A stretch of 54,913 nucleotides of DNA from a virus, in the IMG/VR virus record IMGVR_UViG_3300021425_003774, positions 1 through 54,913 of that record; one strand, given 5' to 3'. The translations under genes were made by a program, and so were the position numbers. The notes under the pieces were generated by a model. That model had not been told where the DNA came from. It ran no database searches and was given only the letters and a program-made list of their open reading frames with translations. Below, piece by piece: positions 1-54,913 of the stretch (position 1 is its first letter; the number at the start of each line of letters is the position of its first letter).

Positions 1-3000
1 TCCAGATTCGCAATATTGGGACAGGCGATTATTCAATCACAAATCCTCAGCAAGGAAATAGTATTGAATTTTATGACGGTACCGCAGGTATTGTTATTAA
101 ATATGCAGGCTCAAATAAATTAGCATTTACAAGTACAGGAACTGATTTTACAGGTCTTGCTACTACAACGATTGAAGGTAATCGTATTCTTACAACTGCA
201 GATGAAGGTGCAGGTAATGGATTAGATGCTGATACCGTTGATGGATTACAAGCAAGCCAATTCTTAAGATCTGATATTGCTGATACTGCAGCAGGAACAA
301 TTACTTTCTCACAAGATATTAATGTTGATGGGAATGCACAAATTGACGGAACACTCACCGTTGACCAAGGTGCATTATTTAAAGCATTACTTAGAACACA
401 ACAAAATTTACAAGTTGATGGTAATGCAGTTATTGATGGTGATCTTACTGTTTCAGGTAATACTACTTATGTAAATACCGAAGAGATATTACTCTCTGAT
501 AATATTATTACTCTTAATGCAAACTATACAGGCGGTTCTCCAACAGAGAATGGCGGTATTGAAGTTGAGCGTGGTATTCTTGCTAATGCAAAACTTGTAT
601 GGAATGAAGCATCAGATTATTGGCAATTAGAGGCAAATTCTCAAGTCATTGGTCGAATCATTACAACTGCAGACGAAGGTTCAGGAAATGGATTTGATGC
701 TGATACTGTTGATGGATTAGAAGCAGCTCAGTTCCTTCGTAGTGATGCAGACGATACTGCCACAGGTAATATAACCATTGAAGGCGATCTTACAATTGGA
801 GATAACGCAGGTCCTGCTCAAATCATATTTGATGGTAATGGAATAAACAGAACATTATATCAAGCAGCAGGTGAAATAGGATTCTTAAATTCTTCAGCCA
901 ACTGGGCAATGAAATCGGATGTTGATGGCGATCTTGAAGTTGAAAGAGATGTTGAAGCAGGCAGAGATGTAATTGCACAAGATGACATAACAGCCACTAC
1001 AGGTAATATAGCAGCAACTGCAGGCAATGTAACGGCAGGTGCTGATGTTACTGCACAGAATAATATAACAGCCACAACAGGAAACATTACAGCTTCCGCA
1101 GGAAATATCGCAGCAACAGTTGGTGATGTAACCGCAGGAGACGATGTAACTGCAGGCGATAGTATTACTGCCCAAAATAATATTACAGCCACAACAGGAA
1201 ACATTACAGCAACAGCAGGTTCAGTAGATGCAGGAACATCTGTATCGGCAGGAACAACGGTCACAGCAGGAACCGATGTAATTGGACAAAGATTTGTAGA
1301 TGCAGATGATAATTCTTATCTTGTAAATCCTGCTGGTGATTCAGTAATGAATACCATTGATATTGACGATTATGTTCGTCACAATGGTGATACAAATACC
1401 TATATAGGATTCAGTGCAGAAGATACAGTTGTTGTCGGTGCAAGTGGTACAAATAGATTAACAATTACTCCTTCAGCAGTTACAGCATCGGTTGATGTAT
1501 ACGGTCCAAGATTTATTGACACAGATAATAATACATATCTTGTTGACCCAGCAGGTACTTCAGTCATTAATGATATATCCTTAGTTGGTGAAATCATTCA
1601 CGATGGCGATACTAATACATATTTAAATTTTGTCGCAGCAGATCAATTTGAAATCGTAACAGGCGGTGGACAAAGAGTATTAGTTAAAAATACCGGCGTT
1701 GATATTACAGGCGATCTTGATGTAAGTGGAAATATTACAGCAGTAGATGGTACATTCACTGGTGACCTATCAGCATCAAGATTTGTTGATTCTGACAACA
1801 CAAACTATTTCTTAGATCCTAATTCTGATTCTGTATTACACTCAATCGGTATTGATGATTATATTGTTCATAATGGTGATTCAAATACTTATCTTGGATT
1901 TGATGGTAATGATAATATTGTATTCCATACAGCAGGCGCTGAAAGATTTGAAATTAATGCAACAAATATCACAGGTACTGTTGATGGCATATTCCCGAAC
2001 TTATTTGCTTCAAGATATTACGATTCACAGAACGCAACATATTATTTAGACCCAGCAAGTAATTCAAGATTAAATGGAATAGGTCTTGTTGGTACTATAT
2101 TCCACGACGGTGATACAGATACTTTCATTCACTTTGATGCTGCCAACTCAATAGAATTTGTCGCAGGCGGAAATCAACGATTCCTTGTGCAAGGTACATA
2201 CGCATTAGCAACTAATCAAATGCGTTCACCTATCTATTACGATAGTAATAACACAAATTATTACGGCGACTTTGCATCTACTTCTCAGATGGCACAAATT
2301 GATATTGATAGTTATATTCGTCATCGTGGTGATACAAACACTTATCTTGGCTTTGATGCAAACGATAGTATTACATTCGTAACAGGTGGTGCTGAACGAG
2401 TAAATATTACTGATTCGTTATCAACATTCTATCAGCCTGTTACTGTTCAAGGCGCAGTCACTGCAGACAGATTTGTTGATAGACAAAATGCATCTTATTA
2501 TGTTAATCCTGCTGATGCAGGTTTAGCAGCAACATTTGCTGGTGGTATTCGTATTAATGCAATTTCTAATTATACTCGTTATGATGATAATTCAGGTGAC
2601 GGTGGTATTGCATTAGCAGGTCCTTCTGATATTACTGGCACAAGTGGCACAACCGTAGCAATTAGTGGTCAATACACTTCAGGCTATGCGTTGATGTATC
2701 TCAACAGAATTGACCCAACAGCCAATCCTTTTAATGGTGGTAATAGATTTATAGAATTCAGAGCTGATGGTGCAACTGGTGGATCAATCCGCGGTGACAG
2801 TTCTGGAAACATATATCAGATATTACAGTCAGGAACCAATTGGGGATTCTGGACATCGGGAGCAAGTGAAGCATTAATTGTTGATGATAGCGGAAACGTT
2901 ATGATCTCAAACTCAACTGCTCCAACATATACAACAGGTGATAATACTCCAGTAGTTGGCGGAGCACTTACCACAAGTAAATTACATATTGGCGGTTCAA

Positions 3001-6000
3001 TTCAATTAGCAAATAACGATGATGCTATTGTAATTGGTCGTGGTACAGCAACATTCCTTAAAGACGAAGAATTAGGATTTGGTTGGGGCGGTGGTTGGTA
3101 TATGCTTGATGGTACATATATTCGTGCCAGAAACAATAAGCATATTTACACAACAGGCTCATACTACGGTAACGTTTATTACTCATATCAAAATACTGCT
3201 TATTATGCTGACCCAGATGGTTATTCACAATTTGCTGGTTTAGATGTTGATGATTATATCAGACATCGCGGTGATACAAATACATTCCTTCGTTTCCCAT
3301 CGAATGATTTTATAACACTTGGTACAAATAATACTGCAAGACTTAATATATCAAACTCTACTGTAAGAGCAAGAAACAAATTTGAAGTTTACGGTCCTGG
3401 TATTGAAATACAAAAAGGAAGTAATGGCGGTGGTGTAGGACTTACAGTATCAGACCAAAACAGTGGAGAGAATCCAGGATTAAGTGGATTACAGCAAGGT
3501 TCTATTTTATTCTATCATTCTGATGGTGCCGTCACTACAGGTTCAAGCGCTGCTTGGTATTTCAATTCATCAGAAGCAACTACTCATTACGTATTTGGAA
3601 CAAACAGCGGAGCAGCTGGTGGTAATCTTGTCCCAATCGTTACCAACTCTGGTAGTTTAGGTAATTCAAGTTATCGTTGGGGTTCATTATACGCAGGAAC
3701 AGGTAATTTCTCAGGTGATGTAACTGGTAATAATGCTTACTTCTATCGTTACTATGATAGGAATGATGCAACATATTATGCTGACCCAGCAGGTACTTCT
3801 TATCAACAGTATATGAATATTAATGTTGGTAACGAAAACACAGGTGGTGCAAACTCAAGTACTATCGGATTGATGATGAGAGGTAATTACAATAGTAATA
3901 CCTGGGCTCATAAATTCCATAAGTATGACCACGGTGGCGGAGTACCGATTTACTTATCAGAAACAATTGGTACTGGAGCATGGCAAGCAGTTCAAAGATG
4001 GGGATCATATACAGGAAACTCATTTAAGTCGCAAATATTTGGTACTCTAAAAGTTGATACAAATATTCATACACCAATATTGTATGATTCAGATAACTCT
4101 GGATATTATGTAAATCCAGCCGGCTCATCAAGAATGGATACAATTACTCTTGATGGCAATGCGGTTGTATTGAGGGAACCGACTGGTGACTATGGCTCTC
4201 TTGCAGTTGATGGCGGTGGAAGAAATGGATATGAAGGATTCTCAATCGGTGGTCGTTCTGTCTTTATGCATAACAATGCCGGCCGAACAGGTATTTACAA
4301 TGATGTAGATAATGAATGGTTCTGGTATGCAGACCGAAACTCTTCAATGCGATTAATGTTTAATGGCGGCGAACAGGCAAGAACAGAAAGTGGATACTTC
4401 TTAGCAAATAATCAGATTCGTTCACCAATCTTCTACGATTCAAATAATACAGGCTATTACGTAGATCCTAATAATACATCAAGATTCAACGCAGTTCAAG
4501 CATTAAGATATTACTTTAACCACGCAACCACATATTATGCCGATGCAGCATCAGGTGATTATGGTTCAATGGAAGTTGGTGGTCAGAAGAATGGTTGGGC
4601 AGGATATTCTATTGCTGGTCAATGGGTGTTAATGTCTCCGGGTGCTGACCGCGTTGGCATATACAACGATACTGATAATGAATGGAGTCAGCAGTGGTAC
4701 AGAAATTCATATACACTGTTATACTTTAACGGTATACAACAAGCACAAACAGCAAATGGTTACTTCCTCGCAAATAATCAAATGCGAGCACCAATCTACT
4801 ATGATTCAAATAATACAGCTTACTTTGGTCATTTTGATGATCGCTCGAGAATGCGTACTCTTGAGCTTGGTATCAATGCGTTAACAAGTTCTGGTAGTTA
4901 TGCTTTAGGTATTAGTCATAACAATAGATACTCAATAGGTTTCCGTAATACAAATATTAATGGAAATTATCCTTGGTTAGTACACGACAATTTTAACTTT
5001 AACCAAAAAGGAAATAGAGATGCATTTATTGTTCACTTCAATGGATTGGGCGATAGATTAAATCTTACAGAAGACGGTGACTTACTTATCTCTGGAGAGA
5101 TGGCAGCTTCAAATTACAACCTTAGTGGTGGTAATGAAAACATATCGTTAAGTAAATTATATACTCGTGGTGCTGCCGATGAAACACTCTTTGATGGTAC
5201 AATGTACTTTGAGAAACGTGTTATTCAGAATATGCAAGGCGCTGAAGATTATACTACAAACGTTACATCAGAATTTGTTAAATCGCCTGATGCTCCAGGC
5301 GGATCTTCTTATGTATTAAGAACATCTGCATATAGAACCTTCTATTCAGATTATGTTGAAGTAGAACCTGGTGAAGAAGTATTTGGTGAAATTCACGCAA
5401 GAAGAATATCAGGTTCAGGTGGTCTACTTTATTATGGTATTGAAAGATTTGATAAAGATAAAAGACCAATTGCTGGTAATACAGGTACAACATACTTTGT
5501 CACCGGCGGTAATAATGTAACAAGTACATCTTGGCAGACATTTAGAAATCACACAACAATTCCGACATCTCATACTCCATATAATGGCTCAGATGGTGGC
5601 GGTGTAAGATATGTCAGATTAAGAATTCTTTATAACTATAATTCTGGTGGAGCTCTTCGTGAGTTCACAATGCCAATTCTGAAGAGAGTTAATTATCATT
5701 CAAATATTAGAACTGATTATGATATTTTTGCTAGCAGATTATATTCATATCAGAATACAGGTTTTTATATTGACCCAGACAATACGTCAATTATTAATGA
5801 CTTGACTGCTGACCAAATAACTGCTAACATTTATTACGATAGAGGAAACACCGCATACTATAACGATCCTGCGTCTAATTCTAATACTGTAAAACAAACA
5901 ATGCAAGAGTTGGTTGTTGATGCAGGTGGAAGAAATAATAGTAATGATGCAACTGCTTACTTCTCTGCAACCAATAATAATGATTGGGGAGTAATAATTA

Positions 6001-9000
6001 ATAAGAACCGTAGTGCAGCTACTGAATACGGTTTAGATGTTCGTATGGGTTCATCTCATAGTTACGGAATCAGATTATTAGCAGGCGGTACTGAAAGATA
6101 TAGATTAAACAATACATATATGTGGCATAGAGGTCAGTCACGTGCACCGATCTTCTATGATTCAGATAACACCGCATATTACACAGACCCAGCATCTGAA
6201 TCTAGAATTAATACATTAAGAACTGCAGGTCGAGTTGTAATTGGCGGTACATTCCAAAACAACCCTTATAACTCAGTATCATCTACAAGACTACACTTTG
6301 GTGGTGGTAACTCTGATGCGAATGGTAACTATTACATTGGTACAAACTTAGAAAACTATAATGGTAATTATACCAAGCTTGATTTAAGATGGCATACAGG
6401 TATTCGTATGGGTGCTCAGGCAGTCTACGGTGGTACTCGTATATACAACAACGAAGATTTAAGTACTCTGTTATTCTCTGTTGGTCGAAGTGATACACAT
6501 ACTCGTGTTGAAAGTGGTAACTTATATGTAATGAATGGAGATGCAAGAGCTCAAATATTCTATGACATTCAAGATACTAACTGGTATGCAAATCCAAATG
6601 GTACTTCAAGATTCAGAGAATTGGATGTTGAAAACAATGGAAGTCAGGAAGTATTTAGAGCATATAGATATGGCTCAGGTCCAGGAAACTATACTGCAGC
6701 AAGGACAATTAACCAATACGGTAATCACTCTTGGGGTATTGTTCACGAGTTTAGAATCGGTGAACCTGGCTCACAAAGCGTACCTGGTGGAACTGACAGA
6801 CCTTCTATTATGTTCTCAACTGGATATAATTCAACAACTTGGTCGGTTGGTTTCGGTTATGTAGATAACGATTTCAGAATCAAACAAAATCACGGTCATA
6901 TCAATCAATCTTGGGGTACTGAGAGATTTAGAATTAATACAAGTGGTGAAGTTATTATTGGAAATAACTTCTATGGTACCAATGCTTACTTCAACCGTTA
7001 TTATGACAGAAACAATACTGGATATTATGCTGACCCAGCAAGTACATCTGTATTTAATGCAATGATATTTAATGGTGACGTTGATTTCAACGGTGGTGCC
7101 AATGCGATTAATATTACAAGTTCTGATATTCGTTCAGACGGTAATTCAAGTTGGACAGGTAACCCAGGAGCTGGTGTATTAAAAATACAAGCTCATAGTA
7201 ATAGATGGTATATTGTATCTAACGGCAACTCAAATAGAATTGTTCAGTTCAGACAAAACGGTACCGACAGATCTTATATTGCCAATGACGGTAGATTACA
7301 TGGTGTTGGTGGTACAGGTTCTCAAGATTGGAGAGCTCCAATATTCTATGATAATAACGACACTGGTTATTACATGGATCCGAACTCTACTTCAAACTCT
7401 GCAATAAGACAAAGAGGTGGAACATTACACGGTCCTAATACAACTTGGGGACAATATCTATATGTTGGTGGTAATGGACATTGGACTGGCGCTTATGCTT
7501 CAGTAGCAGCAACAAATGGTAACTTACACCTTGATGCAAGGGCAGGATACAGTATATACTTGAACAACTATGTTGGTGGTCAAACATACAACATAGGTAA
7601 CTTCTATTCAGACAGATACTACGATAGAAATAATACATCTTACTACGGTGACTTTGCTTCTACTTCATATATGAATGATGTAAGAGCTAACATATTCTAC
7701 GAACGTGAAAATACAGCATACTACTTTGGTTCAAGCCAAGGTGATGCAAGAATGCGTGATGTCAGATTCAATCAAGTAAGAGTTGAAAACGGTGCAACAA
7801 TTGAATCAGTAAATGGTGCTGGTAGAATTTACATGGGTGGTAACTTCCACATAGATGCACAGAACGGTTTAGATCTTTACCTCAACTATTATTCTGGTCG
7901 AAGAACAAGAATGTTCTATACTTCGAACAGAGAAGGCGCAAGACTCGATACGAATGGTATTTTCTACGCATTCAGTCAAATACGTACACCATTAATTTAC
8001 GACTATAATAATACTGGTTACTATCTTGATATGAATAACAACTCAAGGTTTAACGACCTTCAGTTGAGAGGATTATATGTAACCACACGTTATCATACAG
8101 GTTCTGACTTTACAGCAGGTACTCTTGTTCAAACAAGTATTCCTGCGACGGCAACTAACGGTGCTTCGTTCGTACTTGAGGCAACAGGTAAATCTTATTC
8201 AGGTGATCCGCCATTCATGTTCACCGCACAAGGTTACTTGTATGCTAATACTATTATTAACTATTCAGGTCAACACATTGGTAAAGCTGGTTTCGGCACA
8301 ATGTATATGTTCCAATACAATGGAGTATTATGTTTCTGGTGGCCAAGAGTATCTTATTGGAACTCCTTCGCCGTTCACGTAAGAAATGCAAACGGTGATG
8401 ATAGAAACTTAGTCACAAGTATTACAAACTCAGGATTACCTGGCGGAAGAACTAAAGAACGTCAAGTAGCAATGCGTACTACCGCAATGTACAATGTTAA
8501 CATTGGTACAGGTGATATGTATGCAACACGTTATTACGATAGCAACAATACATTCTATTATGGAGACTTTGCTTCAACATCAAGAATCAACGCATCCAAT
8601 AATTACGGTTATTTAACATTCCAAAATTATGGTGTTGGTGTTACAGGTACTTATACATCCACAAGATTACAACAAGTATTCGCAATGGGTTCATCATACA
8701 GATTACCTGCTGATGGTAACTCTACAGCAAATATGTATGGTATTGCTTGGTCGCATCCAAACGCTGGTTCTAAAGGTGGTGCCAATCAGTTAAACGATCA
8801 CGGTATGTTAATTATTAACAATGGTTCGTTTAGAGCTGCGATATCAAGTAGAGCAGTATTCTCTGCTGATATTCGTTCGCCAATATTCTATGATTGGAAT
8901 AACACCGGCTATTATGTCAATCCAGCCGGCAATTCTCAATTAAGCGCAGTATATGCTAACAATTGGTTCAGAGCCCAAGGTGGAACTGGTCTTTACTTCC

Positions 9001-11627
9001 AGGATTACGGATATGGTATTCGTTCAGCAGGTGGTGAAGGAAACCCATACGGTAACGTATCAACATATAACACCGGCCGAAACGGTTGGTCTGGTTATGG
9101 TATTGGTACTCGATGGACTCTGATGTCAACCGAAGGCAACAACTGGGGTATGCATGATAATACTCGTAGTTGGAACTTCTATTACAACGGTTCATATCAT
9201 AGATTCTATTATGGATATGTTTACTCAAGCGAATCATTCCGTGCTCCAATATTCTATGATTTAGATAACACTGGCTATTATGGAAACTTTGCTGGTGATA
9301 CTAACTGGCAAGGTCTAACAGCTCGTGGTCAAGCAATGATTGGCTTGCAGGGTATGACCAGAAGTGGCGCAATAAGTAACTACGGTAGAAGACCTAATAT
9401 AACAGGTGACTCTAACTATTGGACAGGATCCAAAGGTTGGGGTAGAGTTGATATGAACACAGTTGGTAACTGGGGTTCAGGATTCTTCGACTCATGGTCT
9501 AATCCGCCTAATCAACCTTCAGGTACTTCGCACTGGGTAGGTGTACAAGCATACCATTATTCTAACGGTTCAGCAAGATATGGTTGGCAGATGGCAGGTG
9601 GTCCGATTACCAACCTAAGATTCCGTTCTTCTTGGTCTGGTTGGAGAGCCTGGAGAACAATACCTGTTCTCGATGAAAATAGTGGTAACGGTGGTTCAAT
9701 GTATGCCGGCCGTTATTATGATTCTAATAACACCGGATATTATACTGACCCAGCATCTACTTCGGTAATGAACGTTCTTGATATTCGTGGAGAAATTTAC
9801 AACGATGGTTGGTTCCGAAACGATAACGCAGGTCGTGGTTTATATAATAGTTCAACAGGCAGACACTTCTATAGCCCAGGTTCAAGTTATTGGCACTTAG
9901 ATGGCGGTTCAAGTTCTGGTGGTTTAATTATATACGATCGTTATAACGGTTCACAAGGAAGCGGTACAGGTCGTCGTGGTTACCTCTATTACGATAGTTC
10001 AGGTTTCGGTCTGTTAAACAGTTCAGGTGGTTGGGCAGTTCGTATTAACCCAGGAAGTTCTTATACTGAAATTTATAGAAATCTTTATGTTGGAACTGAT
10101 GTAAGAGCACCAATCTATTACGATAGAAATAATACAGGATATTACTTCAACGGTGCTTCTGCTCATAGCACAAGATTTGAAGGTGTAAGTGCTAGAACAA
10201 TGGCTTGGTTAAATCAGCCAGGTCATACAAGAGATAGCGGTGAATATTACAGAGCAAGACCTCGTATAACAGGTAATACTGATTATTGGACTGGTGCGAT
10301 GGGTTGGGGTCGTCAAGATATGACCAACACCGTTGCCGATTGGGGTTCAGGATTTATTGATTCTTGGAGTAATCCACCTAATCAGCCTTCAGGTACATCA
10401 CACTGGGTCGGAGTTCAAGCGTATCACTATTCTAATGGTGGAAGCCGTTATGGTTGGCAAATGGTCGGCGGACCAATTACTAACTTAAGATTCAGAAGTA
10501 CTTGGGGTGGATTCCGTTCTTGGAGAACAATTCCAGTATTAGATGAGAATAGCACGAATGGTGGATCAATGTATGCAGGTCGTTATTACGATTCTAATAG
10601 TACAGGTTATTATACAGATCCAGCATCAACATCAAATATGAACCAAGTACGTGCATACGTATTTGACTTTAATGGTACAGGCGGTAACTCAGGAAGAGCA
10701 ATCGGTTCTTATCCTTATGAGTTATTCCAGGCTTCGGGTGGTTGGAGTTTCCCATATCCTGATTTAAGAATTAACTATCATACAGGTATTTCGTTAGGAG
10801 CAAATCCAAGTTACGAAGGTATGAGGTTCATGAATGATTATAACTCGAATACTGTTAGATTCCAAGTCAACGGTGGTTCAAGTTATACTTACGCAAATAC
10901 TTGGTTACAAGTTGGCGGTGGTGGTGTCGGTATCTATGATGGATATAACGGTGCTCACTTCTTCCCGAATAACCAAACAAGTTACGGCTCATGGGCAATA
11001 TACGGTAACAGAAGTGGATGGTATGGTTTAGCATGGCCACAACCTACTTGGGATCCTCACCTAATGTTCGATGGAAACGGCTCAGGTGGTATCTATCTAC
11101 AAGGTGGCGGTCGTTGGGTATACTATCATAACCGTAGTAATAACTGTACTGGCTTCGCATCATCAAGTACAGTTTCTGGATATCGTGTTAGAATCAACGG
11201 TTCACTGTATTGTAATGGTAACGTTGTTGCTTACTCTGATGCTCGTGATAAAGATAACATTATTACTATTGACGGAGCGTTAGATAAAGTATTACAATTA
11301 CGTGGCGTTTATTACGATAGAAAAACTAGAAAGCATTTAGTTGATGATCGTGATGAAATATATAAAGGACGTCAACTTGGTATGATCGCTCAGGAAGTTA
11401 AAGATATTGTTCCTGAAGTTGTATCTTATGCCGAAGAAATTGACCAATACGGTCTTGATTATCCTAAGATGGTTGGTTTACTTGTTGAAGGTATTAAAGA
11501 TCAAAACGCTATCGTAAAGAGTCAAGAAGAAACAATAAATAATATGCAGAAAGATATTGACATTCTGAAAGAAATGGTATATAATATGCAATCAATAATG
11601 GAGAATAGTAGCAATGGCACTAATTAA
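1..11627 (+). CDS. Giant tail fibre / adhesin with S74 chaperone (5' partial)
   Basis: The reading frame is open from base 3 to the TAA at 11625, so at least 3874 residues are visible and the true start lies left of the window. The N-terminal visible part has phage-fibre motifs such as DADTVDGLEAAQFLRSD (twice). It is followed by a low-complexity stretch of GNITA/DVTAG-type repeats (about 960-1290). About 27 copies follow of a motif like RYYDSNNTGYYTDPASTS, separated by variable beta-rich domains. Two near-duplicate knob-like modules (about 9470-9740 and 10330-10600) share GTSHWVGVQAYHYSNG and WRTIPVLDEN. The C-terminus is a Peptidase_S74 intramolecular chaperone: the YSDARDK motif places the predicted cleavage Ser at codon 11235-11237, releasing about 130 residues that end in a coiled coil. 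The role is host recognition at the tail or baseplate after trimerisation. Family assignment is firm; the exact T4 equivalent (gp34/gp37-like) is uncertain. Confidence 0.9.
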   Translation, partial: QIRNIGTGDYSITNPQQGNSIEFYDGTAGIVIKYAGSNKLAFTSTGTDFTGLATTTIEGNRILTTADEGAGNGLDADTVDGLQASQFLRSDIADTAAGTITFSQDINVDGNAQIDGTLTVDQGALFKALLRTQQNLQVDGNAVIDGDLTVSGNTTYVNTEEILLSDNIITLNANYTGGSPTENGGIEVERGILANAKLVWNEASDYWQLEANSQVIGRIITTADEGSGNGFDADTVDGLEAAQFLRSDADDTATGNITIEGDLTIGDNAGPAQIIFDGNGINRTLYQAAGEIGFLNSSANWAMKSDVDGDLEVERDVEAGRDVIAQDDITATTGNIAATAGNVTAGADVTAQNNITATTGNITASAGNIAATVGDVTAGDDVTAGDSITAQNNITATTGNITATAGSVDAGTSVSAGTTVTAGTDVIGQRFVDADDNSYLVNPAGDSVMNTIDIDDYVRHNGDTNTYIGFSAEDTVVVGASGTNRLTITPSAVTASVDVYGPRFIDTDNNTYLVDPAGTSVINDISLVGEIIHDGDTNTYLNFVAADQFEIVTGGGQRVLVKNTGVDITGDLDVSGNITAVDGTFTGDLSASRFVDSDNTNYFLDPNSDSVLHSIGIDDYIVHNGDSNTYLGFDGNDNIVFHTAGAERFEINATNITGTVDGIFPNLFASRYYDSQNATYYLDPASNSRLNGIGLVGTIFHDGDTDTFIHFDAANSIEFVAGGNQRFLVQGTYALATNQMRSPIYYDSNNTNYYGDFASTSQMAQIDIDSYIRHRGDTNTYLGFDANDSITFVTGGAERVNITDSLSTFYQPVTVQGAVTADRFVDRQNASYYVNPADAGLAATFAGGIRINAISNYTRYDDNSGDGGIALAGPSDITGTSGTTVAISGQYTSGYALMYLNRIDPTANPFNGGNRFIEFRADGATGGSIRGDSSGNIYQILQSGTNWGFWTSGASEALIVDDSGNVMISNSTAPTYTTGDNTPVVGGALTTSKLHIGGSIQLANNDDAIVIGRGTATFLKDEELGFGWGGGWYMLDGTYIRARNNKHIYTTGSYYGNVYYSYQNTAYYADPDGYSQFAGLDVDDYIRHRGDTNTFLRFPSNDFITLGTNNTARLNISNSTVRARNKFEVYGPGIEIQKGSNGGGVGLTVSDQNSGENPGLSGLQQGSILFYHSDGAVTTGSSAAWYFNSSEATTHYVFGTNSGAAGGNLVPIVTNSGSLGNSSYRWGSLYAGTGNFSGDVTGNNAYFYRYYDRNDATYYADPAGTSYQQYMNINVGNENTGGANSSTIGLMMRGNYNSNTWAHKFHKYDHGGGVPIYLSETIGTGAWQAVQRWGSYTGNSFKSQIFGTLKVDTNIHTPILYDSDNSGYYVNPAGSSRMDTITLDGNAVVLREPTGDYGSLAVDGGGRNGYEGFSIGGRSVFMHNNAGRTGIYNDVDNEWFWYADRNSSMRLMFNGGEQARTESGYFLANNQIRSPIFYDSNNTGYYVDPNNTSRFNAVQALRYYFNHATTYYADAASGDYGSMEVGGQKNGWAGYSIAGQWVLMSPGADRVGIYNDTDNEWSQQWYRNSYTLLYFNGIQQAQTANGYFLANNQMRAPIYYDSNNTAYFGHFDDRSRMRTLELGINALTSSGSYALGISHNNRYSIGFRNTNINGNYPWLVHDNFNFNQKGNRDAFIVHFNGLGDRLNLTEDGDLLISGEMAASNYNLSGGNENISLSKLYTRGAADETLFDGTMYFEKRVIQNMQGAEDYTTNVTSEFVKSPDAPGGSSYVLRTSAYRTFYSDYVEVEPGEEVFGEIHARRISGSGGLLYYGIERFDKDKRPIAGNTGTTYFVTGGNNVTSTSWQTFRNHTTIPTSHTPYNGSDGGGVRYVRLRILYNYNSGGALREFTMPILKRVNYHSNIRTDYDIFASRLYSYQNTGFYIDPDNTSIINDLTADQITANIYYDRGNTAYYNDPASNSNTVKQTMQELVVDAGGRNNSNDATAYFSATNNNDWGVIINKNRSAATEYGLDVRMGSSHSYGIRLLAGGTERYRLNNTYMWHRGQSRAPIFYDSDNTAYYTDPASESRINTLRTAGRVVIGGTFQNNPYNSVSSTRLHFGGGNSDANGNYYIGTNLENYNGNYTKLDLRWHTGIRMGAQAVYGGTRIYNNEDLSTLLFSVGRSDTHTRVESGNLYVMNGDARAQIFYDIQDTNWYANPNGTSRFRELDVENNGSQEVFRAYRYGSGPGNYTAARTINQYGNHSWGIVHEFRIGEPGSQSVPGGTDRPSIMFSTGYNSTTWSVGFGYVDNDFRIKQNHGHINQSWGTERFRINTSGEVIIGNNFYGTNAYFNRYYDRNNTGYYADPASTSVFNAMIFNGDVDFNGGANAINITSSDIRSDGNSSWTGNPGAGVLKIQAHSNRWYIVSNGNSNRIVQFRQNGTDRSYIANDGRLHGVGGTGSQDWRAPIFYDNNDTGYYMDPNSTSNSAIRQRGGTLHGPNTTWGQYLYVGGNGHWTGAYASVAATNGNLHLDARAGYSIYLNNYVGGQTYNIGNFYSDRYYDRNNTSYYGDFASTSYMNDVRANIFYERENTAYYFGSSQGDARMRDVRFNQVRVENGATIESVNGAGRIYMGGNFHIDAQNGLDLYLNYYSGRRTRMFYTSNREGARLDTNGIFYAFSQIRTPLIYDYNNTGYYLDMNNNSRFNDLQLRGLYVTTRYHTGSDFTAGTLVQTSIPATATNGASFVLEATGKSYSGDPPFMFTAQGYLYANTIINYSGQHIGKAGFGTMYMFQYNGVLCFWWPRVSYWNSFAVHVRNANGDDRNLVTSITNSGLPGGRTKERQVAMRTTAMYNVNIGTGDMYATRYYDSNNTFYYGDFASTSRINASNNYGYLTFQNYGVGVTGTYTSTRLQQVFAMGSSYRLPADGNSTANMYGIAWSHPNAGSKGGANQLNDHGMLIINNGSFRAAISSRAVFSADIRSPIFYDWNNTGYYVNPAGNSQLSAVYANNWFRAQGGTGLYFQDYGYGIRSAGGEGNPYGNVSTYNTGRNGWSGYGIGTRWTLMSTEGNNWGMHDNTRSWNFYYNGSYHRFYYGYVYSSESFRAPIFYDLDNTGYYGNFAGDTNWQGLTARGQAMIGLQGMTRSGAISNYGRRPNITGDSNYWTGSKGWGRVDMNTVGNWGSGFFDSWSNPPNQPSGTSHWVGVQAYHYSNGSARYGWQMAGGPITNLRFRSSWSGWRAWRTIPVLDENSGNGGSMYAGRYYDSNNTGYYTDPASTSVMNVLDIRGEIYNDGWFRNDNAGRGLYNSSTGRHFYSPGSSYWHLDGGSSSGGLIIYDRYNGSQGSGTGRRGYLYYDSSGFGLLNSSGGWAVRINPGSSYTEIYRNLYVGTDVRAPIYYDRNNTGYYFNGASAHSTRFEGVSARTMAWLNQPGHTRDSGEYYRARPRITGNTDYWTGAMGWGRQDMTNTVADWGSGFIDSWSNPPNQPSGTSHWVGVQAYHYSNGGSRYGWQMVGGPITNLRFRSTWGGFRSWRTIPVLDENSTNGGSMYAGRYYDSNSTGYYTDPASTSNMNQVRAYVFDFNGTGGNSGRAIGSYPYELFQASGGWSFPYPDLRINYHTGISLGANPSYEGMRFMNDYNSNTVRFQVNGGSSYTYANTWLQVGGGGVGIYDGYNGAHFFPNNQTSYGSWAIYGNRSGWYGLAWPQPTWDPHLMFDGNGSGGIYLQGGGRWVYYHNRSNNCTGFASSSTVSGYRVRINGSLYCNGNVVAYSDARDKDNIITIDGALDKVLQLRGVYYDRKTRKHLVDDRDEIYKGRQLGMIAQEVKDIVPEVVSYAEEIDQYGLDYPKMVGLLVEGIKDQNAIVKSQEETINNMQKDIDILKEMVYNMQSIMENSSNGTN
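960..1290 (+). repeat. Tandem GNITA / DVTAG-type peptide repeats inside the fibre gene
   Basis: The fibre frame here encodes repeated short units of the form D-V/I-T-A-x-x-x/G-N-I-T-A (for example ITATTGNIAATAG, ITATTGNITASAG). The same DNA words, such as acagccacaacaggaaacat, recur at about 1070 and 1190. The period is short and the side chains are small or beta-branched, as in a repetitive beta-solenoid or triple beta-spiral shaft. Repeat expansion or contraction by slippage is plausible. Confidence 0.75.
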
Positions 11628-12048
11628 AGATTACGAGATCCAAGGTACTGGGGTGACCGTGCCTGACGCTTATCACGTTATTACAGATATAAAAGTTCAT
11701 AAAAGAACGGCAGAAGTTCCTTTACCGCCCGATAGCTCAACAGAATCTGGTTTAACTAACGATGGTGTTAGAGACGAAGGTACTGAAGTATATTGGCAAG
11801 AAGGATATGTTTGTCGTATATGGGTAACCATGTGGGCAACAAAACAGGCAAGAATTGATGGATTGAATCCTATTGGTATAGCAGGCGAAAACGCAACAGA
11901 GGTTGAAGCCGAATTATCAATTGGTACACCAGGTCTTGACCAAAAGTGTGTATTCATGTTAGACATGGATTCCACTGATTCGGATTTAGTACAAGCTTAT
12001 AATCATCTTAAGTCATTAGATTATTATGCTGGTTGTACTGAAGATTAA
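11614..12048 (+). CDS. Conserved-looking small virion-region protein, function unknown
   Basis: A 144-residue protein that begins MALIKDYEIQGTG and ends YYAGCTED. Its ATG lies inside the last 14 bases of the giant fibre gene, so it is probably translated from the same late mRNA by coupling. I see no signal peptide, membrane segment or catalytic motif. It contains three cysteines, a basic patch (HKRTAEVPLPP) and a CVFMLDMDSTDSDL stretch. The position directly behind the fibre and before a new late promoter (12050) suggests a fibre- or baseplate-associated protein or fibre-folding helper. That is inference from context only; I do not recognise the family. Confidence 0.75.
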   Translation: MALIKDYEIQGTGVTVPDAYHVITDIKVHKRTAEVPLPPDSSTESGLTNDGVRDEGTEVYWQEGYVCRIWVTMWATKQARIDGLNPIGIAGENATEVEAELSIGTPGLDQKCVFMLDMDSTDSDLVQAYNHLKSLDYYAGCTED

Positions 12049-12049
12049 T

Positions 12050-12057
12050 TATAAATA
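12050..12057 (+). promoter_or_regulatory. T4-type late promoter TATAAATA
   Basis: Perfect match to the T4 gp55-dependent late promoter, about 50 bases before the ATG at 12101 and just after the previous stop codon. Confidence 0.7.
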
Positions 12058-12100
12058 GAACTATAACTTAAAGTTATTTAATATTAACGGAGAAAATAAA

Positions 12101-12535
12101 ATGGCACTAAGTAGCGATTACACATGGACTTGGAGCGTAACTAGTCTCAAGAAAAGAGATCAAGTTAACTCTGAAGGCGCAACATTAGAAGGCGCTATTG
12201 TCCAAACATTTTGGAAAGTTGAAGGTGAAGATTCTAGCGGTAATAAAGGAGAGTTCTCAGGAGCCACTCCATTTACAGCAGAAGCTGTCCCAGCAGGTTC
12301 ATTTGTTGCATTTGCTGATTTGACTGAAGCAACTGTTTTAGGTTGGATTCAAGCAGTTGTAAATGCCGACCAAGGATATGCAGATCATATCTCAGAAATG
12401 GTAGCAAAGCAAATTGACGAAGCAAACATTGAAGAACCAACAATGCCTTGGGCAACTGAAGATGTGACACCACCTCTTCCTGATGATGCAGCTGACCCAG
12501 CAGAAGAAGCAGACGACTCAGACGACGCGGAATAA
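12101..12535 (+). CDS. Virion-region protein, paralogue of the next gene
   Basis: A 144-residue protein that starts at ATG 12101 behind a purine-rich site (ACGGAG). Its N-terminal 110 residues share a pattern with the next gene: WxW/WxI, K(K)RDQ-N, a single W, DSSGNKG/DSDGNTG, and AFADLTE-x-x-V-x-GW. The two are therefore tandem paralogues. The C-terminus is an acidic, proline-containing tail (PPLPDDAADPAEEADDSDDAE) missing from the paralogue. Related proteins occur near fibre genes of marine T4-like phages as far as I recall; the function is unknown. It is preceded by a late promoter, so it is probably made late and may be a virion component. Confidence 0.8.
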   Translation: MALSSDYTWTWSVTSLKKRDQVNSEGATLEGAIVQTFWKVEGEDSSGNKGEFSGATPFTAEAVPAGSFVAFADLTEATVLGWIQAVVNADQGYADHISEMVAKQIDEANIEEPTMPWATEDVTPPLPDDAADPAEEADDSDDAE

Positions 12536-12549
12536 GCTAGGAATAACGT

Positions 12550-12882
12550 ATGACTTATTCTTGGCAAATTGTTAAGTTTGAAACTAGAGATCAGACAAAC
12601 GCTGATGGCGTTGTGCTGTCAGATGCTGTTGTAAGAATTAAATGGAGACGAATCGGAGTTGATTCAGATGGTAATACAGGTAGAGTTGTAGGATATACAA
12701 TTTTATCTGCTAATGAAACCGCTGAAGCAGACTTTACGGCATTTGCCGATTTAACAGAAGAAAAGGTTGTGGGTTGGTTAAATACTCTCAACTCTGAAGC
12801 TGCTATTAATGATTACAATTTAAAAATACAAGAGTCAATAAATAGTTTAGTAACGACCGAACGCGATATACCTTGGTCTTAA
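12550..12882 (+). CDS. Virion-region protein, shorter paralogue of the preceding gene
   Basis: A 110-residue protein starting MTYSWQIVKFETRDQ. It aligns by eye along its length with the gene at 12101-12535 (RDQTNADGVVL against RDQVNSEGATL, DSDGNTG against DSSGNKG, AFADLTEEKVVGW against AFADLTEATVLGW) and both carry a late PW motif (DIPWS / TMPWA). It lacks the acidic tail. Only 14 bases separate the two genes, so a tandem duplication in one transcript is the simple explanation. The function is unknown. Confidence 0.8.
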   Translation: MTYSWQIVKFETRDQTNADGVVLSDAVVRIKWRRIGVDSDGNTGRVVGYTILSANETAEADFTAFADLTEEKVVGWLNTLNSEAAINDYNLKIQESINSLVTTERDIPWS

Positions 12883-12914
12883 ACTAAATTTTTGATTTAC
12901 ATTATGGAGCTTTT

Positions 12915-13949
12915 ATGCATGATTTACGGCATCACGGATTGGTGCATTACGCCTTAAAAAGAGGCGGTAAGATACAACCAATCACCCTCCCAAAAGATTT
13001 AACTGGCGAAACGGGTATTATGAACCCTTCCATCTTTATACATAATGGAAAGGTTTTAATGAATGTTCGTCATGTTAATTATACACTATATCATTCAGAA
13101 GGTAAAAAGTTTCCTCATACATGGGGACCTCTACAATACCTACATCCAGAAAACGACATTAGTTTAACAACTCATAATATTATGACAGAGTTGGATTACG
13201 ATTTCAATGTTGTTTCAGCAAGCAGAATCAAAATGAATTTAGATACAGGTGAACCTACTTGGAACTTTATTGGTCTTGAAGATGGTCGTTTGTTTAGTTG
13301 GGATGATAGATTGTTCTTATGTGGTGTAAGAAGAGACGCATACGACGACCAAGGAACAGGTCGAATGGAAATGTGTGAAATAGAATATATTGATAATGAA
13401 TGGCAAGAGATAGGAAGACATCCTATTCCTGCACCAGGTAAAGACGATACTTTTTGCGAAAAGAATTGGATGCCAATTATTGATATGCCGTGGCACTTTG
13501 TTAAATGGTGTAACCCGGTAGAAATCGTTAAGTACGATATTGATACAAGAACAACAACCACAGTAGTACATGATCAAGAAAAGACATATAAATTACCTCG
13601 TGACTTAAGAGGTGGTACTCAAGTATATCCAATAGGTGAAGGTAGAAGAATGACCTTTACTCATGAAGTTGATTTAACAAGAGATGCATTCTCAAGAAAG
13701 GATGGTCACTATAATCATAGAATAGTTGTATGGGATGAAGATTGGAATATGGTTCATCATACACAAGATTTTCATTTTATGGGTACGCAAATAGACCCAA
13801 CAACAGGATATGAATATAATATTGAGTTTGCGACAGGTATGACATTTTTAAATGGTGAAGTTATTGTTGCGTTTGGATATCAGGACAATGGAACGTTCTT
13901 ATTAAGAATGCCTGAGAAATTATTTTTTGACTTTGTGGCGAGGGGATAG
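12915..13949 (+). CDS. GH130-like five-bladed beta-propeller glycan enzyme (predicted)
   Basis: A 344-residue protein preceded by GGAG. Landmarks are MNPSIF (residues 36-41), GLEDGRLF (120-127) and CEKNWMPI (181-188). They match the pattern of five-bladed propeller glycosidase/phosphorylase-like proteins, where G-x-E-D-x-R and E-K-N-W-x-P line the active site. A role in making or trimming glycans on the cell surface or virion fits its position at the head of a cluster with a methyltransferase, a cytidylyltransferase-cupin and a sulfotransferase-like gene. No signal peptide is visible, so it should act in the cytoplasm. The fold is moderately sure; substrate and reaction (hydrolysis, phosphorolysis or transfer) cannot be read from the sequence. 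Confidence 0.6.
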   Translation: MHDLRHHGLVHYALKRGGKIQPITLPKDLTGETGIMNPSIFIHNGKVLMNVRHVNYTLYHSEGKKFPHTWGPLQYLHPENDISLTTHNIMTELDYDFNVVSASRIKMNLDTGEPTWNFIGLEDGRLFSWDDRLFLCGVRRDAYDDQGTGRMEMCEIEYIDNEWQEIGRHPIPAPGKDDTFCEKNWMPIIDMPWHFVKWCNPVEIVKYDIDTRTTTTVVHDQEKTYKLPRDLRGGTQVYPIGEGRRMTFTHEVDLTRDAFSRKDGHYNHRIVVWDEDWNMVHHTQDFHFMGTQIDPTTGYEYNIEFATGMTFLNGEVIVAFGYQDNGTFLLRMPEKLFFDFVARG

Positions 13950-13952
13950 ATT

Positions 13953-15149
13953 ATGTTACAGACTGCATTAGAAACACATGTCATGGATCCAAAGAATCCA
14001 CACAAATGTTTTGCACTTGCTCAAGAATACGACTACTTAGAACAAGGAGCGATGGCAGTATCTTTATATCTTAAGGCCGCCGATCTCAGTGATGATAAAA
14101 ATTTACAATATGATTGTATGGTTGGTATTGCATTATGCTATGACAGGCAAAGAGATAGAGGTTATACAGTAGAAGGTGCATTACTTGATGCAATTGCTTT
14201 AGATCCTACAAGAACAACGGCGCATTATTACTTATGTAAATTTTATGAAGGCGGTTCTCAATGGAAGAAAGTTTTGATGCATGCAAATACTGCATTACAA
14301 TTTGAACAATCAGATAAAGAGTATCAAGACTTATTATATTATCAAGCATTAGCAACATGGTATATATGTGGTCAACAAAACGGAAAGCATTTATTTTTTG
14401 ATTTAGTATATAGACACAGTTTATATCCTGAGCTCAAACAAAAAGCTATAGAAAAGTTAAATCAAATCTTTTATCCTGACACTATTCCATATAACGGCAT
14501 TGAAGACTATGAAAGAATGAAGCATTTGTTTCAAGGAATAGAAACCATCGAAAAGAATTACTCAAAACATTTTCAAGATATGTTTGTATTATCGGTGTAT
14601 AATGGAAAGGAAGGTGGTTCTTGGTTAGAGATTGGTTCAGGAGATCCTTTTGTTCATAACAATACAGCGCTATTAGAACAGTTTGGTTGGAGCGGAATAT
14701 CTATTGACAATTCTGAAGCTTTGTGTTATAAATTCAAAGAGAACAGAAATAATACAGTCATCTGTGCAGACGCAACTGAAATCGGTTATGTGGATTTATT
14801 TGAAAAACATCTTGTAGGCCCAGTCGTAGATTATTTACAAATTGATTGTGATGAAGCTTCAATAGACATATTAAAGCGTATTCCTTTTAACGAAGTTAAA
14901 TTTGGAGTCATTACTTTTGAACACGATTCTTACCGACTAGGTGGAAAACGAAGGGATGAAGCAAGACAGATATTATTTCAATTAGGATATGAATTGGTTG
15001 TACCAAATGTTGGGTTTACAGATATTCATCCATATGAAGATTGGTTTATTCATCCTGATGTAATAGATAGAGACATAATTAGAAAATTCCAAGCACCGCC
15101 TAGAGAATGTAATTTTGTATGGGATTATTTTATGGAGGCAGAGAAATGA
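13953..15149 (+). CDS. TPR-repeat protein fused to a FkbM-like methyltransferase
   Basis: A 398-residue protein. Residues 1 to about 200 look like helical TPR repeats (ALAQEYDYLEQGAMAVSLYL, AHYYLCKFYEGG...ANTALQFEQ). Residues about 222-365 are a Rossmann SAM-methyltransferase with motif I SWLEIGSGDP (223-232), an acidic strand end ISIDN (249-253), CADATE, and LQIDCDEAS followed by FGVITFEHDSYR, the FkbM/Methyltransf_21 style. TPR plus glycan-modifying domain fusions are common in phage and bacterial surface-modification loci. The likely role is O-methylation of a sugar or similar small molecule. It starts three bases after the propeller gene and its stop overlaps the next start (ATGA), so the genes are translationally coupled. 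Confidence 0.75.
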   Translation: MLQTALETHVMDPKNPHKCFALAQEYDYLEQGAMAVSLYLKAADLSDDKNLQYDCMVGIALCYDRQRDRGYTVEGALLDAIALDPTRTTAHYYLCKFYEGGSQWKKVLMHANTALQFEQSDKEYQDLLYYQALATWYICGQQNGKHLFFDLVYRHSLYPELKQKAIEKLNQIFYPDTIPYNGIEDYERMKHLFQGIETIEKNYSKHFQDMFVLSVYNGKEGGSWLEIGSGDPFVHNNTALLEQFGWSGISIDNSEALCYKFKENRNNTVICADATEIGYVDLFEKHLVGPVVDYLQIDCDEASIDILKRIPFNEVKFGVITFEHDSYRLGGKRRDEARQILFQLGYELVVPNVGFTDIHPYEDWFIHPDVIDRDIIRKFQAPPRECNFVWDYFMEAEK

Positions 15150-15898
15150 TTACTGTAGTCGCAACTGGTGGATTTGACCCAATACATTCAGGACATATTA
15201 AATATCTAGAAGAAGCAGCTACTTATGGTACGAGTTTAATTGTTGGAGTAAATTCAGACTCTTGGCTTAAAAGAAAGAAAGGTAGATACTTTATGCCTTT
15301 TGAAGAACGAGCATCAATTGTTAATGCGTTAACTTGTGTTGATAAAGTTATTGATTTTGACGATTCAGATAACAGTGCCATACACTGTCTAGAACAAGTT
15401 AAACTATTATACCCTAATGATACCATTGTATTTGTAAATGGTGGTGATAGAACATCAGACAACATCCCTGAGATGGCAGTTGAAGGAGTTGAGTTTGAGT
15501 TTGGTGTTGGCGGAGAAGATAAAAAGAATTCATCGAGTTGGATATTAAAAGAATGGTCACAACCTACAGTACAAAGAGCTTGGGGAACATATACGGTTTT
15601 AGATACAAACGGAACTTGGCAAGTAAAAGAATTATCTTTTGACCCAGGCAAATCATTGAGTGACCAAAAACATTCGCATAGGTCTGAGCATTGGCATGTT
15701 GTTGAAGGTGCAATACTTATGGAGTTAGATCATGGTATGAGTAGAAGAGAATCACGAATTTATTGGAAAGGACAAAGTATTGATATTCCAAAAGGAGTTT
15801 GGCACAAAGCAACAAACGTAGGAACAGAAACTGCTAAAGTAATCGAAGTATGGCTTGGAGACAAACTATCAGAAGATGACATTGAAAGACGTGATTAA
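15146..15898 (+). CDS. Cytidylyltransferase-like domain fused to a C-terminal cupin
   Basis: The chosen start is ATG 15146, behind GGAGG and overlapping the previous stop; an upstream in-frame codon at 15119 lacks a better site. The N-terminal half (residues about 1-125) is a nucleotidyltransferase of the RfaE/TagD type, with VVATGGFDPIHSGHIKYLEEA containing the HxGH motif and a later VFVNGGDR. The C-terminal half (about 130-250) is a cupin like the C-terminal domain of type II mannose-6-phosphate isomerase/ManC: WGTYTVL, HSHRSEHWHVVEG with metal-type histidines, and PKGVWHKATN. The fusion may activate and isomerise a sugar for surface glycan synthesis. The domains are clear; the substrate is unknown. 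Confidence 0.8.
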   Translation: MITVVATGGFDPIHSGHIKYLEEAATYGTSLIVGVNSDSWLKRKKGRYFMPFEERASIVNALTCVDKVIDFDDSDNSAIHCLEQVKLLYPNDTIVFVNGGDRTSDNIPEMAVEGVEFEFGVGGEDKKNSSSWILKEWSQPTVQRAWGTYTVLDTNGTWQVKELSFDPGKSLSDQKHSHRSEHWHVVEGAILMELDHGMSRRESRIYWKGQSIDIPKGVWHKATNVGTETAKVIEVWLGDKLSEDDIERRD

Positions 15899-16308
15899 TG
15901 AAACCAAAAAGATTACGCAATCTTATATTACCATCAGAAAAGCAATGCACAAGAATTGAACCTTTAGATATTTTAAAAGATAAGTTTGTAACAGGATGCT
16001 TTGAATATCAACCAGGTGACCAACAAGGGTGGCATAATAATTTTGGAACTAATAAAGCTCGATGCTATTTAGTTTACAGCGAGACTGGTGATAGTGGAAT
16101 GAGATTTGTACTTAATGGTAAAGTACAAACCTTTTATGATATTCCTGGGTGGCAATATAGAATATTTAATGTACCACAGCCGCATTGTGTTTTTTCAAAT
16201 TGTTTACGTAGGAGTTATGGATTTAGAGTTGAACGAGTTGATGATGACAAACAAATCTTTAATCCTATAAAATTAAAAAATGCTGAAGCTATATTACAAG
16301 TTACCTAA
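15898..16308 (+). CDS. Hypothetical protein, possibly cupin/jelly-roll
   Basis: A 136-residue protein whose ATG overlaps the previous stop (TAATG). GDQQGWHNNFGTNKARCYLVYSE and PHCVFSN hint at a double-stranded beta-helix with spaced histidines, but no full cupin or 2-oxoglutarate-oxygenase signature (HxD...H) can be assigned with confidence. Its place between a sugar-activation fusion and a sulfotransferase-like gene suggests a part in the same modification pathway. The 3' end overlaps the next gene by 29 bases. Confidence 0.6.
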   Translation: MKPKRLRNLILPSEKQCTRIEPLDILKDKFVTGCFEYQPGDQQGWHNNFGTNKARCYLVYSETGDSGMRFVLNGKVQTFYDIPGWQYRIFNVPQPHCVFSNCLRRSYGFRVERVDDDKQIFNPIKLKNAEAILQVT

Positions 16309-16864
16309 CGGAAATCATTTTGCTCATATAAGCAGAAGCGGTACCTCTACATTAGCAGCACACGTATTAAAAAACTTTTATCCTGAAAAATATCAAGAAT
16401 TTTTAAAACAAAAAGAAATAAAATATCAAGCACCGCAACAATTCCTAGAAGAATATTGGTCAAATAGATTACCGCCCAATTGTGTTTGTATGCTAAGAGA
16501 TCCTGTTATAAGATTAAAAAGCATGTTAAACAAAAGACCTCAAATGTCTAACTATTTAGATTTTGTTGGCAATATCGGTATTAGAAATTCTATTACAACA
16601 AGAAGCATAAGTCGTAAATTAGATATTCTTACAATAATTCATTTAGCACAATTTACAAGCATTGCTGATAATGATTCTAATATAATTTTGTTTCCAAATA
16701 TTGAACAAGCGTGTAAAGAACTTGATATGGAATATCATAAAAACATTCACGAAAACAATTCAATGACTAGATATGATAATGATTTGCCAAATAAGTGGAA
16801 ACATTATTTAGAAGAATCTGTTGGTCTCTATAGTGCTTTTAATATAAATAAAACTATAAGCTAA
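16280..16864 (+). CDS. Sulfotransferase-like P-loop protein (predicted)
   Basis: A 194-residue protein that starts inside the preceding gene. FAHISRSGTSTLAAHVL (residues 13-29) resembles the 5'-phosphosulfate-binding loop of PAPS-dependent sulfotransferases, and CMLRDPVIRLKSML resembles the 3'-phosphate-binding RDPxxR region, at about the expected distance. A catalytic base cannot be pinned down. The length is short for the family (often 250-300). The likely role is sulfation of a surface or fibre glycan in the cluster that began at 12915. The alternative is a P-loop protein of another kind. Confidence 0.55.
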   Translation: MLKLYYKLPNGNHFAHISRSGTSTLAAHVLKNFYPEKYQEFLKQKEIKYQAPQQFLEEYWSNRLPPNCVCMLRDPVIRLKSMLNKRPQMSNYLDFVGNIGIRNSITTRSISRKLDILTIIHLAQFTSIADNDSNIILFPNIEQACKELDMEYHKNIHENNSMTRYDNDLPNKWKHYLEESVGLYSAFNINKTIS

Positions 16865-16881
16865 TAGTCGAGGAGACGAAG

Positions 16882-17796
16882 ATGGCAGTTAAAGTATCAG
16901 GCACAACCGTAATAGATAACTCACGTGGGTTTTTCCCTCAGGATATTACGGGCACCTATTCAAATTTTCATCCAACATTAAACATTAATACATCAAGTGT
17001 AATCAGTTTTGCCAATCCAGCGCAAAGCATTACGATGTCGGCTGACACAACATATTCAACTACAGGCTTAGCAGCAGGAAGACAACTTACACTTAGTTTA
17101 GATAGGTCAACTAGTGGATACACACCAACTTTTGGATCAGAGGTAGAATTTGCTGGTGGAACACCAACGTGGTCAAACAGAAGACATTGGTTAATTTCTT
17201 TTACTTGTTGGGACTCATCAGTAATTAGAGCAACTGCTCTTGGTTTTGATGAACCAGGTACAGCATCATCAACAATGGATTCAAGTTTTTCTTTAGCGGG
17301 CTGGAATACTAATGAAAACGATTTTGGTACAAGTTTCGAGCAAGCTTGGTGTTATTGTGCTTTTAATCATGATTCATCAAATAATAGAGTCAAAGTAGAA
17401 TATGCTTCAGGTAATACGCAGGCAATGGCAACAGTGTATACTCAATATATTGATTACACAGGTATGACTGGTACCATTACAGTAACGGCTCAATATAATG
17501 GTACTTTTAGTACTTCTGGCGAGACTGGCCAGGCAACTTGGGGTCCTCGGCCTCAAGATGATGGATATCTTTCTGGAACATATTACTCTGTTCCAACTGG
17601 TGGAGGAACTCGTTCATTTGGCTGGATGGCAGCAAACAATCCAAACTTTAGCAACAACTCGGGCGTGACAGGATCATTTTCAGCTCCTGCATTTAGAGTT
17701 AAATTAGTTTCTAACGAAGGAACTTTTTATTCAACCGGTTCTTGGGTAGCAAATATGGCATTATCAGTAAATTATGGAAATACTCAAGGATTCTAA
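16882..17796 (+). CDS. Fibre/adhesin-like virion protein, paralogue set member 1
   Basis: A 304-residue protein behind a GAGGAG site. It begins MAVKVSGTTVIDNSRGF, the N-terminal signature shared with the genes at 17807 and 18878 and common in marine T4-like phage fibre proteins. The rest is rich in Ser, Thr, Gly and Asn with aromatic residues, as in beta-sheet receptor-binding proteins. The shared N-terminus probably docks to a common virion partner while the divergent C-termini bind different ligands. There is no signal peptide or transmembrane segment. The specific virion position is unknown. Confidence 0.75.
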   Translation: MAVKVSGTTVIDNSRGFFPQDITGTYSNFHPTLNINTSSVISFANPAQSITMSADTTYSTTGLAAGRQLTLSLDRSTSGYTPTFGSEVEFAGGTPTWSNRRHWLISFTCWDSSVIRATALGFDEPGTASSTMDSSFSLAGWNTNENDFGTSFEQAWCYCAFNHDSSNNRVKVEYASGNTQAMATVYTQYIDYTGMTGTITVTAQYNGTFSTSGETGQATWGPRPQDDGYLSGTYYSVPTGGGTRSFGWMAANNPNFSNNSGVTGSFSAPAFRVKLVSNEGTFYSTGSWVANMALSVNYGNTQGF

Positions 17797-17806
17797 GGAA
17801 TAACTT

Positions 17807-18631
17807 ATGGCAATCAAAGTAAATAATACAACTGTAATAGACAACAATAGAAACTTTACTAACGTCGCTGATACAATTGGTTTTTATACTAACCTACATC
17901 CAAGTTTAGCAAGTCAAAGTTCTTCAGGCTCAATCACATTAGACGCGGATAGTCCTTCTAATTTACTTGTACTAACTGGCGCTTTAACAATAACTGACAT
18001 GACAAATAAAGCTGCAGGAAAGCAATGTATATATTTAGTTGATGTTACTCAAGCAGGTTATGATATTACATGGGGTACTAATTTTAAATTTGTAAATGAT
18101 AGTGAGCCTAATTGGACAACCGCAAGATATTGGTTGTTAGGAATTACCGTTTGGGATAATAGTACAATATTAGTAACTGCAACAAGTTGGTCAGGCGGAG
18201 GTGGTACTTCATCATCTGTTGCATTGCCATCTAGCATTGATATTTATTCTTCCTCCGGTACTCTTAGTGGAAACTGTAATGCAGTTGTTAGATTAAATTC
18301 TACCGGAACATTATCTCTAACAGGTTCTGGAACACAAGGTAGTACATCAGGAATGGCAAATAACGGATTCACATGGTTGCTTTCAGGAACTAATAGTGAT
18401 TACGAGTGTAACTTCAATTATACATTTACAGATGAGGGCGGTGCAGACCAATCAACTGCAGGCAATAATACGTGGCAAGTTTTGAGTTCACACAGAGAAT
18501 GGAAGATTTACGACGCATCAACAAGTGGTGCTGAAAATAAACTTGCTGGTACATTAAAGATTAGAAGGGCGTCTGACCAAACTGAATTAGTATCTATTGC
18601 TTGCGAATTAAGTGCCGATCATTCACCATAA
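17807..18631 (+). CDS. Fibre/adhesin-like virion protein, paralogue set member 2
   Basis: A 274-residue protein starting MAIKVNNTTVIDNNRNFTNVAD, clearly related at its N-terminus to the genes on both sides (16882 and 18878). The middle includes GKQCIYLVDVTQAGYDITWG and W-x-x-x-x-x-W-L-L-x-I, a pattern that also appears in member 1 as HWLISFTCWD and in member 3 as KWQITFHEI. This indicates a shared first domain of about 130 residues. The C-terminal part is different. It is preceded by AAGGAATAACTT and lies 10 bases after its neighbour. Confidence 0.75.
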   Translation: MAIKVNNTTVIDNNRNFTNVADTIGFYTNLHPSLASQSSSGSITLDADSPSNLLVLTGALTITDMTNKAAGKQCIYLVDVTQAGYDITWGTNFKFVNDSEPNWTTARYWLLGITVWDNSTILVTATSWSGGGGTSSSVALPSSIDIYSSSGTLSGNCNAVVRLNSTGTLSLTGSGTQGSTSGMANNGFTWLLSGTNSDYECNFNYTFTDEGGADQSTAGNNTWQVLSSHREWKIYDASTSGAENKLAGTLKIRRASDQTELVSIACELSADHSP

Positions 18632-18641
18632 GGAAATAATA

Positions 18642-18878
18642 ATGCCACATACAGGAAATTATAAACAAATATTTTTTACATCAAATACGCTGTTTTCTGA
18701 TTCGTTTGATTATTTGAACGGGCCTTATTTAATGTCTGCTAACAGTGTATCAAAAGATGTTTTAGTTGAAGGATACGAAACAGTAAAAATAATGGAATAT
18801 GATCCAGAACAAGAAGAAGAAAATTTAGCAGCTTATAGAAAACTAGCAGTAGGTGTTATAATTGGAGAAGATGAATAA
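18642..18878 (+). CDS. Small protein between fibre paralogues, unknown
   Basis: A 78-residue protein. I chose the ATG at 18642 because AAGGAA sits about 8 bases upstream; an in-frame codon at 18612 lies inside the previous gene without such a site. It begins MPHTGNYKQIFFTSNTLFSD and has an acidic C-terminal half (EYDPEQEEENLAAYRKL). It ends in a TAATG overlap with the next fibre-like gene. I do not recognise it; a small chaperone or accessory protein for the neighbouring fibre is a guess from position. Confidence 0.65.
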   Translation: MPHTGNYKQIFFTSNTLFSDSFDYLNGPYLMSANSVSKDVLVEGYETVKIMEYDPEQEEENLAAYRKLAVGVIIGEDE

Positions 18879-19717
18879 TGGCAATTAAAGTATCAGGCAC
18901 AACAGTAATAGATAACTCACGCAAATTAACAAACGTTGCTGATATGCAAGGCAATTATAGTGGGTTTAAGCCAGTTGGTGCTGGAGCAACAAATAATATT
19001 AGTTTTGAAAAGCCAGTAACAATTTGTGCTTTATCAGCTGACACAACATTTACAGAATCTGGTACTGGTACTTCCGGTAGGCCAACTTGTACTTTATTAT
19101 TAGATACTTCGACTTCAGCTCATACTCCAACATTCTCATCAAATATTAATTGGCAAGACAATACAGAACCTACCTGGTCAACTTATCGTAAATGGCAGAT
19201 AACGTTCCATGAAATTACAGATAGCCCATTAAGAATAGATGCGGCTGCAGTAGGGTTTTCTGCACAAAATTCTCAACCAACAGAATCTGTAACTCTTGAA
19301 GGTACTTCATCAAGTCCTGAAAGATTACGTGATGACCCAGGTATTGCTCCTTTCCTTGCTGGTTGGAGATTTAAATCAGACGGCAATGTTTACAAATATG
19401 AGTCTCCTAATAACGTTTCAGGTAGTGGAGAATATGTACATAGTACTACTACTTGGAATAATATTACACCTTCACAAACATATTATATAAGAGTAACTAA
19501 TTATAGCGGAACTAATTTGGATGTTGGCGAAAGTGACTCACTAAATACTTGGTTATCATTAGACCAAACGCGCTCATTTGAATATAAAGATACAAGAGAC
19601 CCTCAATCGTATGCAGATACAAATGGTGTTTTTAAAGCAGAAATATCTTCAACATCAAATGGTTCAAATATAGTTGCGACTGGTTATTATCAAGTATATT
19701 GGATCGGAACCGCTTAA
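18878..19717 (+). CDS. Fibre/adhesin-like virion protein, paralogue set member 3
   Basis: A 279-residue protein starting MAIKVSGTTVIDNSRKLTNVADMQGNYSGF. The first 40 or so bases of the gene are nearly identical to those of the gene at 16882, so either recent duplication or gene conversion maintains the N-terminus. The later part has a Thr/Ser/Gly-rich, beta-like composition and ends in GYYQVYWIGTA. The likely role is the same as for the other members: a receptor-binding or decoration fibre with a conserved anchor. Confidence 0.75.
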   Translation: MAIKVSGTTVIDNSRKLTNVADMQGNYSGFKPVGAGATNNISFEKPVTICALSADTTFTESGTGTSGRPTCTLLLDTSTSAHTPTFSSNINWQDNTEPTWSTYRKWQITFHEITDSPLRIDAAAVGFSAQNSQPTESVTLEGTSSSPERLRDDPGIAPFLAGWRFKSDGNVYKYESPNNVSGSGEYVHSTTTWNNITPSQTYYIRVTNYSGTNLDVGESDSLNTWLSLDQTRSFEYKDTRDPQSYADTNGVFKAEISSTSNGSNIVATGYYQVYWIGTA

Positions 19718-19726
19718 GGAAAAATT

Positions 19727-20584
19727 ATGCCTACACATACACAAATGACAATTATAGGAGCCAAAGCATCTGGCTCAACAGGACTCGGAAGCTCAGGGGA
19801 CTTCGGATTTGGTGGAGATACAAGCGCAGGTGGTTCAACTACCGTAACGATACCTTCCGATTTAATGGTTGCACAATGTGAAGACGACGATAGAGGTGGA
19901 GGAGATGATGCAAACTCTCATTTTCGTGTTTCTCTTAATTGGTCCAATACTTCTGAAGTAAGTTATACTCTTGCTGATTATTGTGGTCTATATGAGGACT
20001 ATACTTTAACTAGCACTACTTATGGTGTTGGAGATTTTAGTGCAGAAGGTAATAATTATCATGTTGAAACTGGAGTTGGAAGATATGCTTTTTATGGCTC
20101 CACTTATAATTCAGGTGCCACAATTACTCAAAAAGCAGCACCTACTACTGGAACCGTATCATTAAGTAATGCTTCTTCAAGTACTATTTCTAATATACAA
20201 GCAAGATGGGTGGCTGCTAACGCTAACTATGATGGTAATGAAACATTTACTACTTATTCAACTACAGGTATTAATGTAACAAGTTATAGCACAATAGGAT
20301 TTGGTACATCCTTTACAGATTCTTACGTAACTATAAAGCCACAAGTATATGGTGGCTCAGCAGGCAATTCACAATTTTTTGAATTCGGTGTAGAAGCTGA
20401 TGCACCAGGAAATCCTGCTTCAGACAGTTCTACTGCAACACTAAGCTCAGGTGGTTATTATAGATTAGAAATATTAGTAACAAGAAGTGACAGTACTACA
20501 CAAACACTAATTTTTAATAAGCCGTATGTTAGCAGTAGTAATCCTAGATTACACGCAAGGTCAGAGGATTCAGAAACGGATTAA
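19727..20584 (+). CDS. Glycine/serine-rich virion-type protein, possible fourth adhesin
   Basis: A 285-residue protein starting MPTHTQMTIIGAKASGSTGLGSSGDFGFGGD. It lacks the MAIKV...TTVIDN anchor but has the same Ser/Thr/Gly/Tyr-rich composition and sits 9 bases behind member 3. Parts such as SNASSSTISNIQARWVAANANYDGNETFTTYSTTGINV look beta-rich. It is probably a virion surface protein transcribed with the fibres. I see no enzymatic motif. The next gene starts a new unit with its own late-like promoter. Confidence 0.6.
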   Translation: MPTHTQMTIIGAKASGSTGLGSSGDFGFGGDTSAGGSTTVTIPSDLMVAQCEDDDRGGGDDANSHFRVSLNWSNTSEVSYTLADYCGLYEDYTLTSTTYGVGDFSAEGNNYHVETGVGRYAFYGSTYNSGATITQKAAPTTGTVSLSNASSSTISNIQARWVAANANYDGNETFTTYSTTGINVTSYSTIGFGTSFTDSYVTIKPQVYGGSAGNSQFFEFGVEADAPGNPASDSSTATLSSGGYYRLEILVTRSDSTTQTLIFNKPYVSSSNPRLHARSEDSETD

Positions 20585-20592
20585 GATAAATA
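20585..20592 (+). promoter_or_regulatory. Late-like promoter GATAAATA
   Basis: One mismatch from TATAAATA, 25 bases before the gp13 start codon. Confidence 0.5.
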
Positions 20593-20616
20593 ATAGAAAC
20601 AATAGAGTAAATTAAA

Positions 20617-21360
20617 ATGGCACAACCGACAACAAGAAACGAATTTAAAGACTGGGTTTTAAGAAAGCTTGGTGCGCCTGTCATTGACATTAATGTTTCT
20701 GATGAGCAAGTTGAGGATCGTATTGATGAAGCAATAGATTATTGGAGAGACTATCATTATAATGGAAGCCAATTAGTATACTTAAAACATCAGCTAACTC
20801 AAACTGATAAAGATAACGGATACATTACTTTACCGTCAACATTACTTGGTATTTCAGGCATCTTTAATATGCAGTCAAGTATTTCAACCGGTTCAGGTAT
20901 CTTTAATGTTCAGTATCAGTTTGTTCTAAATAACCTTGAAGATATCACGGGCTATAATATTACAAATTATTATATGGCAATGTCTCACATGGAATTCCTA
21001 TCAGAAATGCTTGTAGGTAAACCAAGAATAAGATATAATAAACATGTAAACAGACTATACATTGATATGGATAAAGATTTGTTAGTTGTAGGTGAGTATG
21101 TTATTATTGAAGCCTATGATGTAATAGATGCTACTACATATTCCGATGTGTGGTCAGATCGTTGGTTACAAAATTATACCTCTGCTTTAATTAAAGAACA
21201 GTGGGGGTCAAACTTAACTAAGTTTAGTGGAATGCAATTAGTTGGAGGAGTATCATTTAACGGGGAACAAATTTTAGCAGACGGACGTGAAGAACGAAGA
21301 TTAATGGAAGAGGAAGCCGTCAATAATTTACAGCCTCTATCATACAACTATATTGGGTAG
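20617..21360 (+). CDS. 13: Neck protein (T4 gp13 homologue)
   Basis: A 247-residue protein starting MAQPTTRNEFKDWVLRKLGAPVIDINVSDEQVEDRIDEAI, the typical opening of gp13 neck proteins in marine T4-like phages. In T4, gp13 and gp14 complete the filled head and form the connector to which the tail joins. The order 13-14-15-16-17 that follows supports the call. The length is slightly shorter than in T4 (about 309). It is separated by 3 bases from gp14. Confidence 0.88.
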   Translation: MAQPTTRNEFKDWVLRKLGAPVIDINVSDEQVEDRIDEAIDYWRDYHYNGSQLVYLKHQLTQTDKDNGYITLPSTLLGISGIFNMQSSISTGSGIFNVQYQFVLNNLEDITGYNITNYYMAMSHMEFLSEMLVGKPRIRYNKHVNRLYIDMDKDLLVVGEYVIIEAYDVIDATTYSDVWSDRWLQNYTSALIKEQWGSNLTKFSGMQLVGGVSFNGEQILADGREERRLMEEEAVNNLQPLSYNYIG

Positions 21361-21363
21361 AGC

Positions 21364-22053
21364 ATGGCAACTAATGTATTCTTTAATAATTACGCTCGAA
21401 TCTCAGAGCAAACCTTAATTGATGATTTAGTAATTGAATCCATCAAACAATATGGTGTTGATGTCATTTACATTACAAGAGCAATTAAAGGCCGTGATAA
21501 TATATTCAATGAAGATGACTTTCCAGAATATAACGAAACTTTTGAATTTGAAGCCTATGTTAAAAATATGGAAGGCTTTGAAGGAGAAGGTGATTTCCTA
21601 TCTAAGTTTGGATTACAAATAAGAGACCAATTAACACTTACTGTTGCTAATAGAACTTTCGAAAGACACGTGACTCGAGAAGTTGTTGATCTTATTCGCC
21701 CAAGAGAAGGCGATCTAATTTACTTCCCACTTAATGAAAAGATTTTTGAAATTAAGAATGTTGAGCATGAAAGCATATTCTATCAAATGGGACAAACACA
21801 AGTCTATGATATGGTATGTGAATTAATAGAATACAGTAATCAAAGATTCAACACAGGTCGTGTTAATATCGATGAATACTTTGCTGAATATAATACGGAT
21901 ATAATTGTTGATGCAAACAATGCAACACTTAATGCAATTTCAACTACTGATGACCTTGCTCGTAACCTTGACTTCGAGGTTGAAGGTGATAGCATATTAG
22001 ATTTCTCAGAAGTAGATCCATTTAGCGAAAATATACAGATAAGTGATAACTAA
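21364..22053 (+). CDS. 14: Neck protein (T4 gp14 homologue)
   Basis: A 229-residue protein starting MATNVFFNNYARISEQTLIDDLVIESIKQYGVDVIYITR, the usual gp14 opening in this phage group. It works with gp13 in head completion and neck formation. It overlaps gp15 by one base (TAATG), which points to coupled translation. It contains FEIKNVEHESIFYQMGQTQVY, a stretch conserved in the family as I recall it. Confidence 0.88.
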   Translation: MATNVFFNNYARISEQTLIDDLVIESIKQYGVDVIYITRAIKGRDNIFNEDDFPEYNETFEFEAYVKNMEGFEGEGDFLSKFGLQIRDQLTLTVANRTFERHVTREVVDLIRPREGDLIYFPLNEKIFEIKNVEHESIFYQMGQTQVYDMVCELIEYSNQRFNTGRVNIDEYFAEYNTDIIVDANNATLNAISTTDDLARNLDFEVEGDSILDFSEVDPFSENIQISDN

Positions 22054-22910
22054 TGGCAATAGCAAACTATTTTTATAATTCTACGATTCGTAAATATGTT
22101 GCTTTATTTGGTACATATTTTAATCAATTAGAAGTTCGTAGAGCAAGTGCTGATGGGACATTAAATCAGAGGCAGATTGTACCTATATCATATGCACCTT
22201 ATCAAAAGATATTAGTTCGTCTTGACCAAGATCCTGCATTACAAGGTGGTGCAACAACAGATGCGAGAGGACAACCTATAGGAGGACAACCATACGGAAT
22301 TACATTACCTCGTATGTCTTTTGAATTAACAAGCTTTCAGTATGATGCAGAAAGAAAGGTTGCTCCTACAAGAAAAATAAGAAAGAAAGTAGTTGATGAA
22401 GCAAACGGTGGTCGTAGATTTGTATATTCAGGAACTCCATATAATATGGGATTCAGTTTATACATTATGGCAAAATACAACGAAGATGCTGTTAAACTAT
22501 TAGAACAAATTTTACCATTCTTTAATCCAGATTTTACAAGCACCGTAAATTTGATTACTGGGTTAGAGCCAATTGATGTACCTCTAATTTTGAATGATGT
22601 GCAATCAGAAGATATTTACGAAGAAGCCTTTACACAAAGAAGAAGTATATTATATACATTAAACTTTACAATGAAAGGTTGGTTCTTCGGACCTGAAAAG
22701 GATAAGAACACAATTAAATTTATTGATGTTCGTTACGCAAGTACTGATCTTGCGAATACATCGTTTGAAGAATTTCAAACAATACAACCTGGGTCGACTG
22801 CTAATAATGTTGCGACCACGGATATAACACAAACAGTTGATTATAGCTTAATTGAATTTGATGACAACTGGGACTTTATCGAGCAGATCTCTGATACTGA
22901 ACCTAGTTAA
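22053..22910 (+). CDS. 15: Tail sheath stabiliser / terminator (T4 gp15 homologue)
   Basis: A 285-residue protein with the family landmarks FYNSTIRKYVALFGTYFN, PISYAPYQKILVR and LPRMSFELTSFQYDAERK. gp15 caps the contracted sheath and forms the tail-side interface with the neck. Its length is close to T4 gp15 (272). Its neighbours gp14 upstream and gp16/gp17 downstream fit, except that a nucleotidyltransferase gene has been placed between gp15 and gp16. Confidence 0.9.
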   Translation: MAIANYFYNSTIRKYVALFGTYFNQLEVRRASADGTLNQRQIVPISYAPYQKILVRLDQDPALQGGATTDARGQPIGGQPYGITLPRMSFELTSFQYDAERKVAPTRKIRKKVVDEANGGRRFVYSGTPYNMGFSLYIMAKYNEDAVKLLEQILPFFNPDFTSTVNLITGLEPIDVPLILNDVQSEDIYEEAFTQRRSILYTLNFTMKGWFFGPEKDKNTIKFIDVRYASTDLANTSFEEFQTIQPGSTANNVATTDITQTVDYSLIEFDDNWDFIEQISDTEPS

Positions 22911-22922
22911 AGAAGGAACAAT

Positions 22923-23372
22923 ATGATGAAAATTGGATTTACTTGTAGTAGCTTTGACCTACTTCATGCTGGACATGTTCAAATGCTGAGAGATGCAAAA
23001 GAGCAATGTGATTATTTAATTGTAGGATTACAAATGGATCCTGCCATTGACCGACCTAAAGAAAAGAACCCTCCTATACAAACTATCGTCGAGAGATATA
23101 CACAACTAAAAGCTGTAAGTTATGTTGATGAAATCATTCCGTATTCAACCGAAAGAGATCTTGAAGATATATTAGAATTATATACAATTCATGTTCGTAT
23201 CTTAGGTGAAGAATATAGAGATAAAGAATTTACAGGAAAAGATATTTGTCGTAAACGAGATGTTGAACTATTTTTCAATAAAAGAGATCATAGATTTAGT
23301 ACATCGTCTTTGAGAAAATCTTGTACTTGGGTGAATAAGGACGGCGATTGGAAGATGACTGCTGAGGGATAA
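22923..23372 (+). CDS. TagD-like cytidylyltransferase inserted between gp15 and gp16
   Basis: A 149-residue protein. It begins MMKIGFTCSSFDLLHAGHVQMLRDAKE with the HxGH nucleotide-binding motif and ends with FSTSSLRKS, matching the ISTTxL-type motif of glycerol-3-phosphate cytidylyltransferases. The expected reaction is transfer of CMP from CTP to a phosphorylated small alcohol or sugar. Length and motifs are complete, so it should be active. It is distinct from the fused cytidylyltransferase at 15146. Genes of this type are found in this spot in other marine T4-like phages as far as I recall. The substrate is unknown. Confidence 0.85.
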   Translation: MMKIGFTCSSFDLLHAGHVQMLRDAKEQCDYLIVGLQMDPAIDRPKEKNPPIQTIVERYTQLKAVSYVDEIIPYSTERDLEDILELYTIHVRILGEEYRDKEFTGKDICRKRDVELFFNKRDHRFSTSSLRKSCTWVNKDGDWKMTAEG

Positions 23373-23375
23373 ATA
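23368..23375 (+). promoter_or_regulatory. Late-like promoter GATAAATA before gp16
   Basis: One mismatch from TATAAATA. It overlaps the stop codon region of the nucleotidyltransferase and lies 6 bases before the gp16 ATG, which would leave almost no leader, so its use is uncertain. Confidence 0.3.
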
Positions 23376-23380
23376 ATACT

Positions 23381-23920
23381 ATGACTGATGATAAAATAGC
23401 ACAGGCACTTAATATGAGACCACTTGAAGAAGTTGAGGCTGAGAAACAAGAAGCATTAGACAGATTAAATCCAGAAAAACTACCTGACCTTCCAATCAAT
23501 TCTTTTTCAACAAACGAAGATGTTGAATTGGTGCAAGAAAGTGTAGACGATGTGAAGAATTTGCCGCAAGAAAGTGTAATGCAACCTCCTGCTGTTATAT
23601 CAAAAGAAGCCGAAGAAAACTTAAAAGATATTGAATTGGCAAAAGCTAACATCGAGAATATTATTAATCTTGGTGATGATTCAGTTAAAGAGATGGTTGA
23701 AATCGCAAAACAGTCTGAATCACCTCGAGCATTTGAAGTTGTATCAACTCTTATGAAAACATTGCTTGATGCAAACAAAGATTATGTTGAAATGTCAACA
23801 AAGAAAAGATATGCTAAAGAAGAAGATACTTCAAACCAAGCTCAAATTACAAACAACAATTTAATAGTATCTACAGCAGATTTATTAAAAATGATAAAAG
23901 GCGATAATGAGAATGGATAG
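23381..23920 (+). CDS. 16: Small terminase subunit (T4 gp16 homologue)
   Basis: A 179-residue protein directly before and overlapping the large terminase by 14 bases. The first third is acidic and disordered-looking. The middle (LKDIELAKANIENIINLGDDSVKEMVEIAKQSESPRAFEVVSTLMKTLLDANKDYVEM) is the helical core typical of gp16 in T4-like phages. It recognises concatemeric DNA and stimulates gp17. The length is close to T4 gp16 (164). Confidence 0.85.
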   Translation: MTDDKIAQALNMRPLEEVEAEKQEALDRLNPEKLPDLPINSFSTNEDVELVQESVDDVKNLPQESVMQPPAVISKEAEENLKDIELAKANIENIINLGDDSVKEMVEIAKQSESPRAFEVVSTLMKTLLDANKDYVEMSTKKRYAKEEDTSNQAQITNNNLIVSTADLLKMIKGDNENG

Positions 23921-25526
23921 AGGATATCTTGGTAACTCTTATCTTAAAAAGATTGGAGAGCAAATTGAATTTACTCCGGAAATGTTAAAGGAGTATATGA
24001 AATGTTCACAAGATCCTGTTTACTTCGCCGAAAACTATATTAAAATCGTACATGTTGATAAAGGTTTAGTTAATCTAAATATGTATGATTATCAAAAAGA
24101 GATCACAAGAAAGATTACAGACTCAAGACGTGTTGCTGTATTAACCGCAAGACAGAGTGGTAAAACTACAACGGCAACCGCTGTTATATTGCACTACATC
24201 TTATTTAATGAATTCAAAACAGTTGCTATATTAGCAAACAAGGGTGATGCTGCAAGAGAGGTATTAAGCCGTATTCAATTAGCTTATGAAGCTTTACCTA
24301 AATGGATGCAGCAAGGTATTGAAGAATGGAATAAAGGTAACATAACTCTTGAGAATGGTTGTAAGATATATGCAGGAACAACTACTTCAAGCGCCATTCG
24401 TGGTAAGTCTATTTCCTTTCTATATCTTGATGAGGTTGCATTTATTGAAGGCTTTGATGAATTCTTTGCTTCTGTATATCCAACAATATCATCAGGTCAA
24501 AGTACAAAACTATTAATGACTTCTACTCCAAATGGTTTGAACCACTTTTGGAAAACATGTAAGGGTGCTAAAGAAGGTACAAATGGTTATGAATATGTTG
24601 AGGTTATGTGGCACGATGTACCTGGTAGAGATGAAGTATGGAAAGACGAAACTCTCGAAGCATTAGACTTTGACATGGAAAAATTTAATCAAGAGTACTG
24701 CTGTCAATTTTTAGGCAGTTCAGGAACTCTTATAAGTGGAGCCAAGCTTAAAGAACTTGCTCCTTCACGCCCAATTACTGAAAGCGAGAATGTAACGCAA
24801 TACGAAAAGGCCGAGCCGGGTCACTCGTATGTAATGACGGTCGATGTATCAAGAGGTAAAGGATTAGACTATTCAACCTTTACTATAGTTGATGTAACGG
24901 AAATGCCGTATAAGCAAGTTTGTTGCTTTCAGGATAATACCATAAGTCCAGTAGACTTTGCCTCCGTTATATATAGAATAGGGCTGATGTATAATGAGAG
25001 TGCTATTTTGATTGAGATTAATGATATCGGTGAACAAGTTGCTGATGTACTCTTAATGGACTACGGCTATGAGAATCTTCTCTTCACGGAAAATGCTGGA
25101 CGAGCAGGAAAGCAAGTTTCAAGTGGTTTTGGAGGGAAGCGTGCAGATCATGGAATACGAACAACACGAAGTGTAAAATCTAAAGGTTGTTCTATATTGA
25201 AACTATTAATTGAGCAGAATCAGTTAATAATACAAGATTATAATACAATACAGGAGTTATCACGATTTTCCAAAAAGGGTAATTCTTATGAGGCTGAAGC
25301 GGGATCTAATGATGATCTCGCAATGAATTTAGTTTTATTTGCTTGGTTATCAGACCAAAGGTTCTTTAGAGAACTGACAGATATTAATACATTAGCGGCT
25401 TTAAAAGAAAAAACAGAACAACAGCTTGATGAAGAATTGTTGCCTTTTGGCTTTATTGATACAGGAGATCCTATAGCTGATGAGCAAGGTTGGATCGAAT
25501 ATCCTCAACGAAGTTTTGAGATATAA
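23907..25526 (+). CDS. 17: Large terminase subunit (T4 gp17 homologue)
   Basis: A 539-residue packaging ATPase/nuclease. Walker A is ARQSGKTT (residues 81-88) and Walker B is FLYLDEVAF (171-179) with the catalytic Glu. The coupling-type motif LLMTSTPNGLNHFW follows. The C-terminal nuclease domain carries the VMTVDVSRGKGLDYS and LIEINDIGEQV acidic residues and a late NDDLAMNLVLF motif. Shorter than T4 gp17 (610) but complete. It starts inside gp16. It drives ATP-powered DNA packaging and headful cutting at the portal. Confidence 0.95.
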   Translation: MRMDRGYLGNSYLKKIGEQIEFTPEMLKEYMKCSQDPVYFAENYIKIVHVDKGLVNLNMYDYQKEITRKITDSRRVAVLTARQSGKTTTATAVILHYILFNEFKTVAILANKGDAAREVLSRIQLAYEALPKWMQQGIEEWNKGNITLENGCKIYAGTTTSSAIRGKSISFLYLDEVAFIEGFDEFFASVYPTISSGQSTKLLMTSTPNGLNHFWKTCKGAKEGTNGYEYVEVMWHDVPGRDEVWKDETLEALDFDMEKFNQEYCCQFLGSSGTLISGAKLKELAPSRPITESENVTQYEKAEPGHSYVMTVDVSRGKGLDYSTFTIVDVTEMPYKQVCCFQDNTISPVDFASVIYRIGLMYNESAILIEINDIGEQVADVLLMDYGYENLLFTENAGRAGKQVSSGFGGKRADHGIRTTRSVKSKGCSILKLLIEQNQLIIQDYNTIQELSRFSKKGNSYEAEAGSNDDLAMNLVLFAWLSDQRFFRELTDINTLAALKEKTEQQLDEELLPFGFIDTGDPIADEQGWIEYPQRSFEI

Positions 25527-25533
25527 CATTTTT

Positions 25534-25541
25534 TATAAATA
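25534..25541 (+). promoter_or_regulatory. T4-type late promoter TATAAATA before gp18
   Basis: Exact TATAAATA in the 78-base gap between gp17 and gp18, about 64 bases before the gp18 ATG; an AAGGAG ribosome site is present. Confidence 0.75.
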
Positions 25542-25604
25542 AAACTGTGATAACTATAAATTAAAAAATAGGTTTAAATAGATAATAATTTAAAGGAGAA
25601 TAAT

Positions 25605-27527
25605 ATGGCTTTTTCCGTAAGTCCTTCCGTAATTGTTCGAGAGGTGGACGCATCAGCATCGGTTCCTGCCATCGCAACGCCGCCTGCAGCAGTAGCTGGT
25701 GTTTTCAGATGGGGTCCTGTTGGCGAGGCAGTACTTGTTTCTTCAGAGAATGAATTAGTAAACCGTTTCAGTACACCTGATAACGATAACTATGAAACAT
25801 TCTTTGTAGCAGCAGATTACCTTTCATATGCAAATGCTTTATATGTAGCTCGTGTCGATAATGGCGCAGTTGCTGCATCGGCTTCCGATACGTCAAATGC
25901 TAACAGTGCATTACATACGTTTGGTTCATTCGATGCTAAATATCCTGGGGATCTTGGTAATTCCTTGGAAGTTGCATATGTTAAAGATACTAACTTCGCT
26001 TCAGATATTATTGTTGTAGGTGATATTCCTTCAACAAGAATAAGTGGAAACAGCGAACAGCAGAACACCAATCAAACAACTACTTTTAACGCAACCTCAT
26101 TAAGTTTCGAAGTTGCACCATCAAATAGAATTACAGTTGCTAATGTCGCTGATGGCGATATTTTTGTAATCGGTAACGATTCAGTTGGATACCAATCAAT
26201 CCCAGTTTCTTCAATCACTGAAGAAGCAAGAGATTCAGCTGGTGATCCTACTGCGAATACAGTATTAACTACCGCATACCACTACACAGTTGCTTTAGAT
26301 CAAGCGTTTAGGCTTCCTGAAACTGATTTGAATAAACTTTCCATTGAAAAGAAATGGGGATATTCAGGTTCTTTCGGTAAGGCACCACAAACTGGTAACT
26401 ATCACATCGCCGTTATTGACGAAGATGGAGCAATCAGTGGAACAGCAGGAACATTATTAGAAACATATTCTGATGTATCAGTTTCAAGTACAGCAAAACT
26501 ATCAAGTGGTAAAACAAATTACTATAAAGAAGTTATTGAGCAAGAATCGTCTTGGGTAAAAGTTGCTAATACAACGCATTTTGAATCGAAAACAAAAGAA
26601 TACGAATCATTAGCAAATGGAGATGCAGGTAGAACTGAAACAGCGGCAACGTTGGCAGATCTTGCTGCAGGATACGATTTGTTTAAGAGTTCAAATGAAA
26701 TTGATGTTTCTTTTGTATTACAAGGTAAAGGTGATGATGCAGGTAATCTTGCTACATACCTTATCTCTAATATTGCAGATTACAGAAAAGATACGATCGC
26801 GTTTATCTCTCCTGCTAAATCTGACGTAGTTGACGAAAGTAAAACAGAAACTAAACTCGCAAATGTAATTGCATATAAGAATGCTTTACCTAGTTCTTCA
26901 TACTATGTAATGGATTCAGGTTACAAATACAGATACGACAGATACAACGATGTATATAGATACACTCCACTCAATGGTGATATAGCAGGTCTTGCTTCAA
27001 GAGTTGAACCTTTTGAATCTCCTGCCGGTTTCCGTAAGGGTGTAATCAAGAATGTTGTGAAGCTTGCCTTTAATCCTAACAAGGCTCAAAGAGATCAATT
27101 ATACAGTGCTGAAGTTAACCCAGTAATGAGTCAAGTAGGTCAAGGAATTGTCCTATTCGGTGATAAGACAGGTTTAGGTCAGAACAGTGCATTTGATAGA
27201 ATCAATGTTAGAAGACTGTTTATTGCAGTTGAAAAGGCAATCGCAAATGCTGCTCAATCGTTCTTATTTGAAATGAACGATGAATTCACTCAAGCTCAGT
27301 TCAAAGGAATTGTTGAACCATTCTTGAGAGATATTCAAGGAAGAAGAGGCATTGTTGATTTCAGAGTAGTTTCTGATGAAACAGTTAATACGCCAGCAAT
27401 TGTAGATCAAAGTAAGTTCAGAGCTAATATCTTTATTAAGCCTGCACGTTCAATCAATGTAATTGAGTTGACCTTTGTTGCTACAAGAAGCGGGGTTGAG
27501 TTTGAAGAAATTGTTGGGTCGCTCTAA
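25605..27527 (+). CDS. 18: Tail sheath protein (T4 gp18 homologue)
   Basis: A 640-residue protein starting MAFSVSPSVIVREVDASASVPAIATPPAAVAGVFRWGPVGE, the standard T4-like sheath opening. The C-terminal region has the conserved sheath core (GYKYRYDRYNDVYRYTPLNGDIAGLASR, FDRINVRRLFIAVEKAI, QAQFKGIVEPFLRDIQGRRGI). It forms the contractile outer tube of the tail. The ribosome site AAGGAG is strong, as expected for a highly expressed structural gene. Confidence 0.95.
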   Translation: MAFSVSPSVIVREVDASASVPAIATPPAAVAGVFRWGPVGEAVLVSSENELVNRFSTPDNDNYETFFVAADYLSYANALYVARVDNGAVAASASDTSNANSALHTFGSFDAKYPGDLGNSLEVAYVKDTNFASDIIVVGDIPSTRISGNSEQQNTNQTTTFNATSLSFEVAPSNRITVANVADGDIFVIGNDSVGYQSIPVSSITEEARDSAGDPTANTVLTTAYHYTVALDQAFRLPETDLNKLSIEKKWGYSGSFGKAPQTGNYHIAVIDEDGAISGTAGTLLETYSDVSVSSTAKLSSGKTNYYKEVIEQESSWVKVANTTHFESKTKEYESLANGDAGRTETAATLADLAAGYDLFKSSNEIDVSFVLQGKGDDAGNLATYLISNIADYRKDTIAFISPAKSDVVDESKTETKLANVIAYKNALPSSSYYVMDSGYKYRYDRYNDVYRYTPLNGDIAGLASRVEPFESPAGFRKGVIKNVVKLAFNPNKAQRDQLYSAEVNPVMSQVGQGIVLFGDKTGLGQNSAFDRINVRRLFIAVEKAIANAAQSFLFEMNDEFTQAQFKGIVEPFLRDIQGRRGIVDFRVVSDETVNTPAIVDQSKFRANIFIKPARSINVIELTFVATRSGVEFEEIVGSL

Positions 27528-27530
27528 CAG

Positions 27531-27538
27531 TATAAATA
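27531..27538 (+). promoter_or_regulatory. T4-type late promoter TATAAATA before gp19
   Basis: Exact match three bases after the gp18 stop and about 24 bases before the gp19 ATG. Confidence 0.7.
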
Positions 27539-27561
27539 TTTTTAAATAAAGGAGAATAAGA

Positions 27562-28095
27562 ATGGCATTTAATATTAATGAGTTCAAATCGCAGCTTACT
27601 GGCGGTGGTGCTCGTTCCAATCTATTCCAAGTGCAAATCCTCAACCCAGTAGATCCGTCTGCCGACTTTAAGGCGCCGTTTATGATTAAGACTGCAGGCT
27701 TACCTGCATCTGATGTAGCATCATTTACGGTTCCATATTTTGGAAGACAGGTTAAATATGCTGGTGACAGAACATTTGCTGATTGGGAAGTAACAGTAAT
27801 AAATGATGAAGATTTCTTAGTACGTAACTCATTGGAAGCGTGGTTGAATGCGTTAAATTCGCATGATTCAAATGTACGCGCATTACCGCAGGATTATAAA
27901 TCCAATGCATTGATTACTCAATACAGTAAAAGCGGTGATCCAATTAGAACGTATGTTTTTGAAGGTCTGTTCCCGACTTCGGTTTCACAGATCGCAATGG
28001 ATTGGTCAACTAACGACTCAATTCAGGAATTCACTTGTACCTTCTCATATGATTTATGGAAAGTTGAAGGTGCGACCGGTATTCCGACTACATAA
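27562..28095 (+). CDS. 19: Tail tube protein (T4 gp19 homologue)
   Basis: A 177-residue protein starting MAFNINEFKSQLTGGGARSNLFQVQI, with LPASDVASFTVPYFGRQVKYAGDRTFADWEVTVINDEDF, the conserved tube-subunit region. It forms the inner tube through which DNA passes. The length is near T4 gp19 (163). It follows gp18 with its own late promoter and AAGGAG site, in conserved order before the portal gene. Confidence 0.95.
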   Translation: MAFNINEFKSQLTGGGARSNLFQVQILNPVDPSADFKAPFMIKTAGLPASDVASFTVPYFGRQVKYAGDRTFADWEVTVINDEDFLVRNSLEAWLNALNSHDSNVRALPQDYKSNALITQYSKSGDPIRTYVFEGLFPTSVSQIAMDWSTNDSIQEFTCTFSYDLWKVEGATGIPTT

Positions 28096-28111
28096 TTAAA
28101 TAGGTGATATT

Positions 28112-29635
28112 TTGAAAATTTTTGGCTTTGATATAAAGAGGGCAGAGGAGGAGACCACAATACCGGTCTCGTTTGCCGAACCCTCTAATGAAGATGGAGC
28201 AATTACGGTTGGTAATGCTCTAGGTGGATTTTATAATACAATTTTGGATATGGAAGGTTCCGCTAAAACGGAATCTGAACTTATTACAAAATATCGTCAC
28301 ATGGCAATGCAACCTGAAATAAGTCAGGCTCTGGATGACATTGTGAACGAAGCAATTAGTGTTGATACAGATGATAGGGTTGTTGAGATCTCATTAGGAG
28401 AAACTGAATTACCTGATAAAGTAAAGAAGACTATTGTTAAAGAATTTGATAATATACTTGCATTATTTGATTTTACAAACAATGCATATGATATGTTTTC
28501 AAAATTTTACGTTGATGGAAGATTAAATTATCATATTATTATTGACCCTGAAGATGTAAAGAAAGGTGTAATAGAATTAAGATATGTTGATCCTCGTAAG
28601 ATCAAATTAATTAGGGAAGTAGACAAGAAGACTAAAGATAAGCATTCTGGTATACCAACTAAAAAGGTAAAGAATGAATATTATATGTATTCTGAAAATG
28701 GTTTTCAGAATGCAGGTACAGGAGCCGGTGGCTCCACAAGTACATCAGGAATAAAAATTGCGAAGGACTCTGTAGCAAGAGTAACTTCAGGCTTGATGAA
28801 TGAGAATAACAGTTTAGTATTATCTCATTTACATCCAGCAACGAAAGCATTAAATCAGCTTCGTATGTTGGAAGATGCTGTTGTTATATACACATTAACG
28901 AGAGCACCAGAAAGAAGGATTTTTTATATTGATGTAGGTAATTTGCCAAAGAATAAGGCAGAGCAGTATTTAAGAGATATGATGGCTCGCCATAAAAACA
29001 AATTACAATATAATTCTGGTACAGGTGAAATCACCGATGCTAGAAAAATGTTAACAATGACTGAAGATTTTTGGTTCCCTCGTAGAGGTGGCGAAAGATC
29101 AACAGAGGTAGATACTTTAGCTGGTGGTAATGCACCAGGTTTGAGTGGAAACGAAAACTTAGAGTATTTTCAACGTAAATTATATAAGGCGTTGAAAGTA
29201 CCCTTAACTCGTTTAGAGCCAGAAGCAATGGCAACCTTTGGTAGAACGTCCGAGATTACTCGAGACGAATTAAAGTTTGGCAAATTTATTAGAAGAATTA
29301 GGACTCGTTTTTCATGGTTATTTAATGTTGTTTTAGAAAAACAGTTAGTACTCAAAGGTATATTAACACCTGAAGAGTTTAACGAAATTAGAAACGACTT
29401 AAGGTATGACTTTGTTAAAGATAATTATTTTGAAGAATTGAAAGAAGCTGAAATTTTGAGAGAAAGATTGAATACTCTCAGAGATATATCAGAATATACT
29501 GGAAAGTATTTCTCTCATCAGTGGATTACACGTAATGTTCTTCAAATGACTGACGAAGATATGCAATCAATGGAAGATGAAATTCAGCAGGAAAAGGACG
29601 CTGGAGGTCATCAAGACGATGATAATCCTTTTTAA
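28112..29635 (+). CDS. 20: Portal vertex protein (T4 gp20 homologue), TTG start
   Basis: A 507-residue protein. The start is TTG at 28112, supported by AGGTGAT just upstream and by the absence of an in-frame ATG for about 45 codons. Landmarks are YRHMAMQPEISQALDDIVNEAI, RILYIDVGNLPKNKAEQYLRDMM-like text (read here as RRIFYIDVGNLPKNKAEQ) and PRRGGERSTEVDTLAGG. It forms the dodecameric portal for packaging and the head-tail connection. Near T4 length (524). Confidence 0.93.
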   Translation: MKIFGFDIKRAEEETTIPVSFAEPSNEDGAITVGNALGGFYNTILDMEGSAKTESELITKYRHMAMQPEISQALDDIVNEAISVDTDDRVVEISLGETELPDKVKKTIVKEFDNILALFDFTNNAYDMFSKFYVDGRLNYHIIIDPEDVKKGVIELRYVDPRKIKLIREVDKKTKDKHSGIPTKKVKNEYYMYSENGFQNAGTGAGGSTSTSGIKIAKDSVARVTSGLMNENNSLVLSHLHPATKALNQLRMLEDAVVIYTLTRAPERRIFYIDVGNLPKNKAEQYLRDMMARHKNKLQYNSGTGEITDARKMLTMTEDFWFPRRGGERSTEVDTLAGGNAPGLSGNENLEYFQRKLYKALKVPLTRLEPEAMATFGRTSEITRDELKFGKFIRRIRTRFSWLFNVVLEKQLVLKGILTPEEFNEIRNDLRYDFVKDNYFEELKEAEILRERLNTLRDISEYTGKYFSHQWITRNVLQMTDEDMQSMEDEIQQEKDAGGHQDDDNPF

Positions 29636-29643
29636 TATAAATA
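29636..29643 (+). promoter_or_regulatory. T4-type late promoter TATAAATA
   Basis: Exact match directly after the gp20 stop, 31 bases before the start at 29675. Confidence 0.7.
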
Positions 29644-29674
29644 GGTAATATAAATTAAACATTAGGGACTAAAC

Positions 29675-30820
29675 ATGAAAAATTTTAAAGATCTAGTTTC
29701 GGAAGTTGCCCAGCCAAAGTCTCCCGAAGAAAAGCGCTTTAAGGATCAGCACACAATTGAATTAATACGTCATCCTGTTGCTCCTGACCACGTTTTTACC
29801 GGAGAGATAGCAGGCAAGAAAGATGCAAAGAGACCTGCTGATAAGGTTAACGACGAAGCTGACTACGACAAAGCGTATGCCAAGAAGAAAACACAAACTT
29901 TACCACAAAGAGGAACAGGAGATGGTAAGGATCTTGACGACGTTAAAGAATCAAAGAAATCCATAACTGAAATCCTTGGAGTAAATAAAAAGGTTAAAGA
30001 ATCAGACAAAAAGAAAGATGATTCAATGGAAGAAGAAGCAGCAATGCCTTCAAAATCCCATGTTATGGATATGTGCAAAGATGGATTAACCTTTGCAGAA
30101 ATCAAAAAGATGCACCCAGAAGCAGATGAAGATGAACTTAAAGCAATGGTAGATGCATGTAATGATGAACTTGGAGAAGGTAGTTGTAGCGGAGATCGTC
30201 TTAATGCAGAAAAGAAACCTGAGAAAAAAGTTAAAAAAGAATCAGATACAGAAGCGGCGGACACATTGGAACAACAACCAAAAGTCGCAAAGCCAAAGCC
30301 AAGCCAAGTTACAATAAAAGATTCAAACGGTAAAACAATCAGTCTAACATTCAAAGAAATGTTGAATAAAGTTTCCACAGAGGAAGAATTGCTTGAAAGT
30401 CCCCAACAAGAAATTCCTATGATGATGAAACAGTTAGAATTTATATGTTATGCATCAAATGAGATTGCTGATTACCTTGGTGAAAATGTAGATCCTGAAG
30501 AGTGGTGGCAAAATAAATTAGCAGAAGTATTCTCAAATGTTAAATCATTATATGCATATGCTAAAGGCGAACAAATGGTAAGTGGCCGTCCAATGGGAGC
30601 GGCAAAGGTATTCGCCAAAGCCTTCGGAGAATCTATTGAAGCAGGAACGTTTGATTTAGAAAATGCAACTTCAGTTGAAATCACAGAAGAAGATGCAGCA
30701 ATATTAAATAAAATGTTCGAAGAATTAACTGAAACAAATTCTAAAGAAATGTGGAAAGTTATGGTTGCTGATGAAGCAGGATATAGTGAAATATTGGAAT
30801 TTGCCAAGAATAACTTATAA
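29675..30820 (+). CDS. Unassigned head-region protein between gp20 and gp21 (possible prohead core/internal protein)
   Basis: A 381-residue protein in the place where T4 has the small core genes 67 and 68. The first 230 residues are very rich in Lys, Glu and Asp, with the pattern of a disordered, proteolysable core protein (KKVKESDKKKDDSMEEEAAMP). The middle has MDMCKDGLTFAEIKKMHPEADEDELKAMVDAC. The last 150 residues form a helical domain (MMKQLEFICYASNEIADYLGENVDPEEWWQNKL). It has its own late promoter. A role as a scaffold or internal head protein processed by gp21 is inference from position and composition. Confidence 0.75.
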   Translation: MKNFKDLVSEVAQPKSPEEKRFKDQHTIELIRHPVAPDHVFTGEIAGKKDAKRPADKVNDEADYDKAYAKKKTQTLPQRGTGDGKDLDDVKESKKSITEILGVNKKVKESDKKKDDSMEEEAAMPSKSHVMDMCKDGLTFAEIKKMHPEADEDELKAMVDACNDELGEGSCSGDRLNAEKKPEKKVKKESDTEAADTLEQQPKVAKPKPSQVTIKDSNGKTISLTFKEMLNKVSTEEELLESPQQEIPMMMKQLEFICYASNEIADYLGENVDPEEWWQNKLAEVFSNVKSLYAYAKGEQMVSGRPMGAAKVFAKAFGESIEAGTFDLENATSVEITEEDAAILNKMFEELTETNSKEMWKVMVADEAGYSEILEFAKNNL

Positions 30821-30823
30821 ATA
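30816..30823 (+). promoter_or_regulatory. T4-type late promoter TATAAATA before gp21
   Basis: Exact match overlapping the stop codon of the preceding gene, 11 bases before the gp21 ATG. The short leader leaves little room for a ribosome site (TAGGTAAAAGCTATG). Confidence 0.6.
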
Positions 30824-30833
30824 GGTAAAAGCT

Positions 30834-31508
30834 ATGAATTTAATAACAGAATATACAGAGAGTTGCGAAGTAATCACCGAAGCTAAAGAAGACGGTAAAA
30901 AGAATTACTTTATTGAAGGTATCTTTATGCAAGGAGATATCAAAAATCGCAACGGAAGAATTTATCCAAGCTCGACGCTAGAAAGCGAGATGAATCGTTA
31001 TCAAAATGAATTTATTGATACAAAGCGCGCTCTTGGAGAACTAGGTCACCCTGATGGTCCACAAATCAACGGGGATCGTGTTTCGCATTTGATTACTGAA
31101 ATGAGACGCGATAAGAACGATTTTTATGGTAAGGCTAAAATCTTATCAACACCTATGGGGGAAATCGTTAAAAGCCTATTAGACGAAGGAGTAAAGATTG
31201 GAGTTTCGACTCGAGGTCTTGGTTCGGTCAAGGCAGGTAGAGATGGAGTAATGGAAGTACAAAAGGATTTCCACCTTTCTACTGTTGATATTGTTACTGA
31301 CCCTTCAGCACCAAACGCGTTCGTAAATGGTATCATGGAGAACGTAGAGTATTACTACGATATAGCTTCTGGTAACTGGAAAGCAACACAAGTTGTTGAA
31401 CAAGTACAGGAAGAAGTTGAAAAACAATATAGAAAAGTAGTAAAGACTATTGATGAAGCAACGGCAACAAGAATGTTTGAAACATTCGTTCGTTCTTTGA
31501 GAAACTAA
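30834..31508 (+). CDS. 21: Prohead core protease (T4 gp21 homologue)
   Basis: A 224-residue serine protease of the prohead (assemblin-like) fold. IEGIFMQGDIKNRNGRIYPSSTLESEMNRYQ, the ALGELGHPDGPQIN motif with its catalytic-type His, and KIGVSTRGLGSVK with the nucleophile-region Ser are the family landmarks. It cleaves the scaffold and the capsid precursor during head maturation. The length matches T4 gp21 (212). The next gene is its main substrate, the scaffold. Confidence 0.92.
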   Translation: MNLITEYTESCEVITEAKEDGKKNYFIEGIFMQGDIKNRNGRIYPSSTLESEMNRYQNEFIDTKRALGELGHPDGPQINGDRVSHLITEMRRDKNDFYGKAKILSTPMGEIVKSLLDEGVKIGVSTRGLGSVKAGRDGVMEVQKDFHLSTVDIVTDPSAPNAFVNGIMENVEYYYDIASGNWKATQVVEQVQEEVEKQYRKVVKTIDEATATRMFETFVRSLRN

Positions 31509-31513
31509 CTTTT

Positions 31514-31521
31514 TATAAATA
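31514..31521 (+). promoter_or_regulatory. T4-type late promoter TATAAATA before gp22
   Basis: Exact match six bases after the gp21 stop and 71 bases before the gp22 ATG. Confidence 0.75.
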
Positions 31522-31584
31522 AAATAGACAAGTTTATTATAATTAGATATTTGTAAATTAAAAACAAATTTAAAGGAGAAAATA

Positions 31585-32568
31585 ATGGCAAACGTAGAAG
31601 AAAAATTCGTTGCTGATGATGGAGTCTCAAGTGTACCTGATGCTGTAACACCTGAAGGTGGAGAAGGCAAAAAGGACAAGCTGAAGAAGACAACAACTGA
31701 CGAGCCAAAAGGAGCTGCTGACGCTAAGAAAGTAACACCTGACCAAGGCGATGCAGGCAAGCCTGTACCTACTGCTGAAGAAACTGAGGCTGAAGCTGAA
31801 GTTGAAACAGTAGAAGAAGTAGTTGTAGAATCTTCAATTGAGTCAATCATTGAAGGCGAAGAATTATCAGAAGAATTCAAATCTAAAATATCTTTAGTAT
31901 TTGAAGCCGCATTAAACGAAGAAGTCGCAAAGCAGACTGAAACAATTCGCGAAGAGTTAACAAAATCTTTAGACGAAACATTAGAAGAAACTGTTGCTGA
32001 GAAATTAGAAGCAATTACAGAAAATGTTGATAAGTATTTAGATTACGTTGTCTCTGAATGGATGACTGAAAATGAAATTGCTATCGAATCTGGAATTAAG
32101 GTTGAGATGGCTGAATCATTAATGTCAGGTCTTAAGAACTTATTCGTTGAGCACAACGTATCAGTTGATGAAGAATCAGTTGATGTTGTAGCAAACTTAG
32201 AAACAACAGTTTCTGAATTAGAAGGTAAAGCAAACGATTTAGTAAACGAGAATATCGACTTACAAAAACAAATTGCTACTTTTAAAGCAGAACAAAAATT
32301 TGACGAACTTGCAGAAGGTTTATCTGAGAATCAGGTAGAGCGTTTGAAAGTATTGTCTGAAAAGCTTGATATTGAAGATCTTGATGCATACGCAGAAAAT
32401 CTTCAAGTAATTAAGGAATCATTCTTCAGTGATAAGCCGATTGTTGAAAAACATGACGTCCAGGAAGAGAATGATGAAATTATTCTAGAGGAACAGGAAG
32501 TAACTAAACCAGCTTCTGAGCACACCTCTATTAATGCTCTTGTTGAAGCTTTCAACACTAGAAAATAA
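31585..32568 (+). CDS. 22: Prohead scaffold protein (T4 gp22 homologue)
   Basis: A 327-residue, strongly acidic and coiled-coil protein (Glu/Ala/Val-rich first 110 residues, then LNEEVAKQTETIREELTKSLDETLEETVAEKLEAI, SDKPIVEKHDVQEENDEIILEEQEV and a C-terminal NALVEAFNTRK). This is typical for the major scaffold that shapes the prohead and is then degraded by gp21. The first part is more Thr/Pro/Lys-rich than in T4. It is preceded by AAGGAG and a late promoter and followed by gp23. Confidence 0.88.
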   Translation: MANVEEKFVADDGVSSVPDAVTPEGGEGKKDKLKKTTTDEPKGAADAKKVTPDQGDAGKPVPTAEETEAEAEVETVEEVVVESSIESIIEGEELSEEFKSKISLVFEAALNEEVAKQTETIREELTKSLDETLEETVAEKLEAITENVDKYLDYVVSEWMTENEIAIESGIKVEMAESLMSGLKNLFVEHNVSVDEESVDVVANLETTVSELEGKANDLVNENIDLQKQIATFKAEQKFDELAEGLSENQVERLKVLSEKLDIEDLDAYAENLQVIKESFFSDKPIVEKHDVQEENDEIILEEQEVTKPASEHTSINALVEAFNTRK

Positions 32569-32620
32569 GAATAATTGAATTTGGTTTTTTAAATTAAATT
32601 TAACTTAAAGGAGATCCAAA

Positions 32621-33937
32621 ATGGATAACTATACAAGACTAGTGGAAAAGTGGGAGCCTATCTTAGCGCATGAATCTTTTTCACCAATTACTGATTCTCA
32701 CAGGAAAGCAGTTACAGCTACTATCCTAGAGAATACAGAAAAAGCACTCATGGAATCAGGTGACTTATCTGCTAACATGACTAGCCTTCTTTCAGAGGCA
32801 CCTGCTAACGACGCCGGAACTGGCGGATTTGGCGGTGGAGCTACTGCAGGCGGTCCTGTTGCTGGTTACGACCCTATCCTTATCTCATTAGTGAGACGTG
32901 CTGTACCTAACTTAATCGCATACGACATCTGTGGTGTTCAGCCTATGACAGGTCCTACAGGACTTATCTTCGCAATGCGTTCAAGATACAGCTCACAATC
33001 TGGTGCAGAAGCAATGTACAACGAAGCTGATACAGACTTCGCTGGAGACGGTACACATGCTAACACACTTCCTAATGCTAATACTGCGTTGATTACAACT
33101 GGTACTGGTATGGGTACAACTGAAGCTGAAGCTTTAGGTGATGGTAATGGTACTAACTATGCAGAAATGGCATTCTCAATCGAGAAGGTTACTGTATCTG
33201 CTAAGACTCGTGCCCTAAAGGCTGAGTATACAACTGAGCTTGCTCAGGATCTTAAGGCTGTTCACGGCTTAGACGCTGAAACAGAACTTGCTAACATTCT
33301 TCAAACTGAAATCTTAACAGAGATCAACCGTGAAGTTGTTAGAACAATTTATACTAACGCTGTTGTTGGTGCCGCTGGTACTGCATCTGCTGGTGTATTC
33401 GACCTTGACGTTGATTCTAACGGAAGATGGTCAGTTGAGAAGTTCAAAGGCCTAATGTTCCAAATCGAGCAAGAAGCAAATGCTATTGCTAAAGACACAA
33501 GAAGAGGAAAAGGTAACGTTGTTATTTGTTCTTCTGATGTTGCTTCAGCATTACAAATGGCTGGCGTTCTCGACTATACTCCTGCTCTTAACTCTAACTC
33601 TTTAGAAGTTGATGACACAGGTAATACTTTTGCTGGTGTTCTTAACGGAAGATTCAGAGTATATGTTGATCCTTTCGCAGGCGGAAACTACTTAGTAGTT
33701 GGTTATAAGGGTTCATCTGCATTCGACGCAGGTTTATTCTATTGCCCATACGTACCATTACAAATGGTTCGTGCCGTTGGTGAAAATAGCTTCCAACCAA
33801 AAATTGGTTTCAAAACTCGTTACGGTATGGTTGCTAATCCTTTCGCAGAAGGCGATGCAGGTTCGCAAGGACTTGGTAGACTTCAGCAGGATACCAACAA
33901 GTATTACAGAAAAGTTCGTATTTCTAACTTATTCTAA
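32621..33937 (+). CDS. 23: Major capsid protein (T4 gp23 homologue)
   Basis: A 438-residue HK97-fold capsid protein. It has the family landmarks RRAVPNLIAYDICGVQPMTGPTGLIFAMRSRY, EMAFSIEKVTVSAKTRALKAEYTTELAQDLKAVHGLDAE and a C-terminal PLQMVRAVGENSFQPKIGFKTRYGMVANPFAEG. A maturation cleavage by gp21 after about residue 55 is likely by analogy with T4. AAGGAG precedes the ATG. I see no exact TATAAATA in the 52-base leader, so it may be read from the gp22 promoter. A strong terminator follows. Confidence 0.96.
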   Translation: MDNYTRLVEKWEPILAHESFSPITDSHRKAVTATILENTEKALMESGDLSANMTSLLSEAPANDAGTGGFGGGATAGGPVAGYDPILISLVRRAVPNLIAYDICGVQPMTGPTGLIFAMRSRYSSQSGAEAMYNEADTDFAGDGTHANTLPNANTALITTGTGMGTTEAEALGDGNGTNYAEMAFSIEKVTVSAKTRALKAEYTTELAQDLKAVHGLDAETELANILQTEILTEINREVVRTIYTNAVVGAAGTASAGVFDLDVDSNGRWSVEKFKGLMFQIEQEANAIAKDTRRGKGNVVICSSDVASALQMAGVLDYTPALNSNSLEVDDTGNTFAGVLNGRFRVYVDPFAGGNYLVVGYKGSSAFDAGLFYCPYVPLQMVRAVGENSFQPKIGFKTRYGMVANPFAEGDAGSQGLGRLQQDTNKYYRKVRISNLF

Positions 33938-33971
33938 TACTAAGAGTTTAGGTCAACTAAACCACGCAAAC

Positions 33972-34022
33972 GATTCTTCGGAATCATTGAGAAGGACTCC
34001 AATCGGGGTCCTTCTTTTTTTT
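33972..34022 (+). terminator. Rho-independent terminator after gp23
   Basis: A small GATTC-TTCG-GAATC hairpin (33972-33985) is followed by a ten-pair stem (33991-34000 with 34005-34014) and eight T. This ends the late capsid transcript at the point where convergent minus-strand genes begin. Confidence 0.9.
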
Positions 34023-34323
34023 ACCATACGAAATTAGACCAAGGTTCATAACAACCTTGAACACCAATAGCAGAGTTATCACAACCTCTTGCGTCGTCAA
34101 AGATCTCTAAACCGATTTCATCGAACTCAGAAACATTAAAGGTAACTGGTGAATAAGTTCCATAATGATAGTCAACAGACATAGGCTTAATAACAATACT
34201 ATCTTCGTTAAACTCCTTGATGTAACCAACAATTCTTTTACCTTCAAATTTATATTGGCACTGTTCAATTCCATTTGGATCCATACCAAGTGCAACCCAA
34301 TTAGCAAATAAAGTCTTTTTCAT
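34021..34323 (-). CDS. Small early protein, unknown
   Basis: A 100-residue protein starting MKKTLFANWVALGMDPNGIEQCQYKFEGKRIVGYIKEF. Its ATG overlaps the stop of the 40-residue gene upstream (TAATG), so both come from the promoter at 34476. The stop lies within the T-run of the gp23 terminator, so the two strands converge here. There is no membrane segment. The motifs YGTYSPVTFNVSEFDEIGLEIF suggest a compact beta fold. I do not recognise the family. Confidence 0.75.
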   Translation of the reverse strand: MKKTLFANWVALGMDPNGIEQCQYKFEGKRIVGYIKEFNEDSIVIKPMSVDYHYGTYSPVTFNVSEFDEIGLEIFDDARGCDNSAIGVQGCYEPWSNFVW

Positions 34324-34445
34324 TAACCTGCCCTCATTTCAAACTGTTCATCAATAAAGTGTTCCAACTGTTCTCCTTCGAGACCAAGAGCTTCACCTTC
34401 TTCTTTCAATTGTTCTAAAACAATTTCATTCCATTCACAACTCAT
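34323..34445 (-). CDS. 40-residue early protein, unknown
   Basis: A short ORF MSCEWNEIVLEQLKEEGEAL... ending EQFEMRAG. It is supported by AAAGGAG before the ATG, a consensus sigma-70 promoter at the same distance as in other early genes here, and a TAATG overlap with the following gene. Mostly acidic and helical. The function is unknown; its design is typical of T4-like early host-takeover proteins. Confidence 0.7.
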   Translation of the reverse strand: MSCEWNEIVLEQLKEEGEALGLEGEQLEHFIDEQFEMRAG

Positions 34446-34475
34446 AATTAACTCCTTTTCCTTTAATATACAACA

Positions 34476-34504
34476 ATTATACTCTATATGAGAGCAATTG
34501 TCAA
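34476..34504 (-). promoter_or_regulatory. Consensus sigma-70 early promoter
   Basis: TTGACA (34499-34504) and TATAAT (34476-34481) on the minus strand, 17-base spacer, 31 bases from the -10 edge to the ATG at 34445. Confidence 0.88.
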
Positions 34505-34527
34505 TAGTTTTATGAGAAAAAGTTTAA

Positions 34528-34746
34528 TTATTTTTTAGAGAAATAAGATCGAATCAGAAAGATTCTAGTGTATGCCACTATAGTCATAACTAAAGTGACC
34601 AGAGTGCCCAACATGACAGGGTCAGTAATACCAAACCGTTCTATATAGATATACAACAAAAAGAGGTTTAGAGGGTAATTTATGGCTAGGCCGGTTGCGA
34701 TTTGAAATGAAGTTTCTTTATGAATTCTTTTTGTTTCTGGTTTCAT
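34528..34746 (-). CDS. Small two-helix membrane protein (DUF7220-like)
   Basis: A 72-residue protein starting MKPETKRIHKETSFQIATGLAINYPLNLFLLYIYIERFG, with a second hydrophobic stretch VMLGTLVTLVMTIVAYTRIF. The layout TKR...SFxE/QxxTGxxI-two TM segments-RSYF resembles small phage membrane proteins of the DUF7220 type. It overlaps the hemC stop (ATGA), so it is translated with hemC. It should sit in the inner membrane. The role is unknown. Confidence 0.75.
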   Translation of the reverse strand: MKPETKRIHKETSFQIATGLAINYPLNLFLLYIYIERFGITDPVMLGTLVTLVMTIVAYTRIFLIRSYFSKK

Positions 34747-35585
34747 TTTATGTTTGTGCCGAGTTCACGACCAATAGTAATGTATTCTTCAATAGGTCCA
34801 TGATTAAGACTTAATTGCTGAGTTTCAAAATTCTTTGCTATCATGTGTATTGTCTTATTATCTATATATGAAAGTACACCAATAGGAGTATGACAATCTC
34901 CATCTATTTCTCTTAACATTGCCTTCTCTGCCATTGCACAAAACCAAGTATCAATATGATTCTTTGACCAAAGCTTTGCGAAAATTGCTTCATCACGCTC
35001 ATCGTTTAGCTTACGTGTTTGTAAAGCAATAACTCCTTGATTAGGAGCAGGTATCATATCTGCTGTTCCAAATATTCTACTTGCTTTTATAGTAAGTCCT
35101 AAAGCATCAAGACCTGCCTTTGCTAAAACAATTGCATCATATTCTCCATTTTCTTGTTTCGCAATACGAGTATCTATATTACCACGAATAGGAACAATCT
35201 CTGCACCTGGATAAAGATCCATTAATTGATACATTCTTCTTGGACTGCTTGTACCTATTGTTCTTGGATTAACTGCATTACCTATTAAACAATCTCTAAA
35301 GTCAGCTCTTGGTAATACACAAGGAATATCTAACAAGTGATCGTTATCTCTTGTCATGTCTTTCATTGCATGGCATGCAATATCAATATGATGTTCTATT
35401 AATGCGGCTTCTATTTCTTTTGTGAATACACCCTTTCCACCCATTTCTTGGATTGGTGTCTTTGGGTTAAGATCTGCTGTGGAATCTATAAGGACTTGTG
35501 TTGTGTCAAACTCTAAATGTTTTTGAGCTGCTTTAGTATAGGCAAGAGCAAGCTTTGATTTTCGAGTTCCAATTAATGGTATCAT
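34743..35585 (-). CDS. hemC: Hydroxymethylbilane synthase (porphobilinogen deaminase)
   Basis: A 280-residue enzyme that joins four porphobilinogen molecules into hydroxymethylbilane in heme/tetrapyrrole synthesis. Motifs seen: IGTRKSKLAL (5-14), GKGVFTKEIE (50-59), HAMKDM with the catalytic-type Asp76, GTSSPRR (111-117), RGNIDTR (134-140), PAPNQG (179-184) and GDCHTPIG with Cys231, the residue that carries the dipyrromethane cofactor. All key residues are present, so it should be active. Somewhat shorter than the usual 300-320. The start is ATG 35585 behind AAGGAC, 15 bases downstream of tRNA-Glu, so it is probably cotranscribed with that tRNA. On the early strand, while hemE is on the late strand. 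Confidence 0.95.
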   Translation of the reverse strand: MIPLIGTRKSKLALAYTKAAQKHLEFDTTQVLIDSTADLNPKTPIQEMGGKGVFTKEIEAALIEHHIDIACHAMKDMTRDNDHLLDIPCVLPRADFRDCLIGNAVNPRTIGTSSPRRMYQLMDLYPGAEIVPIRGNIDTRIAKQENGEYDAIVLAKAGLDALGLTIKASRIFGTADMIPAPNQGVIALQTRKLNDERDEAIFAKLWSKNHIDTWFCAMAEKAMLREIDGDCHTPIGVLSYIDNKTIHMIAKNFETQQLSLNHGPIEEYITIGRELGTNIK

Positions 35586-35600
35586 ATTTTGTCCTTATCT

Positions 35601-35675
35601 TGGTAGCCCGTAGGAGAATCGAACTCCTGTTGCATGGATGAAAACCATGTGTCCTAACCACTAGACGAACGGGCC
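35601..35675 (-). tRNA. tRNA-Glu (anticodon UUC), CCA encoded
   Basis: The minus strand folds as a full cloverleaf. The acceptor stem is GGCCCGT/ACGGGCT (one G-T pair), the anticodon stem-loop is CATGG-TTTTCAT-CCATG, and the T arm holds GTTCGATTC. CCA is encoded at 35603-35601. It lies between the large RNA terminator and hemC. Confidence 0.93.
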
Positions 35676-35679
35676 GAAT

Positions 35680-35733
35680 AAAAAAACGGCGGATCTTCCA
35701 TATACGCCTATCAAAGGTATGTCAAGATCCGCC
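35680..35733 (-). terminator. Rho-independent terminator of the large RNA
   Basis: A ten-pair perfect stem (35688-35697 with 35724-35733), a 26-base loop that can extend by a short inner stem, then seven T on the minus strand. It ends five bases before tRNA-Glu, so tRNA-Glu and hemC depend on read-through or an unseen promoter. Confidence 0.88.
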
Positions 35734-36343
35734 TAGGTATTGAACTTCAGTGTCACAATCGTCATTTGGTCTTACTGCCTTTCTAAAGGACCTGATGACT
35801 AATCAGGGATTTCAAACTACCTTAGTGATTGGAAATATTGTGTTAACGCAATTCGTTAAATAATGTGGAATTGTTAATCGTAATATTCCAATCGAAAAAA
35901 CTTAAAAATTCGTGGGTACGTCTCTCGGACTTATCTGTTACTTGTTAACTCCAGTCTCGGAGGTAGCAAACTACCTCTATACCTAAAGGAGAAAGATCCT
36001 AGACTGCCGTCTTGTGTTGGTTTGGGTGCAAACCTAAACCCTATCTCTTTCACAGTGCGCGGTTCGTAACCGACTTCAGTATCGAGCGTTTCTTCATACA
36101 CGGAGACGCTTTGATACCCACTCTATTGATTTCGTTCTGACCCGTATAATTACATGTATTCCTACATCGGCCCTCTCATTACTCTGTGAATATATCTGTT
36201 ACGATGGGATATATTCAACAGCTTCAGCTGCCGGTCGGGTTGTCCACCTATATATTAGAGCCTTCCGATTGATAAGATCTTCTATTCGACTCAGGTTCTC
36301 TACTCACCGATTGTCTCTGTCGGTGGGGTGTTTCCCTCAATAT
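35680..36343 (-). ncRNA. Predicted large structured noncoding RNA, about 660 nt
   Basis: No credible ORF exists on either strand between 35676 and 36397. The stretch has a perfect sigma-70 promoter at its start and a strong terminator at its end. Many self-complementary stems are visible: 36305-36325 (CACCGA/TCGGTG), 36188-36216 (9 pairs), 36019-36034 (GGTTTG-CACC-CAAACC), 35960-35977 (7 pairs), 35827-35893 (long stem enclosing a TTAACG/CGTTAA hairpin at 35843-35859) and 35791-35807. Size, structure and a place beside a phage tRNA fit the large phage RNA classes GOLLD (about 800 nt) or ROOL (about 550-600 nt). I could not match the sequence to either. No tmRNA tag or tRNA-like domain and no group I or II intron core was found. 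Confidence 0.75.
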
Positions 36344-36349
36344 ACGATT

Positions 36350-36378
36350 ATTATACTATAGTTCTTTATGAATGTCAA
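36350..36378 (-). promoter_or_regulatory. Consensus sigma-70 early promoter of the large RNA
   Basis: TTGACA at 36373-36378, 17-base spacer, TATAAT at 36350-36355 (minus strand). The 32-base block is identical to the one at 38542. The predicted RNA start is near 36343. Confidence 0.9.
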
Positions 36379-36397
36379 TAGTTTTTGTGAAAAAAGT

Positions 36398-36589
36398 TTA
36401 ATTATTTGATAATATGAAATCTGCTACGTCAGAATCCTCGGTAGCTTCAACAATACAAGGAATTCCTCTTGCATCCATTTTATCAACAAAATCTCTTGCA
36501 TGCTTATATCTCATCTCACCTTGGTCAATTTTTTCCATTGTGGATGGATTAATAATAGAGACATTAAATAATGTAAAATCGGTAATCAT
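36398..36589 (-). CDS. 63-residue early protein, unknown
   Basis: MITDFTLFNVSIINPSTMEKIDQGEMRYKHARDFVDKMDARGIPCIVEATEDSDVADFILSNN is the whole product in two halves: a beta-type start and a helical, charged middle. Its ATG overlaps the previous gene by four bases (ATGA). It is the last gene of the operon that begins at 37805 or 37210. No recognised family. Confidence 0.65.
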   Translation of the reverse strand: MITDFTLFNVSIINPSTMEKIDQGEMRYKHARDFVDKMDARGIPCIVEATEDSDVADFILSNN

Positions 36590-36774
36590 ACTTCAGCAAT
36601 ACTCGACTTATGAATTACAGTTGATTCCAACCTACCATACTTATCGTATGTATACACAGTTTGTTGCTGATGATCTCCATGCACTTGAGTTGTTACTTTT
36701 ACAACTCGCGTATCATACTCAACTTTATTGAAATAATTGGTTGGCCACATTGGGCTGATAGGAGTAACTTCCAT
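36586..36774 (-). CDS. 62-residue early protein, unknown
   Basis: Starts MEVTPISPMWPTNYFNKVEYDTRVVKVTTQVHGDHQQ and ends STVIHKSSIAEV. Beta-rich with a YTYDKYGRLE repeat-like turn. It sits directly after the gene at 36775 (adjacent stop and start) and overlaps the next gene by four bases, which supports real translation. Unknown function. Confidence 0.65.
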   Translation of the reverse strand: MEVTPISPMWPTNYFNKVEYDTRVVKVTTQVHGDHQQQTVYTYDKYGRLESTVIHKSSIAEV

Positions 36775-36993
36775 TTATAGATCCTCTTCCAAATCGTCAT
36801 ACCTGACTAATTCTATTTCGTTGTTTTCATCTCTTCGAGTTCTAATATACTTCATATCAATTAAAGTATCAATAGTTTCTTGAGTGATTCTTTTTGTTTC
36901 TTTATACGATGTCATGGGAGCAAAAGAATAACCTACAGCAGTAAATATGGCTGCAGTAACCCAATACATCCAAACATCCATACTAATCTCCAT
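36775..36993 (-). CDS. 72-residue single-pass membrane protein, unknown
   Basis: The N-terminal stretch MDVWMYWVTAAIFTAVGYSFAP is a membrane helix. The cytoplasmic-type tail SYKETKRITQETIDTLIDMKYIRTRRDENNEIELVRYDDLEEDL is charged. The pattern (one TM, then ...TLxxxxYIRTRRDE-NGEIEL...) is common in small proteins of marine T4-like phages as I recall. It overlaps the upstream gene by 11 bases. Confidence 0.7.
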   Translation of the reverse strand: MEISMDVWMYWVTAAIFTAVGYSFAPMTSYKETKRITQETIDTLIDMKYIRTRRDENNEIELVRYDDLEEDL

Positions 36994-37210
36994 GGCGTGC
37001 TAACACCGCGTCGATGATTCTTTCCTGCGGAGAAGCATTCATATCAACTCTTTCAGCAGGTTCATCGGTTGCTATGAAGCCATATTCGATTGACATCTCA
37101 TATAGCTGATCTTCGGACATAGTTCTTAAACAAGCGCGCAGCAAATCATCTTTACTGATGACTCGTCTGTTAGCGTCTTCGAACAATTGGTTCGACAAAT
37201 TCTTTCCCAT
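36983..37210 (-). CDS. 75-residue early protein, unknown
   Basis: Starts MGKNLSNQLFEDANRRVISKDDLLRACLRTMSEDQLYEMSIEYGF and ends IIDAVLARHGD. All-helical by composition. AGGAGT lies before the ATG. It follows the gene at 37242-37805 by 31 bases on the same strand. No recognised domain. Confidence 0.68.
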   Translation of the reverse strand: MGKNLSNQLFEDANRRVISKDDLLRACLRTMSEDQLYEMSIEYGFIATDEPAERVDMNASPQERIIDAVLARHGD

Positions 37211-37241
37211 ATTACACTCCTATTAATACCATAATTATAAT

Positions 37242-37805
37242 TTAAGCAACTTCAGTTGCATTCCACCATTCAGGAATGTCACGTTTGGACCATGTCATAC
37301 TAAAACGCTTTTGCTTTGTATGATAAAATGCGCGGTATGATTCTACCGCATCTTCAGATATGCATTCTGGATTTGATGCCATCGCAAGTCTGAATGGTGT
37401 TCTTTTATTTGACCTATGGATATTCACAGGAGGTGCCTTTAAGGCCTGTCTTAGTTTTCTATCGGTTGCATGTATCTTTCCATACCTATGCGTGTATTCA
37501 TCACACAATGCAACAAAATGTTTATAGTGCCAATTATAGTTGGCTGAATTTTCTCTTGTCCAAATAGTACATGGATGATTGAAATGACATGCTTTATACA
37601 ATGTCCTTTCTCTTTCTTTGTCTTCAAGATAAAAGTATTGTAGCATAGAACCACTCTTTGATGGTCTACGCTCCATTATGCCGTCAATCATACGATGAGT
37701 TGTTGAAAGCATTTGTGCAGATTCAATAACCATCTTAACAACATGTTTATCACATTGCTGTTGAGCAGCTTTAATTGGGTCGTCGTCTAAAATAAAAAGA
37801 TTCAT
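37242..37805 (-). CDS. Conserved phage protein MNLFILDDDPIKAAQ-type, unknown function, probably leaderless
   Basis: A 187-residue protein starting MNLFILDDDPIKAAQQQCDKHVVKMVIESAQMLSTTHR. It has NHPCTIWTRENSANYNWHYKHF and PPVNIHRS, conserved blocks seen widely in T4-like and other phages, with several conserved His, Cys and Trp that suggest an enzyme. No function is established that I can state. Only seven bases (AGACATT) lie between the -10 box of the promoter at 37813 and the ATG, and no ribosome site is visible, so the mRNA may be leaderless. Confidence 0.82.
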   Translation of the reverse strand: MNLFILDDDPIKAAQQQCDKHVVKMVIESAQMLSTTHRMIDGIMERRPSKSGSMLQYFYLEDKERERTLYKACHFNHPCTIWTRENSANYNWHYKHFVALCDEYTHRYGKIHATDRKLRQALKAPPVNIHRSNKRTPFRLAMASNPECISEDAVESYRAFYHTKQKRFSMTWSKRDIPEWWNATEVA

Positions 37806-37812
37806 AATGTCT

Positions 37813-37841
37813 ATTATATCAAAAGTTTAATTAAATGTCAA
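37813..37841 (-). promoter_or_regulatory. Consensus sigma-70 early promoter, leaderless arrangement
   Basis: TTGACA at 37836-37841 and TATAAT at 37813-37818 with a 17-base spacer. The -10 box ends 8 bases from the ATG, against 30-32 bases at the other protein-gene promoters of this family. Confidence 0.85.
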
Positions 37842-37844
37842 TAG

Positions 37845-38063
37845 TTAACCTTCGTATTCAATTCCTAAGTGTTCGCCTTCATTAAAATGATAGCCCATTG
37901 ATTTCATAAAATTTTCTAATACTCCAATCATCTCATCTTTGCTCAAATCTTTTTCCATTACGTCAATGGTGATTCGTGTATTAGTTGAACTTGCATCTTC
38001 GTATGGATGGCATATCAATTGAATATATGGTTTTTCTTCAGCAGGTTTATGATTCCAAGTCAT
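37845..38063 (-). CDS. 72-residue early protein, unknown
   Basis: Starts MTWNHKPAEEKPYIQLICHPYEDASSTNTRITIDVMEKDLSKDEMIGVLENFMKSMGY. An alternating beta-strand/helix pattern. It has a strong AGGAAAGGTG ribosome site and lies 27 bases downstream of tRNA-Leu, so the two are probably cotranscribed. The stop abuts the next promoter. Function unknown. Confidence 0.72.
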   Translation of the reverse strand: MTWNHKPAEEKPYIQLICHPYEDASSTNTRITIDVMEKDLSKDEMIGVLENFMKSMGYHFNEGEHLGIEYEG

Positions 38064-38089
38064 TCACCTTTCCTCTTGTTATTAGTAAG

Positions 38090-38176
38090 TGGTACCGCGA
38101 GTCGGACTTGAACCGACAAGGCCGTTAAGCCGAGGGATTTTAAGTCCCTTGTGTTTACCAATTTCACCACCGCGGC
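38090..38176 (-). tRNA. tRNA-Leu (anticodon UAA), CCA encoded
   Basis: The acceptor stem is GCCGCGG/TCGCGGT, the anticodon arm is AGGGA-CTTAAAA-TCCCT with anticodon TAA, a class II variable arm (CGGCTTAACGGCCTTG region) is present, and the T arm holds GGTTCAAGTCC. CCA is encoded at 38092-38090. The UUA/UUG-reading tRNA suits an AT-rich genome. Confidence 0.93.
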
Positions 38177-38187
38177 CTCGCATAGTG

Positions 38188-38210
38188 AAAAGCCCAGGGG
38201 ATCCTGAGCT
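38188..38210 (-). terminator. Terminator after the 92-residue gene
   Basis: Minus-strand hairpin AGCTCAGG-ATCC-CCTGGGCT (eight pairs, one G-T) followed by TTTTC, between the gene at 38233 and tRNA-Leu. The T-run is short, so read-through into tRNA-Leu is likely. Confidence 0.65.
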
Positions 38211-38232
38211 TCTCGGTTTTGGTCAGAACGAC

Positions 38233-38511
38233 CTATGAAGCCTTAAGCATGGTGGCAGGAACTCTCCATACACCATCGGCAGTAGAAACCTTAACGTTTT
38301 TCTGCATTACTTTCTCAACAACTCCTGAGATCTTTTGACCTGATCTTGAATTGATGAAGAAGACAGAATCTCCTTTAGCAAAGTTGCCTGTAGCCATTTG
38401 AGCAACGTTGGTTTGATGTTGCTTAAACATTGTAGCAACTTGTTTAAAATCAGAACCTTCCATTTTAGCAAACAGAGAGTTGATTTCGAGCATTTCTTTT
38501 TTAGTTAACAT
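38233..38511 (-). CDS. Conserved T4-like phage protein with KOW/SH3-like C-terminus
   Basis: A 92-residue protein starting MLTKKEMLEINSLFAKMEGSDFKQVATMFKQHQT. After a helical half it has GNFAKGDSVFFINSRSGQKISGVVEKVMQKNVKVSTADGVWRVPATMLK, a small beta-barrel pattern (KGDxVxF...G-V-x-K-x...V-x-x-x-x-GxWRVPxxxL) familiar from nucleic-acid-binding SH3/KOW folds. Similar proteins are widespread in marine T4-like phages. It has its own consensus promoter and an AAGGAAAAGGTG ribosome site. The exact role is unknown. Confidence 0.78.
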   Translation of the reverse strand: MLTKKEMLEINSLFAKMEGSDFKQVATMFKQHQTNVAQMATGNFAKGDSVFFINSRSGQKISGVVEKVMQKNVKVSTADGVWRVPATMLKAS

Positions 38512-38541
38512 ATTTTCACCTTTTCCTTAATTTATATAGAT

Positions 38542-38570
38542 ATTATACTATAGTTCTTTATGAATGTCAA
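38542..38570 (-). promoter_or_regulatory. Consensus sigma-70 early promoter
   Basis: TTGACA (38565-38570), 17-base spacer, TATAAT (38542-38547), 31 bases from the -10 edge to the ATG at 38511. Identical over 32 bases to the promoter at 36350. Confidence 0.9.
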
Positions 38571-38579
38571 TAGTTTTTT

Positions 38580-38768
38580 TCAATTATTTTCAGCTAATTC
38601 TTGCTGAGCGTAACGAATTTCAGCAAGGTCAACTTTAAGTTCAGATAGCATAGCCATTGTTTCAGGACCAAAGTAATCCTTACCCAATTGACTGTTAATT
38701 GATAGGATAGCGGTTTCAGCGTTCTGAATTGCACTAACCTTTTTATCGATGTTCTTAACTACTTCCAT
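38580..38768 (-). CDS. 62-residue early protein, unknown
   Basis: MEVVKNIDKKVSAIQNAETAILSINSQLGKDYFGPETMAMLSELKVDLAEIRYAQQELAENN: helical, probably a short coiled coil. It starts 3 bases after the stop of the 63-residue gene upstream. AGGAGT precedes the ATG. Unknown function. Confidence 0.68.
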   Translation of the reverse strand: MEVVKNIDKKVSAIQNAETAILSINSQLGKDYFGPETMAMLSELKVDLAEIRYAQQELAENN

Positions 38769-38771
38769 GAT

Positions 38772-38963
38772 TTATACTCCTGAAGCAACGAAAGCGTGAG
38801 CAGCTTTGGACTGCGGAACCAACATAAAGATTTCGTCAAATCCGTAAAGAACATAACCGTCCAACGGATCAGTACCTTTTTCGTATTCAACCAAGTCAAA
38901 CCCAGCAGGTCGAGAACCGCGAAAGGTTTGGATATCTTCAATAAGAATAGTTTCTAACGACAT
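38772..38963 (-). CDS. 63-residue early protein, unknown
   Basis: The chosen start is ATG 38963, because the longer in-frame start at 39014 lies upstream of the predicted transcription start (promoter 38994-39022) and because AAAAAGGAA stands before 38963. The product begins MSLETILIEDIQTFRGSRPAGFDLVEYEKGTDPLDGYVLYG. No recognised domain. Confidence 0.72.
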   Translation of the reverse strand: MSLETILIEDIQTFRGSRPAGFDLVEYEKGTDPLDGYVLYGFDEIFMLVPQSKAAHAFVASGV

Positions 38964-38993
38964 GATTAATTCCTTTTTCCATTTGATGTATCT

Positions 38994-39022
38994 ATTATGG
39001 ACTATTTCGCTCATAATGTCAA
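38994..39022 (-). promoter_or_regulatory. Sigma-70 early promoter (CATAAT -10)
   Basis: TTGACA (39017-39022), 17-base spacer, CATAAT (38994-38999), again 31 bases from the -10 edge to the ATG (38963). The consistent distance supports the start choice. Confidence 0.82.
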
Positions 39023-39067
39023 CAACTTTTTTCAGTTTTTTTAGTTATTTTTAGAACTTTTTGTTAT

Positions 39068-39120
39068 ATCATTTATGATTGTTATTCAGTCAAAAATGTC
39101 CTCTAGTAATCATAAATGAT
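39068..39120. repeat. Perfect 13-base inverted repeat in the divergent intergenic region
   Basis: ATCATTTATGATT (39068-39080) and its exact reverse complement (39108-39120) are separated by 27 bases, between the outermost early promoter and the late promoter of the curli module. A second small inverted repeat, GTAGTA/TACTAC, follows at about 39124-39141. It could be a protein-binding site or a hairpin in an RNA leader. Confidence 0.7.
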
Positions 39121-39217
39121 CGTAGTATTATTGTACTACTACTTCAAACAAGACCTCTAGAAGGAGAATGGAGGCTTCTTGATTCGTATTAATAGTGACT
39201 AACGGCTACTTACAATG

Positions 39218-39225
39218 TATAAATA
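39218..39225 (+). promoter_or_regulatory. T4-type late promoter TATAAATA of the curli module
   Basis: Exact TATAAATA 37 bases before the first gene of the module (39263). Places the curli genes in the late class with the virion genes. Confidence 0.75.
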
Positions 39226-39262
39226 ACATTGAGGGTTTTTACCTTCCGATTACAGGATACTT

Positions 39263-39559
39263 ATGGAAGAAATATTTCAGCTTATATCAGACGTAGGTTT
39301 ACCTATTGCTGGTGCCCTTACGATGGGATTCTTCATATTCATTATTATTAAACAAATCTTTGAAGGAATCATAGACAGCATCGGCACCTTAACAATGTTC
39401 GCAGAAACATTGGAGAATAGAGCAACCACAATGTCAAATGAGATGATCAAGATTGATCTTCTTGTGAGTAGTGCATTAGGATTAAATCCTGACATCGAAA
39501 GAGTAGCCCGAGCAGAAAATTTTATAGAAGATGGCAAAGTAGACGTAAGAAGAGATTAA
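39263..39559 (+). CDS. Small membrane protein (YvrJ/holin-like), first of a pair
   Basis: A 98-residue protein. Residues 11-35 (VGLPIAGALTMGFFIFIIIKQIF) form one membrane helix with the GLPIA/GFPxA start typical of YvrJ-like and some holin-like small proteins. The remainder is an amphipathic helical tail (GTLTMFAETLENRATTMSNEMIKIDLLVSSALG). It is first behind the late promoter. Possible jobs are a holin or an inner-membrane partner for the curli genes; neither is proven. Confidence 0.68.
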   Translation: MEEIFQLISDVGLPIAGALTMGFFIFIIIKQIFEGIIDSIGTLTMFAETLENRATTMSNEMIKIDLLVSSALGLNPDIERVARAENFIEDGKVDVRRD

Positions 39560-39563
39560 TATA

Positions 39564-39833
39564 ATGGATGTAGCGAGTTTAGTCAGTGAGTATGGCTTTC
39601 CTGCCGTTATGGTAGTAGGTCTTGGGTATTTTGTATATTTTGTGTGGAATTTCGTTAACACAAAATTACAGCCTGAGATTGATAAGCAACACATGGCTTT
39701 AATCAAATTGATAGATAGAATGAGAATGTTAGATCAAGACTTAATACGATTACAACAGAAAGTTGATGTTGTACTGAAATATCGAGAAATTGAAGAATTG
39801 AAGAAAAAAGGTGAAAAGACTAATGAAGATTAA
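39564..39833 (+). CDS. Small membrane protein with coiled coil, second of the pair
   Basis: An 89-residue protein. SEYGFPAVMVVGLGYFVYFVWNFV is a membrane helix with the same G-F/L-P-x-x start as the previous gene, so the two are probably distant paralogues. A basic/acidic coiled coil follows (IDKQHMALIKLIDRMRMLDQDLIRLQQKVDVVL), like the hinge region of T4-like or lambda-like accessory proteins. It overlaps csgF. Topology would be N-out/C-in or the reverse; the sequence does not decide. Confidence 0.68.
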   Translation: MDVASLVSEYGFPAVMVVGLGYFVYFVWNFVNTKLQPEIDKQHMALIKLIDRMRMLDQDLIRLQQKVDVVLKYREIEELKKKGEKTNED

Positions 39834-40320
39834 TGGAACACATTTAGGATTGCTTGTAATAAGTTTCTATTTCACTGCGCAAGTCTGTGCAGAACCTATA
39901 GTACACAAATTCAAAAATCCGTCATTTAGCGGAGTAGGTACTGGTGCTCATTATTTAACAATTGAGAATCAGGAACACTCAAGAAAAGAACAAATCAAGG
40001 ATGCTATGGAAGCAGCCGAGAGAGCAGCACAACGAGAATTAGATAACTCGACACTTTCGAAGTTTATAAGAAACCTTGAAAGTAGAATTTATGCTCAGTT
40101 AGCAAAACAGTTAGTGGACAATATGTTCTCTAACGATAATGCAGTAAGGTTTGGATCTTTCGTATTAGAAGGATCTACCGTAACCTATGAAGTAATTACG
40201 AATGCAGATGGTACTGAATTTATTAAGATGACAATTGTTGATGAAAATGGTACTACAACTGTTATTGAGATTCCGATAGGAACAGGAAACTTCGGGGGCG
40301 GTGACCCAGATGGCGGCTAA
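39823..40320 (+). CDS. csgF: CsgF-like curli assembly factor
   Basis: A 165-residue secreted protein. ATG 39823 was chosen over GTG 39811 because AAGGTG stands 8-9 bases upstream and a clean signal peptide results (MKINGTHLGLLVISFYFTAQVCA, cleavage after residue 23). The mature N-terminus FKNPSFSGVG matches the FxNPxFGGN motif with which CsgF plugs and extends the CsgG pore. The C-terminus has TYEVITNADGTEF...TIVDENGTTTVIEIP, like the beta domain of CsgF. It should act at the outer membrane or cell surface with CsgG, encoded next with a short overlap. Confidence 0.88.
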   Translation: MKINGTHLGLLVISFYFTAQVCAEPIVHKFKNPSFSGVGTGAHYLTIENQEHSRKEQIKDAMEAAERAAQRELDNSTLSKFIRNLESRIYAQLAKQLVDNMFSNDNAVRFGSFVLEGSTVTYEVITNADGTEFIKMTIVDENGTTTVIEIPIGTGNFGGGDPDGG

Positions 40321-41257
40321 ATTACTTACAGCAATTATGTCAACTCTTATCTTGGCGAGTTGCGCACAAATGCCGCAATGGTCAGAAGGACCTGCGAATT
40401 GTGAATACGGGCAAGGAAGATACGTTGAAGGATTTAACAAAACTCGAGACGAACATGGAGACGGTTTAGTACTTGACCAAATTAATACAGGCGTTCGTAA
40501 ATATGTTGAGACAAAACAAATTTGTGTTGAACAGCCTCAGGTGGTTAAGTTACCTGCCTATATAGATTTACTTAATCTACCTCCTGCAGAAAATAAGCCT
40601 GTAGTAGCAGTATATGGATTTTTAGATAAGACAGGACAAAGAAAAGATTCTGTCACAGGACAGAGTTTCTCCACTGCGGTAACACAAGGTGGAACAGAAT
40701 TATTAATAGATGCTTTGAAAACAGCAGGTGGTGGAACCTGGTTCAGAGTAGTAGAAAGACAAGGTATTGACGCTCTTGTAAGAGAACGTCAAATCATTCG
40801 TTCAGGTCGTGATGAAGCGGCAAAGAAACTGGGCGAAGAATCTAAGGGTGTTGGCCCACTATTGTTCGCGGGAATGATAATTGAGGGCGGCATCATTGGT
40901 TATGATAGTAATGTAAAAACAGGAGGCCGCGGAGCAAGGACGCTCGGAATTGGCTTTAGTAGACAATATCGTCAGGATGTCGTGACTGTCTCCGTACGTG
41001 CAGTATCCGTTCTTACAGGTGAAATATTATTAAACGTCCAAACGAAGAAATCAATTCTGAGTTACGGCTCAGGAGGAGACGTCTTCCGCTTTATAGAGCA
41101 AGGTACTCAGTTGATTGAATACGAGGACGGAGTTGGTAATAATGAAAGTGTAACATACGCGGTACGAACAGCAATTGAAGCTGCCGTGCTAGAGATGGTG
41201 TATCAGGGTCACGAACGTGGCTTCTGGACAATTAACGATAAAAAAGAGGAAGAATAA
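40310..41257 (+). CDS. csgG: CsgG-like outer-membrane curli secretion pore lipoprotein
   Basis: A 315-residue protein. ATG 40310 follows GGTGA and gives a lipoprotein signal peptide with lipobox LASC (Cys18). Clear CsgG landmarks: VAVYGFLDKTGQRKD, FSTAVTQGGTELLIDALK, WFRVVERQGIDALVRERQIIR, GMIIEGGIIGYDSNVKTGGRGARTLGIG, TGEILLNVQTKKSILSYG, GDVFRFIE and ERGFWTI. In bacteria CsgG forms a ring-shaped beta-barrel that secretes curlin subunits (type VIII secretion). All regions are present, including the two transmembrane hairpin segments. Slightly longer than E. coli CsgG (277), with an extra N-terminal stretch. Overlaps csgF, and its stop overlaps the curlin-like gene (TAATG). Confidence 0.95.
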   Translation: MAAKLLTAIMSTLILASCAQMPQWSEGPANCEYGQGRYVEGFNKTRDEHGDGLVLDQINTGVRKYVETKQICVEQPQVVKLPAYIDLLNLPPAENKPVVAVYGFLDKTGQRKDSVTGQSFSTAVTQGGTELLIDALKTAGGGTWFRVVERQGIDALVRERQIIRSGRDEAAKKLGEESKGVGPLLFAGMIIEGGIIGYDSNVKTGGRGARTLGIGFSRQYRQDVVTVSVRAVSVLTGEILLNVQTKKSILSYGSGGDVFRFIEQGTQLIEYEDGVGNNESVTYAVRTAIEAAVLEMVYQGHERGFWTINDKKEEE

Positions 41258-41988
41258 TGATACGTAAAATATTAGGCCTATCTTTATTATGTGCGTTTTC
41301 TTTCAATGCGCATGCGCAAGCGACTGACGACAATGAAATCAATATCGACCAAACTGGTGATACTTTAACATTGTATGTAGATCAGTATGGATATGGTAAC
41401 AAGATCGGATTGGATAACTTTTCAACCGGATCAAGTGCTATGCCGATAACAGGTTCTTCATTAACATTTAATATTGACCAAATAGGAAATGAAAACTTGT
41501 TCTTTGGTACTTATATCGGTGACAGTACAACTGTTAACGCTTTATTTACTGGAGATTCTAACTCTTGGGATTGGAACGTAGGTTATATTGGTTCATCCGA
41601 TACTTCAACAATTGATGTTGATATTACTGGTGATTCAAATACTATGGACTTTGACCAAGGTTATAACGCAAGTGCAGAAAGATTAGACCTTGACTTAACG
41701 GTTATTGGAGACAGCAATATTTTTGATGTTGACATTGACGTTGACGACGCTGTGTGGAATATGGATATCACAGGCGGAAGCAATAACATCAACACAATGC
41801 AGAAAGACGGAGCAGAGCATGAAATTAACTTGACTCACGTTGGGTCTTCTGCTGATATTGATATTAACCAATTATCTGGAACATGCCCTACAGGCGTAAG
41901 TACTTGTAATGGTATTATCACACTAGATATTGATAGTGAAAATGCTACAATCCAAATTAATCAGAAAGACAGTTCAACAGATTCGTAA
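41257..41988 (+). CDS. Curlin-repeat secreted protein 1 (CsgA/CsgB-like)
   Basis: A 243-residue protein with signal peptide MIRKILGLSLLCAFSFNAHA (cleavage after 20). The mature part has about eight repeats of roughly 22-25 residues centred on G-D/N-x-N (ITGDSNTMDFDQ, VIGDSNIFDVDI, ITGGSNNINTMQ, and IDQTGD / VDQYGYGN / IDQIGNEN with curlin-type Q-x-G). This is the beta-strand/turn/beta-strand pattern of amyloid curlins, but more Asp-rich. Two cysteines occur near the C-terminus. Placed directly after csgG, it is the natural substrate of the phage pore. Which of CsgA or CsgB it corresponds to cannot be told. Confidence 0.8.
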   Translation: MIRKILGLSLLCAFSFNAHAQATDDNEINIDQTGDTLTLYVDQYGYGNKIGLDNFSTGSSAMPITGSSLTFNIDQIGNENLFFGTYIGDSTTVNALFTGDSNSWDWNVGYIGSSDTSTIDVDITGDSNTMDFDQGYNASAERLDLDLTVIGDSNIFDVDIDVDDAVWNMDITGGSNNINTMQKDGAEHEINLTHVGSSADIDINQLSGTCPTGVSTCNGIITLDIDSENATIQINQKDSSTDS

Positions 41989-43120
41989 TTCCAGATTCTT
42001 TGTCCTGTCTTTGTGCATGCTTCTGTCACTAGCGGCAAGTGCAAGTACAGGTGCGGCAGAGAATATTGGTGGAATTGTTGAACAGACTGGTAACGGTAAG
42101 ATTGTCCGGGAAGAAGGCGCTGTACTTGATGCGGCCCTTATCCCGGACATTCAACTTAACGATACCGCAGAAACCTCTCAAGGAAGAATGCTTATTCGAT
42201 TCTTGGATGAAGCAGAGCTTTCTTTAACAGAACACACAAAGGTATACATAGATAAAGTATACTACGACCCAGACCCAAGTAAATCAAAAATGGCAATGCG
42301 TATGGCATTAGGCACAGCTCGGTTTGCGTCTGGTCGTTTAGGAATGGTCAATAAGAATAATATTGATATTCAAACACCCACGGCAACGGTATCAGTTCGT
42401 GGAACAGATTTTACAACAACCATTGACGAGTTAGGTAGATCACTTGTAATACTTCTACCTGACCAATATGGTAATCCTTCAGGCGTTATTGATGTAACAA
42501 ATAACGGTGGTACAATTACTTTAGATGAAGCCTACGCTGCTACAATGGTAAGCAGTTTAGATACGGCGCCAACAAGATCAATCACAATGCAAAACATTAC
42601 TCCAACAATGATTGATAATATGTTTATTGTAAGTCCACCACCTGAAGTAAAGGAAGCATTAGAAGAACAATATGAAGACGAATCAAACCAAGATCAAGGA
42701 TTACTTGATTTTGACTTTTTAGAATTCAATGAATTAGAATATGATGCGTTGGAAGAAGATGCTTTAGAATTTACGGAGCTTGACATTGATTATCTTGATG
42801 TTGATTTTTTAACGGACTTATTGGATGTAGTTGAAGAACTTGTAAAAACAACTGCATCTCTTGATGATAGAGCAATATCAGGAAGTTCATTAGGAGCAGA
42901 ATTAAAGGGAGCAACATTCGGTATGAATACTGACTCTCAATATAACATTTATGAATCAGCAGGAAAAATATTCTTTTATAGAAATGTCAATGGAGTAATA
43001 AATATTGCGTTCGCAGTAGATTCTTCGGTTAGGATTGAAACGAATGTAGATGGTTACGAAGGAATCATAGATCTTAACGGAGGAAATGATTCCATAATCG
43101 TAATTAGACAAGGAGGATAA
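41942..43120 (+). CDS. FecR-domain periplasmic protein with acidic repeat segment
   Basis: About 392 residues from ATG 41942, which overlaps the curlin-like gene by 47 bases (TTG 41930 and GTG 41936 are alternatives). The signal peptide is NSRFFVLSLCMLLSLAASAS-type, with cleavage near residue 39. A FecR domain follows: GGIVEQTGNGKIVREEG, LNDTAETSQGRMLIRFLDEAELSLTEHTKVYID, then ALGTARFASGRLG, IQTPTATVSVRGTDF. Residues about 240-300 form an acidic, hydrophobic-alternating repeat (LEFNELEYDALEEDALEF). In bacteria such FecR-domain proteins often lie next to CHASE2-cyclases, and a CHASE2-cyclase is encoded in this operon. The likely role is an envelope ligand-binding or signalling partner. Confidence 0.82.
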   Translation: MLQSKLIRKTVQQIRNSRFFVLSLCMLLSLAASASTGAAENIGGIVEQTGNGKIVREEGAVLDAALIPDIQLNDTAETSQGRMLIRFLDEAELSLTEHTKVYIDKVYYDPDPSKSKMAMRMALGTARFASGRLGMVNKNNIDIQTPTATVSVRGTDFTTTIDELGRSLVILLPDQYGNPSGVIDVTNNGGTITLDEAYAATMVSSLDTAPTRSITMQNITPTMIDNMFIVSPPPEVKEALEEQYEDESNQDQGLLDFDFLEFNELEYDALEEDALEFTELDIDYLDVDFLTDLLDVVEELVKTTASLDDRAISGSSLGAELKGATFGMNTDSQYNIYESAGKIFFYRNVNGVINIAFAVDSSVRIETNVDGYEGIIDLNGGNDSIIVIRQGG

Positions 43121-43123
43121 ATA
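43116..43123 (+). promoter_or_regulatory. Late-like promoter GATAAATA
   Basis: One mismatch from TATAAATA, spanning the stop codon of the FecR gene and 6 bases before the next ATG. A near-leaderless position makes its use uncertain; AGGAGG of the FecR 3' end may simply be the ribosome site. Confidence 0.3.
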
Positions 43124-43128
43124 ATATT

Positions 43129-43914
43129 ATGAAAACTCGTAGTGAACATGAAGAAAGAGCCTGGGCAAGATTTAGAAAACAAACTCCTTATATATGGACA
43201 ACAAAAGACTTAGCACATGTCTTTGCGTTAGGTCTATTATTTGGTATGTTAATGTTAACCCCTTCCGTACTCGCAGACAATTTAATCACAATTGAACAGA
43301 CAGGTGATAATCTAAATTTAGAGATTCAGCAATACGGTGCTGATAACGAAGTTAAAATGTTAGACCAATATTCGTTCATTAATTCATCGTCATTAGATTT
43401 ATTAATTGTTCAATATAATACTACAGGTAATGATAACACAATAGTATTTGATGAAATCAATGGCACAGGTAATGAATTTAAATTAGGACAAGGTGTTGCT
43501 TTTGATAATACCACACAAGGTTGGAATTATGATGGTTACGAAGGTGGTGGTCATTATATGGAAATAGATTTATACGGTAATGATAACTTTGTTGAATGGC
43601 ATCAAACAAATCAAAGTGGTGCAACTGACGGACATGATTTTAACTTACATGTTGCTGGGTCTGATAATTGGATAGATGGAAGACAACAATCTTCAGGCGC
43701 AAAAGAAGCAAACGTTACAATTTACAATTCAGACAATACTTTAACATTCAGACAAAAAGGCGCCAACGCAAACCATACAGCAAATATTACTTTAGATGGT
43801 ATTTACGGAACGGATGCGCTTATCAGACAAAATAGCACAACCAATCAAACATATAACTTATCAGTAGATTGTTATACAGTTGGTGGTTGTTCAGTAAACG
43901 TGATACAAGAATAA
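43129..43914 (+). CDS. Curlin-repeat secreted protein 2
   Basis: A 261-residue protein with an unusually long N-terminal region (about 28 charged residues) before a hydrophobic segment and signal cleavage site LTPSVLA (about residue 49). The mature part has seven or eight curlin-like repeats: IEQTGDNLNLEIQQYGADN, YNTTGNDNTIVFDE, LYGNDNFVEWHQ, VAGSDNWIDGRQQ, IYNSDNTLTFRQKGAN. A C-terminal pair of cysteines (DCYTVGGC) mirrors that of curlin-like protein 1 (TCPTGVSTC). The two may be a nucleator/major-subunit pair. AGGAGG stands upstream. Confidence 0.8.
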   Translation: MKTRSEHEERAWARFRKQTPYIWTTKDLAHVFALGLLFGMLMLTPSVLADNLITIEQTGDNLNLEIQQYGADNEVKMLDQYSFINSSSLDLLIVQYNTTGNDNTIVFDEINGTGNEFKLGQGVAFDNTTQGWNYDGYEGGGHYMEIDLYGNDNFVEWHQTNQSGATDGHDFNLHVAGSDNWIDGRQQSSGAKEANVTIYNSDNTLTFRQKGANANHTANITLDGIYGTDALIRQNSTTNQTYNLSVDCYTVGGCSVNVIQE

Positions 43915-44225
43915 TGGAATTAGATATTTACGGAAATCCAGTAGGAACATTATATCCGGGTGATGAAGGTTGCCCTCAAGATATGATTTGTTTAACCGAA
44001 GAAGGATTTAACCAAATGCTTGCTGAAGCTGATATGCATTACAATGCGGAAACGTTTCAAGTTGAGCCGATGGGCGACGCAGAAGCTATTATAGATTTTA
44101 CAACAGATTTGCTATTTTTAGATATATGGACAATTTTAAATATGGCAGTTCCTTTAACAATATTCGCAGTGTATGGATTGACTCTATATGCTGGATTCAA
44201 ATGGGTACAAAAACAATTTAATTAA
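43914..44225 (+). CDS. C-terminally anchored small membrane protein, unknown
   Basis: The start is ATG 43914 (TAATG overlap with curlin-like 2); a longer frame from 43869 is inside that gene. The product is 103 residues: MELDIYGNPVGTLYPGDEGCPQDMICLTEEGFNQMLAEADMHYN and so on, then a C-terminal helix ILNMAVPLTIFAVYGLTLYAGFKWV. Two cysteines near residues 19 and 25 could form a disulfide. It probably sits in the inner membrane as a module partner. No family recognised. Confidence 0.7.
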   Translation: MELDIYGNPVGTLYPGDEGCPQDMICLTEEGFNQMLAEADMHYNAETFQVEPMGDAEAIIDFTTDLLFLDIWTILNMAVPLTIFAVYGLTLYAGFKWVQKQFN

Positions 44226-44227
44226 TT

Positions 44228-45175
44228 ATGAAAACATTATTACAAAGAACTATTCAGGATAAAGAAGTCAATTTATATCCTGTTTGGTTAATGAGACAAG
44301 CCGGAAGATATATGCCAGAATATATGGCAATGAAAGAAAAATCAAATGGCTTTTTAGATATGGCTCTTACTCCTTGGAAGGCTGCTGAAATTACAATGCA
44401 ACCTATTAAAGAGTTTGATATGGATTGTGCAATTATATTCTCAGACATACTTATTGTGAATTATGCACTTGGTCAAGAATTAGATTATACGCCTGGTCCT
44501 GTTCTTGGACCATATTCAGAAAATTTTTGGAACACAACTTCAGACGAGTTTTACGAAAAGTGTAAATATGTATATGAAGCAATAAAAATAGTTAGAGAAG
44601 AACTTGACGATAGTAAATCTCTAATTGGTTTTGCTGCAGCACCATATACAATATGCAAGTATATGTGTGATGAAAAAAGATTAGATGTGGTACAAAAATT
44701 AGTACCTTATATTATTGAACATCTTTGCATGCAAATTGAAGCAGGATGTGATACAGTACAAATTTTTGATAGTCATGCTTGTGATATATCAGAAGATGAT
44801 TTTTATGAATATGTCATTGAACCAACAAAGCAAATTGTTGATGTAATAAGAGCACATTATCCTGATGTATGTATCATTGCTTTTCCAAGACTTGTTGGTA
44901 CAAAAATAAACGATTACATAGAACAAGTAAATCCTGATGCAATTAATATCAGTGATGATTTGCCTGTGGACGAAATAAATGCAGAAGTCATTCAAGGTGG
45001 CATTTCAGTTAAAAGATTAATAAAAGGAGAAGACATAACGCCAGTTTTAAATAAGATGAAAGACAGGCCGTATATTGTAAACCTTGCTCATGGAATTCAT
45101 AAGACAACTCCAGTTGAACATGTAAGGCAACTTATAAATACGACAAAGATGTACCGTAAACATTTCGGAGCTTAA
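44228..45175 (+). CDS. hemE: Uroporphyrinogen III decarboxylase
   Basis: A 315-residue enzyme converting uroporphyrinogen III to coproporphyrinogen III in heme synthesis. Motifs: PVWLMRQAGRYMPEY (residues 18-32, with the substrate-binding arginines), FSDILIV with Asp73 (catalytic-type), APYTICKYM, QIFDSHACDIS in place of the usual QxFDSWAG, and NLAHGI-TTP-EHV with the conserved His near the C-terminus. Shorter than the usual 340-360 but all key motifs are present. It starts 3 bases after the small membrane protein and so belongs to the late curli transcript, unlike hemC on the early strand. The heme pathway gene hemD is not in the window. Confidence 0.95.
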   Translation: MKTLLQRTIQDKEVNLYPVWLMRQAGRYMPEYMAMKEKSNGFLDMALTPWKAAEITMQPIKEFDMDCAIIFSDILIVNYALGQELDYTPGPVLGPYSENFWNTTSDEFYEKCKYVYEAIKIVREELDDSKSLIGFAAAPYTICKYMCDEKRLDVVQKLVPYIIEHLCMQIEAGCDTVQIFDSHACDISEDDFYEYVIEPTKQIVDVIRAHYPDVCIIAFPRLVGTKINDYIEQVNPDAINISDDLPVDEINAEVIQGGISVKRLIKGEDITPVLNKMKDRPYIVNLAHGIHKTTPVEHVRQLINTTKMYRKHFGA

Positions 45176-45176
45176 T

Positions 45177-45887
45177 ATGAAAGACGAAGTTACGATAGTT
45201 GTCCCGTGTAAAAACGAACAATTTTATATTCATCATTTGCTTGATGGATTAAAGAAACAAAAAGGTATAGAAGGTATAAGAATTTATATCGCAGATTGTT
45301 CAACCGATGACACAAGAAAGGTCATTGAAGATAATAAAGAAAATTTAGATGTTGTTATTATTGAAGGAGGACCTGTTTCAGTTGCTAAAAATAACGGAGC
45401 AGCTTTAGTAACCACACCGTATATTCTTTTCATAGATTCTGATGTTAGATTTTTTTCAAATACAGTAATCTATGATACTCTAAAACAAATGAAAGAAGAA
45501 GATTTACATTTAATAGGATTAAGTATTAAATGTTATGACAATGATTGGAGAGCAAAGATTGGCTTTTCAATGTTTAATGTAGTAAATAAGATATTGTCAA
45601 GATGGATTCCCTTTGCTGTAGGAGCGTATTGTTTAACTCGTAGAGATAAGTTTTATGAGCACGGTGCGTTTCCTTGTAAGTATCCAACATCAGAAGATTT
45701 TCACTTGTCGAGAAAATATGATCCAAAGAAATTTAAACTTGCCAAACATTACTTTGGACAAGACAGTAGAAGATTCAAGCAGATGGGATATTTTGGTATG
45801 TCCTGGTATTTAATTAAAAATTTCTTATATAGAAATAACCAAAAGCATTGGGATAATATAGATGAAAAAAGATATTGGTCATCGTAG
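45177..45887 (+). CDS. Family 2 glycosyltransferase
   Basis: A 236-residue GT-A fold enzyme: VTIVVPCKNEQFYIHHLLDGL, IYIADCSTDDTRKVI (nucleotide-binding Asp), VAKNNGAALVTTPYILFIDSDVRFF with the DSD (DxD) metal motif, and SEDFHLSR as the acceptor-side ED motif. It transfers a sugar from a nucleotide sugar to a lipid or glycan acceptor; the target is unknown. It has no large membrane domain, but its C-terminal region is basic and aromatic and may touch the membrane. Overlaps the LpxH-like gene by 26 bases, so they are coupled and may act on the same lipid or glycan. Confidence 0.88.
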   Translation: MKDEVTIVVPCKNEQFYIHHLLDGLKKQKGIEGIRIYIADCSTDDTRKVIEDNKENLDVVIIEGGPVSVAKNNGAALVTTPYILFIDSDVRFFSNTVIYDTLKQMKEEDLHLIGLSIKCYDNDWRAKIGFSMFNVVNKILSRWIPFAVGAYCLTRRDKFYEHGAFPCKYPTSEDFHLSRKYDPKKFKLAKHYFGQDSRRFKQMGYFGMSWYLIKNFLYRNNQKHWDNIDEKRYWSS

Positions 45888-46602
45888 TGTATTCATTTCA
45901 GATTTACATTTAGGTAGCAAGCACTGCAGAGACGAAGACTTATTAAAATTTCTCAAAGAAGTTAGAACAGAAAAGCTTTATTTGGTCGGTGATATTATTG
46001 ATGGTTGGAGACTTCAGAAAAAATGGTATTGGCCAAACAATCATAATAGAGTAGTTAAAGAACTTATTCGTATTTCAAAATATACAGATGTTTATTGGAT
46101 AAGCGGTAATCACGATGAGTTCTTAAGAACAATTCCAAATATTAATGTAGGTAATATTGAAACACATAATAGATTAACTCATATTGGAGCTGATGGAAAA
46201 AAATATCTTGTAGTACATGGAGATATGTTTGACTATCTAATGAGAACAAAATTTGGTAAAACAGTAATGCATCTTGGTGACTGGGGTTATGATAGATTAA
46301 TCAACATTAATTATATAGTAAATAAAATAAGAAACTTCTTTGGATATAAACCTTGGTCATTAGCAAAATACCTTAAAAGAAAAGCTAAGTTAGCCTCAAA
46401 CTTTATTGGCGAGTTTGAAACAGAAATGGTTAAGTACGCAAGAAAGAAAAATTATGATGGAATTATATGTGGTCATATTCATCATGCAGAAATAAAACAA
46501 CACGACGAAATCACATATATGAATGATGGTGATTGGTGTGAAAGCTGTTCAGCATTAATTGAAGATCACGAAGGTAATTGGAAAATAAATTATTATGCTT
46601 AA
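45862..46602 (+). CDS. Metallophosphoesterase, LpxH/UDP-diacylglucosamine-hydrolase-like
   Basis: A 246-residue calcineurin-type phosphoesterase with all metal motifs: ISDLHLGS (residues 12-19), VGDIIDGW (42-49), SGNHDEF (78-84), VHGDMFD and GHIHHAE near the C-terminus. The DGWRLQKKWYWP segment and overall size are those of the LpxH-related family that removes UMP from UDP-2,3-diacylglucosamine in lipid A synthesis, or related membrane phosphatases. Coupled to the glycosyltransferase upstream and overlapping the cyclase gene downstream. A role in lipid or LPS remodelling is likely but the substrate is inference. Confidence 0.85.
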   Translation: MKKDIGHRSVFISDLHLGSKHCRDEDLLKFLKEVRTEKLYLVGDIIDGWRLQKKWYWPNNHNRVVKELIRISKYTDVYWISGNHDEFLRTIPNINVGNIETHNRLTHIGADGKKYLVVHGDMFDYLMRTKFGKTVMHLGDWGYDRLININYIVNKIRNFFGYKPWSLAKYLKRKAKLASNFIGEFETEMVKYARKKNYDGIICGHIHHAEIKQHDEITYMNDGDWCESCSALIEDHEGNWKINYYA

Positions 46603-48640
46603 ACAATTAACCAAGTGGTGGACAGTCTTATTTACAATCGCAGGATTTGCTTCTTTAAGTATTATTAACCCAAATATAATTCAAAGTATAGAATACGCTT
46701 ATTATGATACCTTACAGCAAAATAAAGAAAAAGAAATTATTGAAGACATTGTACTCGTCAACATCGACGAAAAAGCAATCGCTGCCAAAGGTCAGTACCC
46801 TTGGCCTCGTGGTTCAATTGCTGATTATTTACGCGACGGTCCTGACGATAGCCTTTATGTTCTTAACGTAATATATTCTGAAGAAGATAGATTTGGGGAA
46901 GACAACTTACTTGCATTTGAAATGCAACAAAAGGCGGTGGTGTTGGCATCAGCACCATCACAACAAATAACCGGAGGAGTAGGCAACTTTGTTGGAGTTG
47001 CTACGTTTGGAGAACAAAATGAAAATTGGCTTTACTCGTTCCCAGGTTTATTATATCCTGTGGATCAAATTAGTAGTTGGGCTTTTGGTGTTGGGGCCAC
47101 TGTTAGCATACCTGACCAACCCACAGGAGTCGTGCGAAGGTCGCCGCTCGTTATACAAGCAGCCGGGAATTCCTACCCATCTCTCGCCCTCGATACCTTA
47201 CGTGTGTACACAGGAGAACCAAGCTACCAAATGAAGGTAGGCACCAATGGTGTTGAATGGGTAAGAATAGGAAAGCAAGATCCTATTACAACAAATAGCT
47301 TTTCTGAATTACCAATTGCGTTTTGGAATCAATTTGAACAAATAAGTATCACCGATCCTTTACCTAGTGGAAAGGTTCTTATCTTCGGAGTAACAGCCGA
47401 AGGTGTCTCTAATCCAGTTTCAACCCCAACGGGTGCAATGTATCCCCACGAAGTTCAAGCACATCTGATTCAGACCGTTCTTTCAGGAGTTGAAATAAAA
47501 ATTCCCGACTGGTCTGCAATATTTGAGCTTTTCTTTTTGGTGGTTGTATGTCTAGGAATCCTTGGAGCGGTCTATGGATTGCCCATAATTCCTGGGGTGA
47601 TAACATCTCTTCTTCTTGTCGGGTCCGGATACGGAGTAAGCTGGTGGCTTTGGAGCGACTCACTAACATTTGTTGACGCATCTTTGATTTCATTAGGTTC
47701 CTTAGTGGTGTTTGCACAATCATCGTTCAACAATTACTATTTAACATTTTTAGAAAAGCGGGCAATCATGAAACAGTTTGCCGGTTATTGCTCTCCAGAA
47801 GTTGTTACTATTTTACAACAAAATCCTTCTCTTGTCAAGGATGGAATGAAGAAAGATGTAAGTATTGTATTTAGTGATCTTCGAGGATTTACTCCATTAG
47901 GCGAAAGCTTCGGCGATGATGTTAGAGGGCTGACTACTTTGATGAATGGTTATATGGATGCTATTACACAACCTGTTCTAGATGCAAATGGAATGATCAT
48001 AAAGTATATTGGAGACGCAAGTATGCATATACATAATGCTCCAATGGAAGATAACGATCATGCAAAGACTGCAGTCCAAACTGGTATTAATATGTTAAGA
48101 GCGGTGGAAAAATTTAATGATAAGATTACAAAAGAAGGAAGGCCTCCAATTGGTATGGGGGCTGGGATTAACAGTGGCTTGGGTTATGTTGGTGAGATGG
48201 GTTCTACAAGTCGACATAGTTATGACATCCTTGGAGATTCTGTTTCAACAGCTGCACGAATTGAGTCTAAATGTAAAGAATATGGTTGCTTATTATTAGT
48301 TGGAGAAGAAACGGTTAGTAGATGTAATCCTGAAGAGTTTCTTTTCTTAAAGGTAGATGATCTTGCTGTGAAAGGAAAATCAGTAGGAGTTGGAATATAC
48401 ACAGTGTTGGACTTGGTAAAAGATAAATACAATAAACCAGCAGAAATGCATGAAGCGATGCATTCAAATTATCAAAAGCAAAACTTTGATAAGGCGATCA
48501 AAATATGTAATGACCTTATGGATTGCTTCGAAGGACAAATGCAAGGTTATTATAAAATGTGGATTGAGCGTTGTGAATATATGAAAACGCAAGATTTGCC
48601 AAAGGATTGGAATGGAGTTTTTATCGCGACCACTAAGTAG
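46595..48640 (+). CDS. CHASE2-domain class III adenylate cyclase
   Basis: A 681-residue protein. An N-terminal membrane helix (LFTIAGFASLSIINP) is followed by a periplasmic CHASE2 sensor (about 30-300: IVLVNIDEKAIAAKGQYPWPR, GAMYPHEVQAHLIQTVLSG), then about three membrane helices (310-400), then the cyclase domain (about 420-600). Active-site residues by spacing against mycobacterial Rv1625c: metal Asp428 (FSDLRGFT) and Asp474 (KYIGDAS), adenine-specifying Lys470 and Asp544, transition-state Arg555. The transition-state Asn is replaced by Ser551. The Lys/Asp pair points to ATP, so cAMP is the expected product if active. A helical C-terminal tail follows. Very unusual in a phage. Overlaps both neighbours. 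Confidence 0.9.
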   Translation: MLKQLTKWWTVLFTIAGFASLSIINPNIIQSIEYAYYDTLQQNKEKEIIEDIVLVNIDEKAIAAKGQYPWPRGSIADYLRDGPDDSLYVLNVIYSEEDRFGEDNLLAFEMQQKAVVLASAPSQQITGGVGNFVGVATFGEQNENWLYSFPGLLYPVDQISSWAFGVGATVSIPDQPTGVVRRSPLVIQAAGNSYPSLALDTLRVYTGEPSYQMKVGTNGVEWVRIGKQDPITTNSFSELPIAFWNQFEQISITDPLPSGKVLIFGVTAEGVSNPVSTPTGAMYPHEVQAHLIQTVLSGVEIKIPDWSAIFELFFLVVVCLGILGAVYGLPIIPGVITSLLLVGSGYGVSWWLWSDSLTFVDASLISLGSLVVFAQSSFNNYYLTFLEKRAIMKQFAGYCSPEVVTILQQNPSLVKDGMKKDVSIVFSDLRGFTPLGESFGDDVRGLTTLMNGYMDAITQPVLDANGMIIKYIGDASMHIHNAPMEDNDHAKTAVQTGINMLRAVEKFNDKITKEGRPPIGMGAGINSGLGYVGEMGSTSRHSYDILGDSVSTAARIESKCKEYGCLLLVGEETVSRCNPEEFLFLKVDDLAVKGKSVGVGIYTVLDLVKDKYNKPAEMHEAMHSNYQKQNFDKAIKICNDLMDCFEGQMQGYYKMWIERCEYMKTQDLPKDWNGVFIATTK

Positions 48641-49241
48641 TTTATTACTAGGATTGTTTTTATTAGCAGTTCCAGTAGAAGCATATGTTCCAAAAGACCC
48701 ATTTATTTCTGAACTCTCAGAAGCACGAAAAGAACTTATCAGAATGGGGCATACAGCTCCTTACAATGAATTAACAGTACGAAGAGTCGTTGTTGGTAAG
48801 GCAAGAATAATGCCGAATGGTGCAATCATTACATTACCTCATGGTCCTGATATGGTTCCCTCTTTTTACGCCTTACAATACGATCCAAAATGGCAAGTAA
48901 AAAAAGAACCTGATTATACAATATCTTATTGGTCCGACAGAGAAAAACGAATGATAGATATTTTATTTTTCTCTGCTCAAATACTTGATGTTTATTCAAC
49001 TTATCGTGGATTAAAATACGAATGTATCACTGAAGCAAATCCTTTATTACCTCAAGTACCTGACCTAACAGAATTAATAGGATTAAAACTTGTTGTCATT
49101 GGTGGATTTAAAAATTGGATTGAAGCCGATGAAAATTTTTGGTATGGGTGGAAGCTCGGAGCAGGAATGACAACAGGTATGGTTACAGTAAATAACTTTA
49201 GGCTTTTGAAAAAAGCACAAAAGCAATGTAGAAGAAGATAA
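48612..49241 (+). CDS. Secreted/membrane protein with DUF5658-like segment
   Basis: A 209-residue protein whose ATG overlaps the cyclase gene by 29 bases. The signal peptide is SLLLGLFLLAVPVEA (cleavage near residue 24). The C-terminal half has AQILDVYSTYRGLKYECITEANPLL, the D-x-x-ST/TT-x-x-GL-x-x-x-x-EANPLL pattern of DUF5658-type membrane proteins, and a second hydrophobic stretch (LIGLKLVVIGGF). It is probably anchored in the envelope. It is the last gene of the module; no plus-strand terminator with a T-run is visible behind it. Confidence 0.75.
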   Translation: MEFLSRPLSSLLLGLFLLAVPVEAYVPKDPFISELSEARKELIRMGHTAPYNELTVRRVVVGKARIMPNGAIITLPHGPDMVPSFYALQYDPKWQVKKEPDYTISYWSDREKRMIDILFFSAQILDVYSTYRGLKYECITEANPLLPQVPDLTELIGLKLVVIGGFKNWIEADENFWYGWKLGAGMTTGMVTVNNFRLLKKAQKQCRRR

Positions 49242-49265
49242 AAAAAGGTGGCCTTTCGACCACCT
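49241..49265 (-). terminator. Terminator of the 49.3-52.0 kb early operon
   Basis: On the minus strand GGTGGTC-GAAA-GGCCACC (seven pairs, GNRA tetraloop) is followed by six T. It marks the end of the leftward early operon, meeting the rightward curli module tail to tail. Confidence 0.85.
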
Positions 49266-49288
49266 CAACCGGTTGGATTGCACTCAGG

Positions 49289-49399
49289 TTATGCAATCGT
49301 ACTTATGCTGTAAACCGTCATTCCCATAAAAATAGAAATTAACAAACACTCGATACAGATTTCACTATTGAGGGCAATCCGTTTTACGAATGCTCTCAT
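49289..49399 (-). CDS. 36-residue predicted membrane peptide
   Basis: Short ORF MRAFVKRIALNSEICIECLL... with hydrophobic segment LLISIFMGMTVYSISTIA at the C-terminus. AGAGGAAGG precedes the ATG, and that site overlaps the stop of the 22-residue ORF upstream. The ORF ends 24 bases before the operon terminator. Plausible but too short to be sure. Confidence 0.45.
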   Translation of the reverse strand: MRAFVKRIALNSEICIECLLISIFMGMTVYSISTIA

Positions 49400-49408
49400 T
49401 TCCTTCCT

Positions 49409-49477
49409 CTAAATATTTTTAATATGCCGCCCAGGGTGCCAAGGTAATACCCAATACTTAAAGAATACTTTTAACAT
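49409..49477 (-). CDS. 22-residue possible peptide
   Basis: ORF MLKVFFKYWVLPWHPGRHIKNI, basic and aromatic, four bases after the stop of the 30-residue ORF. The ribosome site is weak. Included because it fills the gap between two better-supported tiny ORFs. Confidence 0.3.
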   Translation of the reverse strand: MLKVFFKYWVLPWHPGRHIKNI

Positions 49478-49481
49478 TTTT

Positions 49482-49574
49482 TTAAACACCAGGATTAACT
49501 CCCACTAAAGAAATCAAAAATATACTTACTAATGTAAATAATTCTAGTCCTTCTTTGATTTTTTCAAGCTTCAT
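49482..49574 (-). CDS. 30-residue predicted membrane peptide
   Basis: ORF MKLEKIKEGLELFTLVSIFL... ending LVGVNPGV: a charged start then one hydrophobic helix. There is no strong ribosome site (GGGTAAAAGT before the ATG). Tentative. Confidence 0.4.
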   Translation of the reverse strand: MKLEKIKEGLELFTLVSIFLISLVGVNPGV

Positions 49575-49665
49575 ACTTTTACCCGTTACGAAAAAAGATT
49601 TTTCTTTTCCCTATAAAAGTATATATAACCAGAATTGATAATCTATAATAAAAATATGATATATT

Positions 49666-49842
49666 TTACATGCTGTAAAAAATACCTTCTTCCTCTGCTA
49701 TACACTCATCATAAAACTTTTTAAGAGGTGCGTATTGATTACGAATCTGAACTGGCATTACACCACCAGAATCTATAACCCATTGTATTTCTCTTGCCAA
49801 TTTTCTTGCGAGTTGTATCTCCTTTAATATTCTTGCATCCAT
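49666..49842 (-). CDS. 58-residue early protein, unknown
   Basis: MDARILKEIQLARKLAREIQWVIDSGG and so on, ending CIAEEEGIFYSM. A basic helical first half with PVQIRNQYAPLKKFYDECIAEEE behind it. It starts six bases after the stop of the SnoaL-like gene in the same direction, so it belongs to the same operon. A stretch of about 90 AT-rich bases without a gene follows (49575-49665). Unknown function. Confidence 0.6.
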   Translation of the reverse strand: MDARILKEIQLARKLAREIQWVIDSGGVMPVQIRNQYAPLKKFYDECIAEEEGIFYSM

Positions 49843-49848
49843 AGTTGC

Positions 49849-50238
49849 CTATTGTTTGAACGCTGATATTGCTTTAATCTTAAGATCGTTAGTCAGCGTA
49901 ATTAAATCCACAACCTTAAGTGTTTCGTGATTTTCCGCGAAATCATTTGTTGGATCTGTTCCTTCAGTAATCACTTCAATAGTTAACAATGCACAAACAT
50001 TATTACCGTCAATAATGATCTCTTCAGGAATAGCGGTAATCCTTAATACAGAATTAAAGATTTGTTCATTAGCTCTACAGACAGGTAAAATACCTTCAGC
50101 AGATATATCCCAATCTGTCAAAGTAACATCTTTATCAAACATCTTTTCTAAGGTATCAATATCCTTATTACTAAATGCGTCAAAATATTTACGAATGACA
50201 TCTTCTCTTGTTGCAGATTCCATTAAGTACGCGCTCAC
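49849..50238 (-). CDS. SnoaL/NTF2-like protein (ketosteroid-isomerase fold)
   Basis: A 129-residue protein. GTG 50238 overlaps the upstream stop (GTGA) and has GGAG about 9 bases before it; ATG 50223 is the alternative. TREDVIRKYFDAFSNKDIDTLEKMFDKDVTLTDWD is the classic opening of SnoaL-like domains, and the following beta strands (IIIDGNNVCALLTIEV, LKVVDLITLTNDLKIKAISAFK) complete the cone-shaped NTF2 fold. The ligand is unknown. Such proteins are recurrent in marine phages. Confidence 0.82.
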   Translation of the reverse strand: MSAYLMESATREDVIRKYFDAFSNKDIDTLEKMFDKDVTLTDWDISAEGILPVCRANEQIFNSVLRITAIPEEIIIDGNNVCALLTIEVITEGTDPTNDFAENHETLKVVDLITLTNDLKIKAISAFKQ

Positions 50239-50549
50239 TTTTCATTTCTCCAATCTTTAACCCATTTAGAACCATCACGTTCAGCGTCTAAAAATACTGC
50301 ATTTGTAAATGCCATAGGTAATAGAACTCCGATATGAACAATGATACTTGTAATAGTAGAATAACCTAACCATCCCATATAGTAAGATGCAACAAATCCA
50401 AAGTACACCGACCACATAGTAAACAATACCAACATAAAGTAGGTTTGTAAACTTGGATCTGGAATAAACCTCAAAGGATTATACTTGGCATTCATTACAA
50501 GTCTCCAACTATCCACGACAAATAAAATTGTCTTTTTCAATATATTCAT
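50235..50549 (-). CDS. Small membrane protein, three or so helices, unknown
   Basis: A 104-residue protein starting MNILKKTILFVVDSWRLVMNAKYNPLRFIPDPSLQTYFMLVLFTMWSVYFGF. It has hydrophobic segments FMLVLFTMWSVYFGFVASYYMGW and IIVHIGVLLPMAFTNAVFL, with conserved-looking NPLRFIPDP and DAERDGSKW. An inner-membrane location is expected. Overlaps the SWIM gene by four bases and the SnoaL-like gene by four. Confidence 0.75.
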   Translation of the reverse strand: MNILKKTILFVVDSWRLVMNAKYNPLRFIPDPSLQTYFMLVLFTMWSVYFGFVASYYMGWLGYSTITSIIVHIGVLLPMAFTNAVFLDAERDGSKWVKDWRNEK

Positions 50550-50866
50550 GCTACACTCCTTACATGTTTACAATCGCCGCGGAACTGAAATCCTTTACAG
50601 TTGCATTTACCGTCCACGATATAATATGTATTCCCATTACTACCTTTCACAGGAATACCGCCGAGATTATCTTTTTCTTGATAATCTCCAACCTTTACAA
50701 ACTTGCGTCTTGATTTAGAAAACTGTTTGATTGGTGTCTTATACACCTTAAGATCTCCACCAACAGGTTGATATGCAACAAGTTGTGTTTGACCATTTAC
50801 ATGATAGAAACCATTATGACAGTTATAGTCTCCCCAATCAGTTACTTCTTTCAAGATCTCAATCAC
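50546..50866 (-). CDS. SWIM-type zinc-finger protein
   Basis: A 106-residue protein. The C-terminus CNCKGFQFRGDCKHVRSV has the CxC...CxH pattern of SWIM zinc fingers, preceded by a beta-rich part (GNTYYIVDGK). SWIM domains bind nucleic acid or protein. The first half (MIEILKEVTDWGDYNCHNGFYHVNG) is unassigned. It sits among small membrane protein genes in an early operon; a host-takeover or DNA-binding role is a guess. Confidence 0.8.
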   Translation of the reverse strand: MIEILKEVTDWGDYNCHNGFYHVNGQTQLVAYQPVGGDLKVYKTPIKQFSKSRRKFVKVGDYQEKDNLGGIPVKGSNGNTYYIVDGKCNCKGFQFRGDCKHVRSVA

Positions 50867-51066
50867 TTCATAAACTCCACTAGAAAATTATCACCTTTTT
50901 TATTGATGTAATCTGTTCCAAGCCAAATAACTTTAACTGTCCAATACCATGCAGTAAAAAGTATAACTGGAATAAAGACAAGTATTACCTTACCTACATA
51001 TTTCCAATCAGCAGCTGAAGCAACGGCATCTAGGCCGTCATTAAAATATTCAATTAATGGTTTCAT
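50863..51066 (-). CDS. 67-residue membrane protein, unknown
   Basis: MKPLIEYFNDGLDAVASAADWKYVGKVILVFIPVILFTAWYWTVKVIWLG: one strong membrane helix, with a charged C-terminal tail. Four-base overlaps (ATGA) with both neighbours support translation. Unknown function. Confidence 0.7.
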   Translation of the reverse strand: MKPLIEYFNDGLDAVASAADWKYVGKVILVFIPVILFTAWYWTVKVIWLGTDYINKKGDNFLVEFMK

Positions 51067-51269
51067 GTATTGTCTCCATCGAAATATTTTACTTTACTCT
51101 TATCAAATACTTTATGATAAGTCCTATTGAATAGTCCACCTTTTTCCCAAAGGAGTGGAAGCCTCTTTTTCTGATCTTTTTCGTTTGCCATGTGCAGTCC
51201 TAAGTATGTAAACAAAACTGCGAAAATCATAATGACGGCAATGAAAAGATTATTTACTAACGTCTCCAT
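51063..51269 (-). CDS. 68-residue membrane protein, unknown
   Basis: The start is ATG 51269 (GGTGA six bases upstream, TAATG overlap) instead of the in-frame ATG 51281. METLVNNLFIAVIMIFAVLFTYLGLHMANEKDQKKRLPLLWEKGG: an N-terminal membrane helix and a basic cytoplasmic-type tail. Unknown function. Confidence 0.7.
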   Translation of the reverse strand: METLVNNLFIAVIMIFAVLFTYLGLHMANEKDQKKRLPLLWEKGGLFNRTYHKVFDKSKVKYFDGDNT

Positions 51270-51499
51270 TATTTCACCCATACATGGTTATACTTTGAAG
51301 GATAATTTTCACAAGTGTAATTAAACCTTTCATCGTAATTGATTACTTTGACACATTCACCTGTTGAATGCGATATATGAACATCAGGAATTGATGCTAC
51401 TGAATTGGCAGCAAAGAGTCCGATACCTACTAAGATAACGAATCCTATTGCTCCTACAATAAAGTTTTCTAACTTTTTTAGTTCTTGGTCAAAATACAT
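51269..51499 (-). CDS. 76-residue envelope protein with paired cysteines, conserved in marine T4-like phages
   Basis: Membrane helix FIVGAIGFVILVGIGLFAANSVA, then an exported-type tail with HISHSTGECVKVINYDERFNYTCENYPSKYNHVWVK. The STGECVKV...YTCENxPxKYNHVWVK block is a pattern I remember from many cyanophage and pelagiphage genomes. Two cysteines probably form a disulfide in the periplasm. Function unknown. It overlaps the next gene by one base. Confidence 0.78.
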   Translation of the reverse strand: MYFDQELKKLENFIVGAIGFVILVGIGLFAANSVASIPDVHISHSTGECVKVINYDERFNYTCENYPSKYNHVWVK

Positions 51500-51996
51500 T
51501 ATGCTGCCTCCGTTAAATAAGTTTTAAGTTCAGTAGAAGATAGGATAAGATCATTATCCATAGTGAAGGAAGAAGAATAGAATTTCCTCTCCTGTCTTGG
51601 AAGCATAGTCCAAGTTTCAAATTTAGACTTAATCTCAGGCCTCATATAACCGAACTCACCATTCATAGTTCTCTTTTGAGCAATGAATCCATATTCGGCT
51701 TGAATGATATAAGTAGGAGTTTCCCACTCTTGAATGTGGTCCTCAAGTTTGAAGTCAGCATCATCGATGACTGACATGTCAAGAACGTACTCTTTTGAAG
51801 CATCGTTATAATACGTGACTAATGTCTCAAGCGTATCCCAGAAAGATGAAGATTGCGCTTGCTCAGCGGTCACATCCTCAACAATGTATGTATCACCACC
51901 CTTGAACTTCCAGTACGCATCAGCGCCTGTACCTAACGAGCCGTCCTCGTTCCAAGCATAGTTTTCACAATATTGAGTTTGAATAACGATTTTCAT
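51499..51996 (-). CDS. Conserved phage protein (IxTQYxENYA type), unknown function
   Basis: 165 residues from ATG 51996. That start is chosen because GGAAGGAA precedes it and because the longer frame begins at the -10 box of the promoter at 52026. Opening MKIVIQTQYCENYAWNEDGSLGTGADAYWKFKGGDTYIVEDV is a conserved block in T4-like and other phages. No catalytic motif is known to me. First gene of an operon of about eleven genes ending at the terminator near 49241. Confidence 0.8.
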   Translation of the reverse strand: MKIVIQTQYCENYAWNEDGSLGTGADAYWKFKGGDTYIVEDVTAEQAQSSSFWDTLETLVTYYNDASKEYVLDMSVIDDADFKLEDHIQEWETPTYIIQAEYGFIAQKRTMNGEFGYMRPEIKSKFETWTMLPRQERKFYSSSFTMDNDLILSSTELKTYLTEAA

Positions 51997-52025
51997 AATT
52001 CCTTCCTTTTCCAATTTATAGAACA

Positions 52026-52054
52026 ATTATACTCTATATCATAATGAATGTCAA
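52026..52054 (-). promoter_or_regulatory. Consensus sigma-70 early promoter
   Basis: TTGACA (52049-52054), 17-base spacer, TATAAT (52026-52031); 30 bases from the -10 edge to the ATG at 51996. Confidence 0.9.
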
Positions 52055-52093
52055 TAGTTTTTATGAAAATAAACTAACTTTTTTCACCATTGA

Positions 52094-53110
52094 TTAGATC
52101 TTTACTGAATCTGTATCAATGTCGGCCATAAATCCTTCTGGATTCACATTACCGAGGACTATTTCGTTCTTCAGGTAATCTATCGTATCGTAAATAGCAT
52201 CCTGTATCGTCTTCTCAGGGACCCATCCTAATTCGTTTGCCTTATCAATATTGGCAAAAATTGTATGAGCTTCTCCATTGATCTCTGGCATCATATCGTA
52301 TTCCAAAGCATCTACTGAGATTTCGTCTTTCAAATAGTCGAAGATGATCTCCGATATTTCGTATAGAGAATGACTTTGATTCATACCTAAGTTATATGTC
52401 TGATTAATAGTTCTTTCATCAGTTAGGCATTGTAGGTGGAACTTATTTACGTCATCGACATGAATAAAATCTCGTCTACGTGTACCGTCTCCAAATATGA
52501 TTGGATTATTACCACCTAATAGTCTAAGTGCAACTCCTGCGAATAGAGGAGGTACAGTTCTCTTATAGTCTTGAATCGGTCCTGCGATATTAAAATACCT
52601 TAGAGCAGTATACTTCAATCCTCTTGTCCTTGCATAACTATCTGCTATCAAAGCAACTGCTGCTTTTGAAGCTGCATAGAATGTTGTAGGATCTGATTGA
52701 GATTCTTCGTAACCGGTCTCAGGTAGTTCAACATTTTCATATACGGCTGATGTCTCTGAAAAGATAACTCTGTCACATCCACACTCAAGTGCTGCATTAA
52801 ATACATTAATAGAACCAATGATATTGTTCTCTGCTGCAAGTTTAGGATTATTATGACAGTCGTAAATAGATACTAAACCACCAAAGTGAAATACCACATC
52901 AGGCTTTTCAATACGCATGATATTTGTAATATCGTATGTGTCACGAATATCTGCTTTGTAGAATTTACTTGCTTGGTCATGAAACTCATCAACATATACC
53001 GATTGAGCAAGATTATCAACTAAGACAACTTCATGCCCGTTTGCATTAAGCATAGGAAGTAAATTAGTACCTACGAATCCTGTGCCACCCGTAATAAGAA
53101 TTTTACTCAT
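52094..53110 (-). CDS. NAD-dependent sugar-nucleotide epimerase/dehydratase
   Basis: A 338-residue short-chain dehydrogenase-type enzyme. GGTGFVGTNLL (residues 8-18) is the NAD-binding GxxGxxG loop. FSETSAVYE and FYAASKAA hold the catalytic Ser/Thr and YxxxK residues. RYFNIAGP and RRRDFIHVDDV are the substrate-side motifs of the UDP-glucose 4-epimerase/dTDP-glucose-dehydratase group. Probably converts a UDP- or GDP-sugar for the phage glycan cluster or the host envelope. Early strand; overlaps the 39-residue gene upstream. Which sugar is unknown. Confidence 0.9.
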   Translation of the reverse strand: MSKILITGGTGFVGTNLLPMLNANGHEVVLVDNLAQSVYVDEFHDQASKFYKADIRDTYDITNIMRIEKPDVVFHFGGLVSIYDCHNNPKLAAENNIIGSINVFNAALECGCDRVIFSETSAVYENVELPETGYEESQSDPTTFYAASKAAVALIADSYARTRGLKYTALRYFNIAGPIQDYKRTVPPLFAGVALRLLGGNNPIIFGDGTRRRDFIHVDDVNKFHLQCLTDERTINQTYNLGMNQSHSLYEISEIIFDYLKDEISVDALEYDMMPEINGEAHTIFANIDKANELGWVPEKTIQDAIYDTIDYLKNEIVLGNVNPEGFMADIDTDSVKI

Positions 53111-53222
53111 CGTCCATTACCTCGGTTGCTTTTTCTTTAATTTTTTCTACGATCTCAATGAGCTGCTCAATTTCAGATGCATCTCTATCGGTATCAAGTT
53201 CTACTTCAATTTTAATCTTCAT
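53103..53222 (-). CDS. 39-residue acidic helical protein
   Basis: ORF MKIKIEVELDTDRDASEIEQ... ending EKATEVMDDE. AGGAAGATAT precedes the ATG. It overlaps the gene before it by four bases and the epimerase by eight, so it is well embedded in the operon. A beta strand then a coiled-coil helix. Unknown function. Confidence 0.65.
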   Translation of the reverse strand: MKIKIEVELDTDRDASEIEQLIEIVEKIKEKATEVMDDE

Positions 53223-53572
53223 GATATCTTCCTATCCTTCCACATTGAATCTGATAGGTATCTATGAATATAGACATCGACAGCTCCAGCATTTTCCATT
53301 CCACCAATCACATCTCCGTGGTATGTATAACCTCTGAGTTGACCTGTTCTATGGTGTCTTATTTTATTGATTGGCTTTCTGCCTTTCAAAGATGTTCTGT
53401 ACCTAAGAGGATATCCTCTTGCGTCCCTTGCATCGTAATACTTAAGATCTTTATTAACTTGCTTAACAAGACTCTTAATAGTTTCTACCTCAAGCATATC
53501 ACCTGCACATTGCGTACTAAATGTTCCTACATAGGCATCTGTTCTCACTTTTCCGTTTTTATCAAATTTCAT
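53219..53572 (-). CDS. 117-residue early protein, unknown
   Basis: Starts MKFDKNGKVRTDAYVGTFSTQCAGDMLEVETIKSLVKQVNKDLKYYDARD. Basic middle (RYRTSLKGRKPINKIRHHRTGQLRGY) could bind nucleic acid. GGAG precedes the ATG, and the promoter at 53604 is at the standard distance. No recognised family. Confidence 0.72.
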   Translation of the reverse strand: MKFDKNGKVRTDAYVGTFSTQCAGDMLEVETIKSLVKQVNKDLKYYDARDARGYPLRYRTSLKGRKPINKIRHHRTGQLRGYTYHGDVIGGMENAGAVDVYIHRYLSDSMWKDRKIS

Positions 53573-53603
53573 AATAACTCCAATTATTTTAATTTATACA
53601 GCT

Positions 53604-53632
53604 ATTATACAATAGTTCTTTATGAATGTCAA
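53604..53632 (-). promoter_or_regulatory. Consensus sigma-70 early promoter
   Basis: TTGACA (53627-53632), 17-base spacer, TATAAT (53604-53609). One base different over 32 from the promoters at 36350 and 38542. 32 bases from the -10 edge to the ATG at 53572. Confidence 0.9.
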
Positions 53633-53671
53633 TAGCTGTGATAAATTAAAATCCATGAAAGTGGAAGCTGC

Positions 53672-54628
53672 TTACGCAGCCTCCGCCATTTCAACCGCAA
53701 GATTGAGAGCATCAAGCTTTCTCTTTGCGTTATGTCCGAACCAAGCAGCAGCAGCTCTTGTATCCGCAGACCTACCCATTTCGTGGTCAGTCATATAGGT
53801 TACTGAGTTGTAAGCATTCCACCATGTTCCTGGTGACATATCAGCTCCTGGCTGAGTATCAACGATTTCCAATGCACGTTCAGCAGTTCTTGATAGAACC
53901 TTACCTTCTTGATTAGAAGTACCGAATACTTGAGCAAGGAATGTCTTGTAAGCAGAATCAGAATACCTTTTTGAAGAAAGGAATTCAGCAGCTTCTTGAA
54001 ATTGCTCTACACGATTATGAGAGATACCAAGTAACTCTTTAACCATATCAGCATTGAAGTGATTTCTATGAGACAGCCTTACTGCAGGTTGACCTCTTTC
54101 AGTTAAAGCCATAGACAGAGTATTATTACAAACAACTCTTGTCATTACGAACTTAACATCAATAGACTTACCATATACATGAGGATTTGAAAATAAAAGA
54201 TAACCTTTTACTTGATCGTCATTTTTAAGGGTAAATCCATCTTTGACATCAGCAGCCGCAAAGACCATTTGACCGTCCTTTAGACTACCTGCGGTGTCCA
54301 TCACCATATCACCATTTGCTACGAATTCATTAAAGAACTCAAAAGCTTCTAAATTTTGACAAGGTTTCCAGTTACCTGAAACATTCGTCAAGATCTTGCC
54401 GTCAGTATCTCGTACCAAAGCCTCTTGACCTGTCTCAACTTTTTCACCGTTGATTTCAACAAAAGACTTCTTCTTAGAAACTGTCCAATCAAGATTAGCA
54501 GCTTGCATCATTTCTATCGGAGTCATATCATCCGATACCGGAACACCAAGACCGTGCCAAGGGATTCCTTTACTTTCACGATAAGCCATTGCAGCTACAC
54601 CGTTTACCATTTCTAATTCATGTGCCAT
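53672..54628 (-). CDS. DUF932 phage/plasmid-like protein
   Basis: A 318-residue protein. Opening MAHELEMVNGVAAMAYRESKGIPWHGLGVPV contains the PWHGLG motif of the DUF932 family, followed by DWTVSKKKSFVE and LFSNPHVYGKSIDVKFVMTRVVCNNTLSMAL (the RVVCxNTL motif), all typical. The length is normal for the family (about 300-370). It is frequent in phages and plasmids; no activity is established that I can state. AAGGAG stands before the ATG. Confidence 0.88.
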   Translation of the reverse strand: MAHELEMVNGVAAMAYRESKGIPWHGLGVPVSDDMTPIEMMQAANLDWTVSKKKSFVEINGEKVETGQEALVRDTDGKILTNVSGNWKPCQNLEAFEFFNEFVANGDMVMDTAGSLKDGQMVFAAADVKDGFTLKNDDQVKGYLLFSNPHVYGKSIDVKFVMTRVVCNNTLSMALTERGQPAVRLSHRNHFNADMVKELLGISHNRVEQFQEAAEFLSSKRYSDSAYKTFLAQVFGTSNQEGKVLSRTAERALEIVDTQPGADMSPGTWWNAYNSVTYMTDHEMGRSADTRAAAAWFGHNAKRKLDALNLAVEMAEAA

Positions 54629-54650
54629 AGTTATACTCCTTTTCCATTCA

Positions 54651-54809
54651 TTAGTTATTAAATTTCTCAGTCCAAGCTTTGAAGATCTCGAAAGATTCTC
54701 CTTTGCTCAAACCAAACTCATCTTGAAGCACCTTGGGAGCGCCGAACATATTAATAGTTCCGCTCTCTCGTAGTGCATCCAAAAACTCAAAATATTCATT
54801 AAGCGACAT
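54651..54809 (-). CDS. 52-residue conserved phage protein
   Basis: MSLNEYFEFLDALRESGTINMFGAPKVLQDEFGLSKGESFEIFKAWTEKF: helical, in the form of the small conserved phage proteins that read L-R-x-S-G-x-x-N-M-F-G-A...FGL. Overlaps the upstream partial gene by about 11 bases. No strong ribosome site is visible. Lies before the DUF932 gene in the same direction. Confidence 0.68.
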   Translation of the reverse strand: MSLNEYFEFLDALRESGTINMFGAPKVLQDEFGLSKGESFEIFKAWTEKFNN

Positions 54810-54913
54810 CAGAAAGAACTCCTGTAATTCCTAGTAACTTGAAACCCCAATCACAAACAATGTAATGATCTCCTGTGTCCTTCTCTACGATGATATCACC
54901 GACTGAAGTACTG
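54799..54913 (-). CDS. Partial early protein (3' end only), beta-rich
   Basis: The last 37 codons or so of a gene that enters from the right edge: STSVGDIIVEKDTGDHYIVCDWGFKLLG..., TAA at 54799-54801. The SVGD-x-I/V-x-x-x-x-T-G-x-x-Y-x-V...GF pattern is common in small phage proteins. The start lies outside the window. Confidence 0.6.
   Translation of the reverse strand, partial: STSVGDIIVEKDTGDHYIVCDWGFKLLGITGVLSDVA

Follow-up and report, generated by a model that had tools for sequence, protein, structure and literature searches.

Few classes of RNA from bacteria or phages are, to our knowledge, as large and complex as the one described here; among them are GOLLD and ROOL, whose structures are solved and whose function is not known. 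OLE (RF01071), an ornate RNA of ca. 600 nt and poorly understood function, is bacterial and occurs mostly in Gram-positive organisms. The protein bS21 is a reported partner of OLE (PMC12054373). Phages and prophages encode ROOL (RF03087), a large structured RNA frequently located close to tRNAs, and the ROOL RNA studied has 659 nt; GOLLD (RF02032), also a large phage RNA found near tRNAs, has a conserved 3′ region and a variable 5′ region, and one of the GOLLD RNAs studied is marine and lies next to a tRNA; both form RNA-only cages (PMC12286853). Lytic phages additionally produce abundant non-coding RNAs without ORFs, such as a transcript of ca. 800 nt from ICP1 and lnc001 and lnc002 from phage K, some of which have an early promoter to themselves and lie close to genes for tRNAs (PMC7567579, PMC9241854).

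The locus analysed here (35680–36343, all its features on the minus strand) lies in viral record IMGVR_UViG_3300021425_003774, whose 54,913 nt are hereafter called the window. It very probably belongs to a genuine family of structured non-coding RNA genes, which we judge from its sequences to be new, resembling GOLLD and ROOL in kind but apparently not homologous to them. Comparative sequence analysis is the basis for what follows on the family, its promoter, terminator and helices, its non-coding character, the exchange of its modules and its varied neighbours.

Organization of the RNA gene

The initial annotation, made from the window sequence alone, had proposed a large, structured, tRNA-adjacent non-coding RNA running from a perfect sigma-70 promoter to a ten-pair terminator, and these elements were confirmed (Table 1). 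The distance from promoter to terminator is about 660 nt, and the position of the −10 box places the putative start of the RNA near 36343. A simple terminator scan (loops of 3–8 nt) missed the terminator because its loop has 26 nt; its stem occurs in the family as seven different paired sequences, whose departures from pairing are G.U and never A.C. As had also been pointed out, the 32 nt of the promoter are repeated identically, flanks included, at 38570–38542, ahead of a protein gene. An overall promoter scan found no more sites than in shuffled sequences, and the promoter of the RNA stands out by its perfect match and its conservation.

Of the perfect TTGACA-17-TATAAT promoters in the window, six are minus-strand sites and a single one is on the plus strand; the six form a near-identical set, probably of the early type. 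The minus-strand region 37242–37805 weakly matches a pyrimidine-dimer DNA glycosylase in Pfam (24.9 bits, barely above the cut-off).

Table 1. Features of the RNA gene and its surroundings in the window.
Feature	Position	Strand	Evidence or remarks
Six perfect promoters	53632–53604, 52054–52026, 38570–38542, 37841–37813, 36378–36350, 34504–34476	minus	Scan
Sigma-70-type promoter of the RNA, TTGACA-17-TATAAT	36378–36350	minus	12/12 consensus match; kept in relatives
5′ end of the RNA, conserved ATATTGAGGGAAACACCC and hairpin P1 (GGG/CCC)	36326–36343	minus	Invariant or nearly so
P2 hairpin, CACCGA/TCGGTG	36305–36325	minus	Compensatory CACCAA/TTGGTG, CAA/TTG, CTG/CAG, CCG/CGG
P4/P5 hairpin domain, GAGTC/GGCTC, conserved TTATCA loop	36258–36292	minus	Pairing alternatives in homologues judged by eye only
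Domain II: AGGTGGAC, P6, P7, GGAA-loop hairpin P8	36141–36249	minus	Covariance model R1, 65.9 bits
Inserted hairpin within domain II	36221–36184	minus	
Highly conserved unpaired motif AGAACGAAATCAATAGA	36122–36138	minus	Alignment; served as search anchor
Core helix, 5′ strands	36103–36121	minus	GTGGGTA (36121–36115) and CGTCTC (36108–36103), pairing with 35924–35912
P11, TGTAT/ATACT around conserved GAAGAAACGCTCG	36078–36100	minus	Outer pair lost in the window
P10 hairpin, CGGTT/AACCG	36060–36072	minus	Others GGG/CCC, CGG/CCG, CCC/GGG, GAT/ATC
P12 hairpin, GGTTTAGGT/ACCCAAACC	36019–36040	minus	Eight distinct paired sequences in the family
P13 hairpin, AGAC-GGCA-GTCT	36001–36012	minus	Elsewhere GAAC/GTTC, TGAC/GTCA, GCTC/GAGC, GGAC/GTCC
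P16 (CTCC/GGAG) around P15 hairpin GAGGTAG-TTTG-CTACCTC	35949–35991	minus	Covariation
Conserved GATAAGTCCGA, then core helix 3′ strands GAGACG and TACCCAC	35912–35935	minus	Alignment and pairing
M1, long hairpin with conserved CACATTATTTAAC loop	35827–35893	minus	Outer and inner stems covary in relatives
M2, three helices and conserved motif CAAATGACGATTGTGA	35736–35821	minus	Covarying stems; coreless in L196, L214, L227
Intrinsic terminator	35680–35733	minus	10-bp stem GGCGGATCTT (35733–35724)/AAGATCCGCC (35697–35688), 26-nt loop with conserved CATACCTTTGAT, then seven T (35686–35680)
tRNA-Glu (TTC)	35601–35675	minus	ARAGORN and Rfam; directly downstream of the terminator
hemC (porphobilinogen deaminase)	34743–35585	minus	Pfam PF01379, 196 bits; downstream of tRNA-Glu

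Distribution of the family

About 65 viral contigs carry the RNA, namely the window and ca. 64 further contigs from IMG/VR, a count from which duplicates on the same contig were removed by hand and that includes a few fragments. The first homologues were obtained using hemC as a neighbour anchor, followed by blastn with the region upstream of hemC, and further members with patterns from the 5′ end, the internal unpaired motif, M2 and P13, as well as with profile searches. Those found by blastn range from L003, with 76% identity over nearly the full length, to the more distant L018, L019 and L025. The 5′ flank is present in 57 contigs, including the window, and TTG[AC]C[ACT]-17-TATAAT occurs in the same place in all 57, either as TTGAC[AT]-17-TATAAT or with one mismatch, L138 having TTGCCT. 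Covariance model R1, built for this analysis, scored members with at least 62.7 bits and the best non-member with 25.6 bits; the L203 subgroup, in which domain II is replaced, was missed by R1 and detected by a profile of the whole core. The window contains the 5′ motif, domain II as recognised by R1, P11, P13, P16 and the core helix, and scores 375 bits with the nhmmer family profile.

The phage in the window is T4-like, with a major capsid protein 65% identical to those of Methylophilales phage Melnitz and phages of the phiM12 group, and porphobilinogen deaminase has been placed in a pelagimyophage group (PMC7029224). The carriers of the RNA are T4-like and probably marine phages. A single copy of the RNA was found in the only record of near-genome length that was searched (156 kb), and HTVC008M lacks the RNA. 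Searching bacterial genomes with a pattern of promoter plus 5′ motif returned 13 chance matches, mostly inside genes, and the literature searched, mostly outside subscription journals, contained no description of the family.

Comparison with known RNA families

A cmscan search against Rfam 15, covering the window and seven homologue loci, identified only tRNAs, with no match to GOLLD, ROOL, an intron or a ribozyme; a permissive cut-off (E of 5–10) gave chance matches only, and membership of a known Rfam family was rejected. The ROOL model (RF03087, threshold 99.1 bits) had no match at E ≤ 1 in nine records (the window and eight members), a result that is informative because the model does detect known ROOL, finding the RNA of the L. 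salivarius megaplasmid pMP118 with 130.4 bits. The GOLLD model (RF02032, threshold 150 bits) likewise had no match at E ≤ 1 in the nine records, a weaker negative since it matched no GOLLD positive control; the Lactobacillus prophage region tried as control contained no GOLLD. The initial annotation had left two options, a marine member of GOLLD or ROOL and a new class: the models lend no support to the former, and the lack of any Rfam match favours the latter.

The new RNA is similar to ROOL in size, but by model neither its 5′ end nor its domains and loops have counterparts in ROOL. It shares with GOLLD the proximity to a tRNA, as in the window, although its most conserved part is the 5′ end and that of GOLLD is the 3′ region. 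Like the RNAs of ICP1 and phage K it lacks an ORF and, like some of them, has its own promoter and lies near a tRNA; however, blastn of three members against 50,697 phage records, including those of cultured phages, returned only tRNA-Glu, promoters and short chance matches. We know of no covariation model for the ICP1 and phage K RNAs. With OLE it has in common a similar size and complexity and, in one subgroup, an adjacent gene for bS21, but there was no Rfam match to OLE and the parallel may be coincidental. A family unrelated to GOLLD and ROOL has their habits, being phage-borne and adjacent to a tRNA, with its own strong promoter, no ORF and an elaborate fold, which suggests that phages have repeatedly adopted large structured RNAs for some purpose during infection.

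Covariation of the core helices

Around 16 helices of the core, including a long-range one that closes its 3′ half, remain paired while both strands change. Helix by helix, the two strands were collected from every member, and their own pairing was set against that obtained after swapping strands between members. Own versus swapped pairing was 100% and 49% for P3 (an additional hairpin that P2 bears in other members), 100% and 56% for P8 and for P12, 100% and 37% for P10, 100% and 36% for P15, 100% and 68% for P16, 96% and 76% for P11, and 88% and 62% for P13; the parts of the core helix gave 94–100% versus 50–83%. In P11, 97.7% of the cells are paired, with variants such as GGTAT/ATACC, AGTTT/AAACT, GGTGT/ACACC, AGCAT/ATGCT and CACAT/ATGTG.

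Many of the helices had been selected visually ahead of scoring, so counts made on fixed columns of the alignment weigh more than the swap test. The covariation score was 0.586 for P10 plus P11 (shuffled 0.203 ± 0.026, and never above 0.21 when the strands were slid), 0.566 for P15 plus P16 (shuffled 0.313 ± 0.028) and 0.489 for P6–P8 of domain II (shuffled 0.164 ± 0.019), the latter from a covariance-model alignment, which leans to structure. None of 500 shuffles, and no slide, reached the observed number of paired cells, of doubly changed cells or the score in any of the three sets, whereas the counts of pair types were not above those of the shuffles. When all column pairs were scanned with no structure given beforehand, P11 and P16 ranked first.

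The most telling structural element is the long-range core helix, which joins the end of domain II to the core's 3′ end. Its window version pairs GTGGGTA..CGTCTC with GAGACG-TACCCAC; its counterparts are GGTGGTAC..CCCAAC with GTTGGGTACCACC in L018, GACTG..GGC with GCC..CAGTC in L025, and GCGGGT..CCTGTC with GACAGGTACCCGC in L203, and in L038, L041 and L043 a change from GGC to GAC is matched by one from GCC to GTC in the partner. Covariation of the stems among homologues, on whose absence the RNA could have been rejected, is therefore present.

Two alternative partners, one local (36053–36057) and one distant (35912–35918), are available to the core-helix 5′ strand at 36115–36121. The local pairing is AGTG/CACT in the window and ACTG/CAGT in others, and a switch between both pairings is conceivable, although the local one is missing from two subgroups. 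A local helix P9 competing with the core helix was dropped, as two subgroups do not keep it.

Folding energy and strand

It is covariation that establishes the structure, and not the number of hairpins or the folding energy. The many perfect hairpins highlighted in the initial annotation do exist, but their number is not significant and the energy of the single sequence is ordinary. For the window, the whole RNA folded with z = −1.85 on the transcript strand and z = −7.3 on the opposite one (20 shuffles each), while the mean z over 26 unique members was −0.24 and 0.06, respectively. Thermodynamic stability gives evidence for neither strand.

The opposite strand was considered as the RNA on account of the low z value in the window, and was rejected because neither strand is unusual over the 26 members and because the promoter and the U-tailed terminator are both on the minus strand. 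Departures from pairing through wobble also lean to the minus strand, with 13 G.U versus 2 A.C in hand-chosen helices and 5 versus 0 in M1 and M2; in fixed columns the column types number 11 versus 6, A.C being inflated there by errors of register.

Modular architecture

The transcript is modular, with a core of ca. 430 nt followed by two 3′ modules, M1 and M2, that are also found without the core, and its size in the family ranges roughly from 430 to 660 nt. In L081 and the L095–L138 group, the RNA ends directly past the core with its own perfect terminator. Conversely, M1 and M2 occur in L196, L214 and L227 with no core, 3′ of an ORF of ca. 40 residues and 5′ of a terminator and tRNA-Glu, and it is possible that these modules are there a separate RNA element tied to tRNA-Glu.

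Sequence comparison indicates that the domains of the core are exchanged between phages: between L036 and L041, identity is 95% in domain I and 57% in domain II, whereas between L045 and L018 it is 64% in domain I and 96–99% in domains II–III. L002 (1983–2409) carries a natural deletion of most of the core, retaining the promoter, the 5′ end, M1, M2 and the terminator; the core would then be dispensable in this phage, which counts against the trans-acting scaffold favoured below. The dozens of variants, the domain swaps, the deletion in L002 and the lone 3′ modules are a ready set for testing the parts of the RNA.

Downstream genes and possible control in cis

The main rival to a stand-alone RNA is a long 5′ leader acting in cis, which, on sensing a protein, a tetrapyrrole or charged tRNA-Glu, would decide between termination and read-through into hemC, tRNA-Glu or some other gene downstream; we regard this as unlikely. 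The downstream neighbours are of at least five kinds (hemC, tRNA-Glu, bS21, tail-tube-like and Hsp20-like; bS21 was identified by Pfam PF01165, and the latter two were named by eye, the tail-tube fragment having no Pfam match), instead of the constant gene expected after a leader. Furthermore, L081, L095, L101, L114, L238, L240 and L241 are compact units of promoter, RNA and terminator with a separate promoter afterwards, the terminator being strong in the first four, and bS21 has its own promoter. Varied downstream genes and an intervening terminator favour a transcript working on its own. The RNA is also missing from most relatives with hemC and is far larger than usual leaders.

Nevertheless, in seven members (L003, L018, L025, L031, L035, L036 and L037) a terminator or closing hairpin shortly precedes the start of hemC and a second promoter is not evident, so some control of hemC by read-through is possible in this subset; M1 and M2 also precede tRNA-Glu even without the core. 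In the window and many members the tRNA-Glu gene follows the RNA directly; several other subgroups lack it.

The arrangement of hemC with tRNA-Glu (TTC) directly upstream (34743–35675 in the window, minus strand) recurs in many relatives without the RNA (L008–L024). Glutamyl-tRNA is the start of the C5 pathway to tetrapyrroles, so this pairing may be either meaningful or accidental. A phage bS21 gene is situated 3′ of the RNA in L033, L038, L041 and L043.

Possible function

The explanation that we favour, with moderate confidence, is a stand-alone non-coding RNA gene, with core and 3′ modules, acting in trans as a scaffold or particle. Host RNA polymerase would start at the RNA promoter soon after infection, and the transcript, probably abundant, would comprise the core and its swappable 3′ modules and stop at the terminator. 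It would fold compactly, its 3′ half closed by the long-range helix, and might then serve in trans as the scaffold of a particle, made either of RNA only, like those of GOLLD and ROOL, or of RNA and protein. This action in trans, proposed by analogy with GOLLD and ROOL and with the abundant RNAs of ICP1 and phage K, is plausible but tentative. Rather doubtful is the bolder proposal that large phage RNAs forming such particles have in this family a third class of independent evolutionary origin, with domains that recombine between phages.

A decoy or sponge for host factors (RNases, parts of the ribosome or RNA polymerase), or an RNA that base-pairs with host RNA, would agree with the early-type promoter common to other phage genes and with the adjacent bS21 in one subgroup; the elaborate conserved architecture exceeds the needs of a sponge, which makes this quite unlikely. 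Less likely still is a ribozyme or a decayed self-splicing intron. The large size, the GNRA-like and UUCG loops, the long-range core helix and the strongly conserved unpaired stretches would suit one, but none of the ribozyme and intron models of Rfam gave a match, even with E relaxed to 5–10, and the promoter directly upstream leaves no 5′ exon, which argues against an intron.

The absence of an ORF, already noted in the initial annotation, was checked throughout the family. ORFs on the RNA strand reach 56 codons in the core of the window, inside the shuffled range, and 67–107 codons in some group-A members, lengths across the family being in or near that range; no ORF was conserved among members, since place and frame differ. 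Despite the longer ORFs of group A, it is extremely improbable that the region hides a coding sequence or is a spacer with no function, because compensatory pair changes extend over many helices, beyond what any single ORF could explain.

Follow-up and report, generated by a model that had tools for sequence, protein, structure and literature searches.

A probable type VIII (curli) secretion operon behind a conserved late promoter in a T4-like myophage fragment

The DNA analysed here (the window) is a linear fragment, 54,913 bases long, of a marine virus. Family matches to T4-type tail sheath, tube, portal, prohead protease, scaffold, major capsid and large terminase proteins identify it, on sequence grounds, as a fragment of a T4-like myophage. 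It carries on the plus strand an operon of 12 genes (39263-48640), most of which overlap their neighbours or are separated from them by no more than about 12 bases. Two small membrane proteins (39263-39559 and 39564-39833) are followed by CsgF (39823-40320), CsgG (40310-41257), a curlin-repeat protein (curlin 1, 41257-41988), a FecR-domain protein (41942-43120), a second curlin-repeat protein (curlin 2, 43129-43914), a 103-aa protein (43914-44225), the uroporphyrinogen decarboxylase HemE (44228-45175), a family 2 glycosyltransferase (45177-45887), a calcineurin-like phosphoesterase (45862-46602) and a CHASE2 class III nucleotide cyclase (46595-48640). The original prediction had recognized the curli genes, FecR and the cyclase correctly; the extent it gave to the module was too short, since the operon continues well past its end, and hemE and the glycosyltransferase and phosphoesterase genes went unmentioned. 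An Rfam search of the vicinity of the operon detected two tRNAs only and no riboswitch.

An exact match to the T4-type late promoter, TATAAATA, is located at 39218-39225 (plus strand), 45 bp upstream of the first gene, and a second one (45133-45140, plus strand) lies 44 bp upstream of the glycosyltransferase start. The window contains nine exact copies of TATAAATA, all on the plus strand and none on the minus strand; each is followed by a gene start at a distance of 18-71 bp, and seven of the nine precede genes of the structural block. This is the promoter characteristic of the T4-like late gene set. Among near relatives, 48 of 66 distinct upstream regions contain exact TATAAATA within 200 bp ahead of the curli operon, as do 47 of 76 such regions among more distant relatives. 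The chance rate, estimated from the opposite strand, is about 0.004 per upstream region, or about 0.3 for the 66; the late promoter at the curli operon is conserved far above chance. An exact promoter copy ahead of the operon, placing a curli module under phage late control, had been predicted, and both its presence at 39218 and its conservation in related phages agree with that prediction. Late expression of the operon, as judged from the promoter motif, is supported. In an earlier study, late promoters of these phages had escaped detection (PMC7029224).

At 25 of 45 operon promoters an ATG follows the start of the motif at a distance of exactly 13 or 14 bases; among other late sites, 10 of 77 show a spacing of exactly 13. 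The late TATAAATA element of T4 occupies positions from about -13 to -6. With the spacing found here transcription would begin at the start codon, and it is possible that these operons give rise to leaderless late mRNAs.

The timing bears on one of the functions considered for such modules (PMC9599517), superinfection exclusion or protection, in which a fibre coat would mask receptors or trap competing phages. Surface fibre machinery would suit this role, and in the window the operon is shared with two envelope-modifying enzymes, the glycosyltransferase (PF00535, E=2.4e-15), which was found in one other locus only, and the phosphoesterase (PF00149, E=8.1e-15). Known exclusion genes of T4-like phages, however, act early, whereas the promoter found here is a late one, which speaks against an early-acting exclusion system; we consider this explanation unlikely.

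The genes for the secretion apparatus were assigned as predicted, both passing the Pfam cut-offs easily: the product of 40310-41257 is CsgG, an outer-membrane lipoprotein pore (PF03783, E=3.1e-54), and that of 39823-40320 is CsgF (PF10614, E=4.4e-16, 59.7 bits against a cut-off of 25.8; phrog_35372). In a phmmer comparison CsgG aligned with the solved E. coli CsgG over residues 80-314 (235 residues, E ~1e-47). Its lipobox (LILASC followed by A) is intact, as had been noted before, and is kept in relatives. In the window clade the part of CsgG between the lipid anchor and the core is some 45 residues longer than in the E. coli protein, and the constriction loop retains Phe56 but not the Tyr51 and Asn55 of E. 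coli; the loss of these two residues would count against a function in curlin export. CsgF did not match any solved structure by sequence. Its signal peptide is followed by an N-terminal FKNPSFSG, which is conserved in relatives. The FxNPxF start of E. coli CsgF inserts into the barrel, and the phage protein keeps this start.

A search for the CsgE plug (PF10627) yielded no match in the whole record at E<=10, in line with the original prediction that csgE is not in the window; a missing plug would also count against export. CsgE is reported to be absent from phage and alphaproteobacterial modules as well (PMC9599517), and for this reason it is not a defining component of this branch. Since the window is a linear fragment, the absence of csgC, csgD and csgE is uninformative about the rest of the genome.

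The two predicted substrates were more weakly recognized. When the whole proteins were compared with PF07012, curlin 1 gave E=5.7e-4, 0.5 bit below the cut-off, and curlin 2 gave E=1.3e-3; in the genome-wide search both were above the cut-off, with matches at 41326-41412 and 43276-43356. Of 49 relatives aligned with curlin 1, 42 matched the same family. Both proteins have signal peptides by inspection, so that the prediction of signal-peptide curlin-repeat proteins in the operon holds for two genes. Shuffled sequences would be expected to contain 0.9 curlin-type strand motifs for curlin 1 and 1.5 for curlin 2; the observed numbers are six and five. The AlphaFold2 model of curlin 1, built from 47 aligned sequences, is an all-beta stack (pLDDT 82, pTM 0.78), for which Foldseek returned no significant solved match and only non-significant beta-helix matches; the fold therefore supports a repetitive beta protein and nothing further. 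Given the weak single matches and the lack of a solved match for curlin 1, polymerisation is a prediction. With a CsgG pore carrying a lipobox, CsgF and exported curlin-repeat proteins, the components that define type VIII secretion are all encoded in the operon.

About 240 viral loci were compared, and counts were restricted to loci with enough flanking sequence. The near set comprises loci close to the window, and the distant set, which includes contigs above 230 kb, was reached from the CsgG proteins of phages Melnitz and HTVC008M. A csgG match in 'Salmonella phage S.Kent 1-2-1' looked like bacterial contamination and was discarded. In the near loci CsgF was present in 85/85, small protein 1 in 79/79, small protein 2 in 84/84, curlin 1 in 77/77, FecR in 69/69, curlin 2 in 66/66 and the cyclase in 50/50. 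The distant loci had CsgF in 115/115, a curlin in 94/94, FecR in 69/69, the cyclase in 29/30 and the small pair in 34/45, the latter sometimes a few kilobases away. None of the flanked loci (94/94 distant, 77/77 near) carried a module consisting of the pore only. As all sets were drawn by CsgG similarity, these numbers inform on the companions of CsgG and not on phages without it. In a small sample of four cellular alphaproteobacterial curli loci, similarity comparison revealed neither FecR nor a cyclase nor the small pair next to csgFG.

In comparisons with near relatives, dN/dS was 0.06-0.15 for CsgG, 0.03-0.19 for CsgF, 0.07-0.13 for curlin 1, 0.10-0.22 for FecR and 0.12-0.18 for the cyclase, these ratios being rough because dS is near saturation in many pairs. 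Selection acts to keep all the module proteins for which dN/dS was computed. Among the core proteins of the module, curlin 2 varies most (mostly 0.21-0.37, with one pair at 0.63), as would be expected of an exposed main subunit.

The two small proteins at the head of the operon (98 and 89 aa) belong to the same family (phrog_18771, E=5e-23 and 6e-26) and have one hydrophobic segment each, combined with a conserved RRD end in the first and with a coiled-coil-like helix in the second. One or two 'histidine kinases' have been placed before CsgF in related modules (PMC9599517). We rejected this reading for the leading pair, compared with the published genes by position: none of 36 family members (the two window proteins and 34 relatives) matched a kinase family in Pfam. 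A weak YvrJ match was seen in 2 of the 36. The family was absent from 298 other Pseudomonadota genomes, the lone exception among 299 being a bin that holds phage contigs, and on this distribution the pair is classed as a phage-specific accessory.

For phage Melnitz it was proposed that the pore serves lysis or depolarisation (PMC9004378). In such a scheme CsgG and CsgF would form a gated pinholin- or secretin-like pore timing lysis, with the small pair as holin-like partners. The late promoter, the one-segment membrane proteins heading the operon (with their two weak YvrJ matches) and the failure to find a CsgE plug would all fit. According to its published description Melnitz has neither csgA nor csgB (PMC9004378), but in its deposited record csgG is accompanied by FecR, a cyclase and two proteins annotated with curlin-associated repeats, so this premise fails for Melnitz itself; in HTVC008M, too, one curlin-repeat protein is annotated next to csgG. 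The complete lack of pore-only modules in the flanked loci removes the main premise of the idea, and CsgF and the curlins are under purifying selection. An outer-membrane pore by itself, moreover, would not depolarise the inner membrane. A lysis pore is therefore quite improbable.

The FecR-domain protein (PF04773, E=3.7e-8) most likely starts at ATG 41942 rather than at TTG 41930. It consists of about 40 basic and hydrophobic residues, forming a signal or anchor, the FecR domain, an acidic linker and a curlin-like C-terminal strand (IIVIRQGG). In Foldseek the domain matched the anti-sigma FecR domains PupR and BDI_1681 with probability 1.00, and thus a periplasmic FecR domain is indicated by both family and fold. 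A cytoplasmic N-terminal sigma-binding part preceding the membrane segment was not found. With only a signal or anchor segment before the domain there is no room for such a part, and a FecI-type anti-sigma or iron regulator was ruled out.

A different partner is suggested by genomic context. When 11-kb stretches were searched with a FecR profile, 11 of 20 alphaproteobacterial loci had a FecR ORF no further than about 5 kb from CHASE2 genes, compared with 0 of 18 control stretches from the same genomes. (A FecR regular expression gave no match in 4-kb CHASE2 loci, which were too short for the purpose, and the pattern itself was overly strict.) Campylobacterota carry the same FecR/CHASE2-cyclase cluster (PMC9239204). 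In view of this bacterial linkage, FecR and the cyclase are best read as a bacterial signalling pair joined to the curli genes, and not as an iron regulator. As in the bacterial clusters (PMC9239204), an exported FecR-domain protein in the window adjoins a CHASE2 class III cyclase; the difference lies in the C-terminus, which is an IxIxQ(G/N) strand in 39/39 phage FecR sequences and in 0/11 of the alphaproteobacterial FecR ORFs near CHASE2 genes.

The cyclase (PF05226, E=9.8e-30; PF00211, E=6.4e-18) retains both Asp motifs that bind metal, together with the Lys and Asp expected in an enzyme using ATP. In the window clade Ser takes the place of the Asn in VNxAxR, which makes cyclase activity in this clade uncertain; a second cyclase type, occupying the same operon position in other phages, has the Asn. 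We tentatively suggest that FecR may act as a built-in fibre sensor or cap, although we regard this as doubtful. Its curlin-like strand would bind or join the growing fibre in the periplasm and the FecR domain would signal to the CHASE2 cyclase, so that host cAMP would rise if curlin is exported.

Between curlin 2 and the cyclase the window carries genes with narrower distribution. The 103-aa protein, for which ATG 43914 is preferred over TTG 43869 as start, has one C-terminal hydrophobic segment and occurs at the same place in 23 related loci. HemE (PF01208, E=3.3e-70) is encoded inside the operon in one lineage, with hemC nearby. A direct search for hemE gave eight viral contigs, in seven of which the cyclase is next; most matches to hemE and hemC in phage collections looked like bacterial contamination and were set aside. 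These genes touch on the proposal that CsgG is an uptake channel for larger nutrients, siderophores or tetrapyrroles (PMC7029224 and PMC9599517). The presence of hemE and hemC (a tetrapyrrole and iron theme), the name of FecR and the missing CsgE plug would agree with uptake, but hemE was found in only 11 near loci, and FecR, having no space for a sigma-binding part, is not a FecI-type iron regulator. Uptake would require neither CsgF nor two secreted substrates, yet these are always present, and such constant cargo speaks against a bare pore, whether for lysis or for uptake. We regard an uptake channel as very improbable.

Taking together the conserved late promoter, CsgG with CsgF, two curlins, an exported FecR protein and a CHASE2 cyclase, we consider it likely that the operon is a complete phage-borne type VIII (curli) system through which, late in infection, amyloid-like fibres are formed on the infected cell. 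The host Sec and Lol machinery would put CsgG into the outer membrane, CsgF would cap the pore, and the curlins would cross it and polymerise outside. In the periplasm the tail of FecR may touch the substrate or the fibre, and FecR may signal to the cyclase through the CHASE2 sensor, with a rise in cAMP as the result. Cells close to lysis, or their ghosts, could then use sticky fibres to hold new hosts near the released progeny; we favour this purpose, already published as 'sibling capture', with low confidence. No clumping was seen in OM43 cultures infected with Melnitz (PMC9004378), which counts against fibres. Of the purposes listed in the original prediction surface fibres fit best, lysis by the pore only has lost its main premise, and superinfection exclusion has become less likely.

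The closest published counterpart is the Pelagiphage type VIII system (Wittmers et al. 2022, PMC9599517), in which one or two small leading genes are followed by CsgF, CsgG, CsgA/B, FecR, CsgA/B and an adenylate cyclase, without CsgE, CsgC or CsgD. The same order from CsgF to the cyclase is found in the window. The window differs in having the 103-aa protein, hemE, the glycosyltransferase and the phosphoesterase between curlin 2 and the cyclase, and in its leading genes, which gave no match to any kinase family although those at this position in the published module were labelled histidine kinase. Melnitz (OM43) and HTVC008M (SAR11) are likewise T4-like myophages (Kyanoviridae) with CsgF, CsgG, curlins, a FecR-like protein and a cyclase in one operon; their CsgG proteins are 48-52% identical to that of the window and shorter (278-280 aa compared with 315), and their operons have no hemE. 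The GenBank record of Melnitz carries the same module as the window. With the csgBAC and csgDEFG operons of E. coli the window shares the CsgG core, CsgF and curlin repeats, whereas its substrates are longer (243 and 261 aa), its operon includes FecR and a cyclase, neither CsgE nor CsgD was found, and of the constriction residues only Phe56 is kept.

Curli-like genes in SAR11 and OM43 myophages had been mentioned in the original prediction and are indeed published (PMC7029224, PMC9004378). The combination of two substrates with FecR and a cyclase, which it singled out for closer study, is not unusual: it was described in 2022 (PMC9599517), and hundreds of viral contigs have it as a rule. The literature already covers phage curli genes, sibling capture, the module complete with FecR and cyclase, its expression in metatranscriptomes and its spread between myo- and podophages (PMC7029224, PMC9004378, PMC9599517). 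In the papers searched, we found no earlier account of the late promoter conserved at the operon, of the lack of pore-only modules across many loci, of the curlin-like tail of FecR or of the hemE insertion, nor was the kinase label questioned there.

Phage curli modules are common in the ocean, occurring in hundreds of contigs. Opinions in the literature differ as to whether such modules produce fibres or just a pore; our linkage and promoter data favour fibres made late. If FecR does sense export, the phage would have a second-messenger loop that responds to export in late infection. Should infected plankton cells form amyloid before they lyse, both the meeting of progeny with new hosts and the aggregation of debris would be affected.

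The window phage carries both hemE (44228-45175, + strand; PF01208, 3.3e-70) and hemC (34743-35585, - strand; PF01379, 7.1e-58), and inspection showed that the active-site motifs of these tetrapyrrole genes are retained (hemE/hemC: FSDIL, RQAGRY; GDCHTPIG). A tRNA-Glu(UUC) gene (35601-35675, - strand) directly adjoins hemC. Because glutamyl-tRNA is the precursor of tetrapyrroles in the C5 pathway, this adjacency may or may not be due to chance. By direct search viral hemE was detected on only 8 contigs, and on 7 of these the curli cyclase gene follows hemE immediately. Viral hemC was present on 29 contigs, several of which have a curli operon nearby. Porphobilinogen deaminase of a pelagimyophage is mentioned in PMC7029224; no paper on phage hemE was found in a literature search. 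Elsewhere in the window, a 3,572-aa open frame (909-11627, + strand) has several tail-fibre and baseplate-wedge matches along its length.

Curli contigs of the phage type were also present in bacterial genome bins (loci L082 and L084-L087, and L083 in the Rhodobacteraceae bin Water_Bin34, G001). The latter bin contains four copies of CsgF, adjoined by the pair of small membrane proteins that is otherwise found only in phages, and the curli attributed to such bacterial bins may be misassigned. OR851715.1 and other OR84/OR85 records (H7, H13, H21 etc.), all very short (1.5-15 kb), unannotated and labelled 'phage', have matches to the csgG, hemE and hemC of bacteria; they appear to be bacterial sequences that have contaminated the phage collection.

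In the window and loci L001-L087, the T4-type late promoter motif TATAAATA starts exactly 13 bases 5' of an ATG in 19 of the 45 curli sites and 14 bases 5' of it in a further six; among other late-gene sites the 13-base distance was found in 10 of 77. The 13-base spacing suggests that late mRNAs in these phages may be leaderless.

The position at the end of the operon (46595-48640 in the window, and its counterpart in related loci) is held, depending on the phage, by one of two distinct class III cyclases, of the FSDLRGF/YDILGDxVS or the FMDIxGF/YSVIGDAVN type. This pattern would fit a need for some cyclase at that place, with the enzyme itself swapped over time. Related csgF-csgG-curlin-FecR modules, in which the small membrane pair is displaced or absent and the distance to the cyclase is variable, were found on viral contigs of up to 337 kb (L207-L256; the largest, L245, has 337,119 bases), and thus the curli module also occurs outside the SAR11/OM43 myophages.

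Follow-up and report, generated by a model that had tools for sequence, protein, structure and literature searches.

Adenylate cyclases encoded within the curli (T8SS) module of pelagiphages were published in 2022, where they accompany a FecR gene and were assigned an alphaproteobacterial ancestry; the same work notes that known Pelagibacter are without T8SS genes, and the active site and catalytic residues of the cyclase are not discussed in its text (PMC9599517). The Methylophilales phage Melnitz and its curli pore have also been described, with the cyclase unmentioned (PMC9004378). With regard to catalysis, the closest described enzymes are two mycobacterial class III cyclases that dispense with the near-universal transition-state Asn. 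Ma1120 has Ala at this position and is active, and putting Asn in drastically lowered its activity, with most or all of it lost (PMC4215837), while Rv1900c has His at the same position and is an active cyclase (PMC4886424). As both enzymes are active, the Asn is evidently dispensable, and the Asn-Arg pair is not strictly defining for the class.

The locus described here lies in a stretch of DNA of 54,913 nt from a marine bacteriophage (IMG/VR virus record IMGVR_UViG_3300021425_003774), which we refer to in its entirety as the window. Its cyclase gene belongs to a series of genes on one strand, tightly spaced or overlapping, that extends from 39263 to 49241 and in which two phrog_18771 paralogues are followed by CsgF, CsgG, a curlin, FecR, a second curlin, variable cargo, the cyclase and a 209-aa protein. 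Between 39811 and 48640 this reproduces the published phage module order of CsgF, CsgG, curlin, FecR, (second curlin) and cyclase (PMC9599517). The features are:

39218..39225, + strand: T4-type late promoter motif TATAAATA, 37 nt upstream of the first module gene
39263..39833, + strand: two paralogous small genes, phrog_18771, opening the module
39811..40320, + strand: CsgF (PF10614, 5e-16)
40301..41257, + strand: CsgG outer-membrane curli pore (PF03783, 3e-54)
41257..41988, + strand: curlin-repeat protein 1
41930..43120, + strand: FecR-domain periplasmic protein with a loosely curlin-like C-terminal end; proposed CHASE2 partner
43129..43914, + strand: curlin-repeat protein 2
43869..46602, + strand: variable cargo (118-aa ORF, URO-D/HemE-like, GT2, LpxH-like metallophosphatase)
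45133..45140, + strand: further copy of the late promoter motif, 36 nt upstream of the GT2 gene and 1.45 kb upstream of the cyclase
46595..48640, + strand: CHASE2-class III adenylyl cyclase, type A, 681 aa (ORF call, Pfam, AlphaFold, Foldseek)
48224..48226, + strand: codon of Asp544 (adenine recognition; relatives have Ser/Thr)
48245..48247, + strand: codon of Ser551 (transition-state Asn position; profile alignment, relatives)
48612..49241, + strand: 209-aa DUF5658-like gene that closes the run and overlaps the cyclase end

Genes preceding CsgF in the published phages are called histidine kinases (PMC9599517); Pfam found no domain in the two phrog_18771 genes of the window, and their PHROG is one of unknown function. 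The cargo is absent or different in relatives, and the interval from curlin 2 to the cyclase behaves as a hot spot, with only URO-D (and the 118-aa ORF) in three relatives (L009, L010, L014) and nothing in another (L006). The phosphatase at 45862-46602 was considered as a cAMP phosphodiesterase and rejected, its best matches being LpxH-like and far below curated cut-offs; given these weak matches, and its absence beside the cyclase in most relatives, we treat it as cargo. The order of the module is not fixed in all phages, since in L063 and L085 the curli block stands inverted with respect to the cyclase gene. Elsewhere in the window, a single ORF of 3572 aa (909-11627) gave no NCBIfam match.

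A first-pass annotation, made from the sequence without database searches, had named the product of 46595-48640 a phage-encoded CHASE2-adenylate cyclase, and the domain matches bear this out, with CHASE2 (PF05226) spanning residues 21-319 (E 1e-29) and Guanylate_cyc (PF00211) residues 419-596 (E 6e-18). The AlphaFold model (pLDDT 84) proceeds from an N-terminal TM helix (9-24) through CHASE2 to three further TM helices (307-328, 331-356 and 363-395), the cyclase and a helical tail, which gives a predicted layout of TM1 at ~9-24, periplasmic CHASE2 at 47-297, TM2-4 at 307-395, the catalytic domain at 418-605 and the tail at 613-665. PF05226 is accordingly placed between one N-terminal and three C-terminal TM helices, as in CHASE2 sensors, and the catalytic domain combines the class III nucleotidyl cyclase fold with both metal aspartates. 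Foldseek matched the model to CyaB (3r5g), CyaC (1wc0) and Cya2 (2w01), with a TM-score on the target of 0.81-0.88.

The active site, however, departs from the canonical form. D428, K470, D474, D544, S551 and R555 were all confirmed in the window protein, and the annotation was correct in counting the metal aspartates, Lys470, Asp544 and Arg555 as present. Its central claim, that the transition-state Asn has become Ser551, is upheld by a profile of nine relatives against solved cyclases, in which S551 aligns, with no gaps nearby, under the Asn of Cya2, CyaB and CyaC; neither an Asn elsewhere nor the loss of a metal Asp was seen. The survey of related phages that it had proposed was carried out as a comparison of 222 aligned catalytic domains at six residues (metal Asp, Lys, metal Asp, 544, 551 and Arg), and separates two phage types. 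Type A, to which the window belongs, has the signature D-K-D-D-S-R in 94/94 sequences, plus 5 records of phage contigs inside MAGs, whereas type B has D-K-D-S-N-R in 82/82 complete sequences, and all 39 sampled bacterial relatives likewise carry Asn (D-K-D-S-N-R in 33, D-K-D-T-N-R in 6). Some of the loci overlap on the same contig, such that non-redundant counts are lower, and the split is identical in the non-redundant full-length phage set of 57 type A and 72 type B sequences. An alignment slip as the source of Ser551 is ruled out by the gap-free profile alignment together with the relatives, as is a sequencing error by the consistency of Ser in type A and of Asn in type B and the bacterial enzymes.

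One feature absent from the first-pass annotation is that D544 is itself derived in type A, the relatives having Ser or Thr there. The change of Asn551 to Ser is coupled with that of Ser/Thr544 to Asp, and Asp469, immediately before the Lys, has also become Ile, so that the base-recognition pair reads I-K...D in type A versus D-K...S/T in type B and all 39 bacterial relatives. In total, 21 diagnostic columns set type A apart from all relatives, many of them around the pocket, including Ser476, His478 and His480 adjoining metal Asp474. K470, D428 and D474 are invariant across the catalytic domains, and Arg555 is invariant in the 94 type A sequences. Type A thus displays the Lys and Asp/Thr/Ser combination by which class III adenylyl cyclases specify adenine (K470, D544), and retains only the Arg of their Asn-Arg pair. 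The I-K...D arrangement resembles that of class IIIa, and kinship of type A with a class IIIa enzyme is compatible with the data (AU p=0.23), but the reading of type A as true class IIIa is less favoured, as both the tree and a common C-terminal tail put it with the CHASE2 cyclases of Alphaproteobacteria.

Contrary to the initial remark that such cyclases are very rare in phages, scans of IMG/VR returned at least 405 stretches with type A and at least 585 with type B (the HTVC008M type), and the named relatives comprise four Melnitz isolates and HTVC008M, in keeping with the 2022 report (PMC9599517). Among 597 sampled bacterial genomes, the Ser motif YD..GD.V[S/T/C] occurs in two, in each case on contigs with the phage curli module, and it is because of this module that they are judged to be phage. 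One of the contigs in the Rhodobacteraceae bin also holds T4-type gp32 and gp59 homologues, and that of the planctomycete bin was so judged from the curli module and one T4-like gene; a bacterial origin of the Ser form was rejected on these grounds. Phage contigs with curli and cyclase genes (L100, L101, L230-L232) are binned in bacterial MAGs that serve as species representatives, namely Rhodobacteraceae Water_Bin34 and Pirellulales BS30m-G48. As to whether the phages acquired types A and B once or twice, the data are compatible with a single phage clade (AU p=0.53).

The Ser itself is maintained by selection. No single synonymous step connects the AGY and TCN codon sets for Ser, and both are in use at position 551 (AGY 33, TCN 24 in non-redundant type A); a residue that is fixed in 94/94 and coded in both ways is best explained by selection. 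Among 13 close relatives, purifying selection is stronger on the catalytic domain and tail (omega 0.066 and 0.061) than on the CHASE2 sensor (0.185). Furthermore, types A and B have been exchanged behind the same CHASE2 sensors. The CHASE2 tree conflicts with the catalytic tree, and type B as one clade on the former is rejected (AU p=1.7e-150). The pairs that share a CHASE2 lineage and differ in catalytic type are L024 and the window (L024 joins a window-like CHASE2, 65%, to a type B catalytic domain), L064 and L146, and Melnitz and HTVC008M (CHASE2 59% identical), with the breakpoint of the swap in the last TM helices and linker, at approximately residues 300-385. Since the two types are repeatedly exchanged behind the same sensor in the same operon, the job of type A is probably the same as that of type B, and the exchange and the stronger catalytic constraint argue together against a dead decoy. 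A change of function would likewise be consistent with the long branch that leads to type A.

With regard to the signal input, a FecR gene lies within 6 kb upstream of the cyclase in 75 of the 80 phage loci with enough sequence. The window FecR scores 34 bits against PF04773 (cut-off 24), its model matches the PupR signalling domain (6ovk), and it consists of an N-terminal hydrophobic helix (2-38) and a periplasmic domain with no cytoplasmic part. It thus differs from FecR anti-sigma systems, in which the protein has an anti-sigma domain in the cytoplasm and a FecI-type sigma factor is encoded next to it; no sigma factor occurs among the identified module genes of the window. Phage FecR proteins often end in one or two curlin-type strands, the strict motif being found in 53 of 90 tails versus 0.7% of shuffled tails; the window FecR tail passes only the loose form, and the curlin-like character of this end is a matter of motif counts, as Pfam Curlin_rpt gave no match on FecR tails. 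In bacteria, a FecR gene lies directly upstream of a related CHASE2 cyclase on two plasmids (Shinella, and Paracoccus pAMI5) and by coordinates precedes it in three of ~23 genomes, and approximately 20 of the 23 have no detectable FecR gene beside the cyclase, from which the pairing outside phages is evidently optional. A tblastn search with the window FecR against the plasmids gave no match. The Shinella pair stands directly before an NHLP bacteriocin export system (L184, 7148-10876), a neighbourhood that points to FecR-CHASE2 pairs as companions of various secretion systems. We would put direct contact between FecR and CHASE2 at an even chance, and we infer that FecR may couple curli export or assembly to the sensor.

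In an earlier study, the search for late promoters in pelagimyophages was reported as unsuccessful (PMC7029224). In the window, the octamer TATAAATA occurs in nine copies (12050-45140), all on the + strand and each 10-63 nt from the start of a downstream gene, in most cases a structural one. As this total is at chance level (8.1 expected on both strands), the evidence for a late promoter is one of placement, and the motif is found within 120 nt upstream of the same first gene in 26 of 56 relatives, versus 0.95% of random stretches. A sigma-70 promoter scan was not above chance. The late expression that the first-pass annotation had supposed is supported by the copy that lies 37 nt ahead of the gene opening the module, which suggests that module and cyclase alike would be expressed late in infection.

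Taken together, it is reasonable to postulate an inner-membrane adenylyl cyclase, made late and encoded by the final core gene of a phage curli module, whose periplasmic CHASE2 domain would read an envelope signal, most likely through the FecR of the same operon, with the curlin-like end of FecR potentially reporting curli export or assembly. The catalytic domain would act as a homodimer to form cAMP; its pocket may have been rebuilt as a unit, with I469-K470...D544 for base recognition and Ser551 for Asn, and would remain catalytically competent, with Arg555 carrying most of the transition-state work. That type A is catalytically active we consider likely, the metal aspartates, Lys, Arg and fold all being intact, and that its product is cAMP is, to judge from the predicted pocket, fairly likely as well, since Lys470 and Asp544 predict ATP as the substrate. 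The joint reading, that of an active, late-expressed, FecR-coupled adenylyl cyclase with a rebuilt pocket, we favour at somewhat better than even chances. A search of six phage records (the window, three relatives from IMG/VR, and Melnitz and HTVC008M, both complete) revealed no cNMP-binding domain (PF00027), and as such the cAMP receptor would be a host protein.

The suggestion in the first-pass annotation that the enzyme might be slow or a decoy is without positive support, as the Ser is selected, type A and the canonical type can stand in for each other, and cyclases lacking the Asn are active (PMC4215837, PMC4886424), the two cited here having Ala and His in its place. That the Ser-type enzyme is active but slow, loss of the Asn lowering kcat in a phage that wants a weak, strongly gated cyclase, is in our estimation unlikely. 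Ser is indeed without the amide of Asn, and Asn and Arg were reported as essential in a mammalian cyclase (Yan 1997, as cited in PMC4215837), but the non-Asn residue performs better in Ma1120 (PMC4215837), and the combination of D469I, S476/H478/H480, S544D and N551S looks like re-tuning as opposed to simple damage. A pocket remodelled to take a different nucleotide or to yield a different cyclic product, such as cGMP or a mixture, would account for the long branch and for the clustering of many of the 21 diagnostic columns near the pocket, and Rv1900c, itself Asn-less, is purported to form both cAMP and cGMP (PMC4886424). We nevertheless hold it to be improbable, as Lys470 and Asp544 are the usual adenine pair and guanylyl cyclases have Glu at the Lys position (PMC4215837).

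Comparably improbable is a catalytically dead protein, whether as a cAMP/ATP-binding decoy or as a structural membrane partner of FecR and CsgG. One catalytic residue is lost and no phage cAMP receptor was found in the six records, as such a protein would have it, but all 94 sequences keep the metal aspartates, Lys and Arg unchanged, the catalytic domain and tail are the most constrained parts with the Ser itself selected, and type A replaces an intact enzyme behind the same sensor. We give very little credence to a role in counter-defence, in which the cyclase would compete for or dilute the cyclic nucleotide signal of a Pycsar-type host defence. Partial PycC profile matches (best 2e-16) are to be expected of any class III cyclase, the K-D pair, which is intact, is that typical of adenylyl cyclases, and the neighbours are curli genes and FecR, without defence or counter-defence genes; PycC, in contrast, is class III-like and is encoded in a defence operon together with an effector.

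To judge by the literature searched, four points are new, namely an active-site change that is coupled and fixed, two catalytic types that can be exchanged, a late promoter for the module, and a FecR end of curlin-like character. A more ambitious synthesis, in which a phage-only cyclase branch re-invented its active site and trades this cassette with the canonical domain behind CHASE2 while FecR reports curli export, giving a virus-owned envelope-to-cAMP circuit with a possibly altered product, is tentative, and we would put it well short of even odds. In any case, nature provides here, in replicate, a test of the extent to which the class III transition-state Asn can be replaced, with matched phages that have the same sensor lineage and either an Asn- or a Ser-type enzyme. 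It also leads to a concrete prediction about the curli module, as yet unexplained, of these widespread marine phages, namely a membrane signalling output from FecR through CHASE2 to cAMP that would be switched on late; were the host without a cAMP receptor, the purpose of the messenger would become a sharp question.

Among known systems, the Melnitz cyclase (QZI94833.1) resembles that of the window in being type A with Ser and in the same curli-FecR module (48.5% identity at full length), but its CHASE2 domain is only ~33% identical and no URO-D/GT2/phosphatase cargo precedes it. The cyclase of Pelagibacter phage HTVC008M (AGE60353.1) and the pelagiphage T8SS cyclases (PMC9599517) share the domain order and the module (CsgF, CsgG, curlin, FecR, curlin, cyclase); that of HTVC008M differs in being type B, with D-K...S and Asn, and in having no C-terminal tail. 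The alphaproteobacterial cyclases of Shinella sp. H4-D48 plasmid p1 and Paracoccus aminophilus pAMI5 have FecR directly upstream, CHASE2, a class III domain and the same tail as the window protein, ending WDGVxxxxxK; unlike it, they are canonical (D-K...S and Asn), with catalytic domains ~37-41% identical, and the stretches seen contain no curli operon. Ma1120 (Mycobacterium avium) and Rv1900c (M. tuberculosis) resemble type A as active class III enzymes without the transition-state Asn, but they carry Ala and His in place of Ser, have another architecture and are not fixed in a phage lineage. Last, the BiofilmReg system of Burkholderia (PMC5192318), with FecR/LysM and a CHASE2 histidine kinase, likewise couples a FecR-domain protein by gene order to a CHASE2 sensor and is tied to biofilm formation, although its output is a histidine kinase and response regulator with no cyclase.
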